Assembly (NCBI RefSeq): GCF_000473165.1
Contig: NZ_KI421504.1
Location: 272,501-336,500, forward strand
Reading direction: 5' to 3'
DNA length: 64,000 bases
Source of the DNA: Leisingera aquimarina DSM 24565
GTDB lineage: Bacteria; Pseudomonadota; Alphaproteobacteria; Rhodobacterales; Rhodobacteraceae
Part shown: in pieces, positions 1 to 64,000 of the stretch
Layout: every line of letters starts with the position of its first letter
How positions within the stretch are numbered: the stretch's first letter is position 1
Position numbers and translations under genes: made by a program
The notes under the pieces: generated by a model
What the model was told of the DNA's origin: nothing
Seen by the model: the letters and a program-made list of their open reading frames with translations, nothing else
The model's database searches: none

Positions 1-1163
1 TTCTTGCGGACCTCTGCGGGCGTAATCTCATGGGGCATGGTCAGCTCGCGGCCCGTCGCTGCATTGTGGATGCACAGCGCATCCCCAGCCTGATAGATCC
101 GGTCCAGGCAATAGGTCGCTCCCACACAGGGGCGGATCTCATCCTCGCGCCCCTCAATAATTTTCTTCACCACATGCGGATCAGCCATATGGGCGCGGGT
201 CATGCCAACCATGTCCAAAAGCCCCGCGGCAACCGCATGGCGAGCAGTTGCCACATCCGGGATGCGGGCGGCGTGGAAGGTGGGCATGCCAGTCGCTTTC
301 TTCACCTCCCCGGCAAAATCCAGATGCGGGGCTGATTTCATACCCTGTACCGGGATCACATCTGTCATCGCCGGATCTGTATGGATGCGGCCGCGGATTA
401 CATTGAGGAAGTCAACCATGCCGCTGCCCGCCAGGCGCCTGGATATCTCAAGGCCTTCTCCCGGTGTGATGCCACCCTTCTGTGCCTCGTCTGCCGTGTA
501 GCGCAAGCCGACGATGAACTCCGCCCCGACCCGGTCCCGCACTGCCCTCAGCACCTCCATCGGGAATTTCATCCGGCTCTCCAGCGTCTGCCCGCCGTAT
601 ATCCCGTCCAGATCATTGGTCAGCGGCGACCAGAATTGGTCCATCAAATGGCCGTAGACCTGCAGTTCGATCCCATCCATGCCGCCGTCCTTCATCCGCT
701 CTGCGGCATCGGCGAAATCGCTGATGATCCGGGCGATATCCCAGTCCTCAGCCAGCTTGGGGAAGGCGCGGTGAGCCGGTTCGCGGTGCCTGGACGAGCT
801 GACAGAAGGCAGCCAGTCACCTTTGTTCCAGCCGGTGCGGCGACCCAAGTGTGTTAGCTGGATCATCACCGCCGCACCGTGTTCATGCACCTGATCGGTC
901 AAGTTGCGGATCCAGGGGACCACCTCATCCTTGTAGGCGAGGATATTGTTGAACACCGGCGGGCTGTCGCGGCTGACCGCGGCTGATCCGGCGGTCATTG
1001 TCAGCGCCACACCCGCCTTGGCGCGCTCCGCGTGATAAGCGGCATAGCGTTCCTTAGGCATGCCGTCTTCCGGGTAGGCCGGTTCATGGCTGGTGGTCAT
1101 GATCCGGTTGCGCAGCGCCAGGTGTTTCAGCTGATAGGGCTGCAGCAGCGGGTCCTTGGACAT
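1..1163 (-). CDS. NADH:flavin oxidoreductase (Old Yellow Enzyme family), N-methylproline-demethylase-like; C-terminus outside window
   Basis: Reading leftward from an ATG at 1163, about 387 codons stay open to the window edge. The N-terminus (MSKDPLLQPYQLKHLALRN) and the following TIM-barrel sequence are typical of the FMN-binding OYE/trimethylamine dehydrogenase family. Near the left edge a Cys pattern (CVGATYC, then ALC eleven residues on) matches the [4Fe-4S] site of the two-domain members, so an FAD/NAD-binding second domain probably follows outside the window. Members with this kind of N-terminus are often annotated as N-methylproline demethylases of betaine catabolism. That substrate is from memory of the family and is tentative. 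It is divergent from the TetR gene at 1303. Confidence 0.8.
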   Translation of the reverse strand, partial: MSKDPLLQPYQLKHLALRNRIMTTSHEPAYPEDGMPKERYAAYHAERAKAGVALTMTAGSAAVSRDSPPVFNNILAYKDEVVPWIRNLTDQVHEHGAAVMIQLTHLGRRTGWNKGDWLPSVSSSRHREPAHRAFPKLAEDWDIARIISDFADAAERMKDGGMDGIELQVYGHLMDQFWSPLTNDLDGIYGGQTLESRMKFPMEVLRAVRDRVGAEFIVGLRYTADEAQKGGITPGEGLEISRRLAGSGMVDFLNVIRGRIHTDPAMTDVIPVQGMKSAPHLDFAGEVKKATGMPTFHAARIPDVATARHAVAAGLLDMVGMTRAHMADPHVVKKIIEGREDEIRPCVGATYCLDRIYQAGDALCIHNAATGRELTMPHEITPAEVRK

Positions 1164-1220
1164 GATGCGGGTCTCCTGGAACGATGTCTGGGCAAGCGCG
1201 GCATTTGCGAGTCGCCAGCC

Positions 1221-1240
1221 ACTCTTGACACAAGAGTCAA
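1221..1240. promoter_or_regulatory. Probable TetR operator in the divergent promoter region
   Basis: ACTCTTG-ACA-CAAGAGT (1221-1237) is a perfect inverted repeat with 7-bp arms. It overlaps a second dyad, TTGAC...GTCAA (1225-1240). It lies between the divergent demethylase-like gene and the TetR gene, where an autoregulatory operator is expected. Binding by the TetR protein is inferred. Confidence 0.6.
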
Positions 1241-1302
1241 TTAAACAATCATACCTGTCAAGAAAAGTTGCGCCCGTCCTGCCCCGCTGTTATGGCTGTC
1301 GC

Positions 1303-1917
1303 ATGGACACTCAGGACATTACCCGCACCCGGCTGGGTGACGAAGACTGGCTATCAGCCGCTTACGAAGTATTGACCGAGAGCGGCGTGGAAGCGGTAAA
1401 AGTGATGCCGCTGGCCAAGCGGCTTGGTGTGGCCCGCACCAGTTTCTACTGGCACTTTAAAGACCGCGAGGCACTGCTGGAGGCGATGATCCAGCGATGG
1501 GAGGAAAAGAACACCGGGAACCTGATCGCCCGGTCCGAGGCGTATGCCGAGAGTATTGCCGAAGCGTTGTTCAATCTGTTCGACTGCTGGATTGATGCCG
1601 ACCTGTTCGACTCCCGGCTGGATCTGGCCATCCGAAATTGGGCGCGCAATGACCCTGGTTTACAGGCAAGGCTGGACTTAGCCGATACCCGGCGCGAACA
1701 GGCTTTGACGGAGATGTTCATCCGCTTTGGTTTCAGCGCCGGCGTCGCACTGATCCGCGCACGTGCGATGATTTACACCCAAATCGGCTATATCTCGATG
1801 CAAGTGAACGAAAGCACGGAGTACCGGATATCGCTCATGCCCGGCTGGGTCGAGGTTTTCACTGGCACGCCGCCATCAAAGCGGGATCTGGACCGTTTTC
1901 TGTCCCGCCACAGCTGA
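1303..1917 (+). CDS. TetR-family transcriptional regulator
   Basis: A 204-residue protein starting MDTQDITRTRLG. The N-terminal helix-turn-helix includes GVEAVKVMPLAKRLGVARTS followed by FYWHFKDREALLEAM, the usual TetR signature of recognition helix plus YxHFxxKxxL. The C-terminal ligand domain is divergent and does not identify an effector. The frame is open further upstream to 1156, but that extension would run through the palindromic operator, so the ATG at 1303 is preferred. It probably represses the divergent flavoprotein gene and itself. Confidence 0.85.
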   Translation: MDTQDITRTRLGDEDWLSAAYEVLTESGVEAVKVMPLAKRLGVARTSFYWHFKDREALLEAMIQRWEEKNTGNLIARSEAYAESIAEALFNLFDCWIDADLFDSRLDLAIRNWARNDPGLQARLDLADTRREQALTEMFIRFGFSAGVALIRARAMIYTQIGYISMQVNESTEYRISLMPGWVEVFTGTPPSKRDLDRFLSRHS

Positions 1918-1994
1918 CAAAGCTATCTGCCCGGAAAATAGCAGGCCGCCAGCCTCAAATACATCGGTGAAAATCCTAGAAGCCCAAACGCAAA

Positions 1995-2025
1995 GCGGGC
2001 GCGAAGCCATCAGCTCCGCGCCCGC
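1995..2025 (-). terminator. Intrinsic terminator of the formate dehydrogenase operon
   Basis: A 9-bp perfect stem (GCGGGCGCG / CGCGCCCGC) with a 13-nt loop lies 26 bp beyond the stop of the formate dehydrogenase large subunit. On the minus strand it is followed by TTTGCGTTT. Confidence 0.7.
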
Positions 2026-2051
2026 CCTTAATTCATCTATACGCAGCCGGA

Positions 2052-4826
2052 TTACTCAGCGGCGATCTGGCTCTCCACCTTTTCGACTCGGACAGCCGAG
2101 AACTTGAATTCGGGGATCTTGCCGTAGGGGTCGATTGCCGGGTTGGTCAGGATATTGGCGGCGGCCTCGACATAGGCAAAGGGCACAAACACCATGTCCT
2201 CGGCAATTGCCCGGTCGGCCCGCGCCATGATCTCGATCGAGCCGCGGCGGGTTGACAGACGCACCATCTCGCCCGGCTCTACGCCCATCGCCCGCAGGGT
2301 TTTGGGGTTGAGCGAGCAGTTCGCTTCCGGCTCGACCGCATCCAGCACCAATGACCGGCGGGTCATCGACCCGGTGTGCCAATGCTCCAGCTGGCGGCCG
2401 GTGGTCATGATCATCGGATATTCCGCATCCGGCGCCTCATCCGGCGGGATCACCGACGCCGGGGTAAAGCGGGCACGGCCTTCGGGGCGCGGGAAGCCGT
2501 CACCAAACACAATCGCCTGACCGGGATCAGTCTCGTGCAGCGACGGGTAGGTGATGGTCTCGGTTTCCAGACGCTCCCAGGTGATGTTGTTCAGGGACTT
2601 CATGTTCAGCTTCATCTCGTTAAAGACTTCGCTGACATCCTTGTAATCCCAAGGCAGGCCGATGCGCTGCGCCAGTTCCACGGTGACTTTCCAGTCCTCG
2701 CGCGCCTCGCCCGGAGGCGCCACGGCGGGGCGCACCCGCTGCACCTGCCGGTTGGTGTTGGACACGGTGCCGTTTTTTTCATAGAGCGCCGAGGCCGGCA
2801 GGATGATGTCGGCATAGTTCGCCGTCTCTGTGAGAAAGATATCCTGAACGATCATCAACTCCAGCTTGGCAAAGGCGTCGCGTGCGTGATCTGCATCCGG
2901 GTCGGACATCGCCGGGTTTTCGCCCTGGATGTACATGCCCTTGACGTTGCCGGCATAGGCCTGATCGACGATCTCGGTCACGGTGAGACCCTTCTCGTTC
3001 GAGAAGTCGCCGCCGCCCCAGACATCGGTAAAGCTTTTGCGCACATCATCCGAGGTAACGGTCTGATAATCCGGCAGGAACATCGGGATCAGGCCCGCGT
3101 CGGACGCACCCTGCACGTTGTTCTGGCCGCGCAGCGGGTGCAGGCCGGCGCCCGGCTTGCCGACGTTACCGGTCATCAGGGCCAGCGAGATCAGGCAGCG
3201 CGAGTTGTCGGTGCCGTGAATGTGCTGGGAGATACCCATGCCCCAGAAGATCAAACCGGCCTCTGCCTTGGCAAAGATCCGCGCCACACGGCGCAGCTGG
3301 TCCGGTTCGATGCCGCAGATTTCCGACATCTTCTCTGGCGTGAACTGCTTCAGGTGCTCTTTTTCAGCTTCCCAGTTCTCGGTCCAGCGGTGGATGTACT
3401 GGCTGTCATACAGTTCTTCCTCGACGATCACATGCATGATCGCGTTGAGCATCGACACATCCGCGCCGGGGCGGAACTGCAGCATCTCGGTCGCAAAGCG
3501 ACGCATGCCCACGCCGCGCGGATCCATCACGATCAGCTTGCCGCCGCGTTTGGTGAACTGCTTGAAGTAGGTCGCCGCCACCGGGTGGTTTTCGATCGGG
3601 TTGGAGCCGATGATGATCGCCACATCCGCGTTTTCGATCTCGTTGAAGGTCGCGGTCACAGCACCGGAGCCAACGTTTTCGATCAGCGCCGCAACCGAAG
3701 ACGCGTGGCAAAGACGGGTGCAGTGATCAACGTTGTTGTGTTTAAAGCCCTGGCGGATGAACTTCTGGAAGAGATAGGCCTCTTCGTTGGTGCATTTTGC
3801 CGAGCCGAAACCTGCAACCGATTTCGGATCCTCATCGCGCAGCTTCATCAGGCTTTTGCCAGCCAGATCCATCGCCTCTTCCCAAGTCGCTTCGCGGAAG
3901 TGGGTGGAGAGATCGCCCGGATCGACGTTCAGGCCTTTGGCCGGCGCGTCGTCGCGGCGGATCAGCGGCTTGGTCAGGCGGTGCGGGTGGTGGATGTAAT
4001 CAAAGCCAAAGCGGCCCTTGACGCACAGACGGCCTTCGTTGGCCGGGCCGTTGATGCCCTCGACATGCTTGACCTTGCCGTCCTTGACCTTCAGCGACAC
4101 CTTGCAGCCGACGCCGCAGAACGGGCAGACGCTTTCGGTTTCGCTATCAAAGTCCTTGCTGTCGCCAACCTGGTTTTCGTCCACCACGGTGGCAGGCATC
4201 AGCGCGCCGGTCGGACAGGCCTGCACACATTCGCCGCAAGCGACACAGGTCGACTGGCCCATCGGGTCGGCGATGTCAAAGGTCGGATAGGCGTCGTGAC
4301 CGCGGCCGGCCATGCCGATCACATCGTTCACCTGCACTTCACGGCACGCACGAACACAAAGGCCGCAGGAAATACAGGCGTCCAGGTTCACCTTCATGGC
4401 AATGTGGCTGTCATCCAGCAGCGGGATGCGGCCCTCTTCCAGCTTGGGGAAGCGGCTCTCGGTGACGCCGTTCAGCTCCGCCATGTCCCACATGTGGGAG
4501 GATTTATCGTGGGCCTCTTCCTGCTTGGGCTGGTCGGCTACCAGCAGTTCCATCACCATCTTACGGGCGTTCTCGGCGCGCGCGTTATTGGTGGTGACAA
4601 CCATACCTTCGGCGGGTTCGCGGATACAGGAGGCGGCAAGCGTGCGCTCGCCTTCGATCTCGACCATGCAGGCGCGGCAGTTGCCGTCCGGACGGTAGCC
4701 TGGCTGCGGCTTGTGGCACAGATGCGGGATTTTCAACCCGCGGCCGTTGGCGACTTCCCAGATGGTCAGGCCTGCTTCAGCCGAAACCTGTTCGCCATCG
4801 AGTGTGAAAGTGATTTTATCGCTCAT
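2052..4826 (-). CDS. fdsA: NAD-dependent formate dehydrogenase, molybdopterin-containing alpha subunit
   Basis: A 924-residue large subunit oxidising formate to CO2. Domains in order: an N-terminal plant-type [2Fe-2S] domain (C37, C50, C53, C67); two [4Fe-4S] ferredoxin motifs (CISCGLCVRAC, CVACGECVQAC); the CPFCGVGC [4Fe-4S] site of the molybdopterin domain; catalytic C373 in CTRLCHASS (Cys, not selenocysteine); and a C-terminal dinucleotide-binding domain (MTTGRQLEHWHTGSMTRRS). The NuoG-type His-ligated cluster motif (HxxxCxxCxxxxxC) expected between the first two domains is absent: the segment near residues 95-120 has His but no Cys. It starts 3 bp after the stop of the fused electron-transfer subunit, so the two form a tight operon. 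The complex is cytoplasmic. Confidence 0.93.
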   Translation of the reverse strand: MSDKITFTLDGEQVSAEAGLTIWEVANGRGLKIPHLCHKPQPGYRPDGNCRACMVEIEGERTLAASCIREPAEGMVVTTNNARAENARKMVMELLVADQPKQEEAHDKSSHMWDMAELNGVTESRFPKLEEGRIPLLDDSHIAMKVNLDACISCGLCVRACREVQVNDVIGMAGRGHDAYPTFDIADPMGQSTCVACGECVQACPTGALMPATVVDENQVGDSKDFDSETESVCPFCGVGCKVSLKVKDGKVKHVEGINGPANEGRLCVKGRFGFDYIHHPHRLTKPLIRRDDAPAKGLNVDPGDLSTHFREATWEEAMDLAGKSLMKLRDEDPKSVAGFGSAKCTNEEAYLFQKFIRQGFKHNNVDHCTRLCHASSVAALIENVGSGAVTATFNEIENADVAIIIGSNPIENHPVAATYFKQFTKRGGKLIVMDPRGVGMRRFATEMLQFRPGADVSMLNAIMHVIVEEELYDSQYIHRWTENWEAEKEHLKQFTPEKMSEICGIEPDQLRRVARIFAKAEAGLIFWGMGISQHIHGTDNSRCLISLALMTGNVGKPGAGLHPLRGQNNVQGASDAGLIPMFLPDYQTVTSDDVRKSFTDVWGGGDFSNEKGLTVTEIVDQAYAGNVKGMYIQGENPAMSDPDADHARDAFAKLELMIVQDIFLTETANYADIILPASALYEKNGTVSNTNRQVQRVRPAVAPPGEAREDWKVTVELAQRIGLPWDYKDVSEVFNEMKLNMKSLNNITWERLETETITYPSLHETDPGQAIVFGDGFPRPEGRARFTPASVIPPDEAPDAEYPMIMTTGRQLEHWHTGSMTRRSLVLDAVEPEANCSLNPKTLRAMGVEPGEMVRLSTRRGSIEIMARADRAIAEDMVFVPFAYVEAAANILTNPAIDPYGKIPEFKFSAVRVEKVESQIAAE

Positions 4827-4829
4827 GGC

Positions 4830-6518
4830 TTAAACCTCCTCGGGGAAGTGTTTGATGGTCAGGCGGATCGGGTTAGGTGCTGCCTGACCCAGACCGCAGA
4901 TCGATGTGTCAACCATCGCCGCGCTCAACTCTTCCAGCAGGCCCTGATCCCACTTCTTTTCGCTCATCAGCTTCACAGCCTTCTCGCAGCCCACCCGGCA
5001 GGGGGTGCATTGGCCGCAGCTTTCATCCTCGAAGAAGCGCAGCATGTTCAGCGCAGCGTCGCGGGCCGAGTCCTGATCGGACAGAACCACAACAGCGGCA
5101 GACCCGATGAAAGTGCCGTGCGGCTGCAGCGTGTCAAAGTCGAGCGGGATGTCGTGCATCGACGCAGGCAGCAGGCCCGAGGACGGGCCGCCCGGCTGGT
5201 ACGCCTTGAAGGCATGGCCATCCAGCATCCCGCCACAGGCTTCGATAACATCGGTGATGGTGGAACCGGCCGGCAGCAGATGCACGCCCGGGTTCTTCAC
5301 GCGGCCCGACACGGAGTAGCTGCGCAGGCCCTTGCGGCCGTTCTTCTCAACCGAGTTCAGGCACTCAGGGCCTTCGCGGTTGATTTTGCAGACCCAATAG
5401 AGGGTTTCGACGTTGTGAACGAGGGTCGGACGGCCGAAGATACCCACCTGCGCCACAAAAGGCGGACGGTGGCGCGGCTCGCCGCGCTTGCCTTCGATCG
5501 ACTCGATCATCGCGCTTTCTTCACCGCAGATATAGGCCCCTGCCCCGCGGCGCAAATCGATGTAGCCTGCCTCGACGATACCTGCGTCTTCCAGCGCCTT
5601 GATCTCGGTTGCGAGGATCTCCAGCACCGCCGGATATTCGTCGCGCATGTAGATAAAGGCTTTTTCAGCTTCGACGGCCCAAGCCGCCATCAGCATGCCT
5701 TCCAGGAAGATATGCGGCGTGCGCTCCAGGTAGTAGCGGTCCTTGAAGGTACCGGGTTCGCCCTCATCGCCATTCACGGCCAGATAGCGCGGGCCTTCAT
5801 TGGCGCGGACAAAACCCCATTTGGTGCCCGACGGAAAGCCAGCGCCGCCAAGACCGCGCAGGCCGGCTTCTTTGACTTTCGCCTGAACCGCTTCCCAGTC
5901 GCCATTGGCACGCAGGTCTTTCAGCGTCGCATAACCGCCTTCGGCCTCGTAGGCGGCGAAGGTTTCGTATTCAGGGATGTGCGCATGTGTGTCATCTGCC
6001 GCAATCGCCGCTTCCACCTTTTCAACCGTCGCATGGTCGATGTGGTTGTGACCGATTTCCAGCACCGGGGCGGTGTCGCAGCGGCCCATGCAGGGTGCGC
6101 GCAGCACGCGGACTTGCGACGCGTCCAGCCCATCTTCCAGCGCTTTTTGCAGCTGCTCAGCGCCCGCCAACTCGCACGACAGAGAGTCGCAAACCCGGAT
6201 GGTCAGCGCGGGTGGCGGTGTCTCGCCTTCCTTCACCACATCAAAATGGGCATAGAAGGTGGCCACTTCATAGATTTCCGCCTGGCCAGTGCGCATCTCT
6301 TCGGCCAGCGCCCGTATATGCGCCGCGCTGAGACAGCTGTATTTGTCCTGAATCAGGTGCAGGAATTCAATCAGAAGATCACGGTTGCGCGGGCGGTCAC
6401 CCAGCAGCTCCTGAACCTCGCTCAGCGCAATGTCGTCAACCTGGCGGCCTTTGGGCGTCTTGCGCCCCTTGCCTTTGCCGGACTTCCATACGCCCTTGCT
6501 ATCATCCAATGGTGCCAT
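4830..6518 (-). CDS. fdsB: NAD-dependent formate dehydrogenase, fused gamma-beta (NuoE-NuoF-like) subunit
   Basis: A 562-residue protein carrying electrons from the alpha subunit to NAD+. Residues roughly 20-170 are a thioredoxin-like [2Fe-2S] NuoE/FdsG domain with paired Cys motifs (CDSLSC, CMGRC). Residues roughly 190-560 are a NuoF/FdsB domain with the FMN/NADH site (GLGGAGFPSGTKW, NGDEGEPGTFKDR) and the C-terminal [4Fe-4S] motif (SCGQCTPCRVGC plus a later Cys in SICGLG). In Rhodobacter-type FDS complexes these are separate fdsG and fdsB genes; here they are one reading frame without interruption. A Lys/Gly-rich leader (SGKGKGRKTPKGR) precedes the first domain. A good GGAGG-like site sits just upstream of the ATG. 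Confidence 0.93.
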   Translation of the reverse strand: MAPLDDSKGVWKSGKGKGRKTPKGRQVDDIALSEVQELLGDRPRNRDLLIEFLHLIQDKYSCLSAAHIRALAEEMRTGQAEIYEVATFYAHFDVVKEGETPPPALTIRVCDSLSCELAGAEQLQKALEDGLDASQVRVLRAPCMGRCDTAPVLEIGHNHIDHATVEKVEAAIAADDTHAHIPEYETFAAYEAEGGYATLKDLRANGDWEAVQAKVKEAGLRGLGGAGFPSGTKWGFVRANEGPRYLAVNGDEGEPGTFKDRYYLERTPHIFLEGMLMAAWAVEAEKAFIYMRDEYPAVLEILATEIKALEDAGIVEAGYIDLRRGAGAYICGEESAMIESIEGKRGEPRHRPPFVAQVGIFGRPTLVHNVETLYWVCKINREGPECLNSVEKNGRKGLRSYSVSGRVKNPGVHLLPAGSTITDVIEACGGMLDGHAFKAYQPGGPSSGLLPASMHDIPLDFDTLQPHGTFIGSAAVVVLSDQDSARDAALNMLRFFEDESCGQCTPCRVGCEKAVKLMSEKKWDQGLLEELSAAMVDTSICGLGQAAPNPIRLTIKHFPEEV

Positions 6519-6613
6519 GGGGTCCTCCAGTCAGCACGTAATTCAACCCGAAATGCCATCAAGAATGAATATCGTCAAATCTAGAAAACCGAACGTACGA
6601 TAAGCAATGCTTA

Positions 6614-7522
6614 TCACGCCATTTGCGGCATCCCATCGTCCACAAACGTCGCAACCACCTCTTTTAAAGCGCGCACAGTTGTGAGTTCCGGTGTCCGGTC
6701 CAAAGTGGCGATGCAAATCTGCCGGGTTTGTTCCGGCTTAATCAGCGTCAGCACCCGGGTGCCGCCGAGCCCCCCCAGGGCTTGCATCAGCGCACGCGGC
6801 AGAATCGTCGCCACCGACCCTTCACGTGCCAGCACCATCGACGCCATGAAACCGTTGGATTCGGACACAATCTCCGGCCTCAGCTCCAGATCCGCAAAGA
6901 TCCGGTCTAGAATGCGGCGGTTCTGCATCTGCTGATCCAGCAAACTGAGCGGCAATTCTGCCGCTTCTGCCCAGCTGATCGCATGGCCCCGGTCCGCCAC
7001 CATCCGTTCCGGCGCCAGCAGCACATAGCTTTCCTCATAGAGCGGCTGCACTGTCACCAGATCCCGTCCCATGCTGTCGGAATAAGTTATTCCAGCATCA
7101 ATTGTACCATCATAAAGCCGTTGCTGAATAGCCAGCGATGTGGTGACTTCGACCCGCGCCAGAATCCTCGGATAGGCCTGATGGACTTGGTCCACCAGTT
7201 GCGCGGCCCAAGCGGTGGCGGTCGGCACCACCCCCAGCACCAAGGTGCCTGTCACCTCGCCGCGGGTTGCCGCAATCTCCTGCTCCAGTGCCTTGGCATC
7301 GTCCAGAATCGAGCGAGCCCGGCGCACAATCATCATGCCTTCCTCGGTCAGCCCTTGGAACCGGTTGGCCCGGCGCACGATGGACAGACCCAGCCGTTCC
7401 TCCAGATTGCGGATCCGCATAGAAAACGCAGGCTGCGAAATACCGCAATCAGCAGCGGCCTTGGCGAAATGCTGATGCCGCGCCAGCGCGGTCAGCAGCT
7501 GAAGGTCTTTGAGTTCGATCAT
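6614..7522 (-). CDS. LysR-family regulator, probably of formate dehydrogenase
   Basis: A 302-residue LysR-type regulator. The N-terminal winged HTH reads LKDLQLLTALARHQHFAKAA followed by SQPAFSMRIRNLEERLG. The rest is a periplasmic-binding-like effector domain. The ATG at 7522 is preferred over an in-frame TTG two codons upstream. It is on the same strand as the formate dehydrogenase genes, with a 95-bp gap before the fused subunit. Control of the fds operon is inferred from position only. Confidence 0.88.
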   Translation of the reverse strand: MIELKDLQLLTALARHQHFAKAAADCGISQPAFSMRIRNLEERLGLSIVRRANRFQGLTEEGMMIVRRARSILDDAKALEQEIAATRGEVTGTLVLGVVPTATAWAAQLVDQVHQAYPRILARVEVTTSLAIQQRLYDGTIDAGITYSDSMGRDLVTVQPLYEESYVLLAPERMVADRGHAISWAEAAELPLSLLDQQMQNRRILDRIFADLELRPEIVSESNGFMASMVLAREGSVATILPRALMQALGGLGGTRVLTLIKPEQTRQICIATLDRTPELTTVRALKEVVATFVDDGMPQMA

Positions 7523-7575
7523 GACCAAACCTTACGCTGCCCCTGCCGATCCGCACAATGGGATCTGCTGCGACC

Positions 7576-8127
7576 TTAGGAACCGCTGCGCGCTTCGGCC
7601 TGACGGACAGCCTCGCCGAACAGCTCAGTCAATTCCTCCAGTGTTTCCGCAGCGCAATGCAACCGCCTGGCCAGATCCTGACGCCCCGCCAGCGCCTGCA
7701 ACAGCAGACGTTCACGGATATCCTGCAGCCTCTCCTCCACCTGACAGCCTTCCTCAGTCAAGCTGTAGGTGACCCCTGAGCGGCCCGCCCCCTGTTTGCG
7801 GGTCAGCCCGGCAGATGCCAGTTTGCGCAGGGAATACTGAATATTGGGAATATCGGTGCGGTTGGTGCTCCAGGCCAACTCCTTGATCGTTTTGGACCGG
7901 CTGCCATTGCCGATCAACTGCAGTAATGTGATCTCAGCACTTGCCAAGGACACGGTGCTGAGCTGTTCAAAACAGCCAGCCTGCCATCGGGTCAAACCCG
8001 CTCCCGCCCTTTGAATTGCCATTTCCAGCATGTGCAACCCACCGTCCGGCAACACCTCAACAGCCGTGTCAGCGGCCAGGCCAGCAGTCAAACAAGATAA
8101 AGGGGAACGGTCGACTTTGTTATCCAA
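7576..8127 (-). CDS. MarR-like winged-helix regulator
   Basis: The C-terminal half carries a clear winged helix (TNRTDIPNIQYSLRKLASAG, then a RSGVTYSLTEEG wing) and a helical tail like MarR-family dimerisation regions. The frame is open to 8313, but residues upstream of a TTG at 8127 look non-coding, so I place the start there (183 residues); ATG starts further inside are possible. It lies upstream of the LysR gene on the same strand, in a position shared with some formate dehydrogenase loci. The function is otherwise unknown. Confidence 0.6.
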   Translation of the reverse strand: MDNKVDRSPLSCLTAGLAADTAVEVLPDGGLHMLEMAIQRAGAGLTRWQAGCFEQLSTVSLASAEITLLQLIGNGSRSKTIKELAWSTNRTDIPNIQYSLRKLASAGLTRKQGAGRSGVTYSLTEEGCQVEERLQDIRERLLLQALAGRQDLARRLHCAAETLEELTELFGEAVRQAEARSGS

Positions 8128-8303
8128 CGAACAACTCCGGAAAATAAATTTTATGGCCCTGAAAAGGCATGAAGACAGTGGGTCAGAAAATATGTCTGCC
8201 CGAAGCCGCCTGTCTGGCAAAGGCATGCAATCAATCCTTGCATGCAGCGGCGGCGTCGGAAGCTTTCTGAAAATCCAACTCAAATTACCCGCAACGTATC
8301 CAA

Positions 8304-9336
8304 TCAAATCCAAGAAATTTCAATACCCAGGGCCGCCATCTGCTGCGCAACGCTGACAACAACTTGAGATATGGTGCCAGAGTTTGCCAGTACACACCCG
8401 CCACGTGAGCTACTCCCCAATCGCTGGACAGTTTCCGGCGTAGATTGAGCTACTCTCTGCCCCTGCTGACCGGGTTGGGTTTCGTCTTTTCTCAGCCAAT
8501 GGACCACGGCTGGCGGTCTGCCGCCAAGGGCGGAATGCGGGCGCTTCCGATTGTAGAATCCCACCCACTTTCCGACGCCCGCCCTTGCCTCAGATCCGGT
8601 TTCCCAAGCCTGCAGGTAGACGCATTCGTATTTCAGCGGCCGCCATAGCCGTTCCACGAAGATGTTATCAAGGAACCGGCCTTTTCCATCCATCGAGATG
8701 CGCACGCCAGCTCTGCGCAGCCGGTCCGTCCAGGCGAAGGAGGTGAATTGCGAGCCCTGATCGGTGTTCATGATGCCGGGCGGGCCGAAGCGGTGGATTG
8801 CCTCGTTCAGCGCCTCGACGCAGAAGCCGGCTTCCAGCGTATTCGAGATGCGCCAGGCCAGCACCTTGCGCGTGTGCCAGTCAAGGACCGCCACCAAATA
8901 CAGGAACCCCTTGCGCATCCATTGCCCGGCAGGCGATTGCGAAGCAATCTGCCGAGAGGGGCAGGTAGGTGATGTCGGCCGCCCAGACTTGGTTTGGGCG
9001 GGTCACGCTCAGACCGCGCAACAGATAGGGGTATGTCTTGCGTCCCTTTGCCGCCTTGCTGGTGTTGGGCTTCTGATAGATCGGCATCAAGCCCATGAGG
9101 CGCATCAACCGTCTGATCCGCTTCTCATTCACCAGATGGCCCTCGTTCCGCAGATGCCACGTCATCTGCCGGACACCGAAGAACGGCGTTTCCAGAAACC
9201 GCTCGTCGATCAGACGCATTAGCGCCAGGTTCAGCGCCGTCTCGCCCTTGGGCGTGTAATAGAACGACGACCGCAGGATCGACAGCAGCCTGCATTGCTT
9301 GCCGATAGACAGCTCAGAATTGGCAGGTTCGACCAT
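8304..9336 (-). pseudogene. IS3-family transposase OrfB, disrupted by a 40-bp insertion
   Basis: From an ATG at 9336 the protein follows the rve integrase fold up to VWAADITYLPL (first catalytic Asp). The frame then runs into unrelated residues and stops at 8881. The rest resumes in another frame from 8918 (MRKGFLYLVAVLDWHTRKVL), with the second Asp (MNTDQGSQFTS) and the Glu region (GRFLDNIFVERLWRPLKYE). The break coincides with bases 8919-8958. The second frame also reads out past the IS end at 8406 to a stop at 8304. Confidence 0.85.
8919..8958. repeat. 40-bp REP-like hairpin inserted in the transposase gene
   Basis: Removing these 40 bases rejoins YLP to MRKGFLYL, the expected IS3 OrfB sequence. 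The insert folds as GGCAGATTGC-TTCG-CAATCGCCTGCC on the minus strand: a near-perfect stem capped by a TTCG tetraloop. This resembles repetitive extragenic palindromes. No second copy was noticed in this window. Confidence 0.65.
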
Positions 9337-9344
9337 CTTGCGCC

Positions 9345-9638
9345 TCACTTGCCGATCCACGGCTTGAGCTTTCGTGACAAAAAATCGTTGGCAACTGCCA
9401 GCTCCCCGATCTTGGCATGCAATTCCTTGACCCGCTCTTCGCCGATCTCCGGGCCTTTCTTGCTGCCACGCTCGAACACACCCGACGCGCCTTCGAGCAG
9501 GGCCCGCTTCCATTGATGGATCATCGTCGTATGCATACCGAACCGGCTTGCCAACTCGGCCGCCGTCTCCTCGCCCTTCAGGGCCTCCAGCGCGACCTTC
9601 GCCTTGAACTCGGGCGCGTGCTGCTTGCGTTTCGACAT
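9345..9638 (-). CDS. IS3-family transposase OrfA
   Basis: A 97-residue protein with the IS3 OrfA HTH (PEFKAKVALEALKGEETAAE, MHTTMIHQWKRALLEGA) followed by a leucine-zipper-like segment (EERVKELHAKIGELAVANDF). It overlaps orfB, consistent with the programmed frameshift that makes the OrfAB transposase. OrfA itself looks intact. Confidence 0.85.
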   Translation of the reverse strand: MSKRKQHAPEFKAKVALEALKGEETAAELASRFGMHTTMIHQWKRALLEGASGVFERGSKKGPEIGEERVKELHAKIGELAVANDFLSRKLKPWIGK

Positions 9639-9734
9639 CTCTGATCTCCTTCTCGTCGAAGATCAGCAGACAGCAAATCGTAGCTTAGGTCAGTGTCCGA
9701 AATTCGGGGGGTAGCTCAGATCTGCGAGCATATC

Positions 9735-10452
9735 AGTTGCATATGACCGACACGGGCGTGACAGCCTCAAACGTTCAACACCCGCATTGTCGCTCTGCGT
9801 TTTTTTCTTCGGCATGACCTGCGGGCGTGAGGAGATGAAACGGTTCATGCAGTTCCGAACGCAGCCACGGAAGCTGCCTATCGTGTTCAGTGTTGAAGAA
9901 GTGTCCGATCTGCTGATGGCCGCGCCGGGACCGGGGCTCAAATACCGCGCGGCGCTCAGCATCTCCTATGGCGCCGGACTGCGGGCATCCGAGGTTTGCA
10001 ATCTCAAGGTCTCTGATATCGACAGCGACCGGATGCTGTTCCACGTCGATCAGGGCAAAGGCGGGAAAGATCGCAAGGTCATGCTGTCGCCTGGGTTGCT
10101 CAACTTGCTGCGCGACTATTGGCACGACGCGCGACCCGAAGGCTGGCTGTTCCCCGGCAAGCCGAAGATCAACCCGATTTCATAGCGGCAGCTGAACAGG
10201 GCGTTCACCTCGGCCAAGAACATGGCGGGCATCAAGAAGGCCGCCACGCTGCACACCCGGCGACACAGCTTCGCCACCCACCTGCTTGAGGCCAACACCG
10301 ATGTTCGGGTGATCCTGCTGCTCGGCCATGCCAAGCTGACAATCACCGCCCAATATACCCATGTCGCCACCAAGACGATCCGGGACACGGTCAGCCCCTA
10401 CGAGATGCTGGCCCGGTTGCAGGACCAGACGGTGAAGCGAAGCCTGGAATGA
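9735..10452 (+). pseudogene. Tyrosine recombinase remnant (IS91-associated type)
   Basis: The stretch from about residue LPIVFSVEEVSDLL to [19 protein letters not shown] matches a XerC/D-like recombinase: GAGLRASEVCNL carries the first catalytic Arg, [13 protein letters not shown] gives Hxx[16 protein letters not shown] gives the final His and Tyr. An in-frame TAG at 10183 splits it. A 7-T run near 9800 shifts the N-terminal frame (expected FNTRIVALRFFFGMT is out of register). It is directly followed by an IS91-type transposase, the usual partner of this recombinase. The 5' end was probably lost next to the IS3 element. Confidence 0.8.
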
Positions 10453-10875
10453 CCCGGCGCCGGGGTACCCCGCCGGAGGCTGGAGATCGCTGACATCTTC
10501 CGGAGATACCGCCCCGCGTGGCGGCGGGCCAATGCCGGACATGTCAGCCTGGCCCAACTCAAGGTGATGTCGGCGATAGAAGCCTGCCGCACGCAAGCGC
10601 TCGGCGGGCATGTGGCGGAATGCTCAAAGTGCGGCCACCAGCACATCGTTTACAATTCATGCAAGAACCGTCACTGCCCCAAATGCCAGGGACCCGCGGC
10701 GCGAGACTGGATGGCGGCGCAGGCCGAAGATCTTTTGCCAGTGGAATATTTCCACGTCGTCTTCACCCTGCCAGCCGGGATCTCCCGCATCGCCCACTGG
10801 AACAAGCAGGCGGTCTATGGCCTCTTGTTCCGCGCTTCTGCATACACCTTCAGACCATCGGCAGCGATGGTCTGA
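10449..10875 (+). pseudogene. Truncated IS91-family transposase (N-terminal zinc-binding part)
   Basis: From about 10474 the frame encodes LEIADIFRRYRPAWRRANAG and then the IS91 zinc-binding module, with C-x2-C pairs in CSKCGHQHIVYNSCKNRHC and CPKC. The sequence FHVVFTLPAG and YGLLFRASA follow, typical of the family. Homology stops abruptly at about 10835, where an inverted copy of the last 27 bases begins. The catalytic double-Tyr domain is absent and the start region is frameshifted. Confidence 0.8.
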
Positions 10876-10892
10876 AGGTGTATGCAGAAGCG
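10833..10892. repeat. Perfect palindrome, 27-bp arms with 6-bp loop
   Basis: Bases 10833-10859 are an exact reverse complement of 10866-10892, separated by GGCAGC. The left arm is the last readable part of the IS91 transposase; the right arm is its inverted copy. The structure marks the junction between the IS91 remnant and the retron region. Confidence 0.9.
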
Positions 10893-10972
10893 ATAGGTAG
10901 GCCATGTCTTTTGGCATTCTTTGTCTAACCGAAATTCCACAAATGCGGCTGCAACGGCTTAAGTCGAGCATT

Positions 10973-12646
10973 TCAAAGAGAAGCGAGCAGGTCGTTTACA
11001 TATCCTGATTTGACCGCCAAGAAAGGGATTGTCCGGTCATCATCATTTGGCCCTCTGACGATTACGCCAACGACCTTTCCCGATAATAGCACCGGACCAC
11101 TACTCATTCCCTCGTAAGTGCCCGACAGCAAGGCGATCACGTTGTCAGATGTGGCGGGGGTGCCGTCAAAGGTTTGCCGCGAGACCCCTGTTACTTCAGT
11201 GTCTCGGATCGTCAGAGACGTGCTGTCCAGATTTGAAGGATAGCCCGCAGCCTGCACCGCAGATCGGATGCCGAGCGCGCTAAATTCGGCTGACGATGCC
11301 ATTTGCAGAGTGGCAGCAGGATTGAATGCGGGCAACGGAGTTCGTAGCCGAATTAGCGCAAGGTCGTTGTGATCCTCGCGGGCTACCTCGTCCGCTTCCA
11401 TCGGGAATGCAGGGTTTTGTCGCGGGAAGATGCGCAGGTTTGGTCCGAGGCAATGCGCGCAAGTTACGAACAGGTTCTCGTCGACAGCGAAACAAGTGCC
11501 CACTGATCCGCCATCTGTGTCATTTTCGAGATACCAAACGGCTGCGTTGAGAACGTCGCTATCCTCGACCAGCGGAATCGAAATGTGTTGGCCCGAACAC
11601 AGTGCATTGAACCTTGCAGCTAGGCGGCGGAAGACCTGATCGGTATATCCTTTCACCTGCCGAATGAACTCAATTTTCCCTCGGACCACCCATTCGAAGT
11701 TCGTAGCCTCCTGTTCCGGTAACCGGCCTCTATCCGGACGCTTCTCGTTGAAATGCCGCGCCGATGCCGCGGCAAAGCCATTTAGCTCCCAGCCATGAAG
11801 CATCGCCCGGACGTCGCGAACAAATTTGCGCTTCACGTTGACTTTCTCATTCACAATCAGACCTGTGACTTCCTGTTGAAAGGCGAGGCCCAGCAGGCGC
11901 GTCTTTGTGTGGTTAATTCTAAATCCGTTGTCTTCAATCATCTGCTGAAAGGTGTCGGATAGAATAAACTCTTCGTGGCTGTCGGGGTTTGCAAAACGTC
12001 CTATTGGGGCAGGAAAGGTCCTGCGATTGGAGGAAATCGTGATGTCATCGGCGTATCGCGTGTAGGTGCATCCAAGTTGCCTGCAAAATCGAGCCAACTC
12101 AGCATCGAGTTTGTCTGAAACAATATTCGCAAGTATTGGCGATAGCGCGGCGCCCGGCATCAGGACATGTGTTGTTCGGAGGGCGCCGTCGACCTCCTTT
12201 TCAGTTTGAAAACAAGAGATGTGTGCGATGAACTGGGCAATCTCTTCTGGGTAGCCATACGGCGGGGCCATCAATCGCCCGCGAACTCGTCCGAAGTGAA
12301 TGGTTTCGAAGTAGTCTTCGAGGTCAATGTTCAAAACCCAGCGCTTACCGACATGCTGTCGGGCATTACTCACGATGCTGCGTTGTTGCCCGCTGACAAA
12401 CCCATGCACGTGAGCACGAGGACGATAGTCGCCTTCAAGTAGCCGAAGGATGTCGCGCTGCAACTTGAGAAGCGCAATACTAGGTGCGCAAATGCGACGT
12501 GTTCCACCGCTCTTCTTCGGGATGGTGAATTCTTTGTATCTTGCACCTGGAGCAAGCCCATATGCGATGTAGACCATTTTCCGACGGTAGTCTCGACCGA
12601 GCGCAAAAGCGATTTGTCTAAGGTTAGCAAATGACTTTAGTGACAT
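10973..12646 (-). CDS. Retron-type reverse transcriptase fused to a trypsin-like serine protease
   Basis: A 557-residue protein. Residues 1-340 are a retron-type RT: fingers motif FTIPKKSGGTRRICAPS, region X NARQH (94-98, the retron NAxxH motif), NIDLEDYF with metal-binding D108, catalytic YADD (198-201) and the retron VTG motif (260-262). Residues 365-557 are a trypsin-like protease with a complete triad: H398 (VTCAHC), D428 (HNDLALI), S515 (GMSSGP). RT-protease fusions are known among predicted defence retrons, where the RT makes msDNA and the partner domain acts as effector; protease targets are generally unknown. A structured RNA lies 4 nt upstream of the start. Base composition is lower in GC than the neighbours, suggesting transfer. 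Confidence 0.9.
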   Translation of the reverse strand: MSLKSFANLRQIAFALGRDYRRKMVYIAYGLAPGARYKEFTIPKKSGGTRRICAPSIALLKLQRDILRLLEGDYRPRAHVHGFVSGQQRSIVSNARQHVGKRWVLNIDLEDYFETIHFGRVRGRLMAPPYGYPEEIAQFIAHISCFQTEKEVDGALRTTHVLMPGAALSPILANIVSDKLDAELARFCRQLGCTYTRYADDITISSNRRTFPAPIGRFANPDSHEEFILSDTFQQMIEDNGFRINHTKTRLLGLAFQQEVTGLIVNEKVNVKRKFVRDVRAMLHGWELNGFAAASARHFNEKRPDRGRLPEQEATNFEWVVRGKIEFIRQVKGYTDQVFRRLAARFNALCSGQHISIPLVEDSDVLNAAVWYLENDTDGGSVGTCFAVDENLFVTCAHCLGPNLRIFPRQNPAFPMEADEVAREDHNDLALIRLRTPLPAFNPAATLQMASSAEFSALGIRSAVQAAGYPSNLDSTSLTIRDTEVTGVSRQTFDGTPATSDNVIALLSGTYEGMSSGPVLLSGKVVGVIVRGPNDDDRTIPFLAVKSGYVNDLLASL

Positions 12647-12650
12647 GGGT

Positions 12651-12794
12651 GCATCAACGACCTACAATCTCGCATTCCCAACGTCGCGGGAATTTCGCAA
12701 TTCCGTAACAGCATGTAGCGGGGCGAGTTGAAAGTAACCTTCTCGCAGGTGTCGCAGGTAACACAACACTTGGTTGATTGCAGGCCGCCGATGC
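12651..12794 (-). ncRNA. Predicted retron msr-msd noncoding RNA
   Basis: Minus-strand bases 12794-12776 (GCATCGGCGGCCTGCAATC) pair along all 19 positions with 12669-12651 (GATTGTAGGTCGTTGATGC): 15 Watson-Crick and 4 G-U pairs, no mismatch. The wobbles are G-U only on the minus strand, so the helix belongs to an RNA transcribed with the RT gene. It matches the a1/a2 stem that closes retron RNAs and ends 4 nt before the RT start. Inside are smaller stems (GGAATT-GCGA-AATTCC; AACC...GGTT; a GTGTT/GACAC hairpin) and a tandem ACCTGCGA repeat. I could not assign the branching guanosine with confidence: there is no TAGC directly after a1. Confidence 0.72.
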
Positions 12795-13209
12795 TTCGTA
12801 CTCTGTACGTTTTCAGATGATTTTCTGCAACTATGGAAAGCTCACGTTTTCTCCAATGCTGCCGTTCGTTCAAACCGCAGCGAAAGCCTGCTTCCCGCCC
12901 GACCTACCCAATAAAAGAGCTAGGGGACGTCGTCCCCACGCGCCTGCAATACAATTAGACATGGCGGTGTCCTCGGCTGACGCTTGCGGGCCGCACCAAC
13001 CCCATCGAATTGCATTGTACTTGCTATCCCCAACCCTCGCCGGGAGCAGGTTTTAGAGACGAGCGCCCTGAAGGGCTTCGTTCAAAACCAGTTTTGAAAG
13101 AGGGAAATATGTGCAGCGTCATCACAGGGCCGAAGGCAAAGCTATGCGGCGCAAAGGCAATGTTCTGTCGCAAAAGGCAGAACTATGTATCGCCTCATAA
13201 CAGAAGAAG
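12795..13209. other. Non-coding stretch between retron RNA and tRNA-Arg
   Basis: No convincing gene. A small perfect hairpin (CGTAC-TCT-GTACG, 12797-12809) sits two bases outside the retron stem and could be part of the RNA or its promoter region. Other small dyads are GGGGACG-T-CGTCCCC (12923-12937), TTCAAAAC-CA-GTTTTGAA (13081-13098) and GTTCTG...CAGAAC (13162-13183), the last a possible processing or termination element just beyond the tRNA. Confidence 0.5.
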
Positions 13210-13286
13210 TGGCGGACCGAGGAGGATTCGAACCCCCGACCCCTTGATTCGTAGTCAAGTACTCTATCCAGCTGAGCTATCGGTCC
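13210..13286 (-). tRNA. tRNA-Arg (anticodon ACG)
   Basis: A 77-nt cloverleaf with encoded CCA. The acceptor stem is GGACCGA / TCGGTCC, the D-arm AGCTCAGCTGGATAGAGT, the anticodon arm CTTGA-CTACGAA-TCAAG, and the T-arm carries GGTTCGAATCC. The anticodon is ACG, read as inosine at the first position in bacteria. It borders the mobile patch 8.3-13 kb, as tRNA genes often do. Confidence 0.95.
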
Positions 13287-13511
13287 ACTGCGGCGGATGT
13301 AATCGCAGCTTCGCACAGGCGCAACCCCAAAAGAGATCTCAGCCCGTATTTCTTGCCTGTCTTTCCCGCCAAAGCGCACAGGCCGGTTGAGCGCTGCCAG
13401 CTTCTGCAACCCCAGCCCGGCTAAATGTGGTATAAGGCAAATGCTGACGGTCTTCCCACCGCGCTTGAGCCAGGGAAAGCAACACTTAGAAACGGAAAAA
13501 GGGGACAGAAA

Positions 13512-14162
13512 ATGCCGGACCGGCAGTCCGCAGAGTTTCAGCTCAGGCCGCTGGAATCAGAAGACCTCGCCACAATGGCCGGCTGGTTTCAGAATGTGTC
13601 CGATCTGGCCTGTTTTGACCGCGCTGCCCGGTCCCCCCTTAACCTGCCTGCCATCGAACAGGCCTGGAGCCCCCCTGCCGGTACTGTGCCGAATACCAGC
13701 AAATGCTGGTTTTCAATTGTTACTAAAACCAATGCACTGTGCGGTATTGCCGGCCTGGAAAACATCTCCATGGTCAACCGGGACGCCATCATTGCGCTTT
13801 TCATTGAGCAGTCCAGACGCCGGCAGGGTATCGGGATCCGGTCGCTTGCGCTGCTTCTGGACTTTGCATTCCGCCAGATCGGGCTAAATCGCATTACATC
13901 ATATTACCGTGCCGACAACACCCGCAGCGAGGAACTCACCACGCGCGCAGGCTTCGCAACCGAAGGCAGGATGCGAGAAGCCTGGTATGCAGAAGGGCGG
14001 TACTTCGACATGATCACAGTGGGCCTCCTCAGGGAGGAATGGGAGGCCAGCCGCGGGGTCCTCGCACAGGAGCTTGACGTCTGTGTGAAGGCAAGCTTCC
14101 ACGGCGCGGAGATTACAGGCTGGGCCTGGCCTCCAGGCCCGGCAGATCCGCCCGCAGGCTGA
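13512..14162 (+). CDS. GNAT-family N-acetyltransferase (RimJ/RimL type)
   Basis: A 216-residue protein with the acetyl-CoA binding motif around QSRRRQGIGIRSLALLLDFA and the RimJ/RimL-like stretch NRITSYYRADNTRSEELTTRAGFATEGRMREAWYAEGRYFDMITVGLLREEW. The start MPDRQSAEF follows a purine-rich GGGGACAG. The last 30 residues (after about residue 185) are not part of the fold and are rich in Gly/Pro. The substrate is unknown. It is followed after 71 bp by the cyclase gene on the same strand. Confidence 0.8.
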   Translation: MPDRQSAEFQLRPLESEDLATMAGWFQNVSDLACFDRAARSPLNLPAIEQAWSPPAGTVPNTSKCWFSIVTKTNALCGIAGLENISMVNRDAIIALFIEQSRRRQGIGIRSLALLLDFAFRQIGLNRITSYYRADNTRSEELTTRAGFATEGRMREAWYAEGRYFDMITVGLLREEWEASRGVLAQELDVCVKASFHGAEITGWAWPPGPADPPAG

Positions 14163-14233
14163 CCGACAGAGCATAAGGGCAGAACCGGCTTCTCCGGCAG
14201 TTCTTGCCGACACTCACAGGAGGAGGACAGCTT

Positions 14234-16006
14234 GTGAGCGGCCAAAGTAAAAAAACAACGGTCCGGCGCCAGCTTGGAGCAGTGCTTTTTGCCGATGTCG
14301 TCGGCTATGCCCGGCTTATGGGCAACGACGAGATCGACACATACAGCGCACTAAAGTCCCTGCTGGAACAGCTGGAAACAGCATGCAATGCGCATGACGG
14401 TCAGGTGGTTGCAGTTCGCGGCGACGGGGTTCTAGCCTTGTTTGAAACAGCGACAAACGCGGTAAAGTTCGGTGTCGAACTGCACCGCATTGCAGAGCAA
14501 AACAACAGCGCACGGCCAGAAGACCAGCAGCTTCGGTTTCGCGCCGGTGTGCATATGGGCGAAATCCTGATTGATGACCGGGGCATTCACGGCGACAATG
14601 TCAATATTGCCGCCCGGCTGCAGGAGATTGCCGAACCGGGCCGGGTTTTTGTCAGCGGTTCGGTTTATGAGCAAATCCGCAACCGGTTGCGCTTCGGCTT
14701 TGAATTTCTTGGCCCGCAGCGCCTTAAGAATATCGCGGAACCGGTGCCATCTTATTGTGTCCGCAGCGAGGTCGCCGGAGCAGCCATGGCCGCCACCCGG
14801 CGTCCTCCGGAAGCTCAGCCAGCAGGCTGTCCTCCACCCGGCATACCATCGGTAGCCGTGCTGCCATTTGCCAGCCTGAGCGGCGACCAGTCCGACAGCT
14901 GGTTTGCGGACGGACTGACAGAAGACATCATCCTGAACCTGTCTAAGTTCAAGAACCTCTTTGTCATAGCCCGCAACTCGGCCTTTTTCTTCAAGACCCG
15001 TTCGATGCCCCCTCAGGAAGCCGCGCGCGAGTTAGGGGTACGCTACGTCGCGCGCGGCAGCGTCCGCCGGGCCGGAGCACGGGTACGGATCGCCATAGAA
15101 TTGATTGACGCGGATTCGGGGCGAACGATCTGGGGCGAGCGCTATGACCGGAACATCGACGATATTTTTGCCATACAAGACGAGGTAACCGATGCAATCG
15201 TGGCGGCAACGGCCGTTCTGATCGAAGCCCAGGAACGCAAACGGATGGCGCAGGCAGCACCGTCTGACCTCGCCGCCTATGGCTTTGTTCTGCGCGGGCA
15301 GCAGTTTATTTTCCGCTACACCAGGCAGGATAACCGCGAAGCCCAAACCCTGTACGAACGGGCCCTTGCGCGGGACCAGGATTATGCCCGGGCCTCGGCC
15401 GCGATTTCACGCACCCTGAACATTGATTGGCGCTATTCCTGGGCCAAAGACGCCGAACACGCGTTGGACACGGCTCTGTCTTATGCCCAAAAAGCGGTGG
15501 AGCTCGACCCGACCGATGCCCGCGGTTTCGGCGAGCTGGGCTTTGTGCATCTTTACCGTAAAGAGCATGACGCGGCGATTGGCGCCTACCGGCGCGCCCT
15601 TGCGCTTAATCCGAACGATGCCGACCTTCTGTCGGACTATGCTGATGCACTGGCCCATTCCGGCGACAATGAAACAGCCATCGAAAGCCTGCAGCAGGCA
15701 ATGCGGCTGAACCCCTATTTTCCCGATCAATACCTCTGGCACCTGGGCGGCGCCTACTACAACCTCAAGCACTATGAGGCAGTCATCGAAACGCTCACCA
15801 AGATGAACAACCCGACCGAGGGACAGCGGATGCTGGCCGCCAGCTATGCACAGATGGGCAAGATGGAACTGGCCCGGGACATGGCCGCCCGGCACCGCGA
15901 AGCACATCCGAATTTCTCACTGAAACGCTGGACCGAAGTGCAGCCCGACCGGCTGGAAGAAGACACCCAGCATTTTGTCGAAGGTCTGAAGAAAGCCGGT
16001 TTCTAA
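14234..16006 (+). CDS. Class III adenylate/guanylate cyclase with TolB-like and TPR domains
   Basis: A 590-residue protein from a GTG at 14234, chosen because AGGAGGACAG lies directly before it; an ATG at 14204 has no such site. Residues 15-180 form a class III cyclase catalytic domain: LGAVLFADVVGYARLMG with the first metal Asp, RGDGVLALFE with the second, and GIHGDNVNIAARLQEIA. Residues about 210-340 match the region found after cyclase domains in many alphaproteobacteria (VAVLPFASLSGD, FADGLTEDIILNLSK, GVRYVARGSVRRAG). The remainder is TPR repeats (AQKAVELDPTDARGFGELGF, YRRALALNPNDADLLSDYAD). No membrane segment is visible. It probably makes cAMP in response to an unknown partner bound by the TPRs. 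Confidence 0.88.
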   Translation: MSGQSKKTTVRRQLGAVLFADVVGYARLMGNDEIDTYSALKSLLEQLETACNAHDGQVVAVRGDGVLALFETATNAVKFGVELHRIAEQNNSARPEDQQLRFRAGVHMGEILIDDRGIHGDNVNIAARLQEIAEPGRVFVSGSVYEQIRNRLRFGFEFLGPQRLKNIAEPVPSYCVRSEVAGAAMAATRRPPEAQPAGCPPPGIPSVAVLPFASLSGDQSDSWFADGLTEDIILNLSKFKNLFVIARNSAFFFKTRSMPPQEAARELGVRYVARGSVRRAGARVRIAIELIDADSGRTIWGERYDRNIDDIFAIQDEVTDAIVAATAVLIEAQERKRMAQAAPSDLAAYGFVLRGQQFIFRYTRQDNREAQTLYERALARDQDYARASAAISRTLNIDWRYSWAKDAEHALDTALSYAQKAVELDPTDARGFGELGFVHLYRKEHDAAIGAYRRALALNPNDADLLSDYADALAHSGDNETAIESLQQAMRLNPYFPDQYLWHLGGAYYNLKHYEAVIETLTKMNNPTEGQRMLAASYAQMGKMELARDMAARHREAHPNFSLKRWTEVQPDRLEEDTQHFVEGLKKAGF

Positions 16007-16080
16007 AAGGCCAGCGCCCAGGATAGGGACACCAACCCTTTCTTATTAAGCCGCAGCAAACCTCTGCCAGATACTCAGGC

Positions 16081-16926
16081 TCAGTCGCCGGTTCCGCGTG
16101 CTTTCGCTCCGCTCACCTTGGCGCCGCTGACTTTGGCACCACTGACCTTGGCGCCGCTGACTTTGGCGCCACTGACCTTGGCGCCGCTGACCGAAGGTCC
16201 GCCGTCACCGAAATAGACATCCAGCAGCACTTGTTCCAGCATGCCGGTCATCACATCCATCCGGATCGAGTAATCGGCCTTATCATAATCCCAGACCCGG
16301 ATGTCGTTTGCGATCTGATACTCTGCCGAGGCAACCCCGGTCACGGAAGGGTTCAGCGGTGCCCGGGAAACCTGAACCTGACCGGCAGGCGTTTCTGGAC
16401 CCGTCGCACTGTCACCGTCACCATGCACAAGGAAAATCACCGGCTCCGGCAACTCAAAGTAGGTTCCTTCGTAGGAAAACCCGTAGATACGAGCAAGATT
16501 CGCATCATCGCTTAGCTGATCGCCAAGCAGGTTGTTTCTGCCCCGGCCTTTCTGCCGCCGTTTTCCCGCCCTGGAATAGTCCTGCTGCCCAGCGTCATAA
16601 TCGCCGACCTGCTTCCACAAACCTTGCCGGGAACCGTGAGCAACCTCAAGTATAGTGCCTTGGGGAAATTGGCGCTGATGAATCCAAGGGTTGTTACTTC
16701 CCGATCCAACTTCATAGAGGCCATTTTCGGCCTTGTCATTCTGAGCCATAACCAGAACTTTGTCATCTGGCACAACAGTTTCGCCGTTTACTTTGGCACC
16801 TTCCAATTTCGGCATATTGCCAACCGTGCCAACAGCAGCCCCCGCAAATTTGGGGACTATTTTCATGTCGTCGATCAAACGCCCAAATAACAACACTTCA
16901 GAAAAACTCAGCAAAGACTCGGCCAC
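16081..16926 (-). CDS. Hypothetical protein with tail-fibre-like N-terminal domain and C-terminal SGAK repeats
   Basis: 281 residues from a GTG at 16926, eight bases after AGGAG; the frame is open three codons further. Residues about 25-100 (LEGAKVNGETVVPDDKVLVM, ENGLYEVGSG) resemble the 'GDRVLVKNQTAPAENGIYVV' module seen in phage tail and surface proteins. The C-terminus is six consecutive SGAK units (VSGAKVSGAK...) ending ARGTGD. No signal peptide is apparent. It is the last gene of the minus-strand run containing YcaO, TfuA and a metalloprotease, 138 bp after the protease stop. Possible roles are a substrate of the modification enzymes or a surface protein; neither is shown. Confidence 0.6.
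   Translation of the reverse strand: MAESLLSFSEVLLFGRLIDDMKIVPKFAGAAVGTVGNMPKLEGAKVNGETVVPDDKVLVMAQNDKAENGLYEVGSGSNNPWIHQRQFPQGTILEVAHGSRQGLWKQVGDYDAGQQDYSRAGKRRQKGRGRNNLLGDQLSDDANLARIYGFSYEGTYFELPEPVIFLVHGDGDSATGPETPAGQVQVSRAPLNPSVTGVASAEYQIANDIRVWDYDKADYSIRMDVMTGMLEQVLLDVYFGDGGPSVSGAKVSGAKVSGAKVSGAKVSGAKVSGAKARGTGD
16102..16195. repeat. 15/30-bp tandem repeat encoding SGAKV units
   Basis: Tandem units alternate between GCTGACTTTGGCRCC and ACTGACCTTGGCGCC, giving a 15-bp period with a 30-bp higher period. They encode the six SGAK repeats. Length variation between strains is expected for such arrays. Confidence 0.85.
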
Positions 16927-17073
16927 TGTACACACTCCTGTGGCTATGAAAACAACTCAGGATGACAATTCAAAAAAGACAGGTCTGGAATTCCTGCAGG
17001 TTCTGATGCCTTGAATGTCCCCCTGAGGGGTAAAATAGCACAAAAAGAATAGAAATTGTAGACAATCGGCCTT

Positions 17074-18372
17074 TCAGCCGACCGGCACCCGCGTCCTCAC
17101 CGAATGGGCATGGCTGTCCTCATCCGCTTCAGCCAGCCGCGGACCGGCCTGGGCAAAGCCAATTCCCCGCATGCGGAAGTTGCCTTCTATGATCGAGTGG
17201 AAGGCGCCTCCGGTTGTTTCCTGGTCTACGATCAGCAACGCCTTCTCCACCGCCGCATAGGTGAGGTTTTCAGCATCCAGCATGTTCCACGCCGCCGCCA
17301 GATATGCGCCCAGAAAATCACGGGCTTCCAACAGCGATATGCGGAAACCTTCGGGATCAAGAGCATAGCGCGCATCAAACAGCGCCTGCATAACATCGCT
17401 GTAGTAGGGGGTTTCCTCCAACTGGTCTGATAGATCCTCCATTTCAGGCGTGATCAGATCGTGAACCAGCAGCCGCTCGTGAAAGATGTCGACAAGGATA
17501 TCGAACATCGCCCCTGTCAGCGGTTCGGACAGCGCGTGCTCACTGCTCCAGCCGGAAACAAACTCCTGAAGCGTCCGGGTATTTGCGGCCATCCGGATTT
17601 GCGCATTCCCGGCAAGCTCGGCAAAGCGGTTCAACTGATTGAACGTGTAAAGATTTCCCTTCGTGTTCTCCAGCAGCTCCTCCACAACCGACCCAAAGTG
17701 AAGCGATGCTATCAGCGCCACCATGTCAGCTGCAGATTCGTGAAACCCAAAATATTCGCCCGGTACATCATCCGAGACCGGCATGCCCGCGACACTGTAG
17801 ATGATGGCGTGGCCGATCTCGTGGGCGACCACGTCAAAGTTCAGGCTGTAGGCACGGTATTCGCCGCCATGCTCCCAGGTGCCGCCGGTTTCCAGAAACC
17901 CCCAGCCGATATGCGCGTTGTCCAGGCTTGGCAGCAGCGACAGCTCCAGCCGGTCATAGTCGCGCGCGAAATGCCAGGGGATCGGGTGCCCAAAATACGC
18001 CTCCCACACATCCAGTGTGAAATGGGCGGCAGCAAACAAATGCACCGCCTCAAAACCGGGATCTGAAGGCAGAACGTGCATAAAGTGGCCATCTTCGTCC
18101 GGCGCTGGCGGTTCCTGGACATCTCCGTGCCAAGGCGGCAAGTACATGCCCGGCCCCGACGGGCCAGGAACGATGGCCCCAAAAGGAATTGTTTTGCCCA
18201 AAGGGTTGACTGTATACATCCGAGGCCCCGACGGTCCCGGCCCGATAGAACCGGGCGGCGCGGAAATCTCGACCAGTTCCGGTTCGGGATTCGCAGTCCG
18301 GAACGGGGATTGCGGAAACAGTAGAAACCGCGTTCCCGGCGCTTCCTCCTTCAGTTCAAACGTGTCGTCCAT
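17074..18372 (-). CDS. Gluzincin-type zinc metalloprotease with Pro/Gly-repeat N-terminus
   Basis: 432 residues. HEIGH (184-188) supplies the two zinc His and catalytic Glu, and E212 in FHESAADMVAL is placed like the third zinc ligand of thermolysin-type (M4-like) proteases. The N-terminal 80 residues have no signal peptide but carry two copies of a PGPSGPxMY motif, at about residues 45-53 and 69-77. The ATG follows TGGAGGGCAC. It starts 24 bp after the TfuA stop, so it is almost certainly in the YcaO/TfuA operon. A likely role is leader removal or processing of a modified peptide; this is inferred from context. Confidence 0.75.
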   Translation of the reverse strand: MDDTFELKEEAPGTRFLLFPQSPFRTANPEPELVEISAPPGSIGPGPSGPRMYTVNPLGKTIPFGAIVPGPSGPGMYLPPWHGDVQEPPAPDEDGHFMHVLPSDPGFEAVHLFAAAHFTLDVWEAYFGHPIPWHFARDYDRLELSLLPSLDNAHIGWGFLETGGTWEHGGEYRAYSLNFDVVAHEIGHAIIYSVAGMPVSDDVPGEYFGFHESAADMVALIASLHFGSVVEELLENTKGNLYTFNQLNRFAELAGNAQIRMAANTRTLQEFVSGWSSEHALSEPLTGAMFDILVDIFHERLLVHDLITPEMEDLSDQLEETPYYSDVMQALFDARYALDPEGFRISLLEARDFLGAYLAAAWNMLDAENLTYAAVEKALLIVDQETTGGAFHSIIEGNFRMRGIGFAQAGPRLAEADEDSHAHSVRTRVPVG

Positions 18373-18396
18373 GTGCCCTCCAGTTCTGCGGAGGTT

Positions 18397-19761
18397 TCAC
18401 CCTATGTGCCCTGCCTGGTCCCTGCCTTCCGGTGCAGACTGTGTTTTTCCCTTTTGATGATACATGAATTCACGCCGGATCAGCGCATAGAATTCATCAA
18501 GGTCTTTAAGGCCGATACCCGAGGCATACTTATCCAGGTCATCCGGAATTTCCCGCTGCAGGCGTGTTTCGAAGTACCAGAGGATCAACCGCACCCGGTC
18601 CTGCTCAGGCTGGTCGCTGCCCGGCTGGTTTTGTTCAGCCAGCCACTGCGACTTGGAAATGGCGCGGGATTTCAATTGCGCAAAGGCGCCTGCCTGCCGA
18701 AGCTCTGCCAGCAAGTGCAGATCCAGCTGTTCGCCCAAGGCATTCACGGCGGTGCCAGCCAGCGTTGTTCCTCCAAGCAGCGCTTCATACCCGTCAGCCG
18801 TCAGCCTGTTTTCAGCCAGCCACTGTTTGAGGTCGGCACTGCGGAAAAGCTTGAGTGTTTCCCGGTGGCTGTTCAATTGCTCTAAAATCTCTTGCCGGTC
18901 CGCGCGCATCCCCTTTCGTCTGGCATCCTCCAGCGCCAAGCAGCGCACTGCAGCACGGGTCCGGAATACACCAAAGCGCCCGGGCTCCAGGCGCAACTCA
19001 TCCAGCACCTGCAGGTCCGCATCCGGCAGGCTGTACGCCTCCGCCTCGATCCGCCGCACCAAACCCTGCCAGGCAAGCGAGCGTTCAACTTTCTCAGGTG
19101 GAATGGAAGCGGCCTTCCCCCCCGCCTCCAGAAAGGCCGCCATACGGATCAGCATCTTCTGCGCGTCCTCGCGCTTGGCATCCACCCGACCGGTTTCCAG
19201 CCAGGCCGAAAACCTGTCAAGCCAGGATGCATCCGCAAATCCCGCAAGGATCTGTTCCCAGGTCCTGTCGTGATAAAACAGTTGCTTGGCCGTTCTGAAC
19301 AGTTCCGCAGCCTGATCCGCTTCCAGCACCGCGTCAGCTGCCGCGCGCGCCAGGGTTGCCCGGATCGAGACCATCGGTTCGCTCAGCGGTGCAAAGCCCA
19401 ATTCTGCCGGGCTGTGCAGAACAGCAACTTCGTCGTCGTCGCAAATTTCACCTGCAGCATAGGCCTCATAGATGTCCCCAATGCCAACCATCCCGAACGC
19501 AGACAGTTCAGCCGCCCGCAGCGCCCCCATGCTGGCGCTGCCGAACACCGCGATCCCCTGCTCCAGCGCCCACAGGATTTCTTTGTGCCAGACCGAGGGC
19601 ACGCCTTCGAAGTACCCGTCGATCAAGCCGATGACCGTCGCACCTTGACGGGCGGCCCGGTAAATGTCGCCTTGACCAGCCGGCGGCAGAACAGTGGCAT
19701 TCAGCAGGTTCCAGACCTCCTCAGTGCTGATTGTCGGGCCTGCAAAAACAACTGCCGTCAA
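18397..19761 (-). CDS. TfuA-domain protein
   Basis: 454 residues. The N-terminal 200 residues match the TfuA family, which partners YcaO enzymes in thioamide-forming or trifolitoxin-type pathways: VVFAGPTISTEEVWNLL, LIDGYFEGVPSVWHKEILWA, GSASMGALRAAEL, GMVGIGDIYEAY. The C-terminal 250 residues are helical and unassigned, with surA-like composition but no clear domain. The start is a TTG overlapping the YcaO stop (TTGA), implying translational coupling. In characterised systems TfuA helps YcaO deliver sulfur or bind substrate. Confidence 0.85.
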   Translation of the reverse strand: MTAVVFAGPTISTEEVWNLLNATVLPPAGQGDIYRAARQGATVIGLIDGYFEGVPSVWHKEILWALEQGIAVFGSASMGALRAAELSAFGMVGIGDIYEAYAAGEICDDDEVAVLHSPAELGFAPLSEPMVSIRATLARAAADAVLEADQAAELFRTAKQLFYHDRTWEQILAGFADASWLDRFSAWLETGRVDAKREDAQKMLIRMAAFLEAGGKAASIPPEKVERSLAWQGLVRRIEAEAYSLPDADLQVLDELRLEPGRFGVFRTRAAVRCLALEDARRKGMRADRQEILEQLNSHRETLKLFRSADLKQWLAENRLTADGYEALLGGTTLAGTAVNALGEQLDLHLLAELRQAGAFAQLKSRAISKSQWLAEQNQPGSDQPEQDRVRLILWYFETRLQREIPDDLDKYASGIGLKDLDEFYALIRREFMYHQKGKTQSAPEGRDQAGHIG

Positions 19762-20963
19762 TCCTGCGCCTCCGCTGTTCTCAGGGCCCTCGGGCCTGCT
19801 ATGAAATCCGGATCGTCATGCGGCGCCTCCAGTCCCGGGATCACCGCGCGCACCACAGAGATACCCAGACCCGGACGCGACAAATCGACCGTCAGAACTT
19901 GCTCCATCCCCGCATCCCCCAGCCGGTTCAGGAGCCATGCCAGGTCATCTTCGAACGACGGCGATGAGTAGGACGGGCAATCTTGCAGCCGGTCCACCGG
20001 GTCGGTTCGAGCCAACACCGCCCGGACATACTGAGCGCGTTCTGCCGACGCCTTGGGGGTAAACTCATCCGGGTCCAGATCGTCGCGCGCGCCGGAGATA
20101 TAGGTCAGCCGCGTCTGTGCCGCCTCGGTCAGCGCCCGCAACAGGGCAATGGCCCGGTCCGGGTGGCAGCCGCTGCCTATGCCGATATGACCGGGCCGGG
20201 TGCCGCCTTCGCAAATCATGCAATGAAACGCCGCCACCCCGGTGTCCGAGGCAATATTCCAAACTCCGGCTGACAATCCTGCCGCAGCAAACCGTTCCAG
20301 CGCCGCACGGCAGCGCGGGTCGTCTATCGTTTCGGGATCAATACGCGGACCCGGCAGTGCATGGTGCCACAGAGTGATCGCATCCCTTTCAATCAACTCG
20401 CAGATGGCATGGCAGGTGGCTTCCGCCAAGCTGTTACCCGAGGCAAGACCGTTGGTCGTGCGCGGAAACGCACCCTGCCCGCCGCAGGGCCGCGCGGTAT
20501 AGTCGGTGTCAACCATTTCGTAGGGCAGCCAATGCGGCTGGCCTGACGCAAGATCCTCCCCCTCGATCCATAGCATCGGATGATGCGGATCAAAGCTGCC
20601 GCCGGTCACACGGGGCAGCCGCTCAACATCCGCAACAAATGCGTCTTGCCGCAAGTCCAGATAGCTGGCTGCCCGCAAGGGCAGTGTGATCCGTTCCGCG
20701 TGCCAGGTCTCGATCGCTTCCATCACGCCCGAGGCCTGTGCCGCTTCCAGCGTCAGCCCCTTGCCCAGCGCCACGGCAACGGAGCGGGAATTCGGCCTTG
20801 TTACCATAACGGTTGGCAATCCGATCCGGTCCAGCCCGGTCAGATTTGCAATGCGGGTGATGCCCATGCCGGCAAGATGCGACCGGACAACTGCCAACGT
20901 CTGCGCCGGATCGCACAGCCGGTGGGTGTCCAGAACATATCCCTTCTGCTGCGCCTTTTGCAT
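19758..20963 (-). CDS. YcaO-domain protein (ATP-dependent cyclodehydratase/thioamidation type)
   Basis: 401 residues from an ATG preceded by GAGGT. The YcaO ATP-binding signatures are present: GVMEAIETWHAE, and SLAEATCHAICELIERDAIT (the ExxxExxERD pattern), followed by GSGCHPDRAIALLRALTEAAQTRL. The C-terminus (GPRALRTAEAQD) lacks the PxPxP tail of azoline-forming YcaOs, fitting the TfuA-associated group instead. The enzyme phosphorylates a backbone amide to allow ring or thioamide formation. No short precursor peptide was recognised in the 143 bp upstream, so the substrate is open. Confidence 0.9.
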   Translation of the reverse strand: MQKAQQKGYVLDTHRLCDPAQTLAVVRSHLAGMGITRIANLTGLDRIGLPTVMVTRPNSRSVAVALGKGLTLEAAQASGVMEAIETWHAERITLPLRAASYLDLRQDAFVADVERLPRVTGGSFDPHHPMLWIEGEDLASGQPHWLPYEMVDTDYTARPCGGQGAFPRTTNGLASGNSLAEATCHAICELIERDAITLWHHALPGPRIDPETIDDPRCRAALERFAAAGLSAGVWNIASDTGVAAFHCMICEGGTRPGHIGIGSGCHPDRAIALLRALTEAAQTRLTYISGARDDLDPDEFTPKASAERAQYVRAVLARTDPVDRLQDCPSYSSPSFEDDLAWLLNRLGDAGMEQVLTVDLSRPGLGISVVRAVIPGLEAPHDDPDFIAGPRALRTAEAQD

Positions 20964-21106
20964 GGGGCAGACCTCATTGAAACGGCCGCCACAGAAAGTC
21001 CGCTGGCCGCCTGTTGGTATCCCGCAATCTTTGGATAAGGATGGTGGATCACACGCCGCCGGTCAACAAAACTGCCGCTGGCCGGTCTAATGCCGCCGCA
21101 GCACCG

Positions 21107-22159
21107 TCACCGTTGCGGATGAAAATCAAAGACCGGTACAAAACTTGCCGGCGCCAAAGACTGCTCCAGCATATCCCCGCGCAGCGAGTTCTGATCAAAG
21201 ACCTGGATTTCCGGCCCGGTATGTTTGACGCTCAGCTTTCCTTCTATAGCCCGCACCGCCATTTCCACCGCCAGCCGCCCTTGCAGAACAGGGAAATCCG
21301 TGGGTGCTGCAATGATGCGGTCACGCAGAACACCACGATAGACAGCGTGGGTCATGTAGTCCGACACAACCTGAACTTTCCCCTGCAATCCCCGGGCACG
21401 CAGGACCGACACCGCAGCCTCGGCAGCGGGCGCAGACCCGGCGATGTAGTCCAGGTCCTGCACCTCATCCAGCGCCTCTTCGACGAGGCGAACCTGGATC
21501 TCCCGACCGGTGTCTCCGTATTTCGTTACTGCGATCACCGCTGAGCTTTCCGCCAGCCCCGCGCGAAACCCTTGCTCAACAAATTTCACCCAGCCCGCAT
21601 TCTCGGGACCCGGAAACCAGGCTACTTTCACTGGAGGGGTGCCTTTTGGATGCCGCGCAGCGATGATGCGCCCGGCAACAGCGCCCATTTCCGTCCAGGA
21701 CACACCGACCTTGGCAGTGATCCCCGCATCCGCGATATCATTCACCGCTGCAATTACCGGAACTTTCGCCGCAATCCGCTCCACCGTTCCGGTAAGACCC
21801 GCAAAAGAGACCGTCCCCAGGATCAGGGCATCTGCCCCCGCCTCCACACAGTCTTCGGTCTGGCGGATCTGCCGCTGCAAGTTCGGATACCCGCCGGCCT
21901 CAACCAGTTTGAAGGAAACCCCCAGCCGTGCCGCCTCCGCCACCATTCCGTAGTTGACGCTCAGCCAATAGGCATCCTTCAGATGCGGATACGCGATGCA
22001 CAGCCGCCATATTTGCGAGGCTCGTTCCAAGGGCTGATAATCTGCAGTCTCGTATCCGCTTTCGTAGTCGAACGGGGTTCGGGGAACCTGCAGGCGCCAG
22101 CTGCCCGCGGCGGCTGCAGTGCAAAACACTGAGAAGAACAGAAACCAAAGTGCGCGCAT
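21107..22159 (-). CDS. torT: TorT-like periplasmic sensor-binding protein
   Basis: 350 residues from MRALWFLFFSVFCTAAAAGS, a signal peptide. The mature part is a type 1 periplasmic binding fold: TEDCVEAGADALILGTVSF and GITAKVGVSWTEMGAVAGRII are the characteristic stretches of TorT. In enteric bacteria TorT binds trimethylamine N-oxide and modulates the sensor domain of TorS. It is divergent from torS with 92 bp between them. No TMAO reductase (torCAD) is in the window, so the output of the system here is probably different. Confidence 0.87.
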   Translation of the reverse strand: MRALWFLFFSVFCTAAAAGSWRLQVPRTPFDYESGYETADYQPLERASQIWRLCIAYPHLKDAYWLSVNYGMVAEAARLGVSFKLVEAGGYPNLQRQIRQTEDCVEAGADALILGTVSFAGLTGTVERIAAKVPVIAAVNDIADAGITAKVGVSWTEMGAVAGRIIAARHPKGTPPVKVAWFPGPENAGWVKFVEQGFRAGLAESSAVIAVTKYGDTGREIQVRLVEEALDEVQDLDYIAGSAPAAEAAVSVLRARGLQGKVQVVSDYMTHAVYRGVLRDRIIAAPTDFPVLQGRLAVEMAVRAIEGKLSVKHTGPEIQVFDQNSLRGDMLEQSLAPASFVPVFDFHPQR

Positions 22160-22251
22160 GAAAATTCCTTCCAGGCACTGAGGATAGGCAGCAGAATGCA
22201 AAAGGGAAATTCAAAATTGCAGAAAAGGCAAATGCGCGCGACAGTTCAGGG

Positions 22252-25179
22252 ATGTTAGCAAAGCTCGGTCTTGGCGGAAAGTTGAGCCTCGCATTCATCG
22301 TGATTGCGGGGCTGCCCACCCTTGCAGGCATCCTTGGCCTGGTCGAGCTGCGGGTGCTTGCGCGCCGCCAGGCGGAAGTGATCAGCCAGACCATCCCGGC
22401 CATTGCCGAAGTCCGCGGCATGGCCGAGGAAAGCACCCGCATTATTGCGATCGCTCCGGAACTGGCCGCAGTTGACACCCAATCCGAACGGGAAAACCGG
22501 GCGAAATTCCTGTCAGCCCAAGTCGAAGCACTGACCCGCCGGCTTGATGCGCTGGAGACAGCCGGCAGCACAGGGTCCGCCCGGCTGCGTGCCACAGTGA
22601 CGGAGGCTTCCCGCGTGCTGCCACTGCTGAACGCGCTAGTCGAAACCCGCATCGCCCTGCACAGCGAATTCAACCAGCTGGCCGGACTAAATCTTTCTGC
22701 TGCGAACAACTTGCTCAGCATGGCCGACACTTTGGTGGCAAACGCCGAGATGGGCACTACTGCAGTTATCTCAAGCCTTTACGGCCCCGGCGCGTCCCCG
22801 ATTGAGGAGCAAGCCCGTACCGATACGCTGGACAAGCTGATCGAGGTCGACCTGTTCCAACTGGGCCTGATGTTCGAGCTGCGTTCGCAGACTGCCGAAA
22901 TCGGCCTGCTGATCAACCGGATCGAAGACGCCGGCGATGAAACCGAACTGGGTGAGATCGAGGCCTCGCTGACCAGCCGGCTGCTCGTCGTTTCCCGCCG
23001 GATCAAGGCGATCCGCGACCCTGGACGGCGCCAGCAGGCCGAAGGCTATGCCGCGCAATTGCGCACTGTCTCGGAGCAGGACATCGGGCTGTTTGTGCTG
23101 CGTGACAGGATTCTGGCCACCGAAGGCCGCATAACCGCGCTCCAGCAGGGCCTGCAGGCTACCGCTTTGCGGCTTGGCGACGAGGCCGCAGCCGTCGCGG
23201 ATCAAGCCCAAGCGCGGGTGATTCGGTCCGGCAATGCTGCCGCTCTCGACGTTCAGCGGGCCCAATTGCGCAACGGTTTTGCTGCAATTGCAGGGTTTGT
23301 GCTGTCGCTTGCAGTCCTGTGGTTTTATGTGCGCGGCAGTATCACCCGGCGCCTGAATCAGCTGTCGGGCACGATGGCAGCCCTGATGCGGGGCCAGCTG
23401 GACCACCGGGTACGGCCGAGAGGGCATGACGAAATCGCCCGGATGGAAGCCGCGGTGGAAGTTTTCCGCCAGCAAGCCATCGACAAATTGGAACTGGAAA
23501 GTGTCCGGGACCGCAATGAACAGGAACTTCGGGAACACCGCAACAATCTGCAGGCCCTGGTCAATGAACAGACCGAACGGCTTCAAGAAGAAGTCGAAGC
23601 ACATGACGAAGCCCGGCAGAAAGCGGAAACCGCCGATCAAGCCAAATCCGAGTTTCTCGCCATGATGAGCCATGAAATCCGCACGCCAATGAATGGCGTG
23701 CTTGGCATGCTGCGCAGCCTTTCGGACGATGGCCTGCCGCCCAGGCAGATGGAGCGGCTGCGGGCGGCGCTGGTCTCCGGCCAAAATCTGCTGAAGATAT
23801 TGAATGACATTCTAGACTACTCGAAAATCGAAAGCGGCGCCTTGAAGCCGGAAATCAGCACGTTTTCCCTGCGGGAACTGGTGACCGACATTGTCGTGCT
23901 GCTGCGGCCCGGCGCGGACAGTAAAAATGTCCATCTGTGGCTGGATGCGCCTGAAGATCTGCCAGATGCCGTGCAGGGCGATGCAGCCAAGCTCCGGCAA
24001 ATCCTCTTCAACCTCTTATCCAATGCATTGAAGTTCACTGAAGAAGGTGAGGTCATTTTGCGGGTCCGAGCCACTGATGATGCCCGCAGGCGCCACCGGG
24101 TGACCTTTGAAGTCAGCGACACCGGCAAGGGCATATCGGCGGAAGCAAAGTCCAGAATCTTTGAGGCCTTCGAGCAAGAGGACACAGATACCGCCCGCAA
24201 ATTCGGCGGCACCGGGCTGGGGCTGGCAATCAGCAGGCATTTCGCCGAAACCATCGGTGCCAGATTGTCGCTGGAAAGCACCTCCGGCGTGGGATCCGTT
24301 TTCACACTGTCCCTGGAATTGGAACCGGGCAACCCCGCTGATCTTGTGCTTGAAGACCCGCCCGCACCGGCAACGAAAGCCGACCACCCCCTGTCTGTGC
24401 TGGTGGTCGAGGACAACGAAATCAATCAGATGGTCGCTCGAGGGTACTTGGAGCGTATGGGGCACAATTGCCAATGCACCGGCAGCGCCGAAAGCGCGCT
24501 GGAACTGCTGCCCGGCTCCGGTTTTGATCTGGTGCTGATGGATGTGAACCTGCCGGGCATCAGCGGCACCGAGGCCACCCGCCGCCTGCGCGCCCTGCCC
24601 GACCGGCGGATTGCCGAACTGCCGGTCATCGGCATTTCGGCGCATGTGCAAAAGGACCAGATCGAGACTCACCTGCAGGCTGGCATGAACGGTTTCGTCG
24701 CCAAACCTGTCTCCCCCGAACGGCTGGCCAAGGCATTGGACAGCGTCATGCAAGGGCGCGAGGGTGCGATCTATTTGTCGGCCCGCCAGGCAGTTCTTGA
24801 ACAGCCGGACCGCCGCGCCGGCCTTCACAAACAGATGCAGGAAAACATACGGGACCTTGGCAAAGTGCAAGCTCTGGACATCGCAAGAATATTCAAACAG
24901 GAGCTTCCGCGAGGCCTTGCACAGATGACTGCGGCTTTGGAAATGCAAGATTTCGGGTCACTTGCCAAAGAAGCGCACCGCGCCAAAGGGGCTGCCAGCA
25001 CGTTTGGCCAGCAGGATCTCGCAGCGCTGCTGGCAGCGTTGGAAGCACACTCAGAAAATGGGGAACTGAACGCAGCCCAAGACCAGCTGGACAAGCTGGC
25101 AGTCTTGGTCCCGCAGATCCTGGAGGTGCTGGCCGCAGTGCTGCGCGAGTGCGAGACTGTCAGTTCAAAGGCGCCGTGA
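22252..25179 (+). CDS. torS: TorS-like hybrid sensor histidine kinase
   Basis: 975 residues. There is a transmembrane segment near residues 8-30, a long helical periplasmic sensor (to about 340), a second TM ([18 protein letters not shown]), HAMP, and a coiled linker. The kinase core has phospho-accepting H474 in [12 protein letters not shown], followed by ATPase motifs ([26 protein letters not shown]). A receiver domain has D764 ([10 protein letters not shown]) and a C-terminal HPt domain has H909 (EAHRAKGAA). This full phosphorelay layout is that of TorS. The gene converges on torR with a 20-bp overlap of the 3' ends. Confidence 0.9.
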
Positions 25180-25852
25180 ACACATAGCCCTCGCCATGCA
25201 CGGTGGTGATTACCCGCGGATTGGCGGGATCCTCCTCCAGCTTGCCGCGCAGGCGCCGGATCAGCACATCCACGGTACGGGGGTTTGCGCCGTATTGCCG
25301 GTGGGTGACCCGGCTCATCAGTGCATCGCGCGAGGCCACCTCCCCTGCCCGGCTGATCAGCATGTCCAGCACTTCGAATTCGGCCCGGGTCAGGGAAATG
25401 CTGTTACCCTGCACCGTTTGCAGATGCCGCGCCGCGACGTCGAACTGAAATTTCCCGAACTTGTAGATCCGGCGTGACAAACGCCGGACATCCTGCGTCC
25501 GCCGCAGCAGGTTTTTCAGCCTAGCCAGCAATTCGCGCCGATTGAAGGGCTTGCAGACATAATCATCCGCGCCAAGTTCCAGCCCGACAATCCGGTCAAT
25601 CTCATCATCCCGGCCTGTCACCAGGATGATCCCCAACTCGGACTTGGCACGCTGTTCCCGCGTAATCTGCAGCCCGTCTTTTCCGGGCAGGTTGATGTCG
25701 ACGAGCAGAAGATCAACATCCTGTTCCTCAAGTATGCTTTCCGCGTCTTCGGCAGTCTCAGCCTGCGAAACACTGTACCCTTGGGCATCCAGGTAACTGG
25801 CGAGAGTGGCCCGGGTGACGGGCTCGTCCTCAATGATCAAAATATGCGCCAT
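25160..25852 (-). CDS. torR: TorR-like OmpR-family response regulator
   Basis: 230 residues beginning [20 protein letters not shown]. The receiver has the acidic pair, phospho-acceptor Asp in [14 protein letters not shown] and the Lys in [12 protein letters not shown]. The C-terminal winged helix reads [20 protein letters not shown] and [16 protein letters not shown]. The frame is open to 25891, but the ATG at 25852 gives the canonical family start. It is divergent from the ABC transporter genes, with tor-box-like motifs between them. Confidence 0.9.
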
Positions 25853-25912
25853 GATTTTGAAGCCCCCGCAATTATTCCTATCGGTTAACAAATTTTAACA
25901 AAACTGACCAGC

Positions 25913-26986
<1,074 letters not shown>

Positions 26987-27054
26987 ATCCCCTTCCAAAC
27001 CCTTTTTCCGGGGCGGCTCGCTGCCCCGGTTCCCCTGCCAACGAAAGATAAGCC

Positions 27055-28086
27055 ATGACCGCCGCCACCCCCGTCATTTCCTGCAAAAACGTCTGGAAAC
27101 TGTTTGGCGCCCAACCTGAACAGTATCTGAAGTCGCTGACCGGCAACCCGGGCTTTGATGAGATCCGCCAGGCTGGCTATATCGCAGCTGTCCGTGACGT
27201 TTCCCTGGATATCGCCAAGGGGGAAATGCTGGTGATCATGGGACTGTCAGGTTCCGGCAAGTCCACCTTTGTACGCTGCCTGTCCCGTCTCATTGATATC
27301 ACCGGCGGAGAGGTCCGGGTCGAAGGTCAGAATATTGGTGAGATGTCCGAGAAGGAGCTGATCGGCCTGCGCCGCAACAAGATGGGCATGGTGTTCCAGA
27401 GCTTCGGCCTCTTGCCGCACCGTACCGTTCTGGACAATGTCGCCTTCCCGCTGGAAATGCGCGGCCAGGACCGGCACGCACGCCGCGCCCGTGCGCTGGA
27501 GGTGATCGAGCTGGTCGGCCTTTCCGGCCGTGAGGATTATTTTCCGCGCGAGCTGTCAGGCGGCCAGCAGCAACGTGTCGGCATCGCCCGCAGCCTGGCG
27601 ATCGAACCTGATATCTGGTTCCTGGACGAGCCGTTTTCAGCCCTTGATCCGCTGATACGCCGCGAGATGCAGGACGAATTCCTGCGGCTGCAGGAAATGC
27701 TGGGCAAGACCATCGTCTTTATCACTCACGACTTTGACGAGGCGCTGCGCCTTGCCGACCGAATTGCAATCATGAAGGACGGAGTGGTTGAACAATGCGA
27801 TACCCCGGATCAGATCGTGCTGAACCCGGCCACCGAATATGTCGCCAAATTCACCGAAGAAATCGAGAAATCCCGCGTGGTGCACGCCGGCGTACTGGCG
27901 CGCGAGGTGAACGGCCACAGCCTGACCGGCACGCCGATCGGAGAGAATCAGACCATCTCCGAGCTGGCGCGCCTGCTGGTCAATGACAACCGGGATTTCC
28001 TGCCGGTTGCCAACACCGCAGGCAGCCTGATCGGCGCGATGAACCGGCAGGAAGCGCTGGATGTGCTTCTGGGAGAGCCATCATGA
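27055..28086 (+). CDS. Betaine/TMAO-type ABC transporter ATP-binding protein
   Basis: 343 residues of the ProV/OpuAA family. Walker A is GLSGSGKST, the signature LSGGQQQRVGIARSL, Walker B IWFLDEPFSALDPL, and the switch His lies in ITHDFDEAL. The N-terminal ~50 residues include the family-typical extension, with KNVWKLFGAQPEQYL. The C-terminus (ISELARLLVNDNRDFLPVAN) is a single CBS-like segment. The stop overlaps the start of the permease gene (ATGA). Confidence 0.92.
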   Translation: MTAATPVISCKNVWKLFGAQPEQYLKSLTGNPGFDEIRQAGYIAAVRDVSLDIAKGEMLVIMGLSGSGKSTFVRCLSRLIDITGGEVRVEGQNIGEMSEKELIGLRRNKMGMVFQSFGLLPHRTVLDNVAFPLEMRGQDRHARRARALEVIELVGLSGREDYFPRELSGGQQQRVGIARSLAIEPDIWFLDEPFSALDPLIRREMQDEFLRLQEMLGKTIVFITHDFDEALRLADRIAIMKDGVVEQCDTPDQIVLNPATEYVAKFTEEIEKSRVVHAGVLAREVNGHSLTGTPIGENQTISELARLLVNDNRDFLPVANTAGSLIGAMNRQEALDVLLGEPS

Positions 28087-30047
28087 CAGATCAGACGATG
28101 GTTCTTTCTGGAAAACCTCAAACATGGACACGCGCCAGGACCGGCTGGGCGCTGTTTGCACTGGCCTGCGTTCTGGCGGCGGGCAACGCCGTGCTGCCTG
28201 CAGGGCTGGTAAGGCCGCCTGAATGGCTGGTGCTGCCTTTTGCCGACTGGATCAACGCGATCTTTAATTTCCTGCGCGACGACCTTGGGCTAATCTACCT
28301 GACCCGCGCCTTTGCTGATGGGGTTGAATGGTTGCTCGATGTGACCGCCAACTTGCTTTACGGCAAAAACCGCTGGCCACGCGTCGGCCCCATTCCGTGG
28401 ACAGTGATCGCCAGCATCGGCTTTGTTATCGGCTATGCGTTGCAAGGCTGGCGGTTGTCGCTGCTGACCGGTGGCACCTTTGTCTGGATCGCCGTCATGG
28501 GGCAGTGGAAATGGGCAATGGAAACACTCTCCGTTATCGTTGTCGCGGCCCCGTTCTCGATCCTCTTCGGACTGCTTATGGGCATCCTCGCCTGGCGCTC
28601 GAAAAACTTTGAGCGGATCCTCAATCCAATCCTCAACATCGCGCAAAGCCTGCCGCATTTCGCCTATATGATTCCGGTGGTGGTCTTTATAGGAGTCGGT
28701 CCCAAGGCGGGTGCCATCGTCACCATCATCTTTTCCGTACCGCCGATGATCCGCATGTCCTTGCTGGGTTTGCGCAAGGTCCCGCATGAAGTGATTGAAA
28801 GCGGGCACATGTGCGGCTCCACCCGCTGGCAGCTGTTGCGCCACGTCCGCATCCCCACCGCCCGGACCGAGATCCTGGTCGGCGTGAACCAAGTCATCAT
28901 GCAGTGCCTTGCGATGGTGGTTCTGGCCAGTTTCATCGGCATGCCTGGACTGGGCCAGAAGCTGCTGCAATTGCTGCAGGCGCTGAAGATCGGCCGCTCG
29001 GTCGAGATCGGCATCACCATCGTGTTGCTGGCCGTCATGCTGGACCGCTGCACCAAAGCCTGGGCGACAAAGCAGCCTGAGCATTTTGACAAGGGCATCT
29101 CCTTTGCGGTCCGCAACAAGTTTCTGCTAATCGCTGCGGGCCTTTCCCTTGCCTGCTTTGTTCTTGCACAATTCATTCCGTTGATGGACCAGATCGGCCG
29201 CCGCGAAGCCTTCACTATTTCCAAGCCGATTGATGCCGTTGCGGACTGGTTCATCGTGCTGATTGATCCGGTCACTCAGTGGCTGCGCTGGTTTCTGATC
29301 ACCTGGGTGCTGATCCCGATCCGCGATGCCTTCCTATGGATGCCGTATGCGGCAGTGCTGACGCTGCTGGCTGCCGCAGGCTGGGCCATCGGCGGCCTGC
29401 GCTCGGCGCTGGTGTGCGTTGCCTTCTTCGGCCTCATCGCCATGTCCGGCTGGTGGGACCGCGCGATGATTACGGTCTATACCGTGGTGGTTGCTGTCTC
29501 GATTGCCACCGTGCTGGGCTTTCCGCTGGGCATCTGGGGGTCGTTTCACGAGAAACGTGCCGCCATCGCCCTGCTCATCTGCGACACATTGCAAACTTTT
29601 CCCAGCTTCATCTACCTGATCCCGGTGGTCATGCTGTTCGGGGTGAACGATGTGGCGGTGATCGGCGCGGTTGTCCTCTTTGCTGCCGTGCCGCTGGTGC
29701 GCTACACAATTGAAGGATTGCGCCAAGTGCCCGAAACCCTGATCGAAGCCGCTGATATGTCCGGTGCCACCCGGATGCAGACCCTATGGAAGGTCCGCCT
29801 GCCGATGGCGCTGCCCACCATCATGGTCGGGGTGAACCAATCGGTTATGTTCTCGTTGTTTATGGTAATCATTGCCGCCTTTATCGGCACCCAGGACCTG
29901 GGCCAGGAAATGCAGCGTGCGCTGTCTTCTACCGATGTGGGCAAAGGCCTGGTGCTCGGTCTTGCCGTCGCTTTCATGGGACTGATGGTCGACCACCTGG
30001 TCAGCACCTGGGCAAAGACCAAGAAAGATGCGCTGGGGCTGGAGTGA
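28083..30047 (+). CDS. Betaine/TMAO-type ABC transporter permease, two fused permease units
   Basis: 654 residues in the inner membrane. Two ProW-like halves are visible, each with an EAA-type cytoplasmic loop: EVIESGHMCGSTRWQLLRHV then NQVIMQCLAMVVLASFIG in the first half, and TLIEAADMSGATRMQTLWKV then NQSVMFSLFMVIIAAFIG in the second. A single chain can therefore supply both permease positions of the transporter. This duplication is usual for roseobacter betaine/TMAO-type systems. It is the last gene of the operon. Confidence 0.92.
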   Translation: MTDQTMVLSGKPQTWTRARTGWALFALACVLAAGNAVLPAGLVRPPEWLVLPFADWINAIFNFLRDDLGLIYLTRAFADGVEWLLDVTANLLYGKNRWPRVGPIPWTVIASIGFVIGYALQGWRLSLLTGGTFVWIAVMGQWKWAMETLSVIVVAAPFSILFGLLMGILAWRSKNFERILNPILNIAQSLPHFAYMIPVVVFIGVGPKAGAIVTIIFSVPPMIRMSLLGLRKVPHEVIESGHMCGSTRWQLLRHVRIPTARTEILVGVNQVIMQCLAMVVLASFIGMPGLGQKLLQLLQALKIGRSVEIGITIVLLAVMLDRCTKAWATKQPEHFDKGISFAVRNKFLLIAAGLSLACFVLAQFIPLMDQIGRREAFTISKPIDAVADWFIVLIDPVTQWLRWFLITWVLIPIRDAFLWMPYAAVLTLLAAAGWAIGGLRSALVCVAFFGLIAMSGWWDRAMITVYTVVVAVSIATVLGFPLGIWGSFHEKRAAIALLICDTLQTFPSFIYLIPVVMLFGVNDVAVIGAVVLFAAVPLVRYTIEGLRQVPETLIEAADMSGATRMQTLWKVRLPMALPTIMVGVNQSVMFSLFMVIIAAFIGTQDLGQEMQRALSSTDVGKGLVLGLAVAFMGLMVDHLVSTWAKTKKDALGLE

Positions 30048-30539
30048 CATCGCGACTACCCGAAGGCGTCCCGCTAATCGCCATCGCAGGCGTTTGTGGG
30101 GATACAGCAACATTCGCTGTCTGTTCATGGATGCCAACGGCAACGGCTAATCGAACCTGACAGTTCCGAACGCCGCGAAGCGCTCGCAAACCTGGAAAAC
30201 CTCAGCCGCGCCATAGCCAAGCGTACGTCCTCGACGTCGACGATCTAGGCATCTCCCATTGACCGGTCCGGCACGACGCGCCGGATCGGTCGCACTTCTT
30301 GGCGCCTTGTGCCCAGCTTGTGTCCGAGCGCTCAGCATCGCCTTGTCCCATATTCAAGGGCAAGATGGCAATGAACCGCCCCAGGTTTTCCGGAGGCTTC
30401 AACTCCTATGCCGCCTCATCCAGTCGTCGCCTCATTTGGCATCCAACTTTGTAAACGCGCCCAATACAATATCCGATGTTGCGGAGCAGAAAATTCGCAA
30501 AGCACGGGAAGAGAACAACAAGGATTGAGCGGCCCCGCT
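30048..30539. other. Intergenic stretch without a supported gene
   Basis: About 490 bp between the transporter operon and the IS element. Several short frames are open on both strands, none with a recognisable domain or ribosome site. It may hold decayed sequence next to the IS insertion. Confidence 0.5.
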
Positions 30540-30559
30540 TGAGTGGTCCAAGTTGAAAG

Positions 30560-31423
30560 TTAGTGCATGGTTGGCCTTTGGTCTACCGGAACAATGGCCT
30601 CTGGAGCCGGTGGGCGGTAGCCCAGAGCACTGTGTGGTCGTCTGGTGTTGTAGTGTTTTCTCCAACTTTCGATGATGATCTGGGCTTCCCGCAGCGAGTA
30701 AAAGACCTCACCGTTCAGCAGCTCGTCGCGCATGCGCCCGTTGAAGCTTTCGCAATATCCGTTCTCCCACGGTGACCCGGGTTCGATGAATGCGGTCTTA
30801 GCCCCAACTGCTTTGATCCAGCCTCTGACGGCCTCAGCTATGAATTCGGGGCCGTTGTCAGACCTGATGTAAGCAGGCACGCCCCGAAGAATGAACAGGT
30901 CGGTCAGAACATCAATGACCTCGGTCGAGTTCAGCTGCCGCCTCACCCGGGTCGCCAAACATTCCCGACTGTGTTCGTCCAGAATATTCAATGTCCTGAA
31001 CGCTCGACCATCGTCTGTTCGATGATGCACGAAGTCGTACGACCAGACGTGATTGCGATACTCTGGCCGCAGCCGAACACACGAACCATTGTTGAGCCAG
31101 AGCCGCCCTTTCTTGGGCTGTTTCATGGGAACCTTTAGCCCCTCTCGCCGCCATAGACGTTCGACGCGCTTGTCGTTCACCTGCCAGCCTGCGTCTCACA
31201 GCAGAGCGGCAATCCGACGGTAGCCATATCGACCATACTGACGTGTCAGCTCGATCATGTCCTCGACCAGGCGGTCTTCGTCAGCACGCCCAAGTGGCAA
31301 CCGGCGCTGCGTGGATCGGTGCTGGCCCAGGACGCGGCATACACGGCGTTCGGAAATCTTGATTTGGCTACGCACATGATCGATGCAGGCACGGCGGCGC
31401 GAGGGGCTCAGAAGTTTCCCTTT
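30560..31423 (-). pseudogene. IS3-family transposase OrfB with an internal stop
   Basis: The integrase-type protein reads from KLLSPSRRRACIDHV to YRRIAALL, meets TGA at 31196-31198, then continues in the same frame as [19 protein letters not shown]. The expected residue at the stop is Arg, so a single CGA-to-TGA change explains it. The downstream part has catalytic Asp residues ([18 protein letters not shown]) and Glu ([16 protein letters not shown]). Confidence 0.88.
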
Positions 31424-31686
31424 GCGGCCTCTGACAGGATCAGTTTGTCGAGTGTAAGATCTGAAACGGCACGGCGAAGGCGCTCGTTCTCCTTCTGGAG
31501 CCGCTTCAGTTCCTTGAGTTGTTCTGTGCCCATTCCGCCGTACTTCTTCTTCCAACGGCAATAGGTTTGTTCCGTCACACTGATCTGCCGAATGGCGTCT
31601 ATTCGGGGCATGCCTTGCCCCATCAGCACTTCAACCTGCCGTAACTTCACGACAATCTCTTCAGGCTTGGGTCTCTTAATCGCCAT
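31408..31686 (-). CDS. IS3-family transposase OrfA
   Basis: 92 residues. The HTH (PEEIVVKLRQVEVLMGQGMP, DAIRQISVTEQTYCRWKKKY) is followed by a leucine-zipper-like helix (LKELKRLQKENERLRRAVSD). The end (SEAAKGNF) overlaps the start of orfB, where a frameshift would fuse the two products. Confidence 0.88.
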   Translation of the reverse strand: MAIKRPKPEEIVVKLRQVEVLMGQGMPRIDAIRQISVTEQTYCRWKKKYGGMGTEQLKELKRLQKENERLRRAVSDLTLDKLILSEAAKGNF

Positions 31687-31853
31687 CTATGGTCCTCCGC
31701 TTTCCTAATCATAGGGGCGGACCACTTCATTGGGGGAGGCTCAGTGTCCGCTCTGCGCCGTTTGCGGCACGCTGCACATGCGCAGGTCTGCCCGGTGGTC
31801 AGTAACCGCAATGGGCTCACTCCCAACTTCCCCCCTGGGCAGTGAACGACTTC

Positions 31854-32240
31854 TCAGACCCACCATTGGTCGATGGTTGCGATTTCTTCGTCAGTCCATC
31901 CGAAGTGATGGGCGAATTCGTGAATAACAACATGCGCGATCAACTCGTTCAGTTCGACATTGCCGCGATCGCGCCATTCCGCCAGGATCGGTTGACGGAA
32001 GAGCCAGACAACATCCGGAGGCGGCCCCATGTCGAGAATGGACTTCTCGGTCATGGGAATTCCCTCGTAGAGCCCCGTCAGTTCGTGCGGATCCGCAAAA
32101 CCAAGATCGTCCAGCATGGTCGGCGCAGGCCACTCGGCAATGCACAGAATGACGTTTTCTGCAGCAGGCCGGAATGCCCCCGGTAGGGAAGCAATAGTGG
32201 CGCGCGCGATCTTCTCGAAATGCTCAAGGTCCTGGTCCAT
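31854..32240 (-). CDS. Zincin-like metallopeptidase family protein
   Basis: 128 residues beginning MDQDLEHFEKIARATIASLP. HEFAHHFGW is an HExxH zinc site, and the downstream Asp (TDEEIATID) is placed as in the short zincin-like family found widely in Proteobacteria (PF06262-type). The frame is open to 32339, but the internal ATG gives the usual family N-terminus and length. The biological role of this family is unclear. It is a single gene on the minus strand next to the IS element. Confidence 0.8.
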   Translation of the reverse strand: MDQDLEHFEKIARATIASLPGAFRPAAENVILCIAEWPAPTMLDDLGFADPHELTGLYEGIPMTEKSILDMGPPPDVVWLFRQPILAEWRDRGNVELNELIAHVVIHEFAHHFGWTDEEIATIDQWWV

Positions 32241-32736
32241 GCACTGTATATGGTTTCTTGAAACGGTGTAGTGAACCGCTAAGACCGAGGAGGAAGTCCA
32301 TATGCCTGGCGCGAGCAGTAGCCTCGGCCCATAAAGCACGATTTGCGTTGGCTGCCGGCAACAGTTTCCTTTCTAAGAGCAAAGGTCGGCCCTTTGCGGT
32401 CATCCATCGGACTTCCGCATGCGGCATTGCAGCTTCCCCAAACCGGCCGTTGGTACACAGTGCAGCATTTCAGGAGCAGAAGCGGACTTAACGGTCGTTC
32501 GCCGCAGGCGCAGTCTGGGCATCACTCTGCGTCAGCTTTACGCAGATAGCGGACCCTGCAAAACTGCAAACTATCGCCTCCTTTCCTAGCAGATTCGGCT
32601 TATTGCTGACGTCGATCAACGGGGACATCGCCGCGGCGCAGCTTCCCCAGAGCGGCCGTTCGCACCTGATTGAAATGGCAAAGACCAACCTGGAGACTGA
32701 CTAAAGGCTCAACCTTGGATTTTTTTAAACCACTGC
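32241..32736. other. Intergenic stretch with a degenerate repeat
   Basis: No supported gene. A motif of about 24 bp, GCAGCTTCCCCA followed by CGGCCGTT, occurs at 32429-32453 and again at 32638-32662 with two or three differences. Similar decayed sequences (AGCGGACTTAACGG is nearby) look like remnants of a dispersed intergenic family. Confidence 0.45.
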
Positions 32737-33192
32737 CTAAAGTGACAGGCCGCGCGATCGTCTGGGCAGTTTTTCAGCTTCGCTTTCGGACAATCGGGCG
32801 GCCTCAAGCTTCTGCAAAATCTCTTCAGGCATGGGCATCGCGTGCGGCTGGGGGTGCTGACAAACGTGCAGCTCCATGAACTCGCCAACACTGGCCAAAG
32901 CAGTGCCGTTGAACATCTGCATGTGCAGATGGAACCGCTTGCTGTCGCATCCGACAATACGCGTTTCGACCCGGACCCGGGCACCTTCCTTCACCTCGCG
33001 GAGAAAGAACTTGTGATCCTCCAGCAGGTAGATGGTGCAGCCGGTGCGCCTGCGGTAAGCCTCGTCAAAGCCGATCTCGTCCTGAAAGGCATCCACCGCC
33101 AGACTGAAAACCAGCCCGTAATAGCTGTCCCGCATGTGGCCGTTGTAGTCGATCCACTCGGGCAGGACATTTGTTTCAAAGCTGTAGACCAT
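32737..33192 (-). CDS. Hotdog-fold thioesterase family protein
   Basis: 151 residues. EWIDYNGHMRDSYYGLVFSLAVD is the 4HBT-type active-site region. The start ATG at 33192 lies two bases after the stop of the amidohydrolase gene, with GAGGGG as ribosome site, so translation is coupled. Similar proteins in carnitine catabolism act on betainyl-CoA; here the neighbours do not include carnitine dehydrogenase, so the substrate is unknown. It is the last gene of the leftward operon. Confidence 0.8.
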   Translation of the reverse strand: MVYSFETNVLPEWIDYNGHMRDSYYGLVFSLAVDAFQDEIGFDEAYRRRTGCTIYLLEDHKFFLREVKEGARVRVETRIVGCDSKRFHLHMQMFNGTALASVGEFMELHVCQHPQPHAMPMPEEILQKLEAARLSESEAEKLPRRSRGLSL

Positions 33193-33194
33193 TT

Positions 33195-34085
33195 TCACCC
33201 CTCTTGTGCTGGCCGTGCCAGGCCATAGAACCGCGCTGCTGTTCCGCCGAAAACCATGGCATGCTGCTCTGGCGGCACAAGCGCGCGGTAGGCCCCAGCA
33301 AGCGCGGCGTAATCCGAAGACAGGCTGTCGACCGGGAAGTTGGAACCGAACATGCAGCGTTCGGCACCGAACTGTTCCACGCAGGTTTCGACCAGCGGGC
33401 GGATGCTGTCCTGGGTCCAGCCATGGTCGAACATGCCTAGTCCGGACAGTTTGCAGGTGACGGTTGGCAGCGCAGACAGATGCCGCAGCGCCTCTGCCCA
33501 GCCGGCGATGCCCGCCGGGCTCCTGTCATGCGGCGACCCGGCGTGGCACAGGGCCACCTGTGTTTCAGGCGCATGGGCCAGCACCGCGGCGGTTTTCTCC
33601 ATCAGCTCGGGGAGCAATTGCAGATCAAAGGCCAGCCCGCGCCGGCCCAGCTCGCGCAGCCCGTCCAGAAACAGGGGGTCGTCCAGCAGCGTATTGGTGC
33701 CGGTCACCGCATCCTCGCCCGGCGCCCGCCCGACAATCTGGCGCGCGCCGCGCACCGAGGCCAGGCTTTGGAACCGGTCCAGCTGCGCGTCTCTGTCCGC
33801 TGCGGTCAGATCACAGAACACCACCTGCGCCATCACCCAGCCGGAATTGGCGCGGGCCACGCTGTCTACCCACTGCGCCTCTTGCCAGCCGTCGGCTGCA
33901 CCAACCTGGATATGCACCGAAGCCCCGGCGCCCAGGGCCGAGGCATCCTTACGGAATTCCCCGATCAGGTAATCCCGCTGGATCGGCGCCGGGTCGCCAA
34001 AGAACCGCCGGGCTCCGGCCTCCATCAGCCAGGGGTAATGCACCGCCTGCAGGTCCCAGAGATGGTGATGCGCGTCGACGATCAT
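33195..34085 (-). CDS. Amidohydrolase-2 family TIM-barrel hydrolase
   Basis: 296 residues. MIVDAHHHLWD carries the N-terminal HxH metal motif, CHAGSPHD a further His, and MFGSNFPVDSL the conserved strand-8 region with Asp. This is the COG3618 type that includes lactonases such as 2-pyrone-4,6-dicarboxylate and sugar-lactone hydrolases. The start overlaps the SnoaL gene stop by 4 bp. A lactone product of the HisD-like or SDR enzyme would be a plausible substrate; this is speculation from context. Confidence 0.85.
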   Translation of the reverse strand: MIVDAHHHLWDLQAVHYPWLMEAGARRFFGDPAPIQRDYLIGEFRKDASALGAGASVHIQVGAADGWQEAQWVDSVARANSGWVMAQVVFCDLTAADRDAQLDRFQSLASVRGARQIVGRAPGEDAVTGTNTLLDDPLFLDGLRELGRRGLAFDLQLLPELMEKTAAVLAHAPETQVALCHAGSPHDRSPAGIAGWAEALRHLSALPTVTCKLSGLGMFDHGWTQDSIRPLVETCVEQFGAERCMFGSNFPVDSLSSDYAALAGAYRALVPPEQHAMVFGGTAARFYGLARPAQEG

Positions 34086-35083
34086 GGCTGCTCAATCCCC
34101 GTTGTCCGCCCCAGGATGTCCACACCCTGCTGATGCCAGAAGTGCAGCAGGTCGATGAATATCCAATTCTCCGCCAGCTTGTCTCCGTCCCGCCGGTAGA
34201 TGTCGATCACCCGGAACTCGCCGGTCTTGCCGGTGGCGGGCATCCCCATGAAGCCGCCGGTATGGCGGGCGGTGAAGTTCGGCCAGCCGAAAAAACCGCC
34301 ATAATGCCCCTCGGCCATGCGGCAAAGGTGGCCGGTCTTGGACCGCTCGGTGAATGCAGCACGGAATGGGCCAGAGTGCTGCTTGGCATAGCGTTCGATT
34401 GTGTAGGTGGCACCAATGCCCGAGGGGCCCCACCAGATCATGTCGTCATGCCAGGTGCGGGCCAGCTCCTCTTCCAGCGTCATGTTACTGTCCCACTGGC
34501 CCAGATCGGCAATCATTGCTTCGATGGCTGCCAGGGTTCTTGTGCCCTCCTCCGCCGGCTGCGCGTCAAACAGCAGACCGTCATGGGTTACCGGTCCCGG
34601 CTGCACCAGTTGCGCGCCGGTCCCAACCGGGAAAGGCTGCAGCCCGGCCTGCAGCATCAGGTGCGGGATGTCAAAATACATCGCGGTCTCGGTGATCCTG
34701 CCGTCTTCAACCCTGTGAAAGGCGCAGTAGCGCAAGAACGCCATCTTGCGGGTCGGGCGGATACCCAGCCAGGCACCGTCATGCAGCCCCATCAGATGCC
34801 CCATCGAGCAGACCCAGACGCCGCCCGGATCATCAAACCGGTTCTGTCCGGCAAAGAACACATCGATACGGCGCTGCAGTCGCGTCAGGTTTTGCCGCAG
34901 CGGCACCCAGAACTGCGTGCCGACCTCCTTAGCACCGTGGATCTCGCCGAACGGGTGAAAGCCGCGCCACAACAGATCGGGGCTGCAATGCTGCGCCATG
35001 ACGGCAGGAATTTCCGCTGCCGCCGCCTGGTCCAACGCGTGGTAAAAGCTGCGCACCACTTGCTTTTCAGCTTGAAAGCTCAT
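34082..35083 (-). CDS. SnoaL/NTF2-like protein (two-domain)
   Basis: 333 residues made of two related alpha+beta barrel units. The first includes VRSFYHALDQAAAAEIPAVM and GVWVCSMGHLMG; the second GIGATYTIERYAKQHSGPFR with DGDKLAENWIFIDLLHFWHQ. SnoaL-like proteins can be cyclases, isomerases or binding proteins. This is the first gene of the leftward operon that reads from the LacI-operator region. Three other SnoaL-like genes occur within 11 kb. Confidence 0.8.
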   Translation of the reverse strand: MSFQAEKQVVRSFYHALDQAAAAEIPAVMAQHCSPDLLWRGFHPFGEIHGAKEVGTQFWVPLRQNLTRLQRRIDVFFAGQNRFDDPGGVWVCSMGHLMGLHDGAWLGIRPTRKMAFLRYCAFHRVEDGRITETAMYFDIPHLMLQAGLQPFPVGTGAQLVQPGPVTHDGLLFDAQPAEEGTRTLAAIEAMIADLGQWDSNMTLEEELARTWHDDMIWWGPSGIGATYTIERYAKQHSGPFRAAFTERSKTGHLCRMAEGHYGGFFGWPNFTARHTGGFMGMPATGKTGEFRVIDIYRRDGDKLAENWIFIDLLHFWHQQGVDILGRTTGIEQP

Positions 35084-35154
35084 TTTAAAATTCCTTTTGG
35101 TTCAACGGCTTCCTAGCCTTTACGCCCAAGTGAATCACCGTCTTTCCGGCAATA

Positions 35155-35170
35155 TTGCATACGTATGCAA
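35155..35170. promoter_or_regulatory. LacI-type operator 1 (perfect 16-bp palindrome)
   Basis: TTGCATACGTATGCAA is an exact palindrome with the central CG typical of LacI/GalR operators. It lies in the 172-bp gap between the two divergent operons of the catabolic region. Confidence 0.75.
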
Positions 35171-35208
35171 AAAAGTCTTGCCAGATTTGATGCCGCAGGA
35201 ATACAGTT

Positions 35209-35224
35209 TTGCAAACGTATGCAA
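35209..35224. promoter_or_regulatory. LacI-type operator 2
   Basis: TTGCAAACGTATGCAA differs from operator 1 at one position. Centres are 54 bp apart, about five helical turns, which suits binding by a LacI tetramer or pair of dimers. The likely binder is the LacI protein at 43567. Confidence 0.7.
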
Positions 35225-35255
35225 TTGTTGATTCTCCTGGGGAGGGAGCAGCGGT

Positions 35256-36308
35256 ATGGCCGAGATTCAGCTTCGCAATGTAGGCAAGCGCTGGGGCAGC
35301 TTCGTGGGGGTTGAAAACTTTGACCTAACCATTGCTGACAAGGAATTTCTGGTGCTGCTAGGCCCTTCAGGCTGCGGCAAGACCACCACCATGCGGATGA
35401 TCGCAGGGCTGGAGGATGTCACTGATGGCGAGATCCGGATCGGTGGCGAAGTAGTCAACGATCTCGACCCCAAGGACCGCGATGTCGCGATGGTGTTCCA
35501 GTCCTACGCGCTTTACCCGAACATGAACGTCTACGAGAACATCCGCTTCCCGCTGAAAGTGCGCGGCATTGATCCCGCCACCCATGACGACCGGGTCATG
35601 CAGGCCGCCGACCGGGTAGAACTGCGCGACTTCCTGCATCGCAAACCGGCCGAGCTGTCGGGCGGCCAGCGGCAGCGTGTGGCCCTGGCCCGTGCCATCG
35701 TGCGCAAGCCCAAGGTCTTTCTGATGGACGAGCCGCTCAGCAACCTTGATGCCAAGCTGCGGGTCTCCACCCGTGCCCAGATCAAGAATCTCAGCCATGA
35801 CCTGCAGGCCACCACCATCTACGTGACTCATGACCAGATCGAGGCGATGACGCTCGCCGACCGGGTTGTGGTGATGAAGAAGGGCGTGGTCCAGCAGGTC
35901 GGCGCTCCGACCGAAATCTATGACCGGCCCGCCAACACCTTTGTTGCCAGCTTCATTGGCTCTCCGGCAATGAACCTGATGGAGGGAGAAGTCACAGGCG
36001 GCGTCTTCTGGGCGCAGAATGTGGAAATCGCCGGGGTTGCAGCACCGGACGGCCCTCTGACGCTTGGCTTCCGCGCCGAAGACGCGGGGCTCGCAACCGG
36101 CGGTCACGGCCAGATCAACGCCCCGATCTACACGCTGGAACTGCTGGGTGATGCCACCATGATCTCGGTCCGCGTCGGCGGCGCTTTGGTCTCGGTCAAG
36201 GCGGACAAAAGCTTCCGGGCCGAGATCGGAGACATGGTTTCGCTCTCGGTGCCCAAGGAAATCTGCCACCTCTTCCAGGCCGGAAGCGGTGCGCGGCTGG
36301 AGAACTGA
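35256..36308 (+). CDS. Sugar-type (MalK/UgpC-like) ABC transporter ATP-binding protein
   Basis: 350 residues. Walker A GPSGCGKTT, signature LSGGQRQRVALARAIV, Walker B VFLMDEPLSNLDAKL and switch THDQIEAM are followed by a TOBE-type regulatory domain (FIGSPAMNLMEGEV). It is the first gene of the rightward operon; GGGGAGGGAGC precedes the ATG. MalK-like subunits serve importers for sugars, polyols and related solutes. Confidence 0.93.
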   Translation: MAEIQLRNVGKRWGSFVGVENFDLTIADKEFLVLLGPSGCGKTTTMRMIAGLEDVTDGEIRIGGEVVNDLDPKDRDVAMVFQSYALYPNMNVYENIRFPLKVRGIDPATHDDRVMQAADRVELRDFLHRKPAELSGGQRQRVALARAIVRKPKVFLMDEPLSNLDAKLRVSTRAQIKNLSHDLQATTIYVTHDQIEAMTLADRVVVMKKGVVQQVGAPTEIYDRPANTFVASFIGSPAMNLMEGEVTGGVFWAQNVEIAGVAAPDGPLTLGFRAEDAGLATGGHGQINAPIYTLELLGDATMISVRVGGALVSVKADKSFRAEIGDMVSLSVPKEICHLFQAGSGARLEN

Positions 36309-36389
36309 ACCAGCATAACGCCGTCCTGCATGCAGGGAAGGTTCACCGGGCCAAACCCTTCATATGCGGCCCGAAACAGGGAGGAAACT

Positions 36390-37625
36390 ATGTCGATCAA
36401 AAGCAAATTCATTCTAAGCGCTGCGGCTGTGTTCATGGGAAGCACCGCCTACGCTGGCTGCGGCCTCAGCGGCGGCAACGTCAGCATTCTTGGTAATGAA
36501 TTCGCCGCCATTCAGGCGGTTGCCGAAGGCGCCAAGCAATGCGCTGGCGGCGGCGTGACCGTGGAAAGCAACCTGAACAAGGACTACCGCGAGCTGCAGG
36601 TAGCTGCGCTGACCGCCAATCCGGCACAGTACACAACGGTCACCACCACCAACGCAGCCATTGTGCCGCTGCTGAACAGCGACCTGATCCGCCCGTTGGA
36701 TGACCTGATTGCCAAACACGGCCAGCACCTCAGCAAAAACCAGATGATCACCGTTGACGGCAAGGTCATGGCAGTTGCCTTCATGGCCAACGCCCAGCAC
36801 CTGTTCATCCGCGAAGACATCCTGAAAGCAGCCGGTGTCGAGGCTCCCAAAACCTATGAGGAAGTGATTGCAGCTGGCAAGGCAATCCAAGAAGCAGGCT
36901 TGATGCAATACCCCTTTGCTACAACCAGCCAAACCGGCTGGAATTTGGCTCAGGAGTTTGTGAACATGTACCTCGGCCACGGCGGCAGTTTCTTCAAGCC
37001 AGGCACCGCCGAGCCAAATGTCAACAACGAGACCGGTGTTGCAGCGCTGAACACTCTTAAAGAGCTGGTGTCGCTGTCCAACCCCGACTACCTGACCTTT
37101 GATTCCAATGCGGTCCAGTCCTCCTGGGAAGCGGGTGATGTGGCGATGGCTCATCTGTGGGGGTCGCGCGGCACCGGCATTCTGGACGACGAGGGGTCCA
37201 CTGCGGAAATCGTCAGCAACACCGCTCTGATCTCCTCGCCGACCGTCGGTGGCGGCAGCACCCCGGCGTCGACTCTGTGGTGGGACGGATTTGTAATTGC
37301 CAGCAACGCCAGCGACGAAGATGCCGAGGCGAGCTTTGTCGCGATGGTGAACGGCATCAGCCCGGAAGTCGTGAAGGCCAATAACGACGCCGCCGTCTGG
37401 CTGGCCGAAGGCTATGAGCCCTCGCCGGCCTCCGCAGGGGTTGCTGCCACGGCGACCGGCGGCACCAAGCCCTATCCGATGATCCCTTTCATGGGCCTGA
37501 TGCACACCGCGCTGGGGTCTGAACTGACCGAGTTCCTGCAAGGTTCGGAATCCGCAGAACAGGCTCTGGCCGATGTCGAGGCCTCCTATGTCGCCGCGGC
37601 CAAAGAAAAAGGCTTCCTGAACTAA
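36390..37625 (+). CDS. ABC transporter extracellular substrate-binding protein (sugar type)
   Basis: 411 residues with a signal peptide (MSIKSKFILSAAAVFMGSTAYA). Family-1 solute-binding features are visible: VAFMANAQHLFIREDILKAAG and WEAGDVAMAHLWGSRG. AGGGAGG lies 6 bases before the ATG at 36390; the frame is open upstream but without such a site. The mature N-terminus has Cys residues (CGLSGGN, QCAGGG) that may form a disulfide. The ligand is not predictable. Confidence 0.9.
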   Translation: MSIKSKFILSAAAVFMGSTAYAGCGLSGGNVSILGNEFAAIQAVAEGAKQCAGGGVTVESNLNKDYRELQVAALTANPAQYTTVTTTNAAIVPLLNSDLIRPLDDLIAKHGQHLSKNQMITVDGKVMAVAFMANAQHLFIREDILKAAGVEAPKTYEEVIAAGKAIQEAGLMQYPFATTSQTGWNLAQEFVNMYLGHGGSFFKPGTAEPNVNNETGVAALNTLKELVSLSNPDYLTFDSNAVQSSWEAGDVAMAHLWGSRGTGILDDEGSTAEIVSNTALISSPTVGGGSTPASTLWWDGFVIASNASDEDAEASFVAMVNGISPEVVKANNDAAVWLAEGYEPSPASAGVAATATGGTKPYPMIPFMGLMHTALGSELTEFLQGSESAEQALADVEASYVAAAKEKGFLN

Positions 37626-37697
37626 GGAACCCGCCAATGCAGGCAGAGCCCACCATCACGGCTCTGCCCCATCCACCCGTCTAGGGGACGATCCGAG

Positions 37698-38726
37698 ATG
37701 CGCCATAAAACCTTCTTCTGGTTCATTCTGCCCAGCCTGGCAGCGATGATCCTCTTCATCGCGCTGCCGCTGGCATCAGTTGTGATCCAGTCGCTGCACA
37801 TCGAACATGAGCAGGTGATCGTGACCACTGAGAACTGCGGCCCATTCGGCTGCACCGAGGAAAGCTCTGTCGACACCGAGGCTACTGCCGCATTGCGCGC
37901 CGAACAGCCGCTGGGCCGCTTTGCGGGCCTCACCACCTATTTCGACCGCGGCCACCTGGCCACCGCCGAGGTTGCCGAGGCTTGGCGCAGCCGGGACAGC
38001 CTGGGCGGGTTCTTCTCGGAACTCTATAACCTGCCGTTTTACAAGGCGCTGGCCTTCACGCTGACCTACACCTTCCTGGTGACGCCGCTGGTGATCCTGC
38101 TGGGGCTGATGATTGCCCTTGGCGTTAACCGGCTGACCCCGGTGCTGAAGGGGCCAACCATCTTTGTGTCATTGCTGCCGATGATCATCACGCCGCTGAT
38201 CGGCTCGCTGATCCTGTTTTGGATGATCGACGCGCAAGGGGTGATCGGCAAAAACTTGCAGTGGCTGTTCGACGACCCGGATCTGTCGCTGAAGGCTTCG
38301 CCGGTGCTGACCTGGATCACTCTGATGGTTTATGGCGTCTGGAGCTCCGCGCCTTTTGCCTTCGTGGTCTTTTATGCCGGCCTTCAAACAGTGAACTCGG
38401 ACTCGCTCGAGGCGGCGATGATCGACGGCGCCACCCGCTGGCAGCGCATCCGTTACGTGGTGATCCCGCATCTGTCACCGCTGGTAGTATTTATCTCGCT
38501 GATTCAGCTGATGGATAACTTCCGGGTGTTCGAACCGATTGTCGGCTTCTCTGCCCAGGCCAATGCGACCTCGCTGTCCTACATCATCTTTGCCGACATG
38601 CGCAGCGACATCACCCGCTTCAACTCCGCCGCAGCCACCTCAGTTCTGACCGTGATCGGCGTGGCGATCCTGCTGTCCCCGGTTCTTGTCCGCACCTGGC
38701 GGGATTTCAAAGGAAAGGCTGCCTGA
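37698..38726 (+). CDS. ABC transporter permease (MalF-like)
   Basis: 342 residues with at least six membrane segments, starting RHKTFFWFILPSLAAMILFIALPLASVV. A periplasmic loop after the first helix is long (about residues 35-105) and contains two Cys (NCGPFGC). The EAA loop reads EAAMIDGATRWQRIRYVVIPHL. Its stop overlaps the start of the next permease (TGATG). Confidence 0.92.
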   Translation: MRHKTFFWFILPSLAAMILFIALPLASVVIQSLHIEHEQVIVTTENCGPFGCTEESSVDTEATAALRAEQPLGRFAGLTTYFDRGHLATAEVAEAWRSRDSLGGFFSELYNLPFYKALAFTLTYTFLVTPLVILLGLMIALGVNRLTPVLKGPTIFVSLLPMIITPLIGSLILFWMIDAQGVIGKNLQWLFDDPDLSLKASPVLTWITLMVYGVWSSAPFAFVVFYAGLQTVNSDSLEAAMIDGATRWQRIRYVVIPHLSPLVVFISLIQLMDNFRVFEPIVGFSAQANATSLSYIIFADMRSDITRFNSAAATSVLTVIGVAILLSPVLVRTWRDFKGKAA

Positions 38727-39607
38727 TGTCCAGCATTGCAAACCGCTCCTCCCGCTCTGTCATCATTTTCTCGTCCGCTTTTGTCCTTCTGTGGGTGGTG
38801 ATCGCCTCCTTCCCGTTCATCTGGACCCTCTGGGGCTCGTTCAAGGTGCAGGCCGACTTCTTTTCCAAGGCCGACTGGCGCAACGCCCTGTGGGGCACCC
38901 GCACAATGATCGAGGCCGGCGGCACCTTCACCGGAGCCGGTTATGAAGGCGCCTGGATCCAGGAAGAATTCTGGCGCGCCGCGATCAATACAATGATCGT
39001 CGTCGTCTTCACTGTAATCATTTCACTGACCTTCGGCACGCTGGGCGGCTATGCACTGGCGCGCTCGGGCCACAACTATGCCTTCTGGCTCTTGATGATC
39101 GCTCTGGTGTTCCGTGCCATGCCGCATATCACGCTGGTCTCCGGCTACCTCCTGCCATTCTTCGAGTGGAACCTCTGGGGGCATCTGCCGACCTCGATCA
39201 TCGTGCTGGTGGCGATCAACCAACCCTTCACGCTGTGGATGCTGCACTCCTTCTTTTTGAACATCCCAAAGGATCTGGACGAAAGCGCCAAGGTCGACGG
39301 CTGCACCCAGTTTCAAGCCTTCCGCCATGTGATCATCCCGGTGATGTGGCCCGGCGTGATAACCACCGGCCTGTTTTCCTTCCTGCTGGCCTACAACGAT
39401 TTTGCCGTCACCTCGATGCTGCTGAGCGAAGACAACCGTACTATGGTTCCCGCCATCGCCGCTTTCCTCGGTTCGACCCTGGAAGAAGGCAACGTGATGT
39501 TTGCTGTCGCTGCTGTGGTCTCGGCCACCGCCCCGCTGTTCGTGCTGGTGATGTTCTTCCAGCGCCAGATCGTCAGCGGCCTGACCGCAGGCGCGGTGAA
39601 AGGGTGA
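38726..39607 (+). CDS. ABC transporter permease (MalG-like)
   Basis: 293 residues with six membrane segments. The EAA loop is ESAKVDGCTQFQAFRHVIIPVM. A periplasmic insertion (KADWRNALWGTRTMIEAGGT) follows the first helix, as in MalG relatives. It completes the importer formed with the ATPase, binding protein and MalF-like permease. Confidence 0.92.
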   Translation: MSSIANRSSRSVIIFSSAFVLLWVVIASFPFIWTLWGSFKVQADFFSKADWRNALWGTRTMIEAGGTFTGAGYEGAWIQEEFWRAAINTMIVVVFTVIISLTFGTLGGYALARSGHNYAFWLLMIALVFRAMPHITLVSGYLLPFFEWNLWGHLPTSIIVLVAINQPFTLWMLHSFFLNIPKDLDESAKVDGCTQFQAFRHVIIPVMWPGVITTGLFSFLLAYNDFAVTSMLLSEDNRTMVPAIAAFLGSTLEEGNVMFAVAAVVSATAPLFVLVMFFQRQIVSGLTAGAVKG

Positions 39608-39740
39608 TGAGTGCTTCCGCCCGCAATAACGCGGTCGGGCGCCATCCGGCGCTCAATCGTATGCCCCGAGACTTTCTTCATGCCCTCTCAGTTTCTGCAA
39701 ACCGCCGAAAACTGACACGCAACTTTTAAGGACAAGACAC

Positions 39741-40271
39741 ATGAAAGGCTCCCGCCCCGAACAGGCCGTGCTGACCAAAGACACGGACATGAGTAAGACC
39801 GAAGACACCCGCCGCGTCATCGAAGGCATGGTCGACGGCCTGAACGACCACCGCATCAACGACATCGGCGAGTTCTTTTCCGAAGGCTTCCGTTGGCTCG
39901 GCAACCAGGGCTGTGGCACCAAGACCGGTCTGAAGGAATTCCAGGACAACTGGCAGCGCCCGTTCCAGGCGGCCTTCTCCGACAAGGTCTGCATCGACGA
40001 AGCCCGCCTCTATATGGGTGAATGGGCCGCTGCCTTCGGCCGCCAGGAAGCCACCCACTCGGGCAGTTTCCTGGGTATTGAGCCCACCGGCAAGCGAGTC
40101 GAGATCCGCTACATGGACTTCTGGAAGGTTGTCGACGGAAAGATCGTCGACAACTGGGTCAACGTGGATTTTGCCCATGTCGCGGCCCAGCTGGGTGTCG
40201 ATGTGTTCAACGGCGAAGGCTGGGAAGCCTATGATCGCGGTGAAAAGACTGCCCCCCGCCCGGACAAGTGA
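39741..40271 (+). CDS. SnoaL/NTF2-like protein (single domain)
   Basis: 176 residues; one SnoaL unit: EDTRRVIEGMVDGLNDHRIN, then GNQGCGTKTGLKEFQDNWQR and YMDFWKVVDGKIVDNWVNVDF. It is the second of four SnoaL-like genes in the cluster and the only single-domain one. It follows the importer genes after 133 bp and precedes the HisD-like gene by 54 bp, so it belongs to the same transcript or a close successor. Function unknown. Confidence 0.8.
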   Translation: MKGSRPEQAVLTKDTDMSKTEDTRRVIEGMVDGLNDHRINDIGEFFSEGFRWLGNQGCGTKTGLKEFQDNWQRPFQAAFSDKVCIDEARLYMGEWAAAFGRQEATHSGSFLGIEPTGKRVEIRYMDFWKVVDGKIVDNWVNVDFAHVAAQLGVDVFNGEGWEAYDRGEKTAPRPDK

Positions 40272-40325
40272 TCCAATGCCGGGTGGCGCCTCATGCCGCC
40301 CGGCCCTCCAGCCTGAGGATACCCC

Positions 40326-41657
40326 ATGACCATCGAATACCTGAAACGCGGCAAACCCGAAGCCGACCGGGCCGAGGACGACGCAAAGACCCGCACCGTG
40401 GTGGAAGCCACGCTGAAGGACATCGAAACCCGCGGCGACGCGGCTGTGCGCGAGCTTAGCGAGAAGTTCGACAACTACTCCCCCGCCTCCTTCCGTCTCA
40501 GCCAGCAGGAGATCGACGCTCTGATCGCCCAGCTGAGCGCGCGCGAGCTGGCAGACATCAAATTCGCCCAGGAGCAGGTACGCAATTTTGCCCAGGCGCA
40601 GCGCGACTCGATGCTGGACATCGAGGTCGAAACCCTGCCCGGCGTCATTCTGGGCCACAAGAACATCCCGGTTCAATCCGTGGGCTGCTATGTGCCCGGC
40701 GGCAAGTTCCCGATGGTCGCCTCCGCCCATATGTCGGTGGCCACTGCGTCCGTTGCAGGCGTGCCCCGCATCATCGCCTGCACCCCGCCGTTCAACGGCA
40801 AACCGAACCCCGCAGTGATTGCCGCCATGCATCTGGGAGGCGCGCATGAGATCTATGTGATGGGCGGCATCCAGGCGATTGGCGCTATGGCGATCGGCAC
40901 TGAAACCATCGACCCTGTCCATATGCTGGTTGGCCCCGGTAACGCCTTTGTGGCCGAGGCAAAGCGCCAGCTGTTCGGCCGCGTGGGCATAGATCTTTTT
41001 GCAGGCCCGACCGAGACTATGGTCATCGCCGATGAAACCACGGCTGACGCCGAGATTTGCGCCACCGATCTCTTGGGCCAGGCCGAACACGGTTATAACT
41101 CACCTTGCGTCCTGCTGACCAACTCCCGCAAGCTGGCGGAAGAAACTCTGTCCGAGGTGGACCGGCTGCTGGACGTGCTGCCGACGGCCGGAACAGCCAA
41201 AGTGTCCTGGGAGGAATACGGCGAGGTCATCGTCTGCGACACCTATGATGAGATGTTGCAGGTCGCGGATGACATTGCCTCTGAGCATGTGCAGGTGATG
41301 ACGGACCGAGACGACTGGTTCCTGGAAAACATGACCTGCTACGGCGCGCTGTTCCTCGGCGCGCGCACCAATGTGTCCAACGGGGACAAGGTGATCGGCA
41401 CCAATCACACGCTGCCGACCAAGAAGGCGGGCCGCTATACCGGCGGGCTGTGGGTCGGCAAATACCTGAAAACCCACAGCTATCAGAAGGTTCTGACAGA
41501 TGAGGCAGCGACCCTGATCGGTGAATACGGCTCGCGGCTGTGCATGCTGGAGGGGTTTGTCGGCCATGCCGAGCAATGCAACGTCCGGGTGCGCCGCTAT
41601 GGCGGCATCAACGTGCCTTACGGAGAGGCGGCACCTTACCGCGAGGCCGGCGAATAG
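40326..41657 (+). CDS. Histidinol-dehydrogenase-like NAD-dependent alcohol dehydrogenase
   Basis: 443 residues with the HisD fold: [60 protein letters not shown] and [19 protein letters not shown] with the active-site His. Such paralogues outside his operons oxidise other polar alcohols in two steps to carboxylates; the sulfopropanediol dehydrogenase HpsN is the best-known example. The catabolic context makes a biosynthetic HisD unlikely. The actual substrate here cannot be stated. Confidence 0.85.
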
Positions 41658-41663
41658 ACGCAA

Positions 41664-41732
41664 AGCGGGCTTTGGGGGCCCTGCCCCCAGGCCTGCGGCC
41701 TTCCCCTGGGAGTATTTGAGACCAGAAAGAAG
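41664..41732. repeat. GC-rich dispersed intergenic repeat
   Basis: GGGGGC-CCT-GCCCCC (41674-41688) is a strong hairpin, followed by an AGGCC/GGCCT dyad and CCCTGGGAGTATTTGAGACC then AGAAAGAAG. Sequences of this pattern recur between genes in many Rhodobacteraceae (established from experience of such genomes, not checked here). It could terminate or attenuate transcription between the HisD-like and SnoaL genes. Confidence 0.6.
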
Positions 41733-41736
41733 CTGG

Positions 41737-42780
41737 ATGCAGTCAGAGATGGAAACGGACGTACATAGCGGCAACAAAGCGCGGCTGGCGCCGCTGCGGG
41801 CTACAATGCGCGACTTTGAGGCAGCACCCGTGCGTGCGGCCTTGGAAGCTGTTGTAACGCCGGATGCTGCCGTCCATCTCAACCATCCGTTTGGCGATTT
41901 GCTTGGTCCCGGACCGTTGTTTGACAACGCCTATGCGCCGCTGCTGGCAGCCTGGCCGGATCTGGAGCGGCGCGACTGTATCGTTATGGCGGGCCGCGAC
42001 GAGCACGGGTTCGACTGGGTTGGCTGCTGCGGCTTTTACACAGGGACTTTTCTGGCACCCTGGCTGGATATTCCGCCAACCGTTCACCAAGCGGCGATGC
42101 GGTTTCATGAGTTCTTCCGCTTTGAAAACGGCAAAGTGGCTGAGATGCAGGCGCTCTGGGATATTCCGGAGGTGATGATGCAGGCCGGCGCCTGGCCGAT
42201 GGCCCCTTCGCTGGGGCGCGAGTGGCAGGTACCGGGCCCCGCCACCCAGGACGGGGTGCGGACCGGCCCATATGATGCAGGGCAAAGCACCGCCAGCTGC
42301 AACCTGGTTCTGGAGATGCTGGAGCATCTGCAGCGCTACCCCAGCCAGGGCGGGCCAGACGTGATGCAGATGGAGCGTTTCTGGCATCCGCGGATGAACT
42401 GGTACGGGCCTGCGGGCATCGGCACTGCCCGGGGCATTGCAGGGTTTCGCAACTGGCATCAGATCCCGTTTCTGAATGCGATGCCGGACCGGGGGCGGCA
42501 CTCCCGCGGTCTTACTTTTCATTTCTTTGTCGACGGCCCTTATGCTGCGGTCACCGGCTGGCCCAGCATGCGCCAGACCGTCACCGCCGATGGCTGGCTG
42601 GGCATTGCGCCTGCAGGCAAACAGATCGAACTGCGTTTGCTGGATTTCTGGCGGCTGGAGAATGGGCTGATCCGCGAGAACTGGGTGCTGGTGGATCTTC
42701 TGGATGTCTACCGCCAGCTGGGCGTTGACGTCCTGGCCCGGCTGCGCGAGTTCACAAGGCCCGCAACATGGGTCCAATAG
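41737..42780 (+). CDS. SnoaL/NTF2-like protein (two-domain)
   Basis: 347 residues from MQSEMETDVHSGN; the frame is open earlier but runs back through the HisD-like gene. Two SnoaL-like units are seen (FRFENGKVAEMQALWDIPEV; GIGTARGIAGFRNWHQIPFL and LLDFWRLENGLIRENWVLVD). The second unit is close in pattern to that of the 34082 gene, pointing to an old duplication. Function unknown. The SDR gene follows after 22 bp. Confidence 0.8.
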   Translation: MQSEMETDVHSGNKARLAPLRATMRDFEAAPVRAALEAVVTPDAAVHLNHPFGDLLGPGPLFDNAYAPLLAAWPDLERRDCIVMAGRDEHGFDWVGCCGFYTGTFLAPWLDIPPTVHQAAMRFHEFFRFENGKVAEMQALWDIPEVMMQAGAWPMAPSLGREWQVPGPATQDGVRTGPYDAGQSTASCNLVLEMLEHLQRYPSQGGPDVMQMERFWHPRMNWYGPAGIGTARGIAGFRNWHQIPFLNAMPDRGRHSRGLTFHFFVDGPYAAVTGWPSMRQTVTADGWLGIAPAGKQIELRLLDFWRLENGLIRENWVLVDLLDVYRQLGVDVLARLREFTRPATWVQ

Positions 42781-42802
42781 CAATCCCGGATGGAATGACC
42801 TG

Positions 42803-43567
42803 ATGCCAGAGCTGCCCCGCACTCCTTCTTTTGATCTGACCGAAAAATCCGCACTGGTCACTGGTGCCTCCTCAGGCATCGGCCAGGCTTGTGCCGCCGC
42901 ATTGGCGCAGGCCGGCGCGCATGTCGTCTGTGCCGCACGGGGTGCGGAGCGGTTGCAGGAAACTGTTGATGCGCTGCAATCCGAAGGCGGTTCGGCGGAA
43001 GCGCTGGTGCTGGATCAAGCCGATCTCGCTACCTTGCGGCCAGCGCTGGAAACCCGCACCTTTGACGTGGTGGTAAACTCGGCAGGCCTGGCGCGTCATG
43101 GCCCTGCCGCGGAAACGCAGCCTGGGGATTTCGACGCTGTGATGGGCGTGAATCTCCGCTCGGCCTATTTCCTGTCGGCCTGGGCGGCACAGGCGATGAT
43201 GGCCGCAGGAAAACGCGGCTCTATAATCCATATCTCCAGCCAGATGGGCCATGTCGGCGGCATCGACCGGGCGGTCTACTGCGCCTCCAAACACGGCCTG
43301 GAAGGCATGGTGAAATCTATGGCCATCGAGTGGGGGAAATCAGGAGTACGGATCAACACCGTCTGCCCAACGTTCATCAGGACACCGCTCACCGAACAGA
43401 CTTTTGCCAATCCCGAGCGCGTCGCCTGGATAATGGAAAAAATCAAGCTGGACCGCATCGGTGAAGTAGAGGACATCATGGGCGCGGTACTCTATCTGGC
43501 CTCGCCGGCTTCTGGCATGGTCACCGGCACCTCGATGCTGATCGACGGCGGGTGGACGGCGGACTGA
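42803..43567 (+). CDS. Short-chain dehydrogenase/reductase
   Basis: 254 residues. The NAD(P) motif is TGASSGIGQA, with VVNSAGL, the catalytic Ser in HISSQMG and the YCASK active site. The C-terminal MVTGTSMLIDGGWT is typical of the classical SDR family. ATG at 42803 was chosen since the upstream frame overlaps the SnoaL gene. The last base overlaps the ATG of lacI (TGATG). Confidence 0.92.
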   Translation: MPELPRTPSFDLTEKSALVTGASSGIGQACAAALAQAGAHVVCAARGAERLQETVDALQSEGGSAEALVLDQADLATLRPALETRTFDVVVNSAGLARHGPAAETQPGDFDAVMGVNLRSAYFLSAWAAQAMMAAGKRGSIIHISSQMGHVGGIDRAVYCASKHGLEGMVKSMAIEWGKSGVRINTVCPTFIRTPLTEQTFANPERVAWIMEKIKLDRIGEVEDIMGAVLYLASPASGMVTGTSMLIDGGWTAD

Positions 43568-44595
43568 TGGCAGAGAAAATCACCTCACTTCAGGTCGCGG
43601 AACGCGCGGGTGTCAGCCAATCGGCAGTCTCGCGCGTGTTCACCCCCGGCGCTTCGGTCAGCAAAAAGACTGCCGACAAAGTAAAGAAAGCCGCCGCCGA
43701 GCTGGGCTACCGCCCCAATGTGCTGGCCCGCGCCATGGTGTCGGGGCGCTCACGCATCATCGGGCTGGTGGTGGCCTATCTGGAGAACCAGTTCTACCCC
43801 GAAGCCATCGAAAAACTGTCGAACGCGCTGCAGGAACACGGCTATCACGTGCTGGTATTTCTCGCCTCGCAAACTTCCGGCAATGTCGAGGACGTGATGG
43901 AGGAAATCCTGGACTACCAGGTCGATGGCATTGTCACCGCATCGGTCGCCATGTCCTCGGATATCGCCGAACGCTGCCAGGCTGCGGGCGTGCCGATGGT
44001 GCTGTTCAACCGATCGCAGGATATCGAGGGCATCACCTCCGTCACCTCCGACAATTATGCCGGCGGGCGCAAGGCTGCGGAATTTCTGCTGGCAGGCGGC
44101 CACCAGCGGATCGGCTATATCGCCGGCTGGGAGGGGGCCTCGACCCAGCGTGACCGCGAGGCCGGATTTCTGGCGGCCCTCCATGATGCGGGCGCGGATC
44201 TGTATTGCCGCGAAGATGGCCAGTTTCACACCGAGACCGCCCGCGAAGCCGCCCGCAAGATGTTTTCCCGGCCTGCCCTGGAACGCCCCGATGCTGTCTT
44301 TGTAGCCAATGACCATATGGCGCTAGCAGTCATGGATGTGATCCGCTTTGAGCTTGGCCTTTTGGTGCCCGGCGATGTTTCTGTCATCGGCTATGATGAT
44401 GTGCCGCCCGCCGGCTGGCCTGCCTACAACCTCACTACAGTGCGCCAGCGCGCCAATCTGATGGTCGATGAGACTGTCGCCGCGCTGATGGAGCATATCA
44501 ACACGCCTGAAACCGCCAACGCCAGACGGGTCGCCATCGACGGGCCGCTGATTGTGCGCGGCTCGGCACGGATACCCGAAGGATGGACCTCATGA
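43567..44595 (+). CDS. LacI-family transcriptional regulator
   Basis: 342 residues. The HTH is SLQVAERAGVSQSAVSRVFT, with hinge helix GYRPNVLARAMVSGRS, then a sugar-binding-type core (IIGLVVAYLENQFYPEAIEK). Encoded inside the catabolic operon, overlapping the SDR stop by one base and the next SnoaL gene by 4 bp. It is the natural candidate to bind the two TTGCATACGTATGCAA-type sites at 35155 and 35209. Confidence 0.92.
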   Translation: MAEKITSLQVAERAGVSQSAVSRVFTPGASVSKKTADKVKKAAAELGYRPNVLARAMVSGRSRIIGLVVAYLENQFYPEAIEKLSNALQEHGYHVLVFLASQTSGNVEDVMEEILDYQVDGIVTASVAMSSDIAERCQAAGVPMVLFNRSQDIEGITSVTSDNYAGGRKAAEFLLAGGHQRIGYIAGWEGASTQRDREAGFLAALHDAGADLYCREDGQFHTETAREAARKMFSRPALERPDAVFVANDHMALAVMDVIRFELGLLVPGDVSVIGYDDVPPAGWPAYNLTTVRQRANLMVDETVAALMEHINTPETANARRVAIDGPLIVRGSARIPEGWTS

Positions 44596-45581
44596 AGGGT
44601 TTTGACCCGAAATTCCGCGACTTCCCGGACTACATCATCGGGATCACTCATGAAATCTGGGAAAGCCGCGGTTTTGCCACCTTGCATGACTATTACGCAC
44701 CCGAGATCGTGGTGCGCATGCCCGGATCGGTCTCCACCGGCAACCGGGGTGTGATCGCGGCCACTATGGCTACCCTAGCGGAGTTCCCCGATCGTACCCT
44801 CTTGGGAGAGGACGTGATCTGGTCCGGCAGCCCGGAAGAGGGCATGCTGTCCAGCCACCGAATTCTTTCGACTGCAACCCATCTGGGCGACGGTGCCTTT
44901 GGCAAGGCCACCGGCAAGCCGCTGGTTTACCGCATCCTGGCAGACTGCCACGCGCGCAACAATGCCATCGACGACGAATGGCTGATCCGCGACAATGGCG
45001 CCGTGGTGCGCCAGATGGGCTGGGACCCGGTGGAGTTCTCCCGCGACCAGATTGGCCGCGAAGGCGGTCCCGAAGCTTGCGTCAAACCGCTCTCACCAAC
45101 CAATGATCTGGAAGGTCCCTACAAGGGACGCGGCAATGAAAATGAATGGGGCCAGCGCCACGCCGACTTGCTGAACCGGATCATGAATGCCGACATGACC
45201 GCCATCAAATCCGAATACAACCGCGCCGTGCAGTCTGAGTACCCCGGCGGTGCCACCGGCCACAGCTTTGACCCGGTGGAACGGTTCTGGATGGGACTGC
45301 GCGCTTCGCTACCCTCGGCCAAGTTCACAATTCACCACCAGATCGGACGTGACGATCCCAACATGCCGCCGCGATCTGCCATCCGCTGGAGCCTGCACGG
45401 CAAACATGACGGCTGGGGCAGTCTCGGTGCGCCCTCGGGGGCTGAGCTTTACGTGCTAGGCATTTCCCATGCAGAATGGGGCGAGCTGATCGGCGGTGAC
45501 ATCAAGCTGCGCCGGGAATGGACATTGTTTGACGAGACCGCGTTGCAAAAGCAGATCCTGCTGCACACGGGCGCGCTCTAA
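44592..45581 (+). CDS. SnoaL/NTF2-like protein (two-domain)
   Basis: 329 residues from MKGFDPKFRDFPDYIIGITHEIWE; ATGA overlap with the lacI stop decides the start (an ATG three codons earlier is possible). SnoaL-type segments are LHDYYAPEIVVRMPGSVSTG and LGISHAEWGELIGGDIKLRR with REWTLFDETAL. It differs from the other cluster members in sequence, so it probably acts on a different intermediate. Function unknown. Confidence 0.75.
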   Translation: MKGFDPKFRDFPDYIIGITHEIWESRGFATLHDYYAPEIVVRMPGSVSTGNRGVIAATMATLAEFPDRTLLGEDVIWSGSPEEGMLSSHRILSTATHLGDGAFGKATGKPLVYRILADCHARNNAIDDEWLIRDNGAVVRQMGWDPVEFSRDQIGREGGPEACVKPLSPTNDLEGPYKGRGNENEWGQRHADLLNRIMNADMTAIKSEYNRAVQSEYPGGATGHSFDPVERFWMGLRASLPSAKFTIHHQIGRDDPNMPPRSAIRWSLHGKHDGWGSLGAPSGAELYVLGISHAEWGELIGGDIKLRREWTLFDETALQKQILLHTGAL

Positions 45582-45744
45582 GTGATCGCGTTCGGCGCAA
45601 ATCAACTGGATAACCGGCAATCCACTTGCCGCTATCACCGGCACCGTGCCTCGCTGCGCGCGCGTCGGCTGAACCTGCGGCCGCCGGGTTGATGGGGGCA
45701 TTCTCCTCCCTCACTCATCATCCCGGCATAAAAGGAAACCCTTT

Positions 45745-46704
45745 ATGAGCACCATTCAATCCCGCATCGTCCGCTACGGCGAGCTGAAACCCTGCAAAAC
45801 CGCCTTTATCGACGCCCACACCCCGGGCTCGGACCAGAAAGAAAACTTCACCATCATCGGCGGCGGCGTTTCGGAATCCCCGGATCAGCACGTCCACATT
45901 ACCGACAAGATCGGCTTCAACATCGGCGCGGCGGGCCAGCCGCCGAAATGCCGCAACAGCCTGCACAGCCACACCACTGCCGAGGTTTTTTTCGTGGCCA
46001 AGGGCCGCTGGCGCTTCTTCTGGGGCCGCTACGGCACTGCGGGTGAGTTCATCGCCGAGGAAGGCGATATCTTCAACATCCCCACTGGCATCTTCCGAGG
46101 CTTTGAAAACGTCGGCCAGGACTACGGCATGATCATGTCGATCCTGGGCGGCGACGATGCCGGCGGTGGCGTCACCTGGGCGCCGCAGGTGATCGAGGAC
46201 GCTCAGGCCCACGGCTTGATGCTGGGCAATAACGGGGTGCTGTATGACAGTAAAAAGGGCCAGGAACTGCCGCACAACGTGCAGCCGATGCCGGTGCTTT
46301 CCGAGGACGAACTGAAAGCTTACCCAGAGGTGCCGGTCGAGAACGTGGTGGGCAAATATGTCGCCCGCTACTGGGACCTGATGGCTTTGTCGGCGGAAAA
46401 GCCTGCCAAGGTCATCGGTGAAGATGCATTGATCAAGGACAAGCCAGGATTCGAGGTCGATTTCCTGGCCCGCGGCTCTGCCGTGGCGGACCAGGTTAAG
46501 GCGGAAAAGCCCGTGGTACTGATGCCCGCCAGCGGCCATTGGCGGATCACCATCAACGAGGTTGAGTCCACTCTGTCCAACGGCGACACCGCGCTGGTCC
46601 TGCCCGGTGAAAGCTACAGCACCGAACCGTCGATGACCGGAAACGCAGGCCTCTACCGCATCACCGCAACCGACGATCCCGCCGGCGCAACCTGGCAAGG
46701 CTGA
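45745..46704 (+). CDS. Bicupin-like protein
   Basis: 319 residues. The first cupin has RNSLHSHTTAEVFFVAKGRW (HxH then Glu) with GDIFNIPTGIFRGFEN; the second, near residues 240-310, keeps the barrel pattern (SGHWRITINEVESTLSNGDT, ALVLPGESYST) but lacks the His pair. The first domain therefore likely binds the metal. Such proteins may be dioxygenases or isomerases. It sits between the fourth SnoaL gene and the MetE-like gene. Confidence 0.8.
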   Translation: MSTIQSRIVRYGELKPCKTAFIDAHTPGSDQKENFTIIGGGVSESPDQHVHITDKIGFNIGAAGQPPKCRNSLHSHTTAEVFFVAKGRWRFFWGRYGTAGEFIAEEGDIFNIPTGIFRGFENVGQDYGMIMSILGGDDAGGGVTWAPQVIEDAQAHGLMLGNNGVLYDSKKGQELPHNVQPMPVLSEDELKAYPEVPVENVVGKYVARYWDLMALSAEKPAKVIGEDALIKDKPGFEVDFLARGSAVADQVKAEKPVVLMPASGHWRITINEVESTLSNGDTALVLPGESYSTEPSMTGNAGLYRITATDDPAGATWQG

Positions 46705-46795
46705 CCGCTGTTTCCTCCTGTGCGGCGCCGTCCGCTGCACAGGGGAATACAGGGGGTGTACGGATGCCACCCCGTGAAATCAGGGAGATTGGAAA

Positions 46796-47914
46796 ATGGT
46801 CAAGACAACCCATGTTGGGTCACTGCCCAGGACACAAGAGGTCGTGGATTACATATTTGCCCGCGAACGGGAAGAGCCGTTTGACCAGTCTGAATTCGGC
46901 GCCTGCATGGCCGCCGCCGTTTCTGATACGGTCCGCAAGCAGATTGCGGCTGGCGTAGATATTGTCAGCGACGGCGAAACCTCCAAGATCTCCTATGCCA
47001 CCTACGTCAAGGATCGCTACACCGGCTTTTCCGGCGACAGCCCGCGCAATGCGCCAGCTGATCTAAAGATGTTCCCGGGTTTCCTGCAGCGGCTGGCGGA
47101 GGGCGGCGGCACACCGCAATACGCCCGCCCGATGTGTACTGGCGAGGTGCGTTCCCAAGGCCAGACTGAGCTGGAAAAGGACATCGCCAACCTCAAGGCT
47201 GCGATGGTGGAACACGGCGCCGAATGCGGCTTCATGAATGCCGCGTCGCCTGGTGTTATTTCTCTGTTTTTGCAGAATGATTACTACCCCACGCGCGAGG
47301 CGTACCTGGCCGCGCTGGCCGATGCGATGAAGGCAGAATATGAAACCATCGTGGCTGCAGGGCTGGATTTGCAGCTCGACTGCCCTGACCTGGCGCTGTC
47401 GCGGCACATGCTGTTCAATGATCTCAGCGACGCCGAATTCGTCAAAGTCGCAGGCATGCACGTGGAGGCCCTGAACCATGCGCTGCAGAACGTGCCACAA
47501 GAGCGCGTCCGAGTACATATCTGCTGGGGCAACTACGAAGGCCCGCATTGCTGCGACATTCCGATGGATAAGGTCTTCACTACCTTGATGAACACCAAGT
47601 CGCGCTATGTGCTGTTTGAAACCTCCAACCCGCGCCATGCCCATGAATGGACAGTGTTCCGCGACCGCAAGGCGGAAATTCCGGAGGATAAGGTGCTAGT
47701 TCCCGGTGTTGTGGACACCACCACCAATTTTGTTGAACATCCTGAGCTGGTCGCGCAGCGCATTGAAAGATTTACGGAAATCGTGGGCAATGACCGGGTG
47801 ATCGCGGGCTCTGACTGCGGTTTTGGCACCTTTGCAGGCTTTGGCGCGGTGGATCCGGATATCGCCTATGCCAAGCTCGCGGCCCTTTCCGAAGGGGCGC
47901 GGATGGTCAAATGA
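46796..47914 (+). CDS. MetE-like cobalamin-independent methyltransferase homologue
   Basis: 372 residues, corresponding to the C-terminal catalytic barrel of methionine synthase II without the N-terminal half. It starts KTTHVGSLPRT, has the zinc-type motif HICWGNYEGPH and the late Cys in GSDCGFGTF, and lacks the folate-binding N-domain. Stand-alone members in catabolic clusters may cleave or transfer groups from unusual substrates. The stop overlaps the hydrolase start (ATGA). Confidence 0.85.
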   Translation: MVKTTHVGSLPRTQEVVDYIFAREREEPFDQSEFGACMAAAVSDTVRKQIAAGVDIVSDGETSKISYATYVKDRYTGFSGDSPRNAPADLKMFPGFLQRLAEGGGTPQYARPMCTGEVRSQGQTELEKDIANLKAAMVEHGAECGFMNAASPGVISLFLQNDYYPTREAYLAALADAMKAEYETIVAAGLDLQLDCPDLALSRHMLFNDLSDAEFVKVAGMHVEALNHALQNVPQERVRVHICWGNYEGPHCCDIPMDKVFTTLMNTKSRYVLFETSNPRHAHEWTVFRDRKAEIPEDKVLVPGVVDTTTNFVEHPELVAQRIERFTEIVGNDRVIAGSDCGFGTFAGFGAVDPDIAYAKLAALSEGARMVK

Positions 47915-48603
47915 CACCGCTCGTCCTGATCCCCGGCATGATGTGCGACGCGCGGCTGTTCACCCCGCAAGTCGCAGCCTTGTCCGGCCAGCGCTACCTG
48001 CATCTGGTCTCGCTGGCCCGCCACAGCAGCATTGAAGCCATGGCGCAGGCCATTCTGGAGACCGCGCCGCCGCGCTTTGCCCTGGCCGGTCTGTCAATGG
48101 GCGGCATCGTGGCAATGGAAGTCCTGCGCCTGGCACCCCAGAGGGTCGACCGGATCGCGTTGCTGGACACCAATCCGCTGGCCGAGCGGGAAGAGATCAA
48201 ACAGCGCCGCTTGCCGCAAATGCAGGCGGTGCGCAATGGCCGTCTGGCAGAGGTCATGCGTGACGAAATGAAGCCGAACTACCTGGCCCCCGGCCCCCAG
48301 CGGAAAGACGTGCTGGATCTCTGCATGGCGATGGCACTGGGGCTGGGGCCGCATGTGTTTCTGTCCCAGTCCCGCGCCCTGATGGACAGGCCGGAGCAAA
48401 CTGGAACCTTGGCCCAAGCCCGTCTGCCTGCGCTGGTGCTCTGCGGCCGCCAGGATGTACTGTGCCCGCTGGAACGGCATGAGCTGATGGCCGGGCTCAT
48501 TCCAGGCGCTCGCCTAGAAGTGATTGAAAACGCGGGACATCTGCCCACACTGGAACAACCTGAAGAAACCACAGCGGCGCTTGCCCGCTGGCTGGAGGCC
48601 TAA
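47911..48603 (+). CDS. Alpha/beta hydrolase
   Basis: 230 residues. The nucleophile elbow is GLSMGG, the acid is near LCGRQDVLCPLE, and the His is in ENAGHLPTLEQPEE. Ester or C-C bond hydrolysis is possible. It is translationally coupled on both sides: ATGA with the MetE-like gene, TAATG with the RraA-like gene. Confidence 0.9.
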   Translation: MTPLVLIPGMMCDARLFTPQVAALSGQRYLHLVSLARHSSIEAMAQAILETAPPRFALAGLSMGGIVAMEVLRLAPQRVDRIALLDTNPLAEREEIKQRRLPQMQAVRNGRLAEVMRDEMKPNYLAPGPQRKDVLDLCMAMALGLGPHVFLSQSRALMDRPEQTGTLAQARLPALVLCGRQDVLCPLERHELMAGLIPGARLEVIENAGHLPTLEQPEETTAALARWLEA

Positions 48604-49298
48604 TGGACAACTCTCTTCTGGACCTGCTGAAATCGGTCGACACCCCCACCGTCTGCAACGCAATCGAAGTTGCCCAGGGCAAGCGCGGGTTTGCAAATTT
48701 CACCCGTGGCACCATGCTATGCTCTGCGCCAGAAGAAGGCGCAATCGTGGGCTACGCCCGCACCGCCAAAATAGCGGCCGTCAATCCACCCGCTGAACCG
48801 CCAGAGATAATCCGAGAGCGGCGCATGGCCTACTACAAGCACATGTCCGAGGGTCCGCGCCCGGGCGTGGCGGTGGTGGAAGACCTCGACTACCCGGACT
48901 GCATCGGCGCCTACTGGGGAGAGATCAACACCACGGTCCACAAAGGGTTCGGTCTTTCCGGAGCGCTGACCAACGGCGTCATGCGCGATCTGGGAGACCT
49001 GCCGCATGGGTTCCCGGTCGTTGCCGGTTCGATCGGTCCCAGCCACGGTTTCGTTCATGTGCGTGAAATAGGTACTCCAGTCACTGTCTTCGGGATGGAA
49101 GTGCAGGACGGGAGCCTGATTCACGCCGACCGCCATGGCGCGCTCGTCATTCCGGCGGACGTCGTGCCGCTATTGGGACGTGCCATCCAGAAGCTCTTGG
49201 AGACGGAAAAACTGATCCTGGAACCAGCGCGCCGCGAAGGTTTCGGCTTTGCCAGTTTCGAGAAAGCCTGGGCAGCTTTCGAAAAGGCACGAACCTAA
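48603..49298 (+). CDS. RraA-like (HMG/CHA aldolase family) protein
   Basis: 231 residues. The family motifs are LTNGVMRDLGDL (metal/oxyanion site) and GSLIHADRHGALVIPADV. Related proteins are 4-hydroxy-4-methyl-2-oxoglutarate aldolases cleaving products to pyruvate; others are the RNase E regulator RraA. The operon context favours the aldolase or lyase role. It is the last gene of the rightward catabolic run. Confidence 0.85.
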   Translation: MDNSLLDLLKSVDTPTVCNAIEVAQGKRGFANFTRGTMLCSAPEEGAIVGYARTAKIAAVNPPAEPPEIIRERRMAYYKHMSEGPRPGVAVVEDLDYPDCIGAYWGEINTTVHKGFGLSGALTNGVMRDLGDLPHGFPVVAGSIGPSHGFVHVREIGTPVTVFGMEVQDGSLIHADRHGALVIPADVVPLLGRAIQKLLETEKLILEPARREGFGFASFEKAWAAFEKART

Positions 49299-49836
49299 AA
49301 TTGGGGCGGCAAGTGCGCCCCAGCGCCGCTGACTAGTGAGTTGCCTGTATAGGTCAAGCAGTAGCTTCAGGAATAGTGCTTTAGTGTACGGCGGCCTGTC
49401 TTCTATCCGAATGTTGTGGAACTTGCCGAGTAGCTGGCGAAGGTCCGGTTTTTCAGACAGCCGAGCATATGCACGCAGGTGCAGAGAATGGCTGCTTCCC
49501 GCCCGCAGTAGTCGCTGCGAAGAACAAATTTAGCTGCGGTTAAGTCCAGCACCCACACAGGAGCCGTTCGACGCTCGCGTCGTCAAGTTTGCACAGGCCT
49601 TGATAGCAGATGTCACTCTCGTCTCAGAGACTGATACACGAATCAGTCTAGCGGGCGGTAATAAAAACTGCACATTTGGCTTCTCTCGGTGAAGTTATAA
49701 CAGTAGGTGAAAGATAATAGAGACCCCGATGGCTACGCGGGAGAAAGTGCGTCCCCAGTGCGTCCCCAATACAATATGCAGCTCTTGCAACATCATCAAG
49801 TTTTGGAAAAACTTCAAACATTTCAATGATTTGAAG
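49299..49836. other. Intergenic stretch left of the island
   Basis: About 540 bp without a supported gene. A 7-bp hairpin GACTGAT...ATCAGTC lies at 49629-49648 and a short direct repeat TGCGTCCCCA at about 49748-49768. It forms the chromosomal flank of the island's left attachment site. Confidence 0.5.
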
Positions 49837-49850
49837 TGGTGCCCGGGGGC
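49837..49850 (+). other. Left attachment site (attL) of the tRNA-Phe island
   Basis: TGGTGCCCGGGGGC is identical to the last 14 bases of the tRNA-Phe gene (minus-strand 3' end including CCA) at 61518-61531 and has the same orientation, as expected for the direct repeats bounding an integrated element. The identity stops at both sides. Confidence 0.7.
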
Positions 49851-49893
49851 TGTTCTAAATCTGGTCTAGATCCGTGTGCAATCCGGTTCAGTT

Positions 49894-50889
49894 CCCGTTA
49901 CAGGCACCGCCGTGGCCATCTGCATCAGCAAAATAAGGGCTATCAGCCCCATGCGGTTGCGGTCAACAGGCACGATTTGGTCTACGGGATGTACTACGGC
50001 CCAGAGAAGCCTTCTACAGACCGGACCGTGGCCTCCGTGCTGTTGACTGGCCTACAAGGTCTTCAGAAGCTGCAGACTGCCTTGGGCCGCATGTGGGACT
50101 CACAGAGAGCCGCAATGCTGGCAGAGGGTCCCCCCCTATCTGGGAGCCGCTAAAAGCGCTGTATGACTCACACCTGGACGCTCTGCGGACATTCTGCTTG
50201 CCGCCTAAGCAGGGGGGGGGGCGAGTGCCACCCCATCCCGTAGGGATAGCGTATACAGCCCCGCCCCGAGATTGGGTTGTGGAGGTCGTCAACCTGCAGC
50301 AGGCACTGGCATCCCCAAATGCCCGGATGAGGCCTCTGGCCAACCTTGACGGCTTCCCGTGCTGCAGCGGGTGGAGAGTGCATGTTCCTGCAGCCCCGAC
50401 TAGGCCTCAAAAGCCAATGCACAGGGTCGCCATGCCACGGGCAGGGAGAAGGCCAGATTCCCCGCTGGTTGGCTGGCCTGGATGTCCAGGAGGCAGGGCC
50501 ACGGGAAAGGGCTGCACTCCTGCAGGGTCCCACGGCACTGGATCCGACGGCGGGAGTTGATGCTGCTAAGTCATCTTAGTATGGGGAAGGGCGGCCCCCA
50601 GGGCCGCACCTGACCCTCACATATGAGGTCAGTAACTGCTCCAGCCGAGGTTACAGCCGTGGTCACAAACGCCCAGACCCAAGAGAATGCACGGGAACGC
50701 CGCTACCGGCGCTTCTTCCAGGTCGTTGATGGCCTGGTTGAGGAGATTCAAGGCCATCAGTGGGAGGCAACCGGTAAGGCAAAGCGCCGAGTGCGGGGAG
50801 AGCAGCTTCTCAAGCTGCGGGCTTCCGTGGAAACCTTGATCCGTGACAGCGTGGCCGTGGTCTACCAGCGCAAGCGGAAGGGTGAAGCC
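49894..50889 (+). repeat. 996-bp inverted repeat, left copy (IR-A)
   Basis: Reverse complement of 59140-60135 (position x pairs with 110029 minus x). Equal length and identical translated frames indicate near-perfect identity. It contains a G10 tract (50212-50221), a GCGGCCC/GGGCCGC hairpin, and the first 89 codons of the polymerase-like gene. No other gene is recognised in it; the remaining open frames look like GC-driven noise. It ends 10 bp before the hsdR stop. Confidence 0.92.
50611..50631. promoter_or_regulatory. Palindrome overlapping the polymerase-like gene start (both copies)
   Basis: TGACCCTCA-CATA-TGAGGTCA is a dyad with 8-bp arms and one bulged base, spanning the putative ATG at 50623. 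The mirror copy is at 59398-59418. It could be an operator at the start of the gene. A conventional ribosome site is missing, so translation might start further in. Confidence 0.45.
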
Positions 50890-50940
50890 AGACAGTACTT
50901 CAGGTTTGAATCTCGTTGGCCATCCGCATCGCTCGATTAA
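50623..50940 (+). pseudogene. Truncated duplicate of the polymerase-like gene
   Basis: The first 89 codons equal those of the gene at 57868-59406. After the repeat boundary at 50889 the frame continues into the antisense of hsdR and stops after 105 residues. If transcribed it would produce RNA antisense to the hsdR 3' end. Confidence 0.85.
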
Positions 50941-53872
50941 AGAAGTGCCGTGTGGCTTGGTCTCGGGCAACCTTATCCGTCATCACCGCACTCCGCATTT
51001 CGTTGTCCTGCTGGAACATCCGCACCATCCCTTGGAAGAAGGCACGCTCGAACGCTCCATAGACGACATCAGCGGGGTTGTTTCGCATCATGTCCGTCAT
51101 CTCGTCATCCATGATGTCCCGATTGACCCGCTCGAACCGGAGAAAGTCCTCCCTTGAAAAATTGGTCCCATGCCGCTCGTTGAAAGAGTCGATTATCTCA
51201 GACAGTGACCGCTCTTCCTCTTCCGTGTACTGGTTCACTCCGAACTCGGTGATGGCCGTCAGCTTGATGGCATCCCCAGGTTGGAGGGATGCAGATCCCT
51301 CTTCCCCTTTCTGCACCCGAAATGCGGAGAGCTGCAGCATGTCCTCCGTGATCGAAATGTCTGCGGGGACTTCGCGTGACGGCAGCAGGCGTGATAGCCA
51401 CGAGACATAGGCAAACAGCTTTTCGAGCCAAGGGTCGCCCAAGGCTATGATCTGGGCTACGAACGAGTAGAAGCGCGTGTAGCTGCGAAGAAGCTGCCGG
51501 AATTCCTCCTGCTGCGCCTCGTCATCATCCATCTCGAAACGGCCCACGGCTTCCTTGACTAGGCCTTCGAGGCGGATCCGGTCCTGGCCGCTGAGATTGC
51601 CCTTGAAGAAGGCTTCGGCAAAACGCTCAACATCCTCGCGAATGATGTACGGCGAAGAAGAAATCCGGCATTCAAGATCGTAGATCTGATTGAGGTCAGT
51701 CCGTTCCTCCAGTTCCGTGGCCTCGAAGAAGGGGGCAAAGGCGTCACGGATCTCCTCCATCGTGTTCTGGAAATCGAGGACGAAAGTTCGCTCCTTTCCT
51801 GAGTAGGTCCGGTTCAGCCGGGCAAGGGTTTGCACCGCTTGCAGCCCTGCCAGCTTGCGGTCGACATACATCGCTACCAGTTTCGGCTGGTCAAACCCGG
51901 TCTGGTATTTCTCAGCAACGACCAGCACCTGATATTCGTCCGTGTCGAACCGCTGCGGCAATTCCGTCTCCGGGAAGCCATTTGCTGCGGCCTCGGTCCA
52001 GTCGTTGTCGTCTATGCGCAGGTCGCCCGAGAATGCCACCAGGGCCTTCAGGTCGGAGTATCCGTTCTTGTCGATGTAGGCTTTGATCTGCTGCCAGTAC
52101 CGGAAGGCGTGTTCACGGCTTTGCGTGACCACCATGGCCTTCGCTTGGCCGTCGAGTTCCTTCCACACATGCCGCCGGAAGTGTTCGACGATGATCTCCA
52201 CCTTCTGGGCTATGGTAGTCGCATGAAGGGAAGCATACCTCGCGACCGCCCGCTGTGCGTTTCTGCCCTTGAAGGCAGGATCATCTTCGATGGCCTTCTC
52301 TAGCTGGTAGTAGGCCGAATAGGTCATGTAGTTCTGGAGGACGTCCAAGATGAACCCTTCCTCGATAGCCTGACGCATCGAGTAGAGGTGGAACGGGTGC
52401 GGGTGACCGTCTTCGCCCATGCGGCCAAATCGCTCCAGCGTCACGTTCCGGGGTGTCGCCGTGAAGGCTAGGAAAGAGATGTTCTTCTGCGGGCCTCGCG
52501 CGGCTTGATGGGCAAGGATCATGTCCTCGATATCTTCGGACGAAGTCTTCTCCCGTGTCAGCGCATCACTCATGGCCTGCGCGGCCTTACCCGACTGCGA
52601 GGAATGCGCCTCATCGATGATTACCGCGAAATTCTTGGAGGACTGGCCTGAAATGGCTGCCAGATGTTCGGTCCCGAACTTCTGAATCGTGGTGATGATA
52701 ATCCGCTTGCCTTGCTCGATGGCCTGTTTCAGATCACGGGAGGTGCCATCGATCTTCTTCACCACGCCTTTGGTCTGGGCAAACCCGCTGATCGTGTTCT
52801 GGAGCTGGCGGTCCAGCACCAGACGGTCAGTGACAATGATCGCCGTATCGAACAAGGGCTGGTCGGCCTCGTCGTGCAGGTTGATGATCTGATGAGCGGT
52901 CCAGGCAATTGTGTTGGACTTGCCGGAACCTGCGCTGTGCTGGATCAGGTAGTTCTGCCCAGCGCCATTCACCCGTGCATCGGTCAGAACACGTCGTACA
53001 GCGTCCAACTGCTGGAACCGGGGGAAGATCAGCACCTCCTTGCCGCCAGACCGCTCCAGGTGAATGAACCGCCCAATGAGGTCCAGCAGCACCTCGCGGG
53101 AGAAGACAGCCTTTGCCCCCGGCAGATCCTTGTAGAGGTAGGCAACCCGGTTTTCCCCCGGCACATCCGCGTTGCCGGCCCCGCCGTTCCGGCCCCGGTT
53201 GAAGGGGAGGAAGCGTGTCTTGCCGTTCATGAGGCGGGTGGTCATCGATACGTTGTCCGGGTCCACGGCGAAATGAACGATAGCCCCGCGTTTGAACGTC
53301 AGAAGCGGCTCACCGGCGGGAGAGCGGTCCTTGCGGTACTGGGCTTCGGCGTGTTTGAAGGTCTGCCCGGTCAGCGGGTTCTTCACCTCCATCGTGGTCA
53401 CGGGGATGCCGTTCACGAAGGTCACGATGTCGATGGCATTGGCGTTCTTCGCGGAGTACCGCACCTGCCGCATCACCGACAGGATGTTGGCCTCGTAAAG
53501 CCGGGTCAGTTCGGGGTTTAGGTTCGAGGCAGGTTTGAAGTAGCAGAGCTGGAAGCGGATGTTCGGAACCAGCTTGATCCCCTGGCGCAGCACCTGGTGG
53601 GTGGGTTGCTCCTTCAGGGCCTTTTCCAGCCGTTTCAGAACCTCGGCTTCGGCCTGGGTGCTGTAGTGATCCTCCAGCGTTTGCCACGCTTCGGGCTGGG
53701 TGTCGCGCAGGAAGCGGAACAGCAACTCGCGGTCCAGCGCGTAACCCGCGTCGTAGTCGGTGGCCGGATCGCGTTCGAGGTAGCCCAGTTCCGAGGTCAG
53801 GCAGCCTACGATATGGGCCTCGAAGACCTTTTCCTGATGGACGACTTCCGTTCCAAATGTACTTTGCGCCAA
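50900..53872 (-). CDS. hsdR: Type I restriction enzyme R subunit
   Basis: 990 residues. The N-terminal PD-(D/E)xK nuclease has Asp in AIDIVTFVNGIP and ExK in TTMEVKNP. The helicase/translocase has Walker A HSAGSGKSNT, DEAH in VIIDEAHSSQSG, FTATP and QTLARLNRTY with the motif VI Arg. The C-terminal helical region contacts the methylase. It is last in the hsdM-hsdS-orf-hsdR operon. The full length suggests an active enzyme that cuts unmodified DNA at a distance from its site. Confidence 0.95.
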   Translation of the reverse strand: MAQSTFGTEVVHQEKVFEAHIVGCLTSELGYLERDPATDYDAGYALDRELLFRFLRDTQPEAWQTLEDHYSTQAEAEVLKRLEKALKEQPTHQVLRQGIKLVPNIRFQLCYFKPASNLNPELTRLYEANILSVMRQVRYSAKNANAIDIVTFVNGIPVTTMEVKNPLTGQTFKHAEAQYRKDRSPAGEPLLTFKRGAIVHFAVDPDNVSMTTRLMNGKTRFLPFNRGRNGGAGNADVPGENRVAYLYKDLPGAKAVFSREVLLDLIGRFIHLERSGGKEVLIFPRFQQLDAVRRVLTDARVNGAGQNYLIQHSAGSGKSNTIAWTAHQIINLHDEADQPLFDTAIIVTDRLVLDRQLQNTISGFAQTKGVVKKIDGTSRDLKQAIEQGKRIIITTIQKFGTEHLAAISGQSSKNFAVIIDEAHSSQSGKAAQAMSDALTREKTSSEDIEDMILAHQAARGPQKNISFLAFTATPRNVTLERFGRMGEDGHPHPFHLYSMRQAIEEGFILDVLQNYMTYSAYYQLEKAIEDDPAFKGRNAQRAVARYASLHATTIAQKVEIIVEHFRRHVWKELDGQAKAMVVTQSREHAFRYWQQIKAYIDKNGYSDLKALVAFSGDLRIDDNDWTEAAANGFPETELPQRFDTDEYQVLVVAEKYQTGFDQPKLVAMYVDRKLAGLQAVQTLARLNRTYSGKERTFVLDFQNTMEEIRDAFAPFFEATELEERTDLNQIYDLECRISSSPYIIREDVERFAEAFFKGNLSGQDRIRLEGLVKEAVGRFEMDDDEAQQEEFRQLLRSYTRFYSFVAQIIALGDPWLEKLFAYVSWLSRLLPSREVPADISITEDMLQLSAFRVQKGEEGSASLQPGDAIKLTAITEFGVNQYTEEEERSLSEIIDSFNERHGTNFSREDFLRFERVNRDIMDDEMTDMMRNNPADVVYGAFERAFFQGMVRMFQQDNEMRSAVMTDKVARDQATRHFFNRAMRMANEIQT

Positions 53873-53890
53873 TTTACCACCGTCCTGTTT

Positions 53891-54247
53891 CTACAAATGG
53901 GCGATAATTTTCTCTGCATACGACAGCAGAGCTTTTCGATCTTCGACCGTTATGCTCTCGAGCGGTTCCCAGCTTTCGACAACCTGTTCAATGAACGCAA
54001 TTTCACTGCCTGAAAGTACAGGGTGACGAAACGCTGCAGATTGAAGTTCGTGCAGAAAATCGATCAAGACTTCGTTCGAGTTAATAATGCGTTCAGGATG
54101 CTCGATCCAAAACTTTAGAGAGATATCCGCTTTGCCTGCGGCAAGACGAAGTTTTCGAAGAAGTAGCGTGAAATCATTATTTTCTGCAATCTCTTCTCGT
54201 TCTTTATCGATCTCTGCCTGAAGTTCCTTGGGTGTCTTGCGTGTCAC
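53891..54247 (-). CDS. Small helical protein in the hsd operon, unknown function
   Basis: 118 residues, rich in charged residues and mostly helical (MTRKTPKELQAEIDKEREEI, ESWEPLESITVEDRKALLSY). The ATG overlaps the hsdS stop (ATGA) and hsdR starts 18 bp after its stop, so it is a genuine operon member. No domain recognised. It could modulate restriction or assist complex assembly. AT content is higher than in its neighbours. Confidence 0.7.
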   Translation of the reverse strand: MTRKTPKELQAEIDKEREEIAENNDFTLLLRKLRLAAGKADISLKFWIEHPERIINSNEVLIDFLHELQSAAFRHPVLSGSEIAFIEQVVESWEPLESITVEDRKALLSYAEKIIAHL

Positions 54248-55605
54248 GCCTCCATCTCCTCCTGAATTTCGTCCAGCCGCCGGTCCATGATGCCGGATCC
54301 ACCTCGGGTCTGCACATCGATCTGCCCCGTAACAGCGGCGGTGATCAGCGCGGAGCGGTATTCCTTGAGGCGATTGATAGATGCGTTTGTCTTCTGGGAC
54401 AGCGCCTCCAAGGGCGAAACAAACTTATGAACTTTCTGAACGATGCTTTTCTGTTCCGCCAGTGGCGGCAAAGGGATTTTCACATTCAGAACGTCATCGT
54501 TTGACAAATTCGCTTGTTTCGTTCCTGACGGAAGAGCATAGAGCTGATCCAAATAAAAATTTGTCCTTAGCGCCAAAAGCAAGAAAGTGTTGGCTACGAG
54601 ATGGTTTGATCTTATGCGAGCAACACGTTGGTTCAGCAGTAATGGCTTCTCCGGACCTACCAGCACCGAGAAGCCGTAGTCTCTCTTTCCAAGAGTGCCT
54701 GTGAGCGACATAAGGATGTCACCTTCTAGAATTTCGAACTCACTGTAATCACTCAAATATCTCTCCGGCAAAAAAACTGCCTGCCGGTCCAACTGAAGAC
54801 TGTTTTCGTATAGATTTCCTATCCGTATCAGTTGAACACCCGTGTCAGTGAAATCATCCGAACTGAACGCGTATCCGCCGCGGATAGTAGCGACACGTTT
54901 CACAGGGGTCAGCGTCCATTCATCACGCTTGAGGCGTTTATCTGCTTGCACTTCAGCATGGGGGGCCGAACCGGGACCAGTTTTTCCTATGACAAGCATC
55001 TCGATGGTTGCAGAGACCTTTTCTGAAAGCACATGCAAAAACCGCTGCTTTTTCTCGATCAGCAGATCAATTCTTGCGGTCTCGCGGTCCAGAAAGTCGG
55101 CAATCTGGCGTTGGGTCGCGAGGTCGGGGAGAGGAAATGCTGCGTTCAGAAAGGTCTCAGTGCGGACTACTTTTCTCAGGCCCGTATAGAACGGTCTCAA
55201 TCCCTTTCGCTCATCAATCGAAAGATAGAAGTAAGTCACAAATCGAGGATCGACGAGTTCCGTGCATCTGACAACCGTGTAGGCACCCGTGACCATACCA
55301 TCCAAGTCAGACAGACCGACTGTGCGGGGCGTCTCGTCTATATCGAAGAGACAGAAGACAATGTCGCCCTTCTTGACCTCTTGATAAGTGTCGAAACTTT
55401 CTGGGAACTTGCCTTTACCGCTGTCGAGATCGCGGGGAATGATCCCCTTCAGTGTCAAAGACAGCAGGGCATATTCTGAGGACCGCGTTCCAACTTTCTT
55501 GGAAACGACACGGAATGCGTTCTTTGCACGTCCAAGTTTCCAAGCTGGCGAGACTTGTCCAAACCACGCTGCACGCAGGTCGGCATTCTGCGAACTAGTG
55601 GTCAC
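54244..55605 (-). CDS. hsdS: Type I restriction enzyme specificity subunit
   Basis: 453 residues with two target-recognition domains and conserved helical spacers: FPLPDLATQRQIADFLDRET followed by ARIDLLIEKKQRFLHVLSEK in the centre, and IPLPPLAEQKSIVQKVHKF near the C-terminus. The two TRDs (about 20-160 and 230-380) set a bipartite recognition sequence that cannot be read from the protein. It overlaps hsdM by 4 bp. Lower GC than the flanks, as usual for recombining specificity genes. Confidence 0.93.
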   Translation of the reverse strand: MTTSSQNADLRAAWFGQVSPAWKLGRAKNAFRVVSKKVGTRSSEYALLSLTLKGIIPRDLDSGKGKFPESFDTYQEVKKGDIVFCLFDIDETPRTVGLSDLDGMVTGAYTVVRCTELVDPRFVTYFYLSIDERKGLRPFYTGLRKVVRTETFLNAAFPLPDLATQRQIADFLDRETARIDLLIEKKQRFLHVLSEKVSATIEMLVIGKTGPGSAPHAEVQADKRLKRDEWTLTPVKRVATIRGGYAFSSDDFTDTGVQLIRIGNLYENSLQLDRQAVFLPERYLSDYSEFEILEGDILMSLTGTLGKRDYGFSVLVGPEKPLLLNQRVARIRSNHLVANTFLLLALRTNFYLDQLYALPSGTKQANLSNDDVLNVKIPLPPLAEQKSIVQKVHKFVSPLEALSQKTNASINRLKEYRSALITAAVTGQIDVQTRGGSGIMDRRLDEIQEEMEA

Positions 55606-57626
55606 TCAACCACCTCCTGCAACAGGCCCGCGATCTCGGCTTCCAGCGCCTTCAGCTCGGCGTCGATCTCCGCCAGCGGGCGGGGCGGCACGTATTTGTA
55701 GAAGTAGCGGTTGAAGTTGATCTCATAGCCGACACGGCCAACACCGCCGTCCTGCACGTCGGTATAGCTTTCGTCCACCCAAGCATCGGGGACGAAGGGC
55801 AGAACCTCGCGCTGCACGTAGTCCCGCCAGTCCTCCTCCAGCGGCACCAGCTCGTGATCGCGCAGATCGGTATCGGGTTCCGGCTTGCCATCCTTGCCAG
55901 TGCAGACCATGGCATCCTCGTCCCGTTCAGCCAGGGCCGACAGGATGGCCTTCTTCGCCGGGGCGGCGACCTTCAGACCCGCAGCCTTCAGCGCCGCAGT
56001 TAGGGCTTTGTCGAAGTCCGCCCGGTCCAGCCAGCGTTTACCCGCAGGGAGGCCATCCCGCAGCGTGGTCACAACCGCCTCCTGCTCGGCGGCATCCAGC
56101 TTGGCAAAGGGCTTTGCCTCCTGCAGTGTTTGCAGGGCGTCTTCGGTTATCTCGAAGGCCAGTTTCAGAGGGCGTTCGACTCGGATCTCCCGGTAGCCGA
56201 AATCGGTGGTCTTGAAGATCTTGGAGTATTCGCCCCAGCCAGCCTCGCCATTCAGCATCCTGGCATAGATGCGGGTGATCTCGTCACAGGCTTCCGCCGG
56301 GATTTCCCGGCGTTTGGAGCCGAGCGACTTGCGCATCGACTTCCAGAAGCGGTCGCTGCTGGCATCGATCAGCTGCACCTTGCTCTGGCGGTCCCGTGTC
56401 TTGCGGTTGGTCAGCAGCCACACGTAGGTCTGAATGCCGGTGTTGTAGAAGAGATCCGTCGGCAGGGCGATGATCGCCTCGACCCAGTCGTTTTCCAGCA
56501 TCCAGCGGCGGATCTCGCTTTCACCCGAGCCTGCGCCGCCGGTGAACAGGGGCGAGCCGTTCATGACGATGCCGATACGGGTTCCCTGTTCGTCATCGCG
56601 CATCTTCGAGATCATGTGCTGCAGGAACAGCAACTGCCCGTCCGAGACGCGTGGCAGACCGGCCCCGAAGCGGCCCTCCATGCCCAATTCCTGTGCTTCG
56701 GCGACGATGTCGTCCTTGTACTTTTTCCAGTCCACGCCGTAGGGCGGGTTGGACAGCATGTAGTGGAAACCCCGGCCTTTGTGGGCGTCCTGAGTCAGCG
56801 TGTTCCCGAATGCGATGTTCTCGGGGTTGTGGCCGGTGACCAGCATGTCCGATTTGCAGATGGCGAAGGATTCCGGGTTCAGCTCCTGCCCGAACAGCTC
56901 CACCCGGATCCGCTCGTTCAGGGCCTTCATCTCCATTTCGGCAATGGACAGCATACCGCCGGTACCCGCCGCCGGGTCATAGACTTGCCGGATCACGCCA
57001 CTGCCGGTTAAGGCGTCGTGGTCGTTGATAAGGAGAAGCGACACGATGAGGCGGATCACCTCACGTGGGGTATAGTGTTCCCCTGCAGTCTCATTCGAGA
57101 TTTCCGAGAAACGGCGGATCAGTTCCTCGAACAGGTACCCCATCTCGAGGTTCGAGATCGCCTCAGGGTGGAGGTCGATCTGAGAGAACTGCTCGAACAC
57201 AGTGAACAGCAGGCCCGCGTCGTTCAGCCGCTTGAGCTGGTCCGTGAACAGGAACTTCTCAAGGAAGATATCGCGGACGTTCGGGGAGAACTTGGTGACG
57301 TAGTCCAGGAGGTTGCTGTGGATGTCTTTGGCATCCTGCCCCTTCAGTGTGGTGAAGGAGAACCGGGACAGGTTGTAGACCTGAAGATTTTGGCCGGCAG
57401 TCCCAAACAGGATCGTATCGCGGGCCTCATCGTCAATGTCTTCGGGCAGGCTGTCGGCCAAGTCGAGGACGGCATTCTTGGTTCCTTCGAGAATGCAGTC
57501 CAGGCGGCGCAGGACAACGAAAGGCAGGATAACCTTGCCGTACTCCGACTGCTTGAAATCGCCGCGCAGTGTCTCAGCGATGGCCCAGACGAATGCACTC
57601 AGAGATTTGATGTCCGTTCTGCTCAT
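55602..57626 (-). CDS. hsdM: Type I restriction enzyme M subunit
   Basis: 674 residues starting MSRTDIKSLSAFVWAIAETL; the frame is open 17 codons further. The N-terminal HsdM helical domain is followed by the N6-adenine methylase: YDPAAGTGGML (SAM site) and SNPPYGVDW (NPPY catalytic). The C-terminal part (GYREIRVERPLKLAFEI) is the usual extension in this class. It modifies host DNA with HsdS. Confidence 0.95.
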   Translation of the reverse strand: MSRTDIKSLSAFVWAIAETLRGDFKQSEYGKVILPFVVLRRLDCILEGTKNAVLDLADSLPEDIDDEARDTILFGTAGQNLQVYNLSRFSFTTLKGQDAKDIHSNLLDYVTKFSPNVRDIFLEKFLFTDQLKRLNDAGLLFTVFEQFSQIDLHPEAISNLEMGYLFEELIRRFSEISNETAGEHYTPREVIRLIVSLLLINDHDALTGSGVIRQVYDPAAGTGGMLSIAEMEMKALNERIRVELFGQELNPESFAICKSDMLVTGHNPENIAFGNTLTQDAHKGRGFHYMLSNPPYGVDWKKYKDDIVAEAQELGMEGRFGAGLPRVSDGQLLFLQHMISKMRDDEQGTRIGIVMNGSPLFTGGAGSGESEIRRWMLENDWVEAIIALPTDLFYNTGIQTYVWLLTNRKTRDRQSKVQLIDASSDRFWKSMRKSLGSKRREIPAEACDEITRIYARMLNGEAGWGEYSKIFKTTDFGYREIRVERPLKLAFEITEDALQTLQEAKPFAKLDAAEQEAVVTTLRDGLPAGKRWLDRADFDKALTAALKAAGLKVAAPAKKAILSALAERDEDAMVCTGKDGKPEPDTDLRDHELVPLEEDWRDYVQREVLPFVPDAWVDESYTDVQDGGVGRVGYEINFNRYFYKYVPPRPLAEIDAELKALEAEIAGLLQEVVE

Positions 57627-57867
57627 ATTCTCACTTTCTCGATTGAATAGCCCTTGGTTCGACTGCACGGCAATCAATGACGAGAGCGAGTAAGGCTACC
57701 TTCAGCATTGGCTGAACCGCTGTTTGGCAATCTGCTTCCAAGATTGGTTTTCCACTCCCTTTGAGCATATGGGTGACCGCCTGCGCAACCATAGAGGCAA
57801 GCAGTCACGTCTTGGCTCTGGCACTGTAAAAGAGCCTTCCCCGAAAGCTGGGAGATAGACGCCCAGA

Positions 57868-59406
57868 TCAAGAAGTACCCAGAGACGCACTCGAGTAGAA
57901 CGCATCCAGCCTCTTTTCGTGACCAGCACGGGAGGCGAGGATCTCACCAATATCCTGCGACACCTCGAGGCCGAAGCCCTCGGGGTCCTGCATTCGCTGC
58001 TCTTTAAGCTCGGCAAAAACCCGGCTGAGATCCGGCTCGACGAGCTTGAGCTTGGTCTCGACGCCACATACTTCCCGCAGTGCCTTTCGCATGCTGTCTT
58101 CCAGCAGGTCGCTATGCCCCTCGTGGACGAGAAAGCTGTCATGGATCGGCAGGATGGCGATGCCACGGTCGATGAAGTCGAGCATCACCCGTTCGGCTAC
58201 ATCGCTGTCCGCTCGCTGCAGGCGCTTACCGGCACCGGTATAGAAGTGATGGGCGATGGGTTTATGCGCTGCCAGCACGGCATCTGAAAGCTCCCGCCAC
58301 TTCATGGAAAACTTGCCCGGCTCTACCCCCTTTGGGGCCTGCCGCAGCTCTTTCTCGGCATTCAGCATTGCGTTGAAGGCGGCTTTGACCGTGCTGCGCA
58401 ATTCATTACCGCCCCGTGCCTCAACATCGGCGGCGAAGATACCACGGTAGCAGTCTACAGACGGCACAACACCTTCCTGGGCATATAGAAGCGCGGGGTG
58501 CAGGTTGGAGTAGTCGATCTCCACCATGCGCTTGCCGTTGACGATCAGGTGGCGGCGGTAAGCCTTCGGCACATTCTGCCACCAGCCCCCGTAAAACCGG
58601 CCTCCGGTCGTCAGGTCCCTGTCATTGAAGACACGGTGGAGAGTTCGCCGGTCCAGCGCCAGAGGCTTCGCCCCGTCCGGGTCCTCTGCCAGCCGAGCCT
58701 GCAAATCCGCCAGTTCGGCATCAGGGATATGCAGGTCATACCAGCGGGTAGCCAGCACCCGGTTGATCCGGGAAAGGTTATCCGCCATCTGCTGCACCTC
58801 TGCGGTCACGGGAGCAGCGAACAACTCGTCCGGGCCATCCGCACTCTTGATCCGCACCTTAATGGGGGCATGACCCCGCTCAGGAGGCACGATCACGGGG
58901 AACACTTCCTGCTCTCTGGCTGTGAACTTGATGATGAGATGGTCAGTGGCCCTGAACCGGGTGAGGCGGCTACGGTTAGACCCGTCCTTCCTGCCCTGGC
59001 GGTCGTGGACGCCTCGTTGGGTTTGCTCCAAGTATCCCAGCTCCAGCATTCCCTGATAGGCCCGCTCGACATGGATGCTGTAGGTCAAATCCGCGGGTGA
59101 GGCCTCACCGCCATACCAGTTCCTGTTCAGGTGAACAGAGGCTTCACCCTTCCGCTTGCGCTGGTAGACCACGGCCACGCTGTCACGGATCAAGGTTTCC
59201 ACGGAAGCCCGCAGCTTGAGAAGCTGCTCTCCCCGCACTCGGCGCTTTGCCTTACCGGTTGCCTCCCACTGATGGCCTTGAATCTCCTCAACCAGGCCAT
59301 CAACGACCTGGAAGAAGCGCCGGTAGCGGCGTTCCCGTGCATTCTCTTGGGTCTGGGCGTTTGTGACCACGGCTGTAACCTCGGCTGGAGCAGTTACTGA
59401 CCTCAT
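57868..59406 (-). CDS. Divergent family A DNA-polymerase-like protein
   Basis: 512 residues. Residues about 290-430 match the palm of family A polymerases: motif A VEIDYSNLHPALLYA (metal D298), a motif B-like helix RSTVKAAFNAMLNAEKE, and LQRADSDVAERVMLDFIDRG then ILPIHDSFLVHEG, equivalent to motif C (HD at 422-423). No 3'-5' or 5'-3' exonuclease domain is seen. The N-terminal 150 residues are basic and may bind DNA. The gene starts inside the right 996-bp repeat and continues out of it. I know of uncharacterised relatives in mobile elements; its activity is inferred. Confidence 0.65.
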   Translation of the reverse strand: MRSVTAPAEVTAVVTNAQTQENARERRYRRFFQVVDGLVEEIQGHQWEATGKAKRRVRGEQLLKLRASVETLIRDSVAVVYQRKRKGEASVHLNRNWYGGEASPADLTYSIHVERAYQGMLELGYLEQTQRGVHDRQGRKDGSNRSRLTRFRATDHLIIKFTAREQEVFPVIVPPERGHAPIKVRIKSADGPDELFAAPVTAEVQQMADNLSRINRVLATRWYDLHIPDAELADLQARLAEDPDGAKPLALDRRTLHRVFNDRDLTTGGRFYGGWWQNVPKAYRRHLIVNGKRMVEIDYSNLHPALLYAQEGVVPSVDCYRGIFAADVEARGGNELRSTVKAAFNAMLNAEKELRQAPKGVEPGKFSMKWRELSDAVLAAHKPIAHHFYTGAGKRLQRADSDVAERVMLDFIDRGIAILPIHDSFLVHEGHSDLLEDSMRKALREVCGVETKLKLVEPDLSRVFAELKEQRMQDPEGFGLEVSQDIGEILASRAGHEKRLDAFYSSASLGTS

Positions 59407-60135
59407 ATGTGAGGGTCAGGTGCGGCCCTGGGGGCCGCCCTTCCCCATACTAAGATGACTTAGCAGCATCAACTCCCGCCGTCGGATCCAGTGCCGTGGG
59501 ACCCTGCAGGAGTGCAGCCCTTTCCCGTGGCCCTGCCTCCTGGACATCCAGGCCAGCCAACCAGCGGGGAATCTGGCCTTCTCCCTGCCCGTGGCATGGC
59601 GACCCTGTGCATTGGCTTTTGAGGCCTAGTCGGGGCTGCAGGAACATGCACTCTCCACCCGCTGCAGCACGGGAAGCCGTCAAGGTTGGCCAGAGGCCTC
59701 ATCCGGGCATTTGGGGATGCCAGTGCCTGCTGCAGGTTGACGACCTCCACAACCCAATCTCGGGGCGGGGCTGTATACGCTATCCCTACGGGATGGGGTG
59801 GCACTCGCCCCCCCCCCTGCTTAGGCGGCAAGCAGAATGTCCGCAGAGCGTCCAGGTGTGAGTCATACAGCGCTTTTAGCGGCTCCCAGATAGGGGGGGA
59901 CCCTCTGCCAGCATTGCGGCTCTCTGTGAGTCCCACATGCGGCCCAAGGCAGTCTGCAGCTTCTGAAGACCTTGTAGGCCAGTCAACAGCACGGAGGCCA
60001 CGGTCCGGTCTGTAGAAGGCTTCTCTGGGCCGTAGTACATCCCGTAGACCAAATCGTGCCTGTTGACCGCAACCGCATGGGGCTGATAGCCCTTATTTTG
60101 CTGATGCAGATGGCCACGGCGGTGCCTGTAACGGG
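59140..60135 (-). repeat. 996-bp inverted repeat, right copy (IR-B)
   Basis: Mirror copy of 49894-50889. It holds the 5' part of the intact polymerase-like gene, the C10 tract (59808-59817), and about 730 bp of upstream sequence in which I recognise no gene. Recombination between the copies would invert the 8.25-kb segment 50890-59139 while rebuilding an intact polymerase-like gene on the other side. Confidence 0.92.
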
Positions 60136-60167
60136 CCTAGAACCCGGTCAACACCGGATTCAGGACT

Positions 60168-60242
60168 GCCCCCGGGCACCATTACCCAAGTCTAAGCCAT
60201 TGTGCCGCATCAGCTTTTGCAACGTGCAGAGCGAGGCGTAGT
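60168..60242 (+). repeat. 75-bp inverted copy of the tRNA-Phe 3' end and int upstream region
   Basis: Exact reverse complement of 61457-61531. It begins with GCCCCCGGGCACCA, the tRNA 3' end, and ends just before the int 3' end. It is in the opposite orientation to the attachment sequences at 49837 and 61518, so it is an extra, inverted att-like site. Confidence 0.9.
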
Positions 60243-60272
60243 CGTCAGCCGGAGACATGCTGCTCCAGCCGT

Positions 60273-61451
60273 CTAAGGTGCAATTCTATCCAGCCACTTT
60301 CTGAGAACCTCCAGCGGGTACCCTTTACCGTATCCCTGACCGACCCCATCCGTGTGCCATCCGCCAATCTGGTCAGCAACATCCGCTGGGCATTCTACCG
60401 CACGGAGCCGGTCTCGCATGGAGTGGCGGAACCCGTGCATAGTAGCCCCCTTCGGCACGTAGGCCTTTAGCCACTTGTTCAGGGCGGCGCTGGCCGAATT
60501 GGCGCTGGTCTTGTCTGAGGTATTGTAGCGGGGAAAGGCGAATTTGTTTCCATCCTGCTGGGTGTGGATGCGCCGGGCAGCCCACTCTGCCGAACCAGCC
60601 AGCGGAACAACCCTGCTGCTGCTGTCAGTCTTCAGGCTTCTCCACGGGTGCGGGGTAATCTTGGCCGCCCATCTGCCATTTTCCTGCTGGAATATGTCTT
60701 CACGCAGCAGACCTGCAGCCTCTGCTAACCGCATGCCGGTGTCGGCAACCAGTGCCACTAGCCAGCGCATTTCATCGTCCATCTGGTAGCACTGCAGTTG
60801 CACGGCACGCACAACATCTACTGGGATGGGGCTGCGGACGGCCACGCCTGCACTCCGATCATAATAGACATTGGCGAATGGGGAGGAAATGGAAAGCCCT
60901 TCCTCTGCCACGGCAAAGTTGAACACGGCGCGGACGGTGCCAAAGATCCGGGTAATGCTGCTCCCGGCAAGCCCTTTCTTGATCAGCTCATCCCGGAAGG
61001 CATTGGCGTCTGCCTTGGTGTAGTCCGGCAGAGGTTTATCTCCGCAGACGTCGATTACATAGCCGCAGGAGCGGTGTGCAGCCCGGTGGAAGGTCTCCGG
61101 CCTGCCAAGTCCTTTCAGGCGCAGGTATGTCAACACAGCCTCAGAGAGAGTCAGAGCATCAGTGTTGACATCTTGCCCGTCTCCCGGCGTCGGCACGGGA
61201 CGGGAGAGGCCATGGCGCAGAAGATGCTTGCCTGGAAGGTCCGCGTCCTGGGTCCGCAGGTGGTACCAGTATTCGTCCAGCTTGAAGGCGGCACTGGCCG
61301 CTCTAGCCAAGGCTACAGGACGCGATCTGGTTCTCAAGGAATAGGAGATCCTGGGGGAGGAATAGTGCTTCCGAAGATCCGCCGGGACACGCCGGGTGAA
61401 GTAGAAGATGCCCTCTTTCACGAAGACATGCTGAGAAGATTTGTACTCCAA
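60273..61451 (-). CDS. Tyrosine recombinase (island integrase)
   Basis: 392 residues. The N-terminal part (FYFTRRVPADLRKHY) is the DUF6538-like arm-binding region of tRNA-targeting integrases, followed by a SAM-like core. Catalytic residues: Arg in DTGMRLAEAAGL, HxxR in HGFRHSMRDRL, His in IGGWHTD and Tyr in GQGYGKGYPL. The start is TTG at 61451, since an in-frame TAG lies three codons upstream. It reads away from tRNA-Phe, the typical layout for site-specific integration at a tRNA 3' end. Confidence 0.92.
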   Translation of the reverse strand: MEYKSSQHVFVKEGIFYFTRRVPADLRKHYSSPRISYSLRTRSRPVALARAASAAFKLDEYWYHLRTQDADLPGKHLLRHGLSRPVPTPGDGQDVNTDALTLSEAVLTYLRLKGLGRPETFHRAAHRSCGYVIDVCGDKPLPDYTKADANAFRDELIKKGLAGSSITRIFGTVRAVFNFAVAEEGLSISSPFANVYYDRSAGVAVRSPIPVDVVRAVQLQCYQMDDEMRWLVALVADTGMRLAEAAGLLREDIFQQENGRWAAKITPHPWRSLKTDSSSRVVPLAGSAEWAARRIHTQQDGNKFAFPRYNTSDKTSANSASAALNKWLKAYVPKGATMHGFRHSMRDRLRAVECPADVADQIGGWHTDGVGQGYGKGYPLEVLRKWLDRIAP

Positions 61452-61456
61452 AATGT

Positions 61457-61531
61457 ACTACGCCTCGCTCTGCACGTTGCAAAAGCTGATGCGGCACAAT
61501 GGCTTAGACTTGGGTAATGGTGCCCGGGGGC
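61457..61531 (-). repeat. 75-bp inverted repeat including the attR core
   Basis: Covers the 14-bp core at the tRNA-Phe 3' end (61518-61531) plus 61 bp reaching to 5 bp before the int start, so it probably includes the int promoter. Its inverted twin is at 60168-60242. Confidence 0.9.
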
Positions 61532-61592
61532 GGAATCGAACCACCGACACGAGGATTTTCAATCCACTGCTCTACCCCTGAGCTACCCGGGC
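61518..61592 (-). tRNA. tRNA-Phe (anticodon GAA)
   Basis: 75 nt with encoded CCA. The acceptor is GCCCGGG / CCCGGGC, the D-arm GCTCAGGGGTAGAGC, the anticodon loop TTGAAAA between GGA and TCC, and the T-arm GGTTCGATTCC. It is the integration target of the adjacent island and remains intact. Confidence 0.95.
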
Positions 61593-61674
61593 ACGGGAAG
61601 GCTGATCGCCTTGGGTGGGGGCCTTCTATGCCGAGCGCGCGGCGGTGTCCAGAGGGTTTTGCAAAAGAAAATCA

Positions 61675-61878
61675 CTAATGCCGGGTTTGGGACGTTTTTT
61701 CTCCCATCTGCAGCGCCCGCCGCGTTTCTTCCGAAGCGTTTTCAATATCTTCCGGGTCCAGGCTGGGCACCGCATAGGCGCCGTTCAGCCATTTCCCGAG
61801 GTCAATATCAGCACAGCGTTTGGAACAGAAAGGCCGGTGTGTCTTTTGCGCTTCCCCGCCGCAGATCGGGCAACTCAT
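61675..61878 (-). CDS. yacG: DNA gyrase inhibitor YacG
   Basis: 67 residues with the Cys4 zinc site (CPICGG, FCSKRC) and IDLGKWLNG. YacG proteins bind GyrB and inhibit gyrase. It overlaps the upstream RNase E/G gene by 4 bp, the common alphaproteobacterial order. Confidence 0.93.
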   Translation of the reverse strand: MSCPICGGEAQKTHRPFCSKRCADIDLGKWLNGAYAVPSLDPEDIENASEETRRALQMGEKTSQTRH

Positions 61879-62897
61879 CTAAGCACCTCCCGCAGGGCGA
61901 TACGGCTGCGCTTACGCTGCAATTCGTAGTGGCCAAGATTGGTCCAGCCGACCAGCACCGTCTCCTCAGACTCAGACCGGACTGCAGCCCGCAACGCGGT
62001 TTCAAAGCCGCGGCGGTCTTTCTTCGGCATCGGTGCAAGGTCAAGTACAATCTGTCCGCCCAATCCGCGCACACGCAAGACCCTGGGCAATGCTTTGGCT
62101 GCGGCCATGTTAGCTTTAACACCGGCCGCCAGCGAGGTGTCGGTTCCTGAATTCACATCCACCGCCACCAGCGCACGGGTCGACTCGACAAACAGGAAGC
62201 CGCCGCCTGGCAGCGGTTCGCGGATGCCCAGAGCAACGTCCAGTGCGTCCAGCACCCCCAGTCGCTCAAACCCGCCGGGGTCGCGTTCTACATCCGCAGG
62301 CTCTACCCAGTCGCGCCAGGCCAGGAGATGCGGCATGTCGCCTTCGGCCAGCACCTCAGTTGCGGAACCTTCGTCCTGCATCACCTGCGCGGCCAGCGCG
62401 GCCATTGCAGCGACGTCTTCGGCGATCTCTTCGCCGTCCGTACCGGCGCAGGCCGATCGCAGGATCAGACCATATCCGGTTTCACCCATTTCCTCATGAG
62501 CAATTTCCAACAGGCGGTCGCGCTCGTCTTCATCACGGATGCTGCGCGAAATGTTCAGGCCCGGCGCCTCAGGAGTCACAATAGCGTAACGGCTTTTGAA
62601 CAGCAGTTTCTGGGTAACCGGGATCGCTTTGCCCGGCTCGGCAACACCGGAAACCTGCACCAGGAGCATTTGCCCGGGTGCAAGCCCCTTGACCTGACGC
62701 AGGAAGGCAGGCCCGTCAGGGGTAGTCAGGAACATGCCCCCCTGCCCCTTCACCGGCCGGTCGGCGCGGGCGCGGTAGATGGTGCCAGGCGACGGCGTGT
62801 CGCTGTCGATCAGGAAATCCTCCAGTTTGCCATCTACCATCAGCGCAGCGGCTTCACGGTCCTGGATGTGGTCGAGAATGATAGTGCGGCCCTTCAT
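61875..62897 (-). CDS. Ribonuclease E/G family protein
   Basis: 340 residues, shorter than RNase E or G. The catalytic Asp regions are seen in [20 protein letters not shown] and [11 protein letters not shown] (two metal Asp), with an N-terminal S1-like part ([20 protein letters not shown]). It lacks the C-terminal zinc-link and scaffold domains. It probably acts in RNA processing. Start overlaps the maf stop (ATGA). Confidence 0.87.
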
Positions 62898-63475
62898 GCG
62901 GCAGCCTCCTGATACAGCGGCAGCCCGGCGGCGCGCAGCAGATTTGCGGTTTCAGACAACGGCAGCCCGACAATGCCGGTGAAGGAGCCGCTGATCCACG
63001 GAATAAAGGCGCCTGCGGGGCCTTGGATAGCATAGGCGCCGGCCTTGCCCTCCCAGTCGCCGGTGGCGAGATAGGCGTTCAGTTCTTCGTCAGAGAGATT
63101 CTTCATCTTCACCTGGCTGACCACATCCTTTTCCCAGACCCGGTCCCCGCGCCGCACCGCGACCGCAGTTATCACCCGGTGGCGGCGGCCGGAGAGGGCG
63201 AGCAGGAATTCCGCCGCCTCGCCTGCATCGCGCGGCTTGCCCAGGATGCGGCGGCCCAGGGCAACTGTGGTGTCGGCGCACAGAACAACATCCTCTGTCC
63301 CCGCGGGGACAGCCTGGTTTTTTTCCCGTGTCACCCGCGCGCAATAGGCCCGCGGCAGCTCATTCTTGAGCGGGGTTTCATCAATCTCCGGCGGGCGCAC
63401 CTCGTCCGGATGCACGCCGAGCTGCGCCAGAAGCTGCAGCCGCCGCGGACTGCCGGATCCCAAAATGAATGCCAT
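62894..63475 (-). CDS. maf: Maf-like nucleoside triphosphate pyrophosphatase
   Basis: 193 residues starting [20 protein letters not shown], the family N-terminus; the frame continues upstream without similarity. [15 protein letters not shown] and [10 protein letters not shown] are conserved. Members hydrolyse dTTP/UTP or modified nucleotides. It is the first gene of the maf-rne-yacG run. Confidence 0.93.
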
Positions 63476-63604
63476 GCCGTGGCCCTCTTGTCCGTTTGCG
63501 CCCGTCATAGGGTGAATTTCAGCGTTGGAAAAGCGCGTCTGCACCTTCCTCCTGTCAGAAATATCTCCGCCGGAGGCAGCGGCTGAATGGCCGCAAAAAC
63601 AAAA

Positions 63605-63623
63605 GCCCGGCAGAATGCCGGGC
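63605..63623 (-). terminator. Intrinsic terminator of infA
   Basis: GCCCGGCA-GAA-TGCCGGGC, an 8-bp perfect stem, is followed on the minus strand by CTTTTGTTTTTGC. It lies 27 bp past the infA stop. Confidence 0.9.
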
Positions 63624-63649
63624 CTTGATATTTCTTCCAGATCAACAGC

Positions 63650-63868
63650 TTATTTGAAGCGATAGTTGATCCGGCCCTTGGTCAGGTCATAGGGGGTCAT
63701 TTCCACCTGGACCTTGTCGCCTGCCAGAACACGGATGCGGTTCTTGCGCATCTTGCCTGCCGTATGCGCGATGATCTCATGGCCGTTCTCAAGCTCGACC
63801 CGAAACGTCGCGTTAGGCAGGAGTTCCTTCACGACACCGGGAAATTCGAGCGTATCTTCCTTGGCCAT
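63650..63868 (-). CDS. infA: Translation initiation factor IF-1
   Basis: 72 residues, an OB fold: [20 protein letters not shown], then [20 protein letters not shown]. Length and sequence are those of alphaproteobacterial IF-1. Single gene with its own terminator. Confidence 0.97.
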
Positions 63869-64000
63869 GTTGTCTCCATCATTGGGTTACCCCGCAAACT
63901 GCGGGACGTGCGCCTAAATGGGGGCATTTTTCCAATATTTCAAGGGCTCAATCAGGAAAGAGCAGCCTTTGTGACCGATTTTACCCGCGGCATTTGCTCT

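Follow-up and report, generated by a model that had tools for sequence, protein, structure and literature searches.

A probable type XI retron in Leisingera aquimarina with a reverse transcriptase–protease fusion and a structured upstream RNA

We identified a probable type XI retron, a one-gene system with a non-coding RNA (ncRNA), in a 64,000-nucleotide stretch of the Leisingera aquimarina DSM 24565 genome (hereafter, the window). On sequence evidence, the locus combines a retron reverse transcriptase (RT), a fused trypsin/HtrA-fold serine protease and an ncRNA whose closing stem is kept and whose msr-like hairpin covaries. Such a structured RNA, together with an RT joined to a protease, would probably serve the cell as an anti-virus alarm. 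The locus is a further example of the catalogued but little-studied type XI retrons, a class that was already known, and its main interest lies in the RNA evidence and in the hypothesis that msDNA gates the protease. This gives a protease retron with a delimited ncRNA of 144 nt, precise coordinates (Table 1) and close relatives that are intact, so that msDNA gating of the protease, and the protease target, become directly testable. Our literature search, which drew on excerpts, found no account of a protease-fused retron's msDNA, trigger or target; the key classification and census papers lay outside that search, leaving such an absence unproven. The protease and trypsin passages of PMC12548924, PMC13405049, PMC8867640 and PMC12483538 likewise describe no protease-fused retron.

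Table 1 Features of the candidate retron locus, in window coordinates
Feature	Position	Strand	Details
RT–protease fusion ORF	10973..12646	-	557 aa, ATG start; PADLOC RT-Protease_XI, Pfam RVT_1 + Trypsin_2
Retron-type RT half, residues 1–350	11597..12646	-	NARQH, YADD, VTG
Trypsin/HtrA-fold protease half, residues 361–557	10976..11566	-	His398 Asp428 Ser515; GMSSGP for GMSGGP
Candidate retron ncRNA (msr-msd), 144 nt	12651..12794	-	Fold, conservation in 10 aligned copies, covariance-model match
a1 arm of the 19-bp closing stem	12776..12794	-	
a2 arm	12651..12669	-	Ends 4 nt before the RT ATG
Probable msr hairpin GTGTTG-loop-CGACAC	12749..12769	-	Compensatory changes in distant relatives
tRNA-Arg(acg) beside the variable slot	13210..13286	-	
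Approximate tRNA-side boundary of the acquired segment	12877..12900	.	Homology breaks in G285/G181, own-genome duplicate, L007

A retron reverse transcriptase fused to a trypsin-like protease

The 557-aa ORF matched 52 PADLOC families, with its best matches to the two RT-Protease_XI models in that collection, PDLC02959 and PDLC02960 (E values of 2.5e-150 and 2.4e-146), to which it aligned over nearly the full length. Pfam placed RVT_1 at residues 42–252 and Trypsin_2 at 383–528, and a protein search found this to be the single RT-protease of the genome. In structure comparisons, the RT half was best matched by retron Eco2, and the protease half matched HtrA/Deg proteases. The original prediction, which had read an RT–protease fusion of retron identity from the letters, was thus borne out by the type XI profile and by the Eco2 match of the N-terminal half, and the motifs it named were all present where expected: NARQH (N94 A95 H98), YADD (198–201) and VTG (260–262). 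N94, A95, H98, Y198, A199, D200, D201, V260, T261 and G262 were invariant in all 14 rows of an RT alignment comprising 13 protease-type proteins, the window copy included, and one RT-TIR protein; we take NAxxH and VTG to be the retron-specific motifs among them.

Type XI retrons share with the window locus an RT and a C-terminal trypsin-like protease in one gene, with the ncRNA upstream. Against the RT-Protease_XI profile, the window protein scored 500 bits, compared with 565–664 bits for six of the seven distant members and 458 for the seventh, L018. Two features set the Rhodobacterales clade of the window apart from other type XI proteins: RT motif 4 (MPGAALSP in the window) has MPG, without the usual Gln, where PQG is usual, and the RT carries a 12-aa insertion (approximately residues 150–161 in the window). 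Retron Eco2/Ec67 (type I-C, RT-Toprim), the best solved relative of the RT half, is also a single-gene RT–effector fusion, but its effector is a Toprim RNase (excerpts of PMC12405507) rather than a protease. Type XII retrons (RT-TIR) gave the second-best RT match and carry a TIR effector in place of the protease. Members of the HtrA family have a trypsin-like fold followed by one or more PDZ domains, whereas the window ORF, in which a Pfam scan found no PDZ domain, ends with its protease domain and is fused to an RT.

Searches for close relatives returned seven loci from a genome scan, one locus besides the window's own genome from an order-level scan of 390 genomes, one RT-protease in viral contigs and one, at 97.7%, in plasmids. 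The close relatives share 79–98% protein identity, with L006 and L007 in pieces. Their substitution patterns indicate that the RT–protease coding sequence is under purifying selection, with dN/dS of 0.06–0.09 in the RT (residues 1–350) and 0.08–0.22 in the protease (residues 360–487) across comparisons that were neither saturated nor near-identical. These ranges leave out L009, for which dS was saturated, L014 (dS 1.1–2.5; ratios 0.03–0.05 and 0.11–0.13) and two comparisons with few changes, namely window/L023 in the RT (0.27) and L002/L008 (0.30 and 0.00).

The claim of an intact His-Asp-Ser triad fared less simply. All three putative catalytic residues, His398, Asp428 and Ser515, are in place, but Ser replaces Gly beside the catalytic Ser; the residue after Ser515 is Gly in all nine other close copies that retain the site. 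Gly516Ser is one of six amino-acid changes private to the window copy at sites otherwise invariant among the copies compared, against six synonymous changes. The protease of the window copy may be weakened, and an intact relative is the better choice for bench work.

Taken further, these changes could mark a decaying type XI retron in which the RNA and RT are still intact and the protease, perhaps the whole system, no longer functions here, a reading that we regard as unlikely although it deserves the most weight among the alternatives. The substitution beside the catalytic Ser and the five further private changes fit such decay, as do the insertion sequence (IS) debris flanking the retron and the state of its sister copies: L006 is disrupted by an insertion after about codon 38–44, L007 has lost roughly codons 139–228, including YADD, and L023 carries an IS3-type element after codon 487. 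Loss of the YADD region in L007 means that the retron system is dispensable. Against decay, the window ORF is full length, the ncRNA is intact, every triad residue is kept and six changes to six is a small sample. We consider a type XI retron with a possibly weakened protease the better description of the window copy.

The upstream RNA in close and distant relatives

The 144-nt RNA is closed by GCATCGGCGGCCTGCAATC and GATTGTAGGTCGTTGATGC, which form 19 bp including 4 G-U pairs. The originally predicted dimensions (a 19-bp stem closing a 144-nt RNA that ends 4 nt before the RT) held up on inspection, and the minimum free energy of positions 12647–12800 on the minus strand was −61.8 kcal/mol against a shuffle mean of −42.7 (s.d. 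3.8; z = −5.06), with 0 of 200 shuffles equally stable. The suggested search with retron covariance models came back empty, with no Rfam retron family at gathering score in the window; the sole Rfam match near the RNA at E values up to 5, to a CRISPR repeat model (14.9 bits against a gathering score of 36), was taken as chance. A covariance model built from the close set had one match in the window genome, the ncRNA itself. We also composed a closing-stem-plus-hairpin descriptor, which is not blind because it was written after the sequences had been read; it matched 2 of 708 tiles covering both strands of the window, one being the ncRNA site and the other (40241–40600) taken as chance. A sigma-70 scan, uninformative for this host, gave one match on the opposite strand, no more than in shuffles.

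Loss of the stem in close homologues had been named beforehand as refuting the original prediction; the stem was kept in all nine distinct RNAs examined. These come from an alignment of ten copies, including the window, from which L003 was left out as identical to L002 in this region. All 26 tested pairs of the closing stem and hairpin were kept throughout (234 of 234 cells paired), and sliding the partners by 1–3 columns lowered the paired share to 27–56%. Variation affects six closing-stem pairs and is two-sided in one. Covariation within this set was weak: two-sided change occurred in 1 of 26 pairs, a level reached by 47 of 500 shuffles, and the covariation score was reached by 37 of 500. 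Searches with the RNA itself found one match in the plasmid collection, in a record already recovered by the RT-protease search. The phage collection yielded no match, and a 22-base piece of the RNA matched one viral contig, again a record known from the RT-protease search.

Because covariation among close relatives was weak, we examined a distant set. Seven distant protease-fused loci (L015, L016, L018, L024, L025, L026 and L030; 29–33% identity) all contain Trypsin_2 and RVT_1 and all have RT-Protease_XI as their best PADLOC model; in four further loci (L027, L028, L053 and L054), the related RT has no protease domain recognised by Pfam. The letters of the distant closing stems differ, but a stem remains, and it encloses a recurrent hairpin of the pattern NNNNTG-loop-TGCGNNNN. 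The hairpin descriptor matched 11 of 11 close copies, 5 of 7 distant protease-fused loci and both cyanobacterial loci (L027 and L028), compared with none of five RT-Toprim loci and not the single RT-TIR locus; shuffles gave 0 or 1 match of 200 each. It failed for L015, L018 and L029, the last being the type XII locus, which does carry a long upstream closing stem. Variant hairpins could be read by eye in L018, within a stem of 13 bp (1 of 100 shuffles matched the stem), and in L029; neither enters any pair count.

The covariation check proposed for homologous loci succeeded at this distance, with the inner hairpin changing on both sides in four of its six pairs. The rows comprise 11 hairpins, 10 of them distinct (L015 equals L026), chosen because the hairpin was seen there; L018, L029 and the RT-Toprim loci are omitted, and L053 and L054, which the descriptor did not return, were added by eye. 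All 60 cells pair, sliding the partners lowers the paired share to 27–83%, and the 15 two-sided cells compare with a shuffle mean of 4.7, with 0 of 500 shuffles reaching 15. Two other statistics were not exceptional: the number of pairs with two-sided change was reached by 44 of 500 shuffles and the count of pair types by 346 of 500. The hairpin just inside the closing stem is probably the msr hairpin, and it may help to find related retrons. Comparison of the lineages fixed no position for the branch G.

Taken alone, the closing stem stood clearly above shuffles (0 to 3 of 100 as good) in the window and in L009, L014, L016, L018, L024, L027, L028, L029, L030, L053 and L054; it was not significant in L015, L025 and L026 (74, 38 and 22 of 100 shuffles as good, respectively), and in L015 the best stem found differs from the one around its hairpin. 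The distant stems are unalignable between lineages and therefore enter no pair count. With their inner ends lined up, the 5-prime arms are at most 43% alike except for four pairs, L015/L026 (100%), L025/L028 (62%), L016/L024 (54%) and L025/L030 (50%). The close-set covariance model found only L015 among the 10 distant non-Toprim loci (L015, L016, L018 and L024–L030), placing it at its hairpin site with 17.7 bits and an E value of 0.021 in a 16-locus search, and returned nothing in L011, L012, L013, L019, L020 and L022 at E values up to 10.

The loci without a protease domain vary in content. On two cyanobacterial plasmids (L027 2920–6994 and L028 2848–6888), a stand-alone RT of the clade with a closing stem and hairpin upstream is followed by a gene of 262–301 aa, with no Pfam match above cut-off, and by an AAA_33/WCX-domain gene; these are possible retrons with untyped effectors. 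A Nostoc plasmid (L053 2905–5166) encodes a related RT fused to an AAA_5 domain (753 aa) behind a 13-bp closing stem and hairpin, and a Herpetosiphon plasmid (L054 2700–4659) encodes an RT of the clade (584 aa, no further Pfam domain) behind a 12-bp closing stem and hairpin.

A proposed gating model for the protease and its alternatives

By analogy with Eco2, we infer that msDNA gates the fused effector. The RT would prime on a guanosine near the a1 arm and produce msDNA from the region 5′ of a2; bound to that msDNA, it would keep the fused protease inactive. Phage infection might then alter or displace the msDNA, and the released protease would cleave one or more host or phage proteins, halting phage multiplication and probably sacrificing the cell. 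Eco2, which is a trimer, is silent as the full fusion, whereas Toprim fragments lacking its RT domain are toxic (excerpts of PMC12405507). A comparison of 12 neighbourhoods turned up no neighbour family common to all; with no such partner gene, the gene for the protease substrate probably lies elsewhere or in the phage. Since HtrA proteases are usually trimers and Eco2 is trimeric, we put forward, speculatively, a more specific version in which msDNA takes over the regulatory role of the PDZ domain in HtrA proteases: an Eco2-like trimer of msDNA-bound RTs would hold three HtrA-fold proteases off, and phage damage to the msDNA would switch them on together against a host or phage protein. If true, this would be a nucleic-acid-gated HtrA-like protease.

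It is improbable that the protease acts instead through a dedicated gated nuclease, as in the nuclease–protease Hachiman and AVAST systems. That mechanism is documented in other defence families, and these systems, like the window retron, use a trypsin-like protease as a fused defence module; there, however, the protease is N-terminal and directly preceded by an MBL nuclease gene (excerpts of PMC12799240), whereas here the protease is C-terminal and the ncRNA and tRNA-Arg lie upstream. The lack of a neighbour family common to the 12 neighbourhoods also argues against a dedicated nuclease, as does the absence of any MBL family from the Pfam matches of 36 proteins scanned (two of them RTs, the set covering part of the neighbours). 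A UG/DRT-like action, in which the RT-protease would make DNA without retron-style msDNA and the RNA would be a scaffold only, is highly improbable: the unusual motif 4 of the window clade and the nuclease–protease pair with a trypsin-like protease in some DRT systems too (excerpts of PMC12799240) would suit it, but the retron marks NAxxH and VTG in 14 of 14 rows, the best structure match to Eco2 and the architecture of closing stem and msr-like hairpin all speak against it.

A variable slot beside tRNA-Arg

The retron lies in a slot that varies among congeners. Homology of the window to congeners G285 and G181 ends at 12876–12877, a tRNA-Arg duplicate in the same genome stops near 12895 and L007 homology begins near 12900. 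That duplicate covers window 12895–13332, with tRNA-Arg and ~300 nt of downstream flank nearly repeated (92–97%) at G000:C1 ~1.2 Mb. On the other side, pieces of IS3-type and IS91-type transposases and an integrase occupy 8304–10900; a perfect 28-nt inverted repeat with a 4-nt loop (10833–10892) sits just downstream of the RT gene beside the IS91-type transposase remnant. G1435 has 578 bp between its matches to window 8328 and tRNA-Arg, where the window has 4880 bp containing the IS3/IS91 remains and the retron.

We searched 20 other congeners and took the region of 11 for comparison. L043 is syntenic on both sides with the slot nearly empty, and L041 and L042, with synteny on the tRNA side, have defence-type genes. 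In L041 (8098–14914; G285), genes for a CBASS-type cyclase with a patatin effector, an RmrA-like protein and a ThsB/TIR-like protein adjoin tRNA-Arg at the retron's place, and the L042 slot (3992–6980; G181) holds a C5 DNA methylase gene with a DndB/DpdB-like gene after it. With eight more congeners, the window has a short region around the tRNA in common (with L051, an integrase-like stretch as well); the defence-type genes described here come from scans of L041 and L042. The predicted defence-island setting gains support: the IS debris and tRNA-Arg are confirmed and two congeners have defence-type genes there, but no second clear defence gene was found among the 10 window ORFs scanned. A Pycsar assignment for the cyclase-TPR gene at 14204–16006 is not claimed, its PycC matches being weak (best 1e-11).

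Elsewhere, the retron keeps varied company. In L002 it lies among conjugation genes beside an AAA_13 protein, which L003 and L008 share by clustering along with several of the conjugation genes, and in L004 a type ISP restriction enzyme is nearby. The L023 and L024 copies sit on conjugative plasmids, and in L024 an OLD-type ATPase gene and a UvrD helicase, a pair we take to be Gabija-like, adjoin the retron. Within the window, two adjacent ORFs at 18397–20963 resemble a TfuA/YcaO pair, and the ORF at 16081–16935 ends in repeated SGAKV units.
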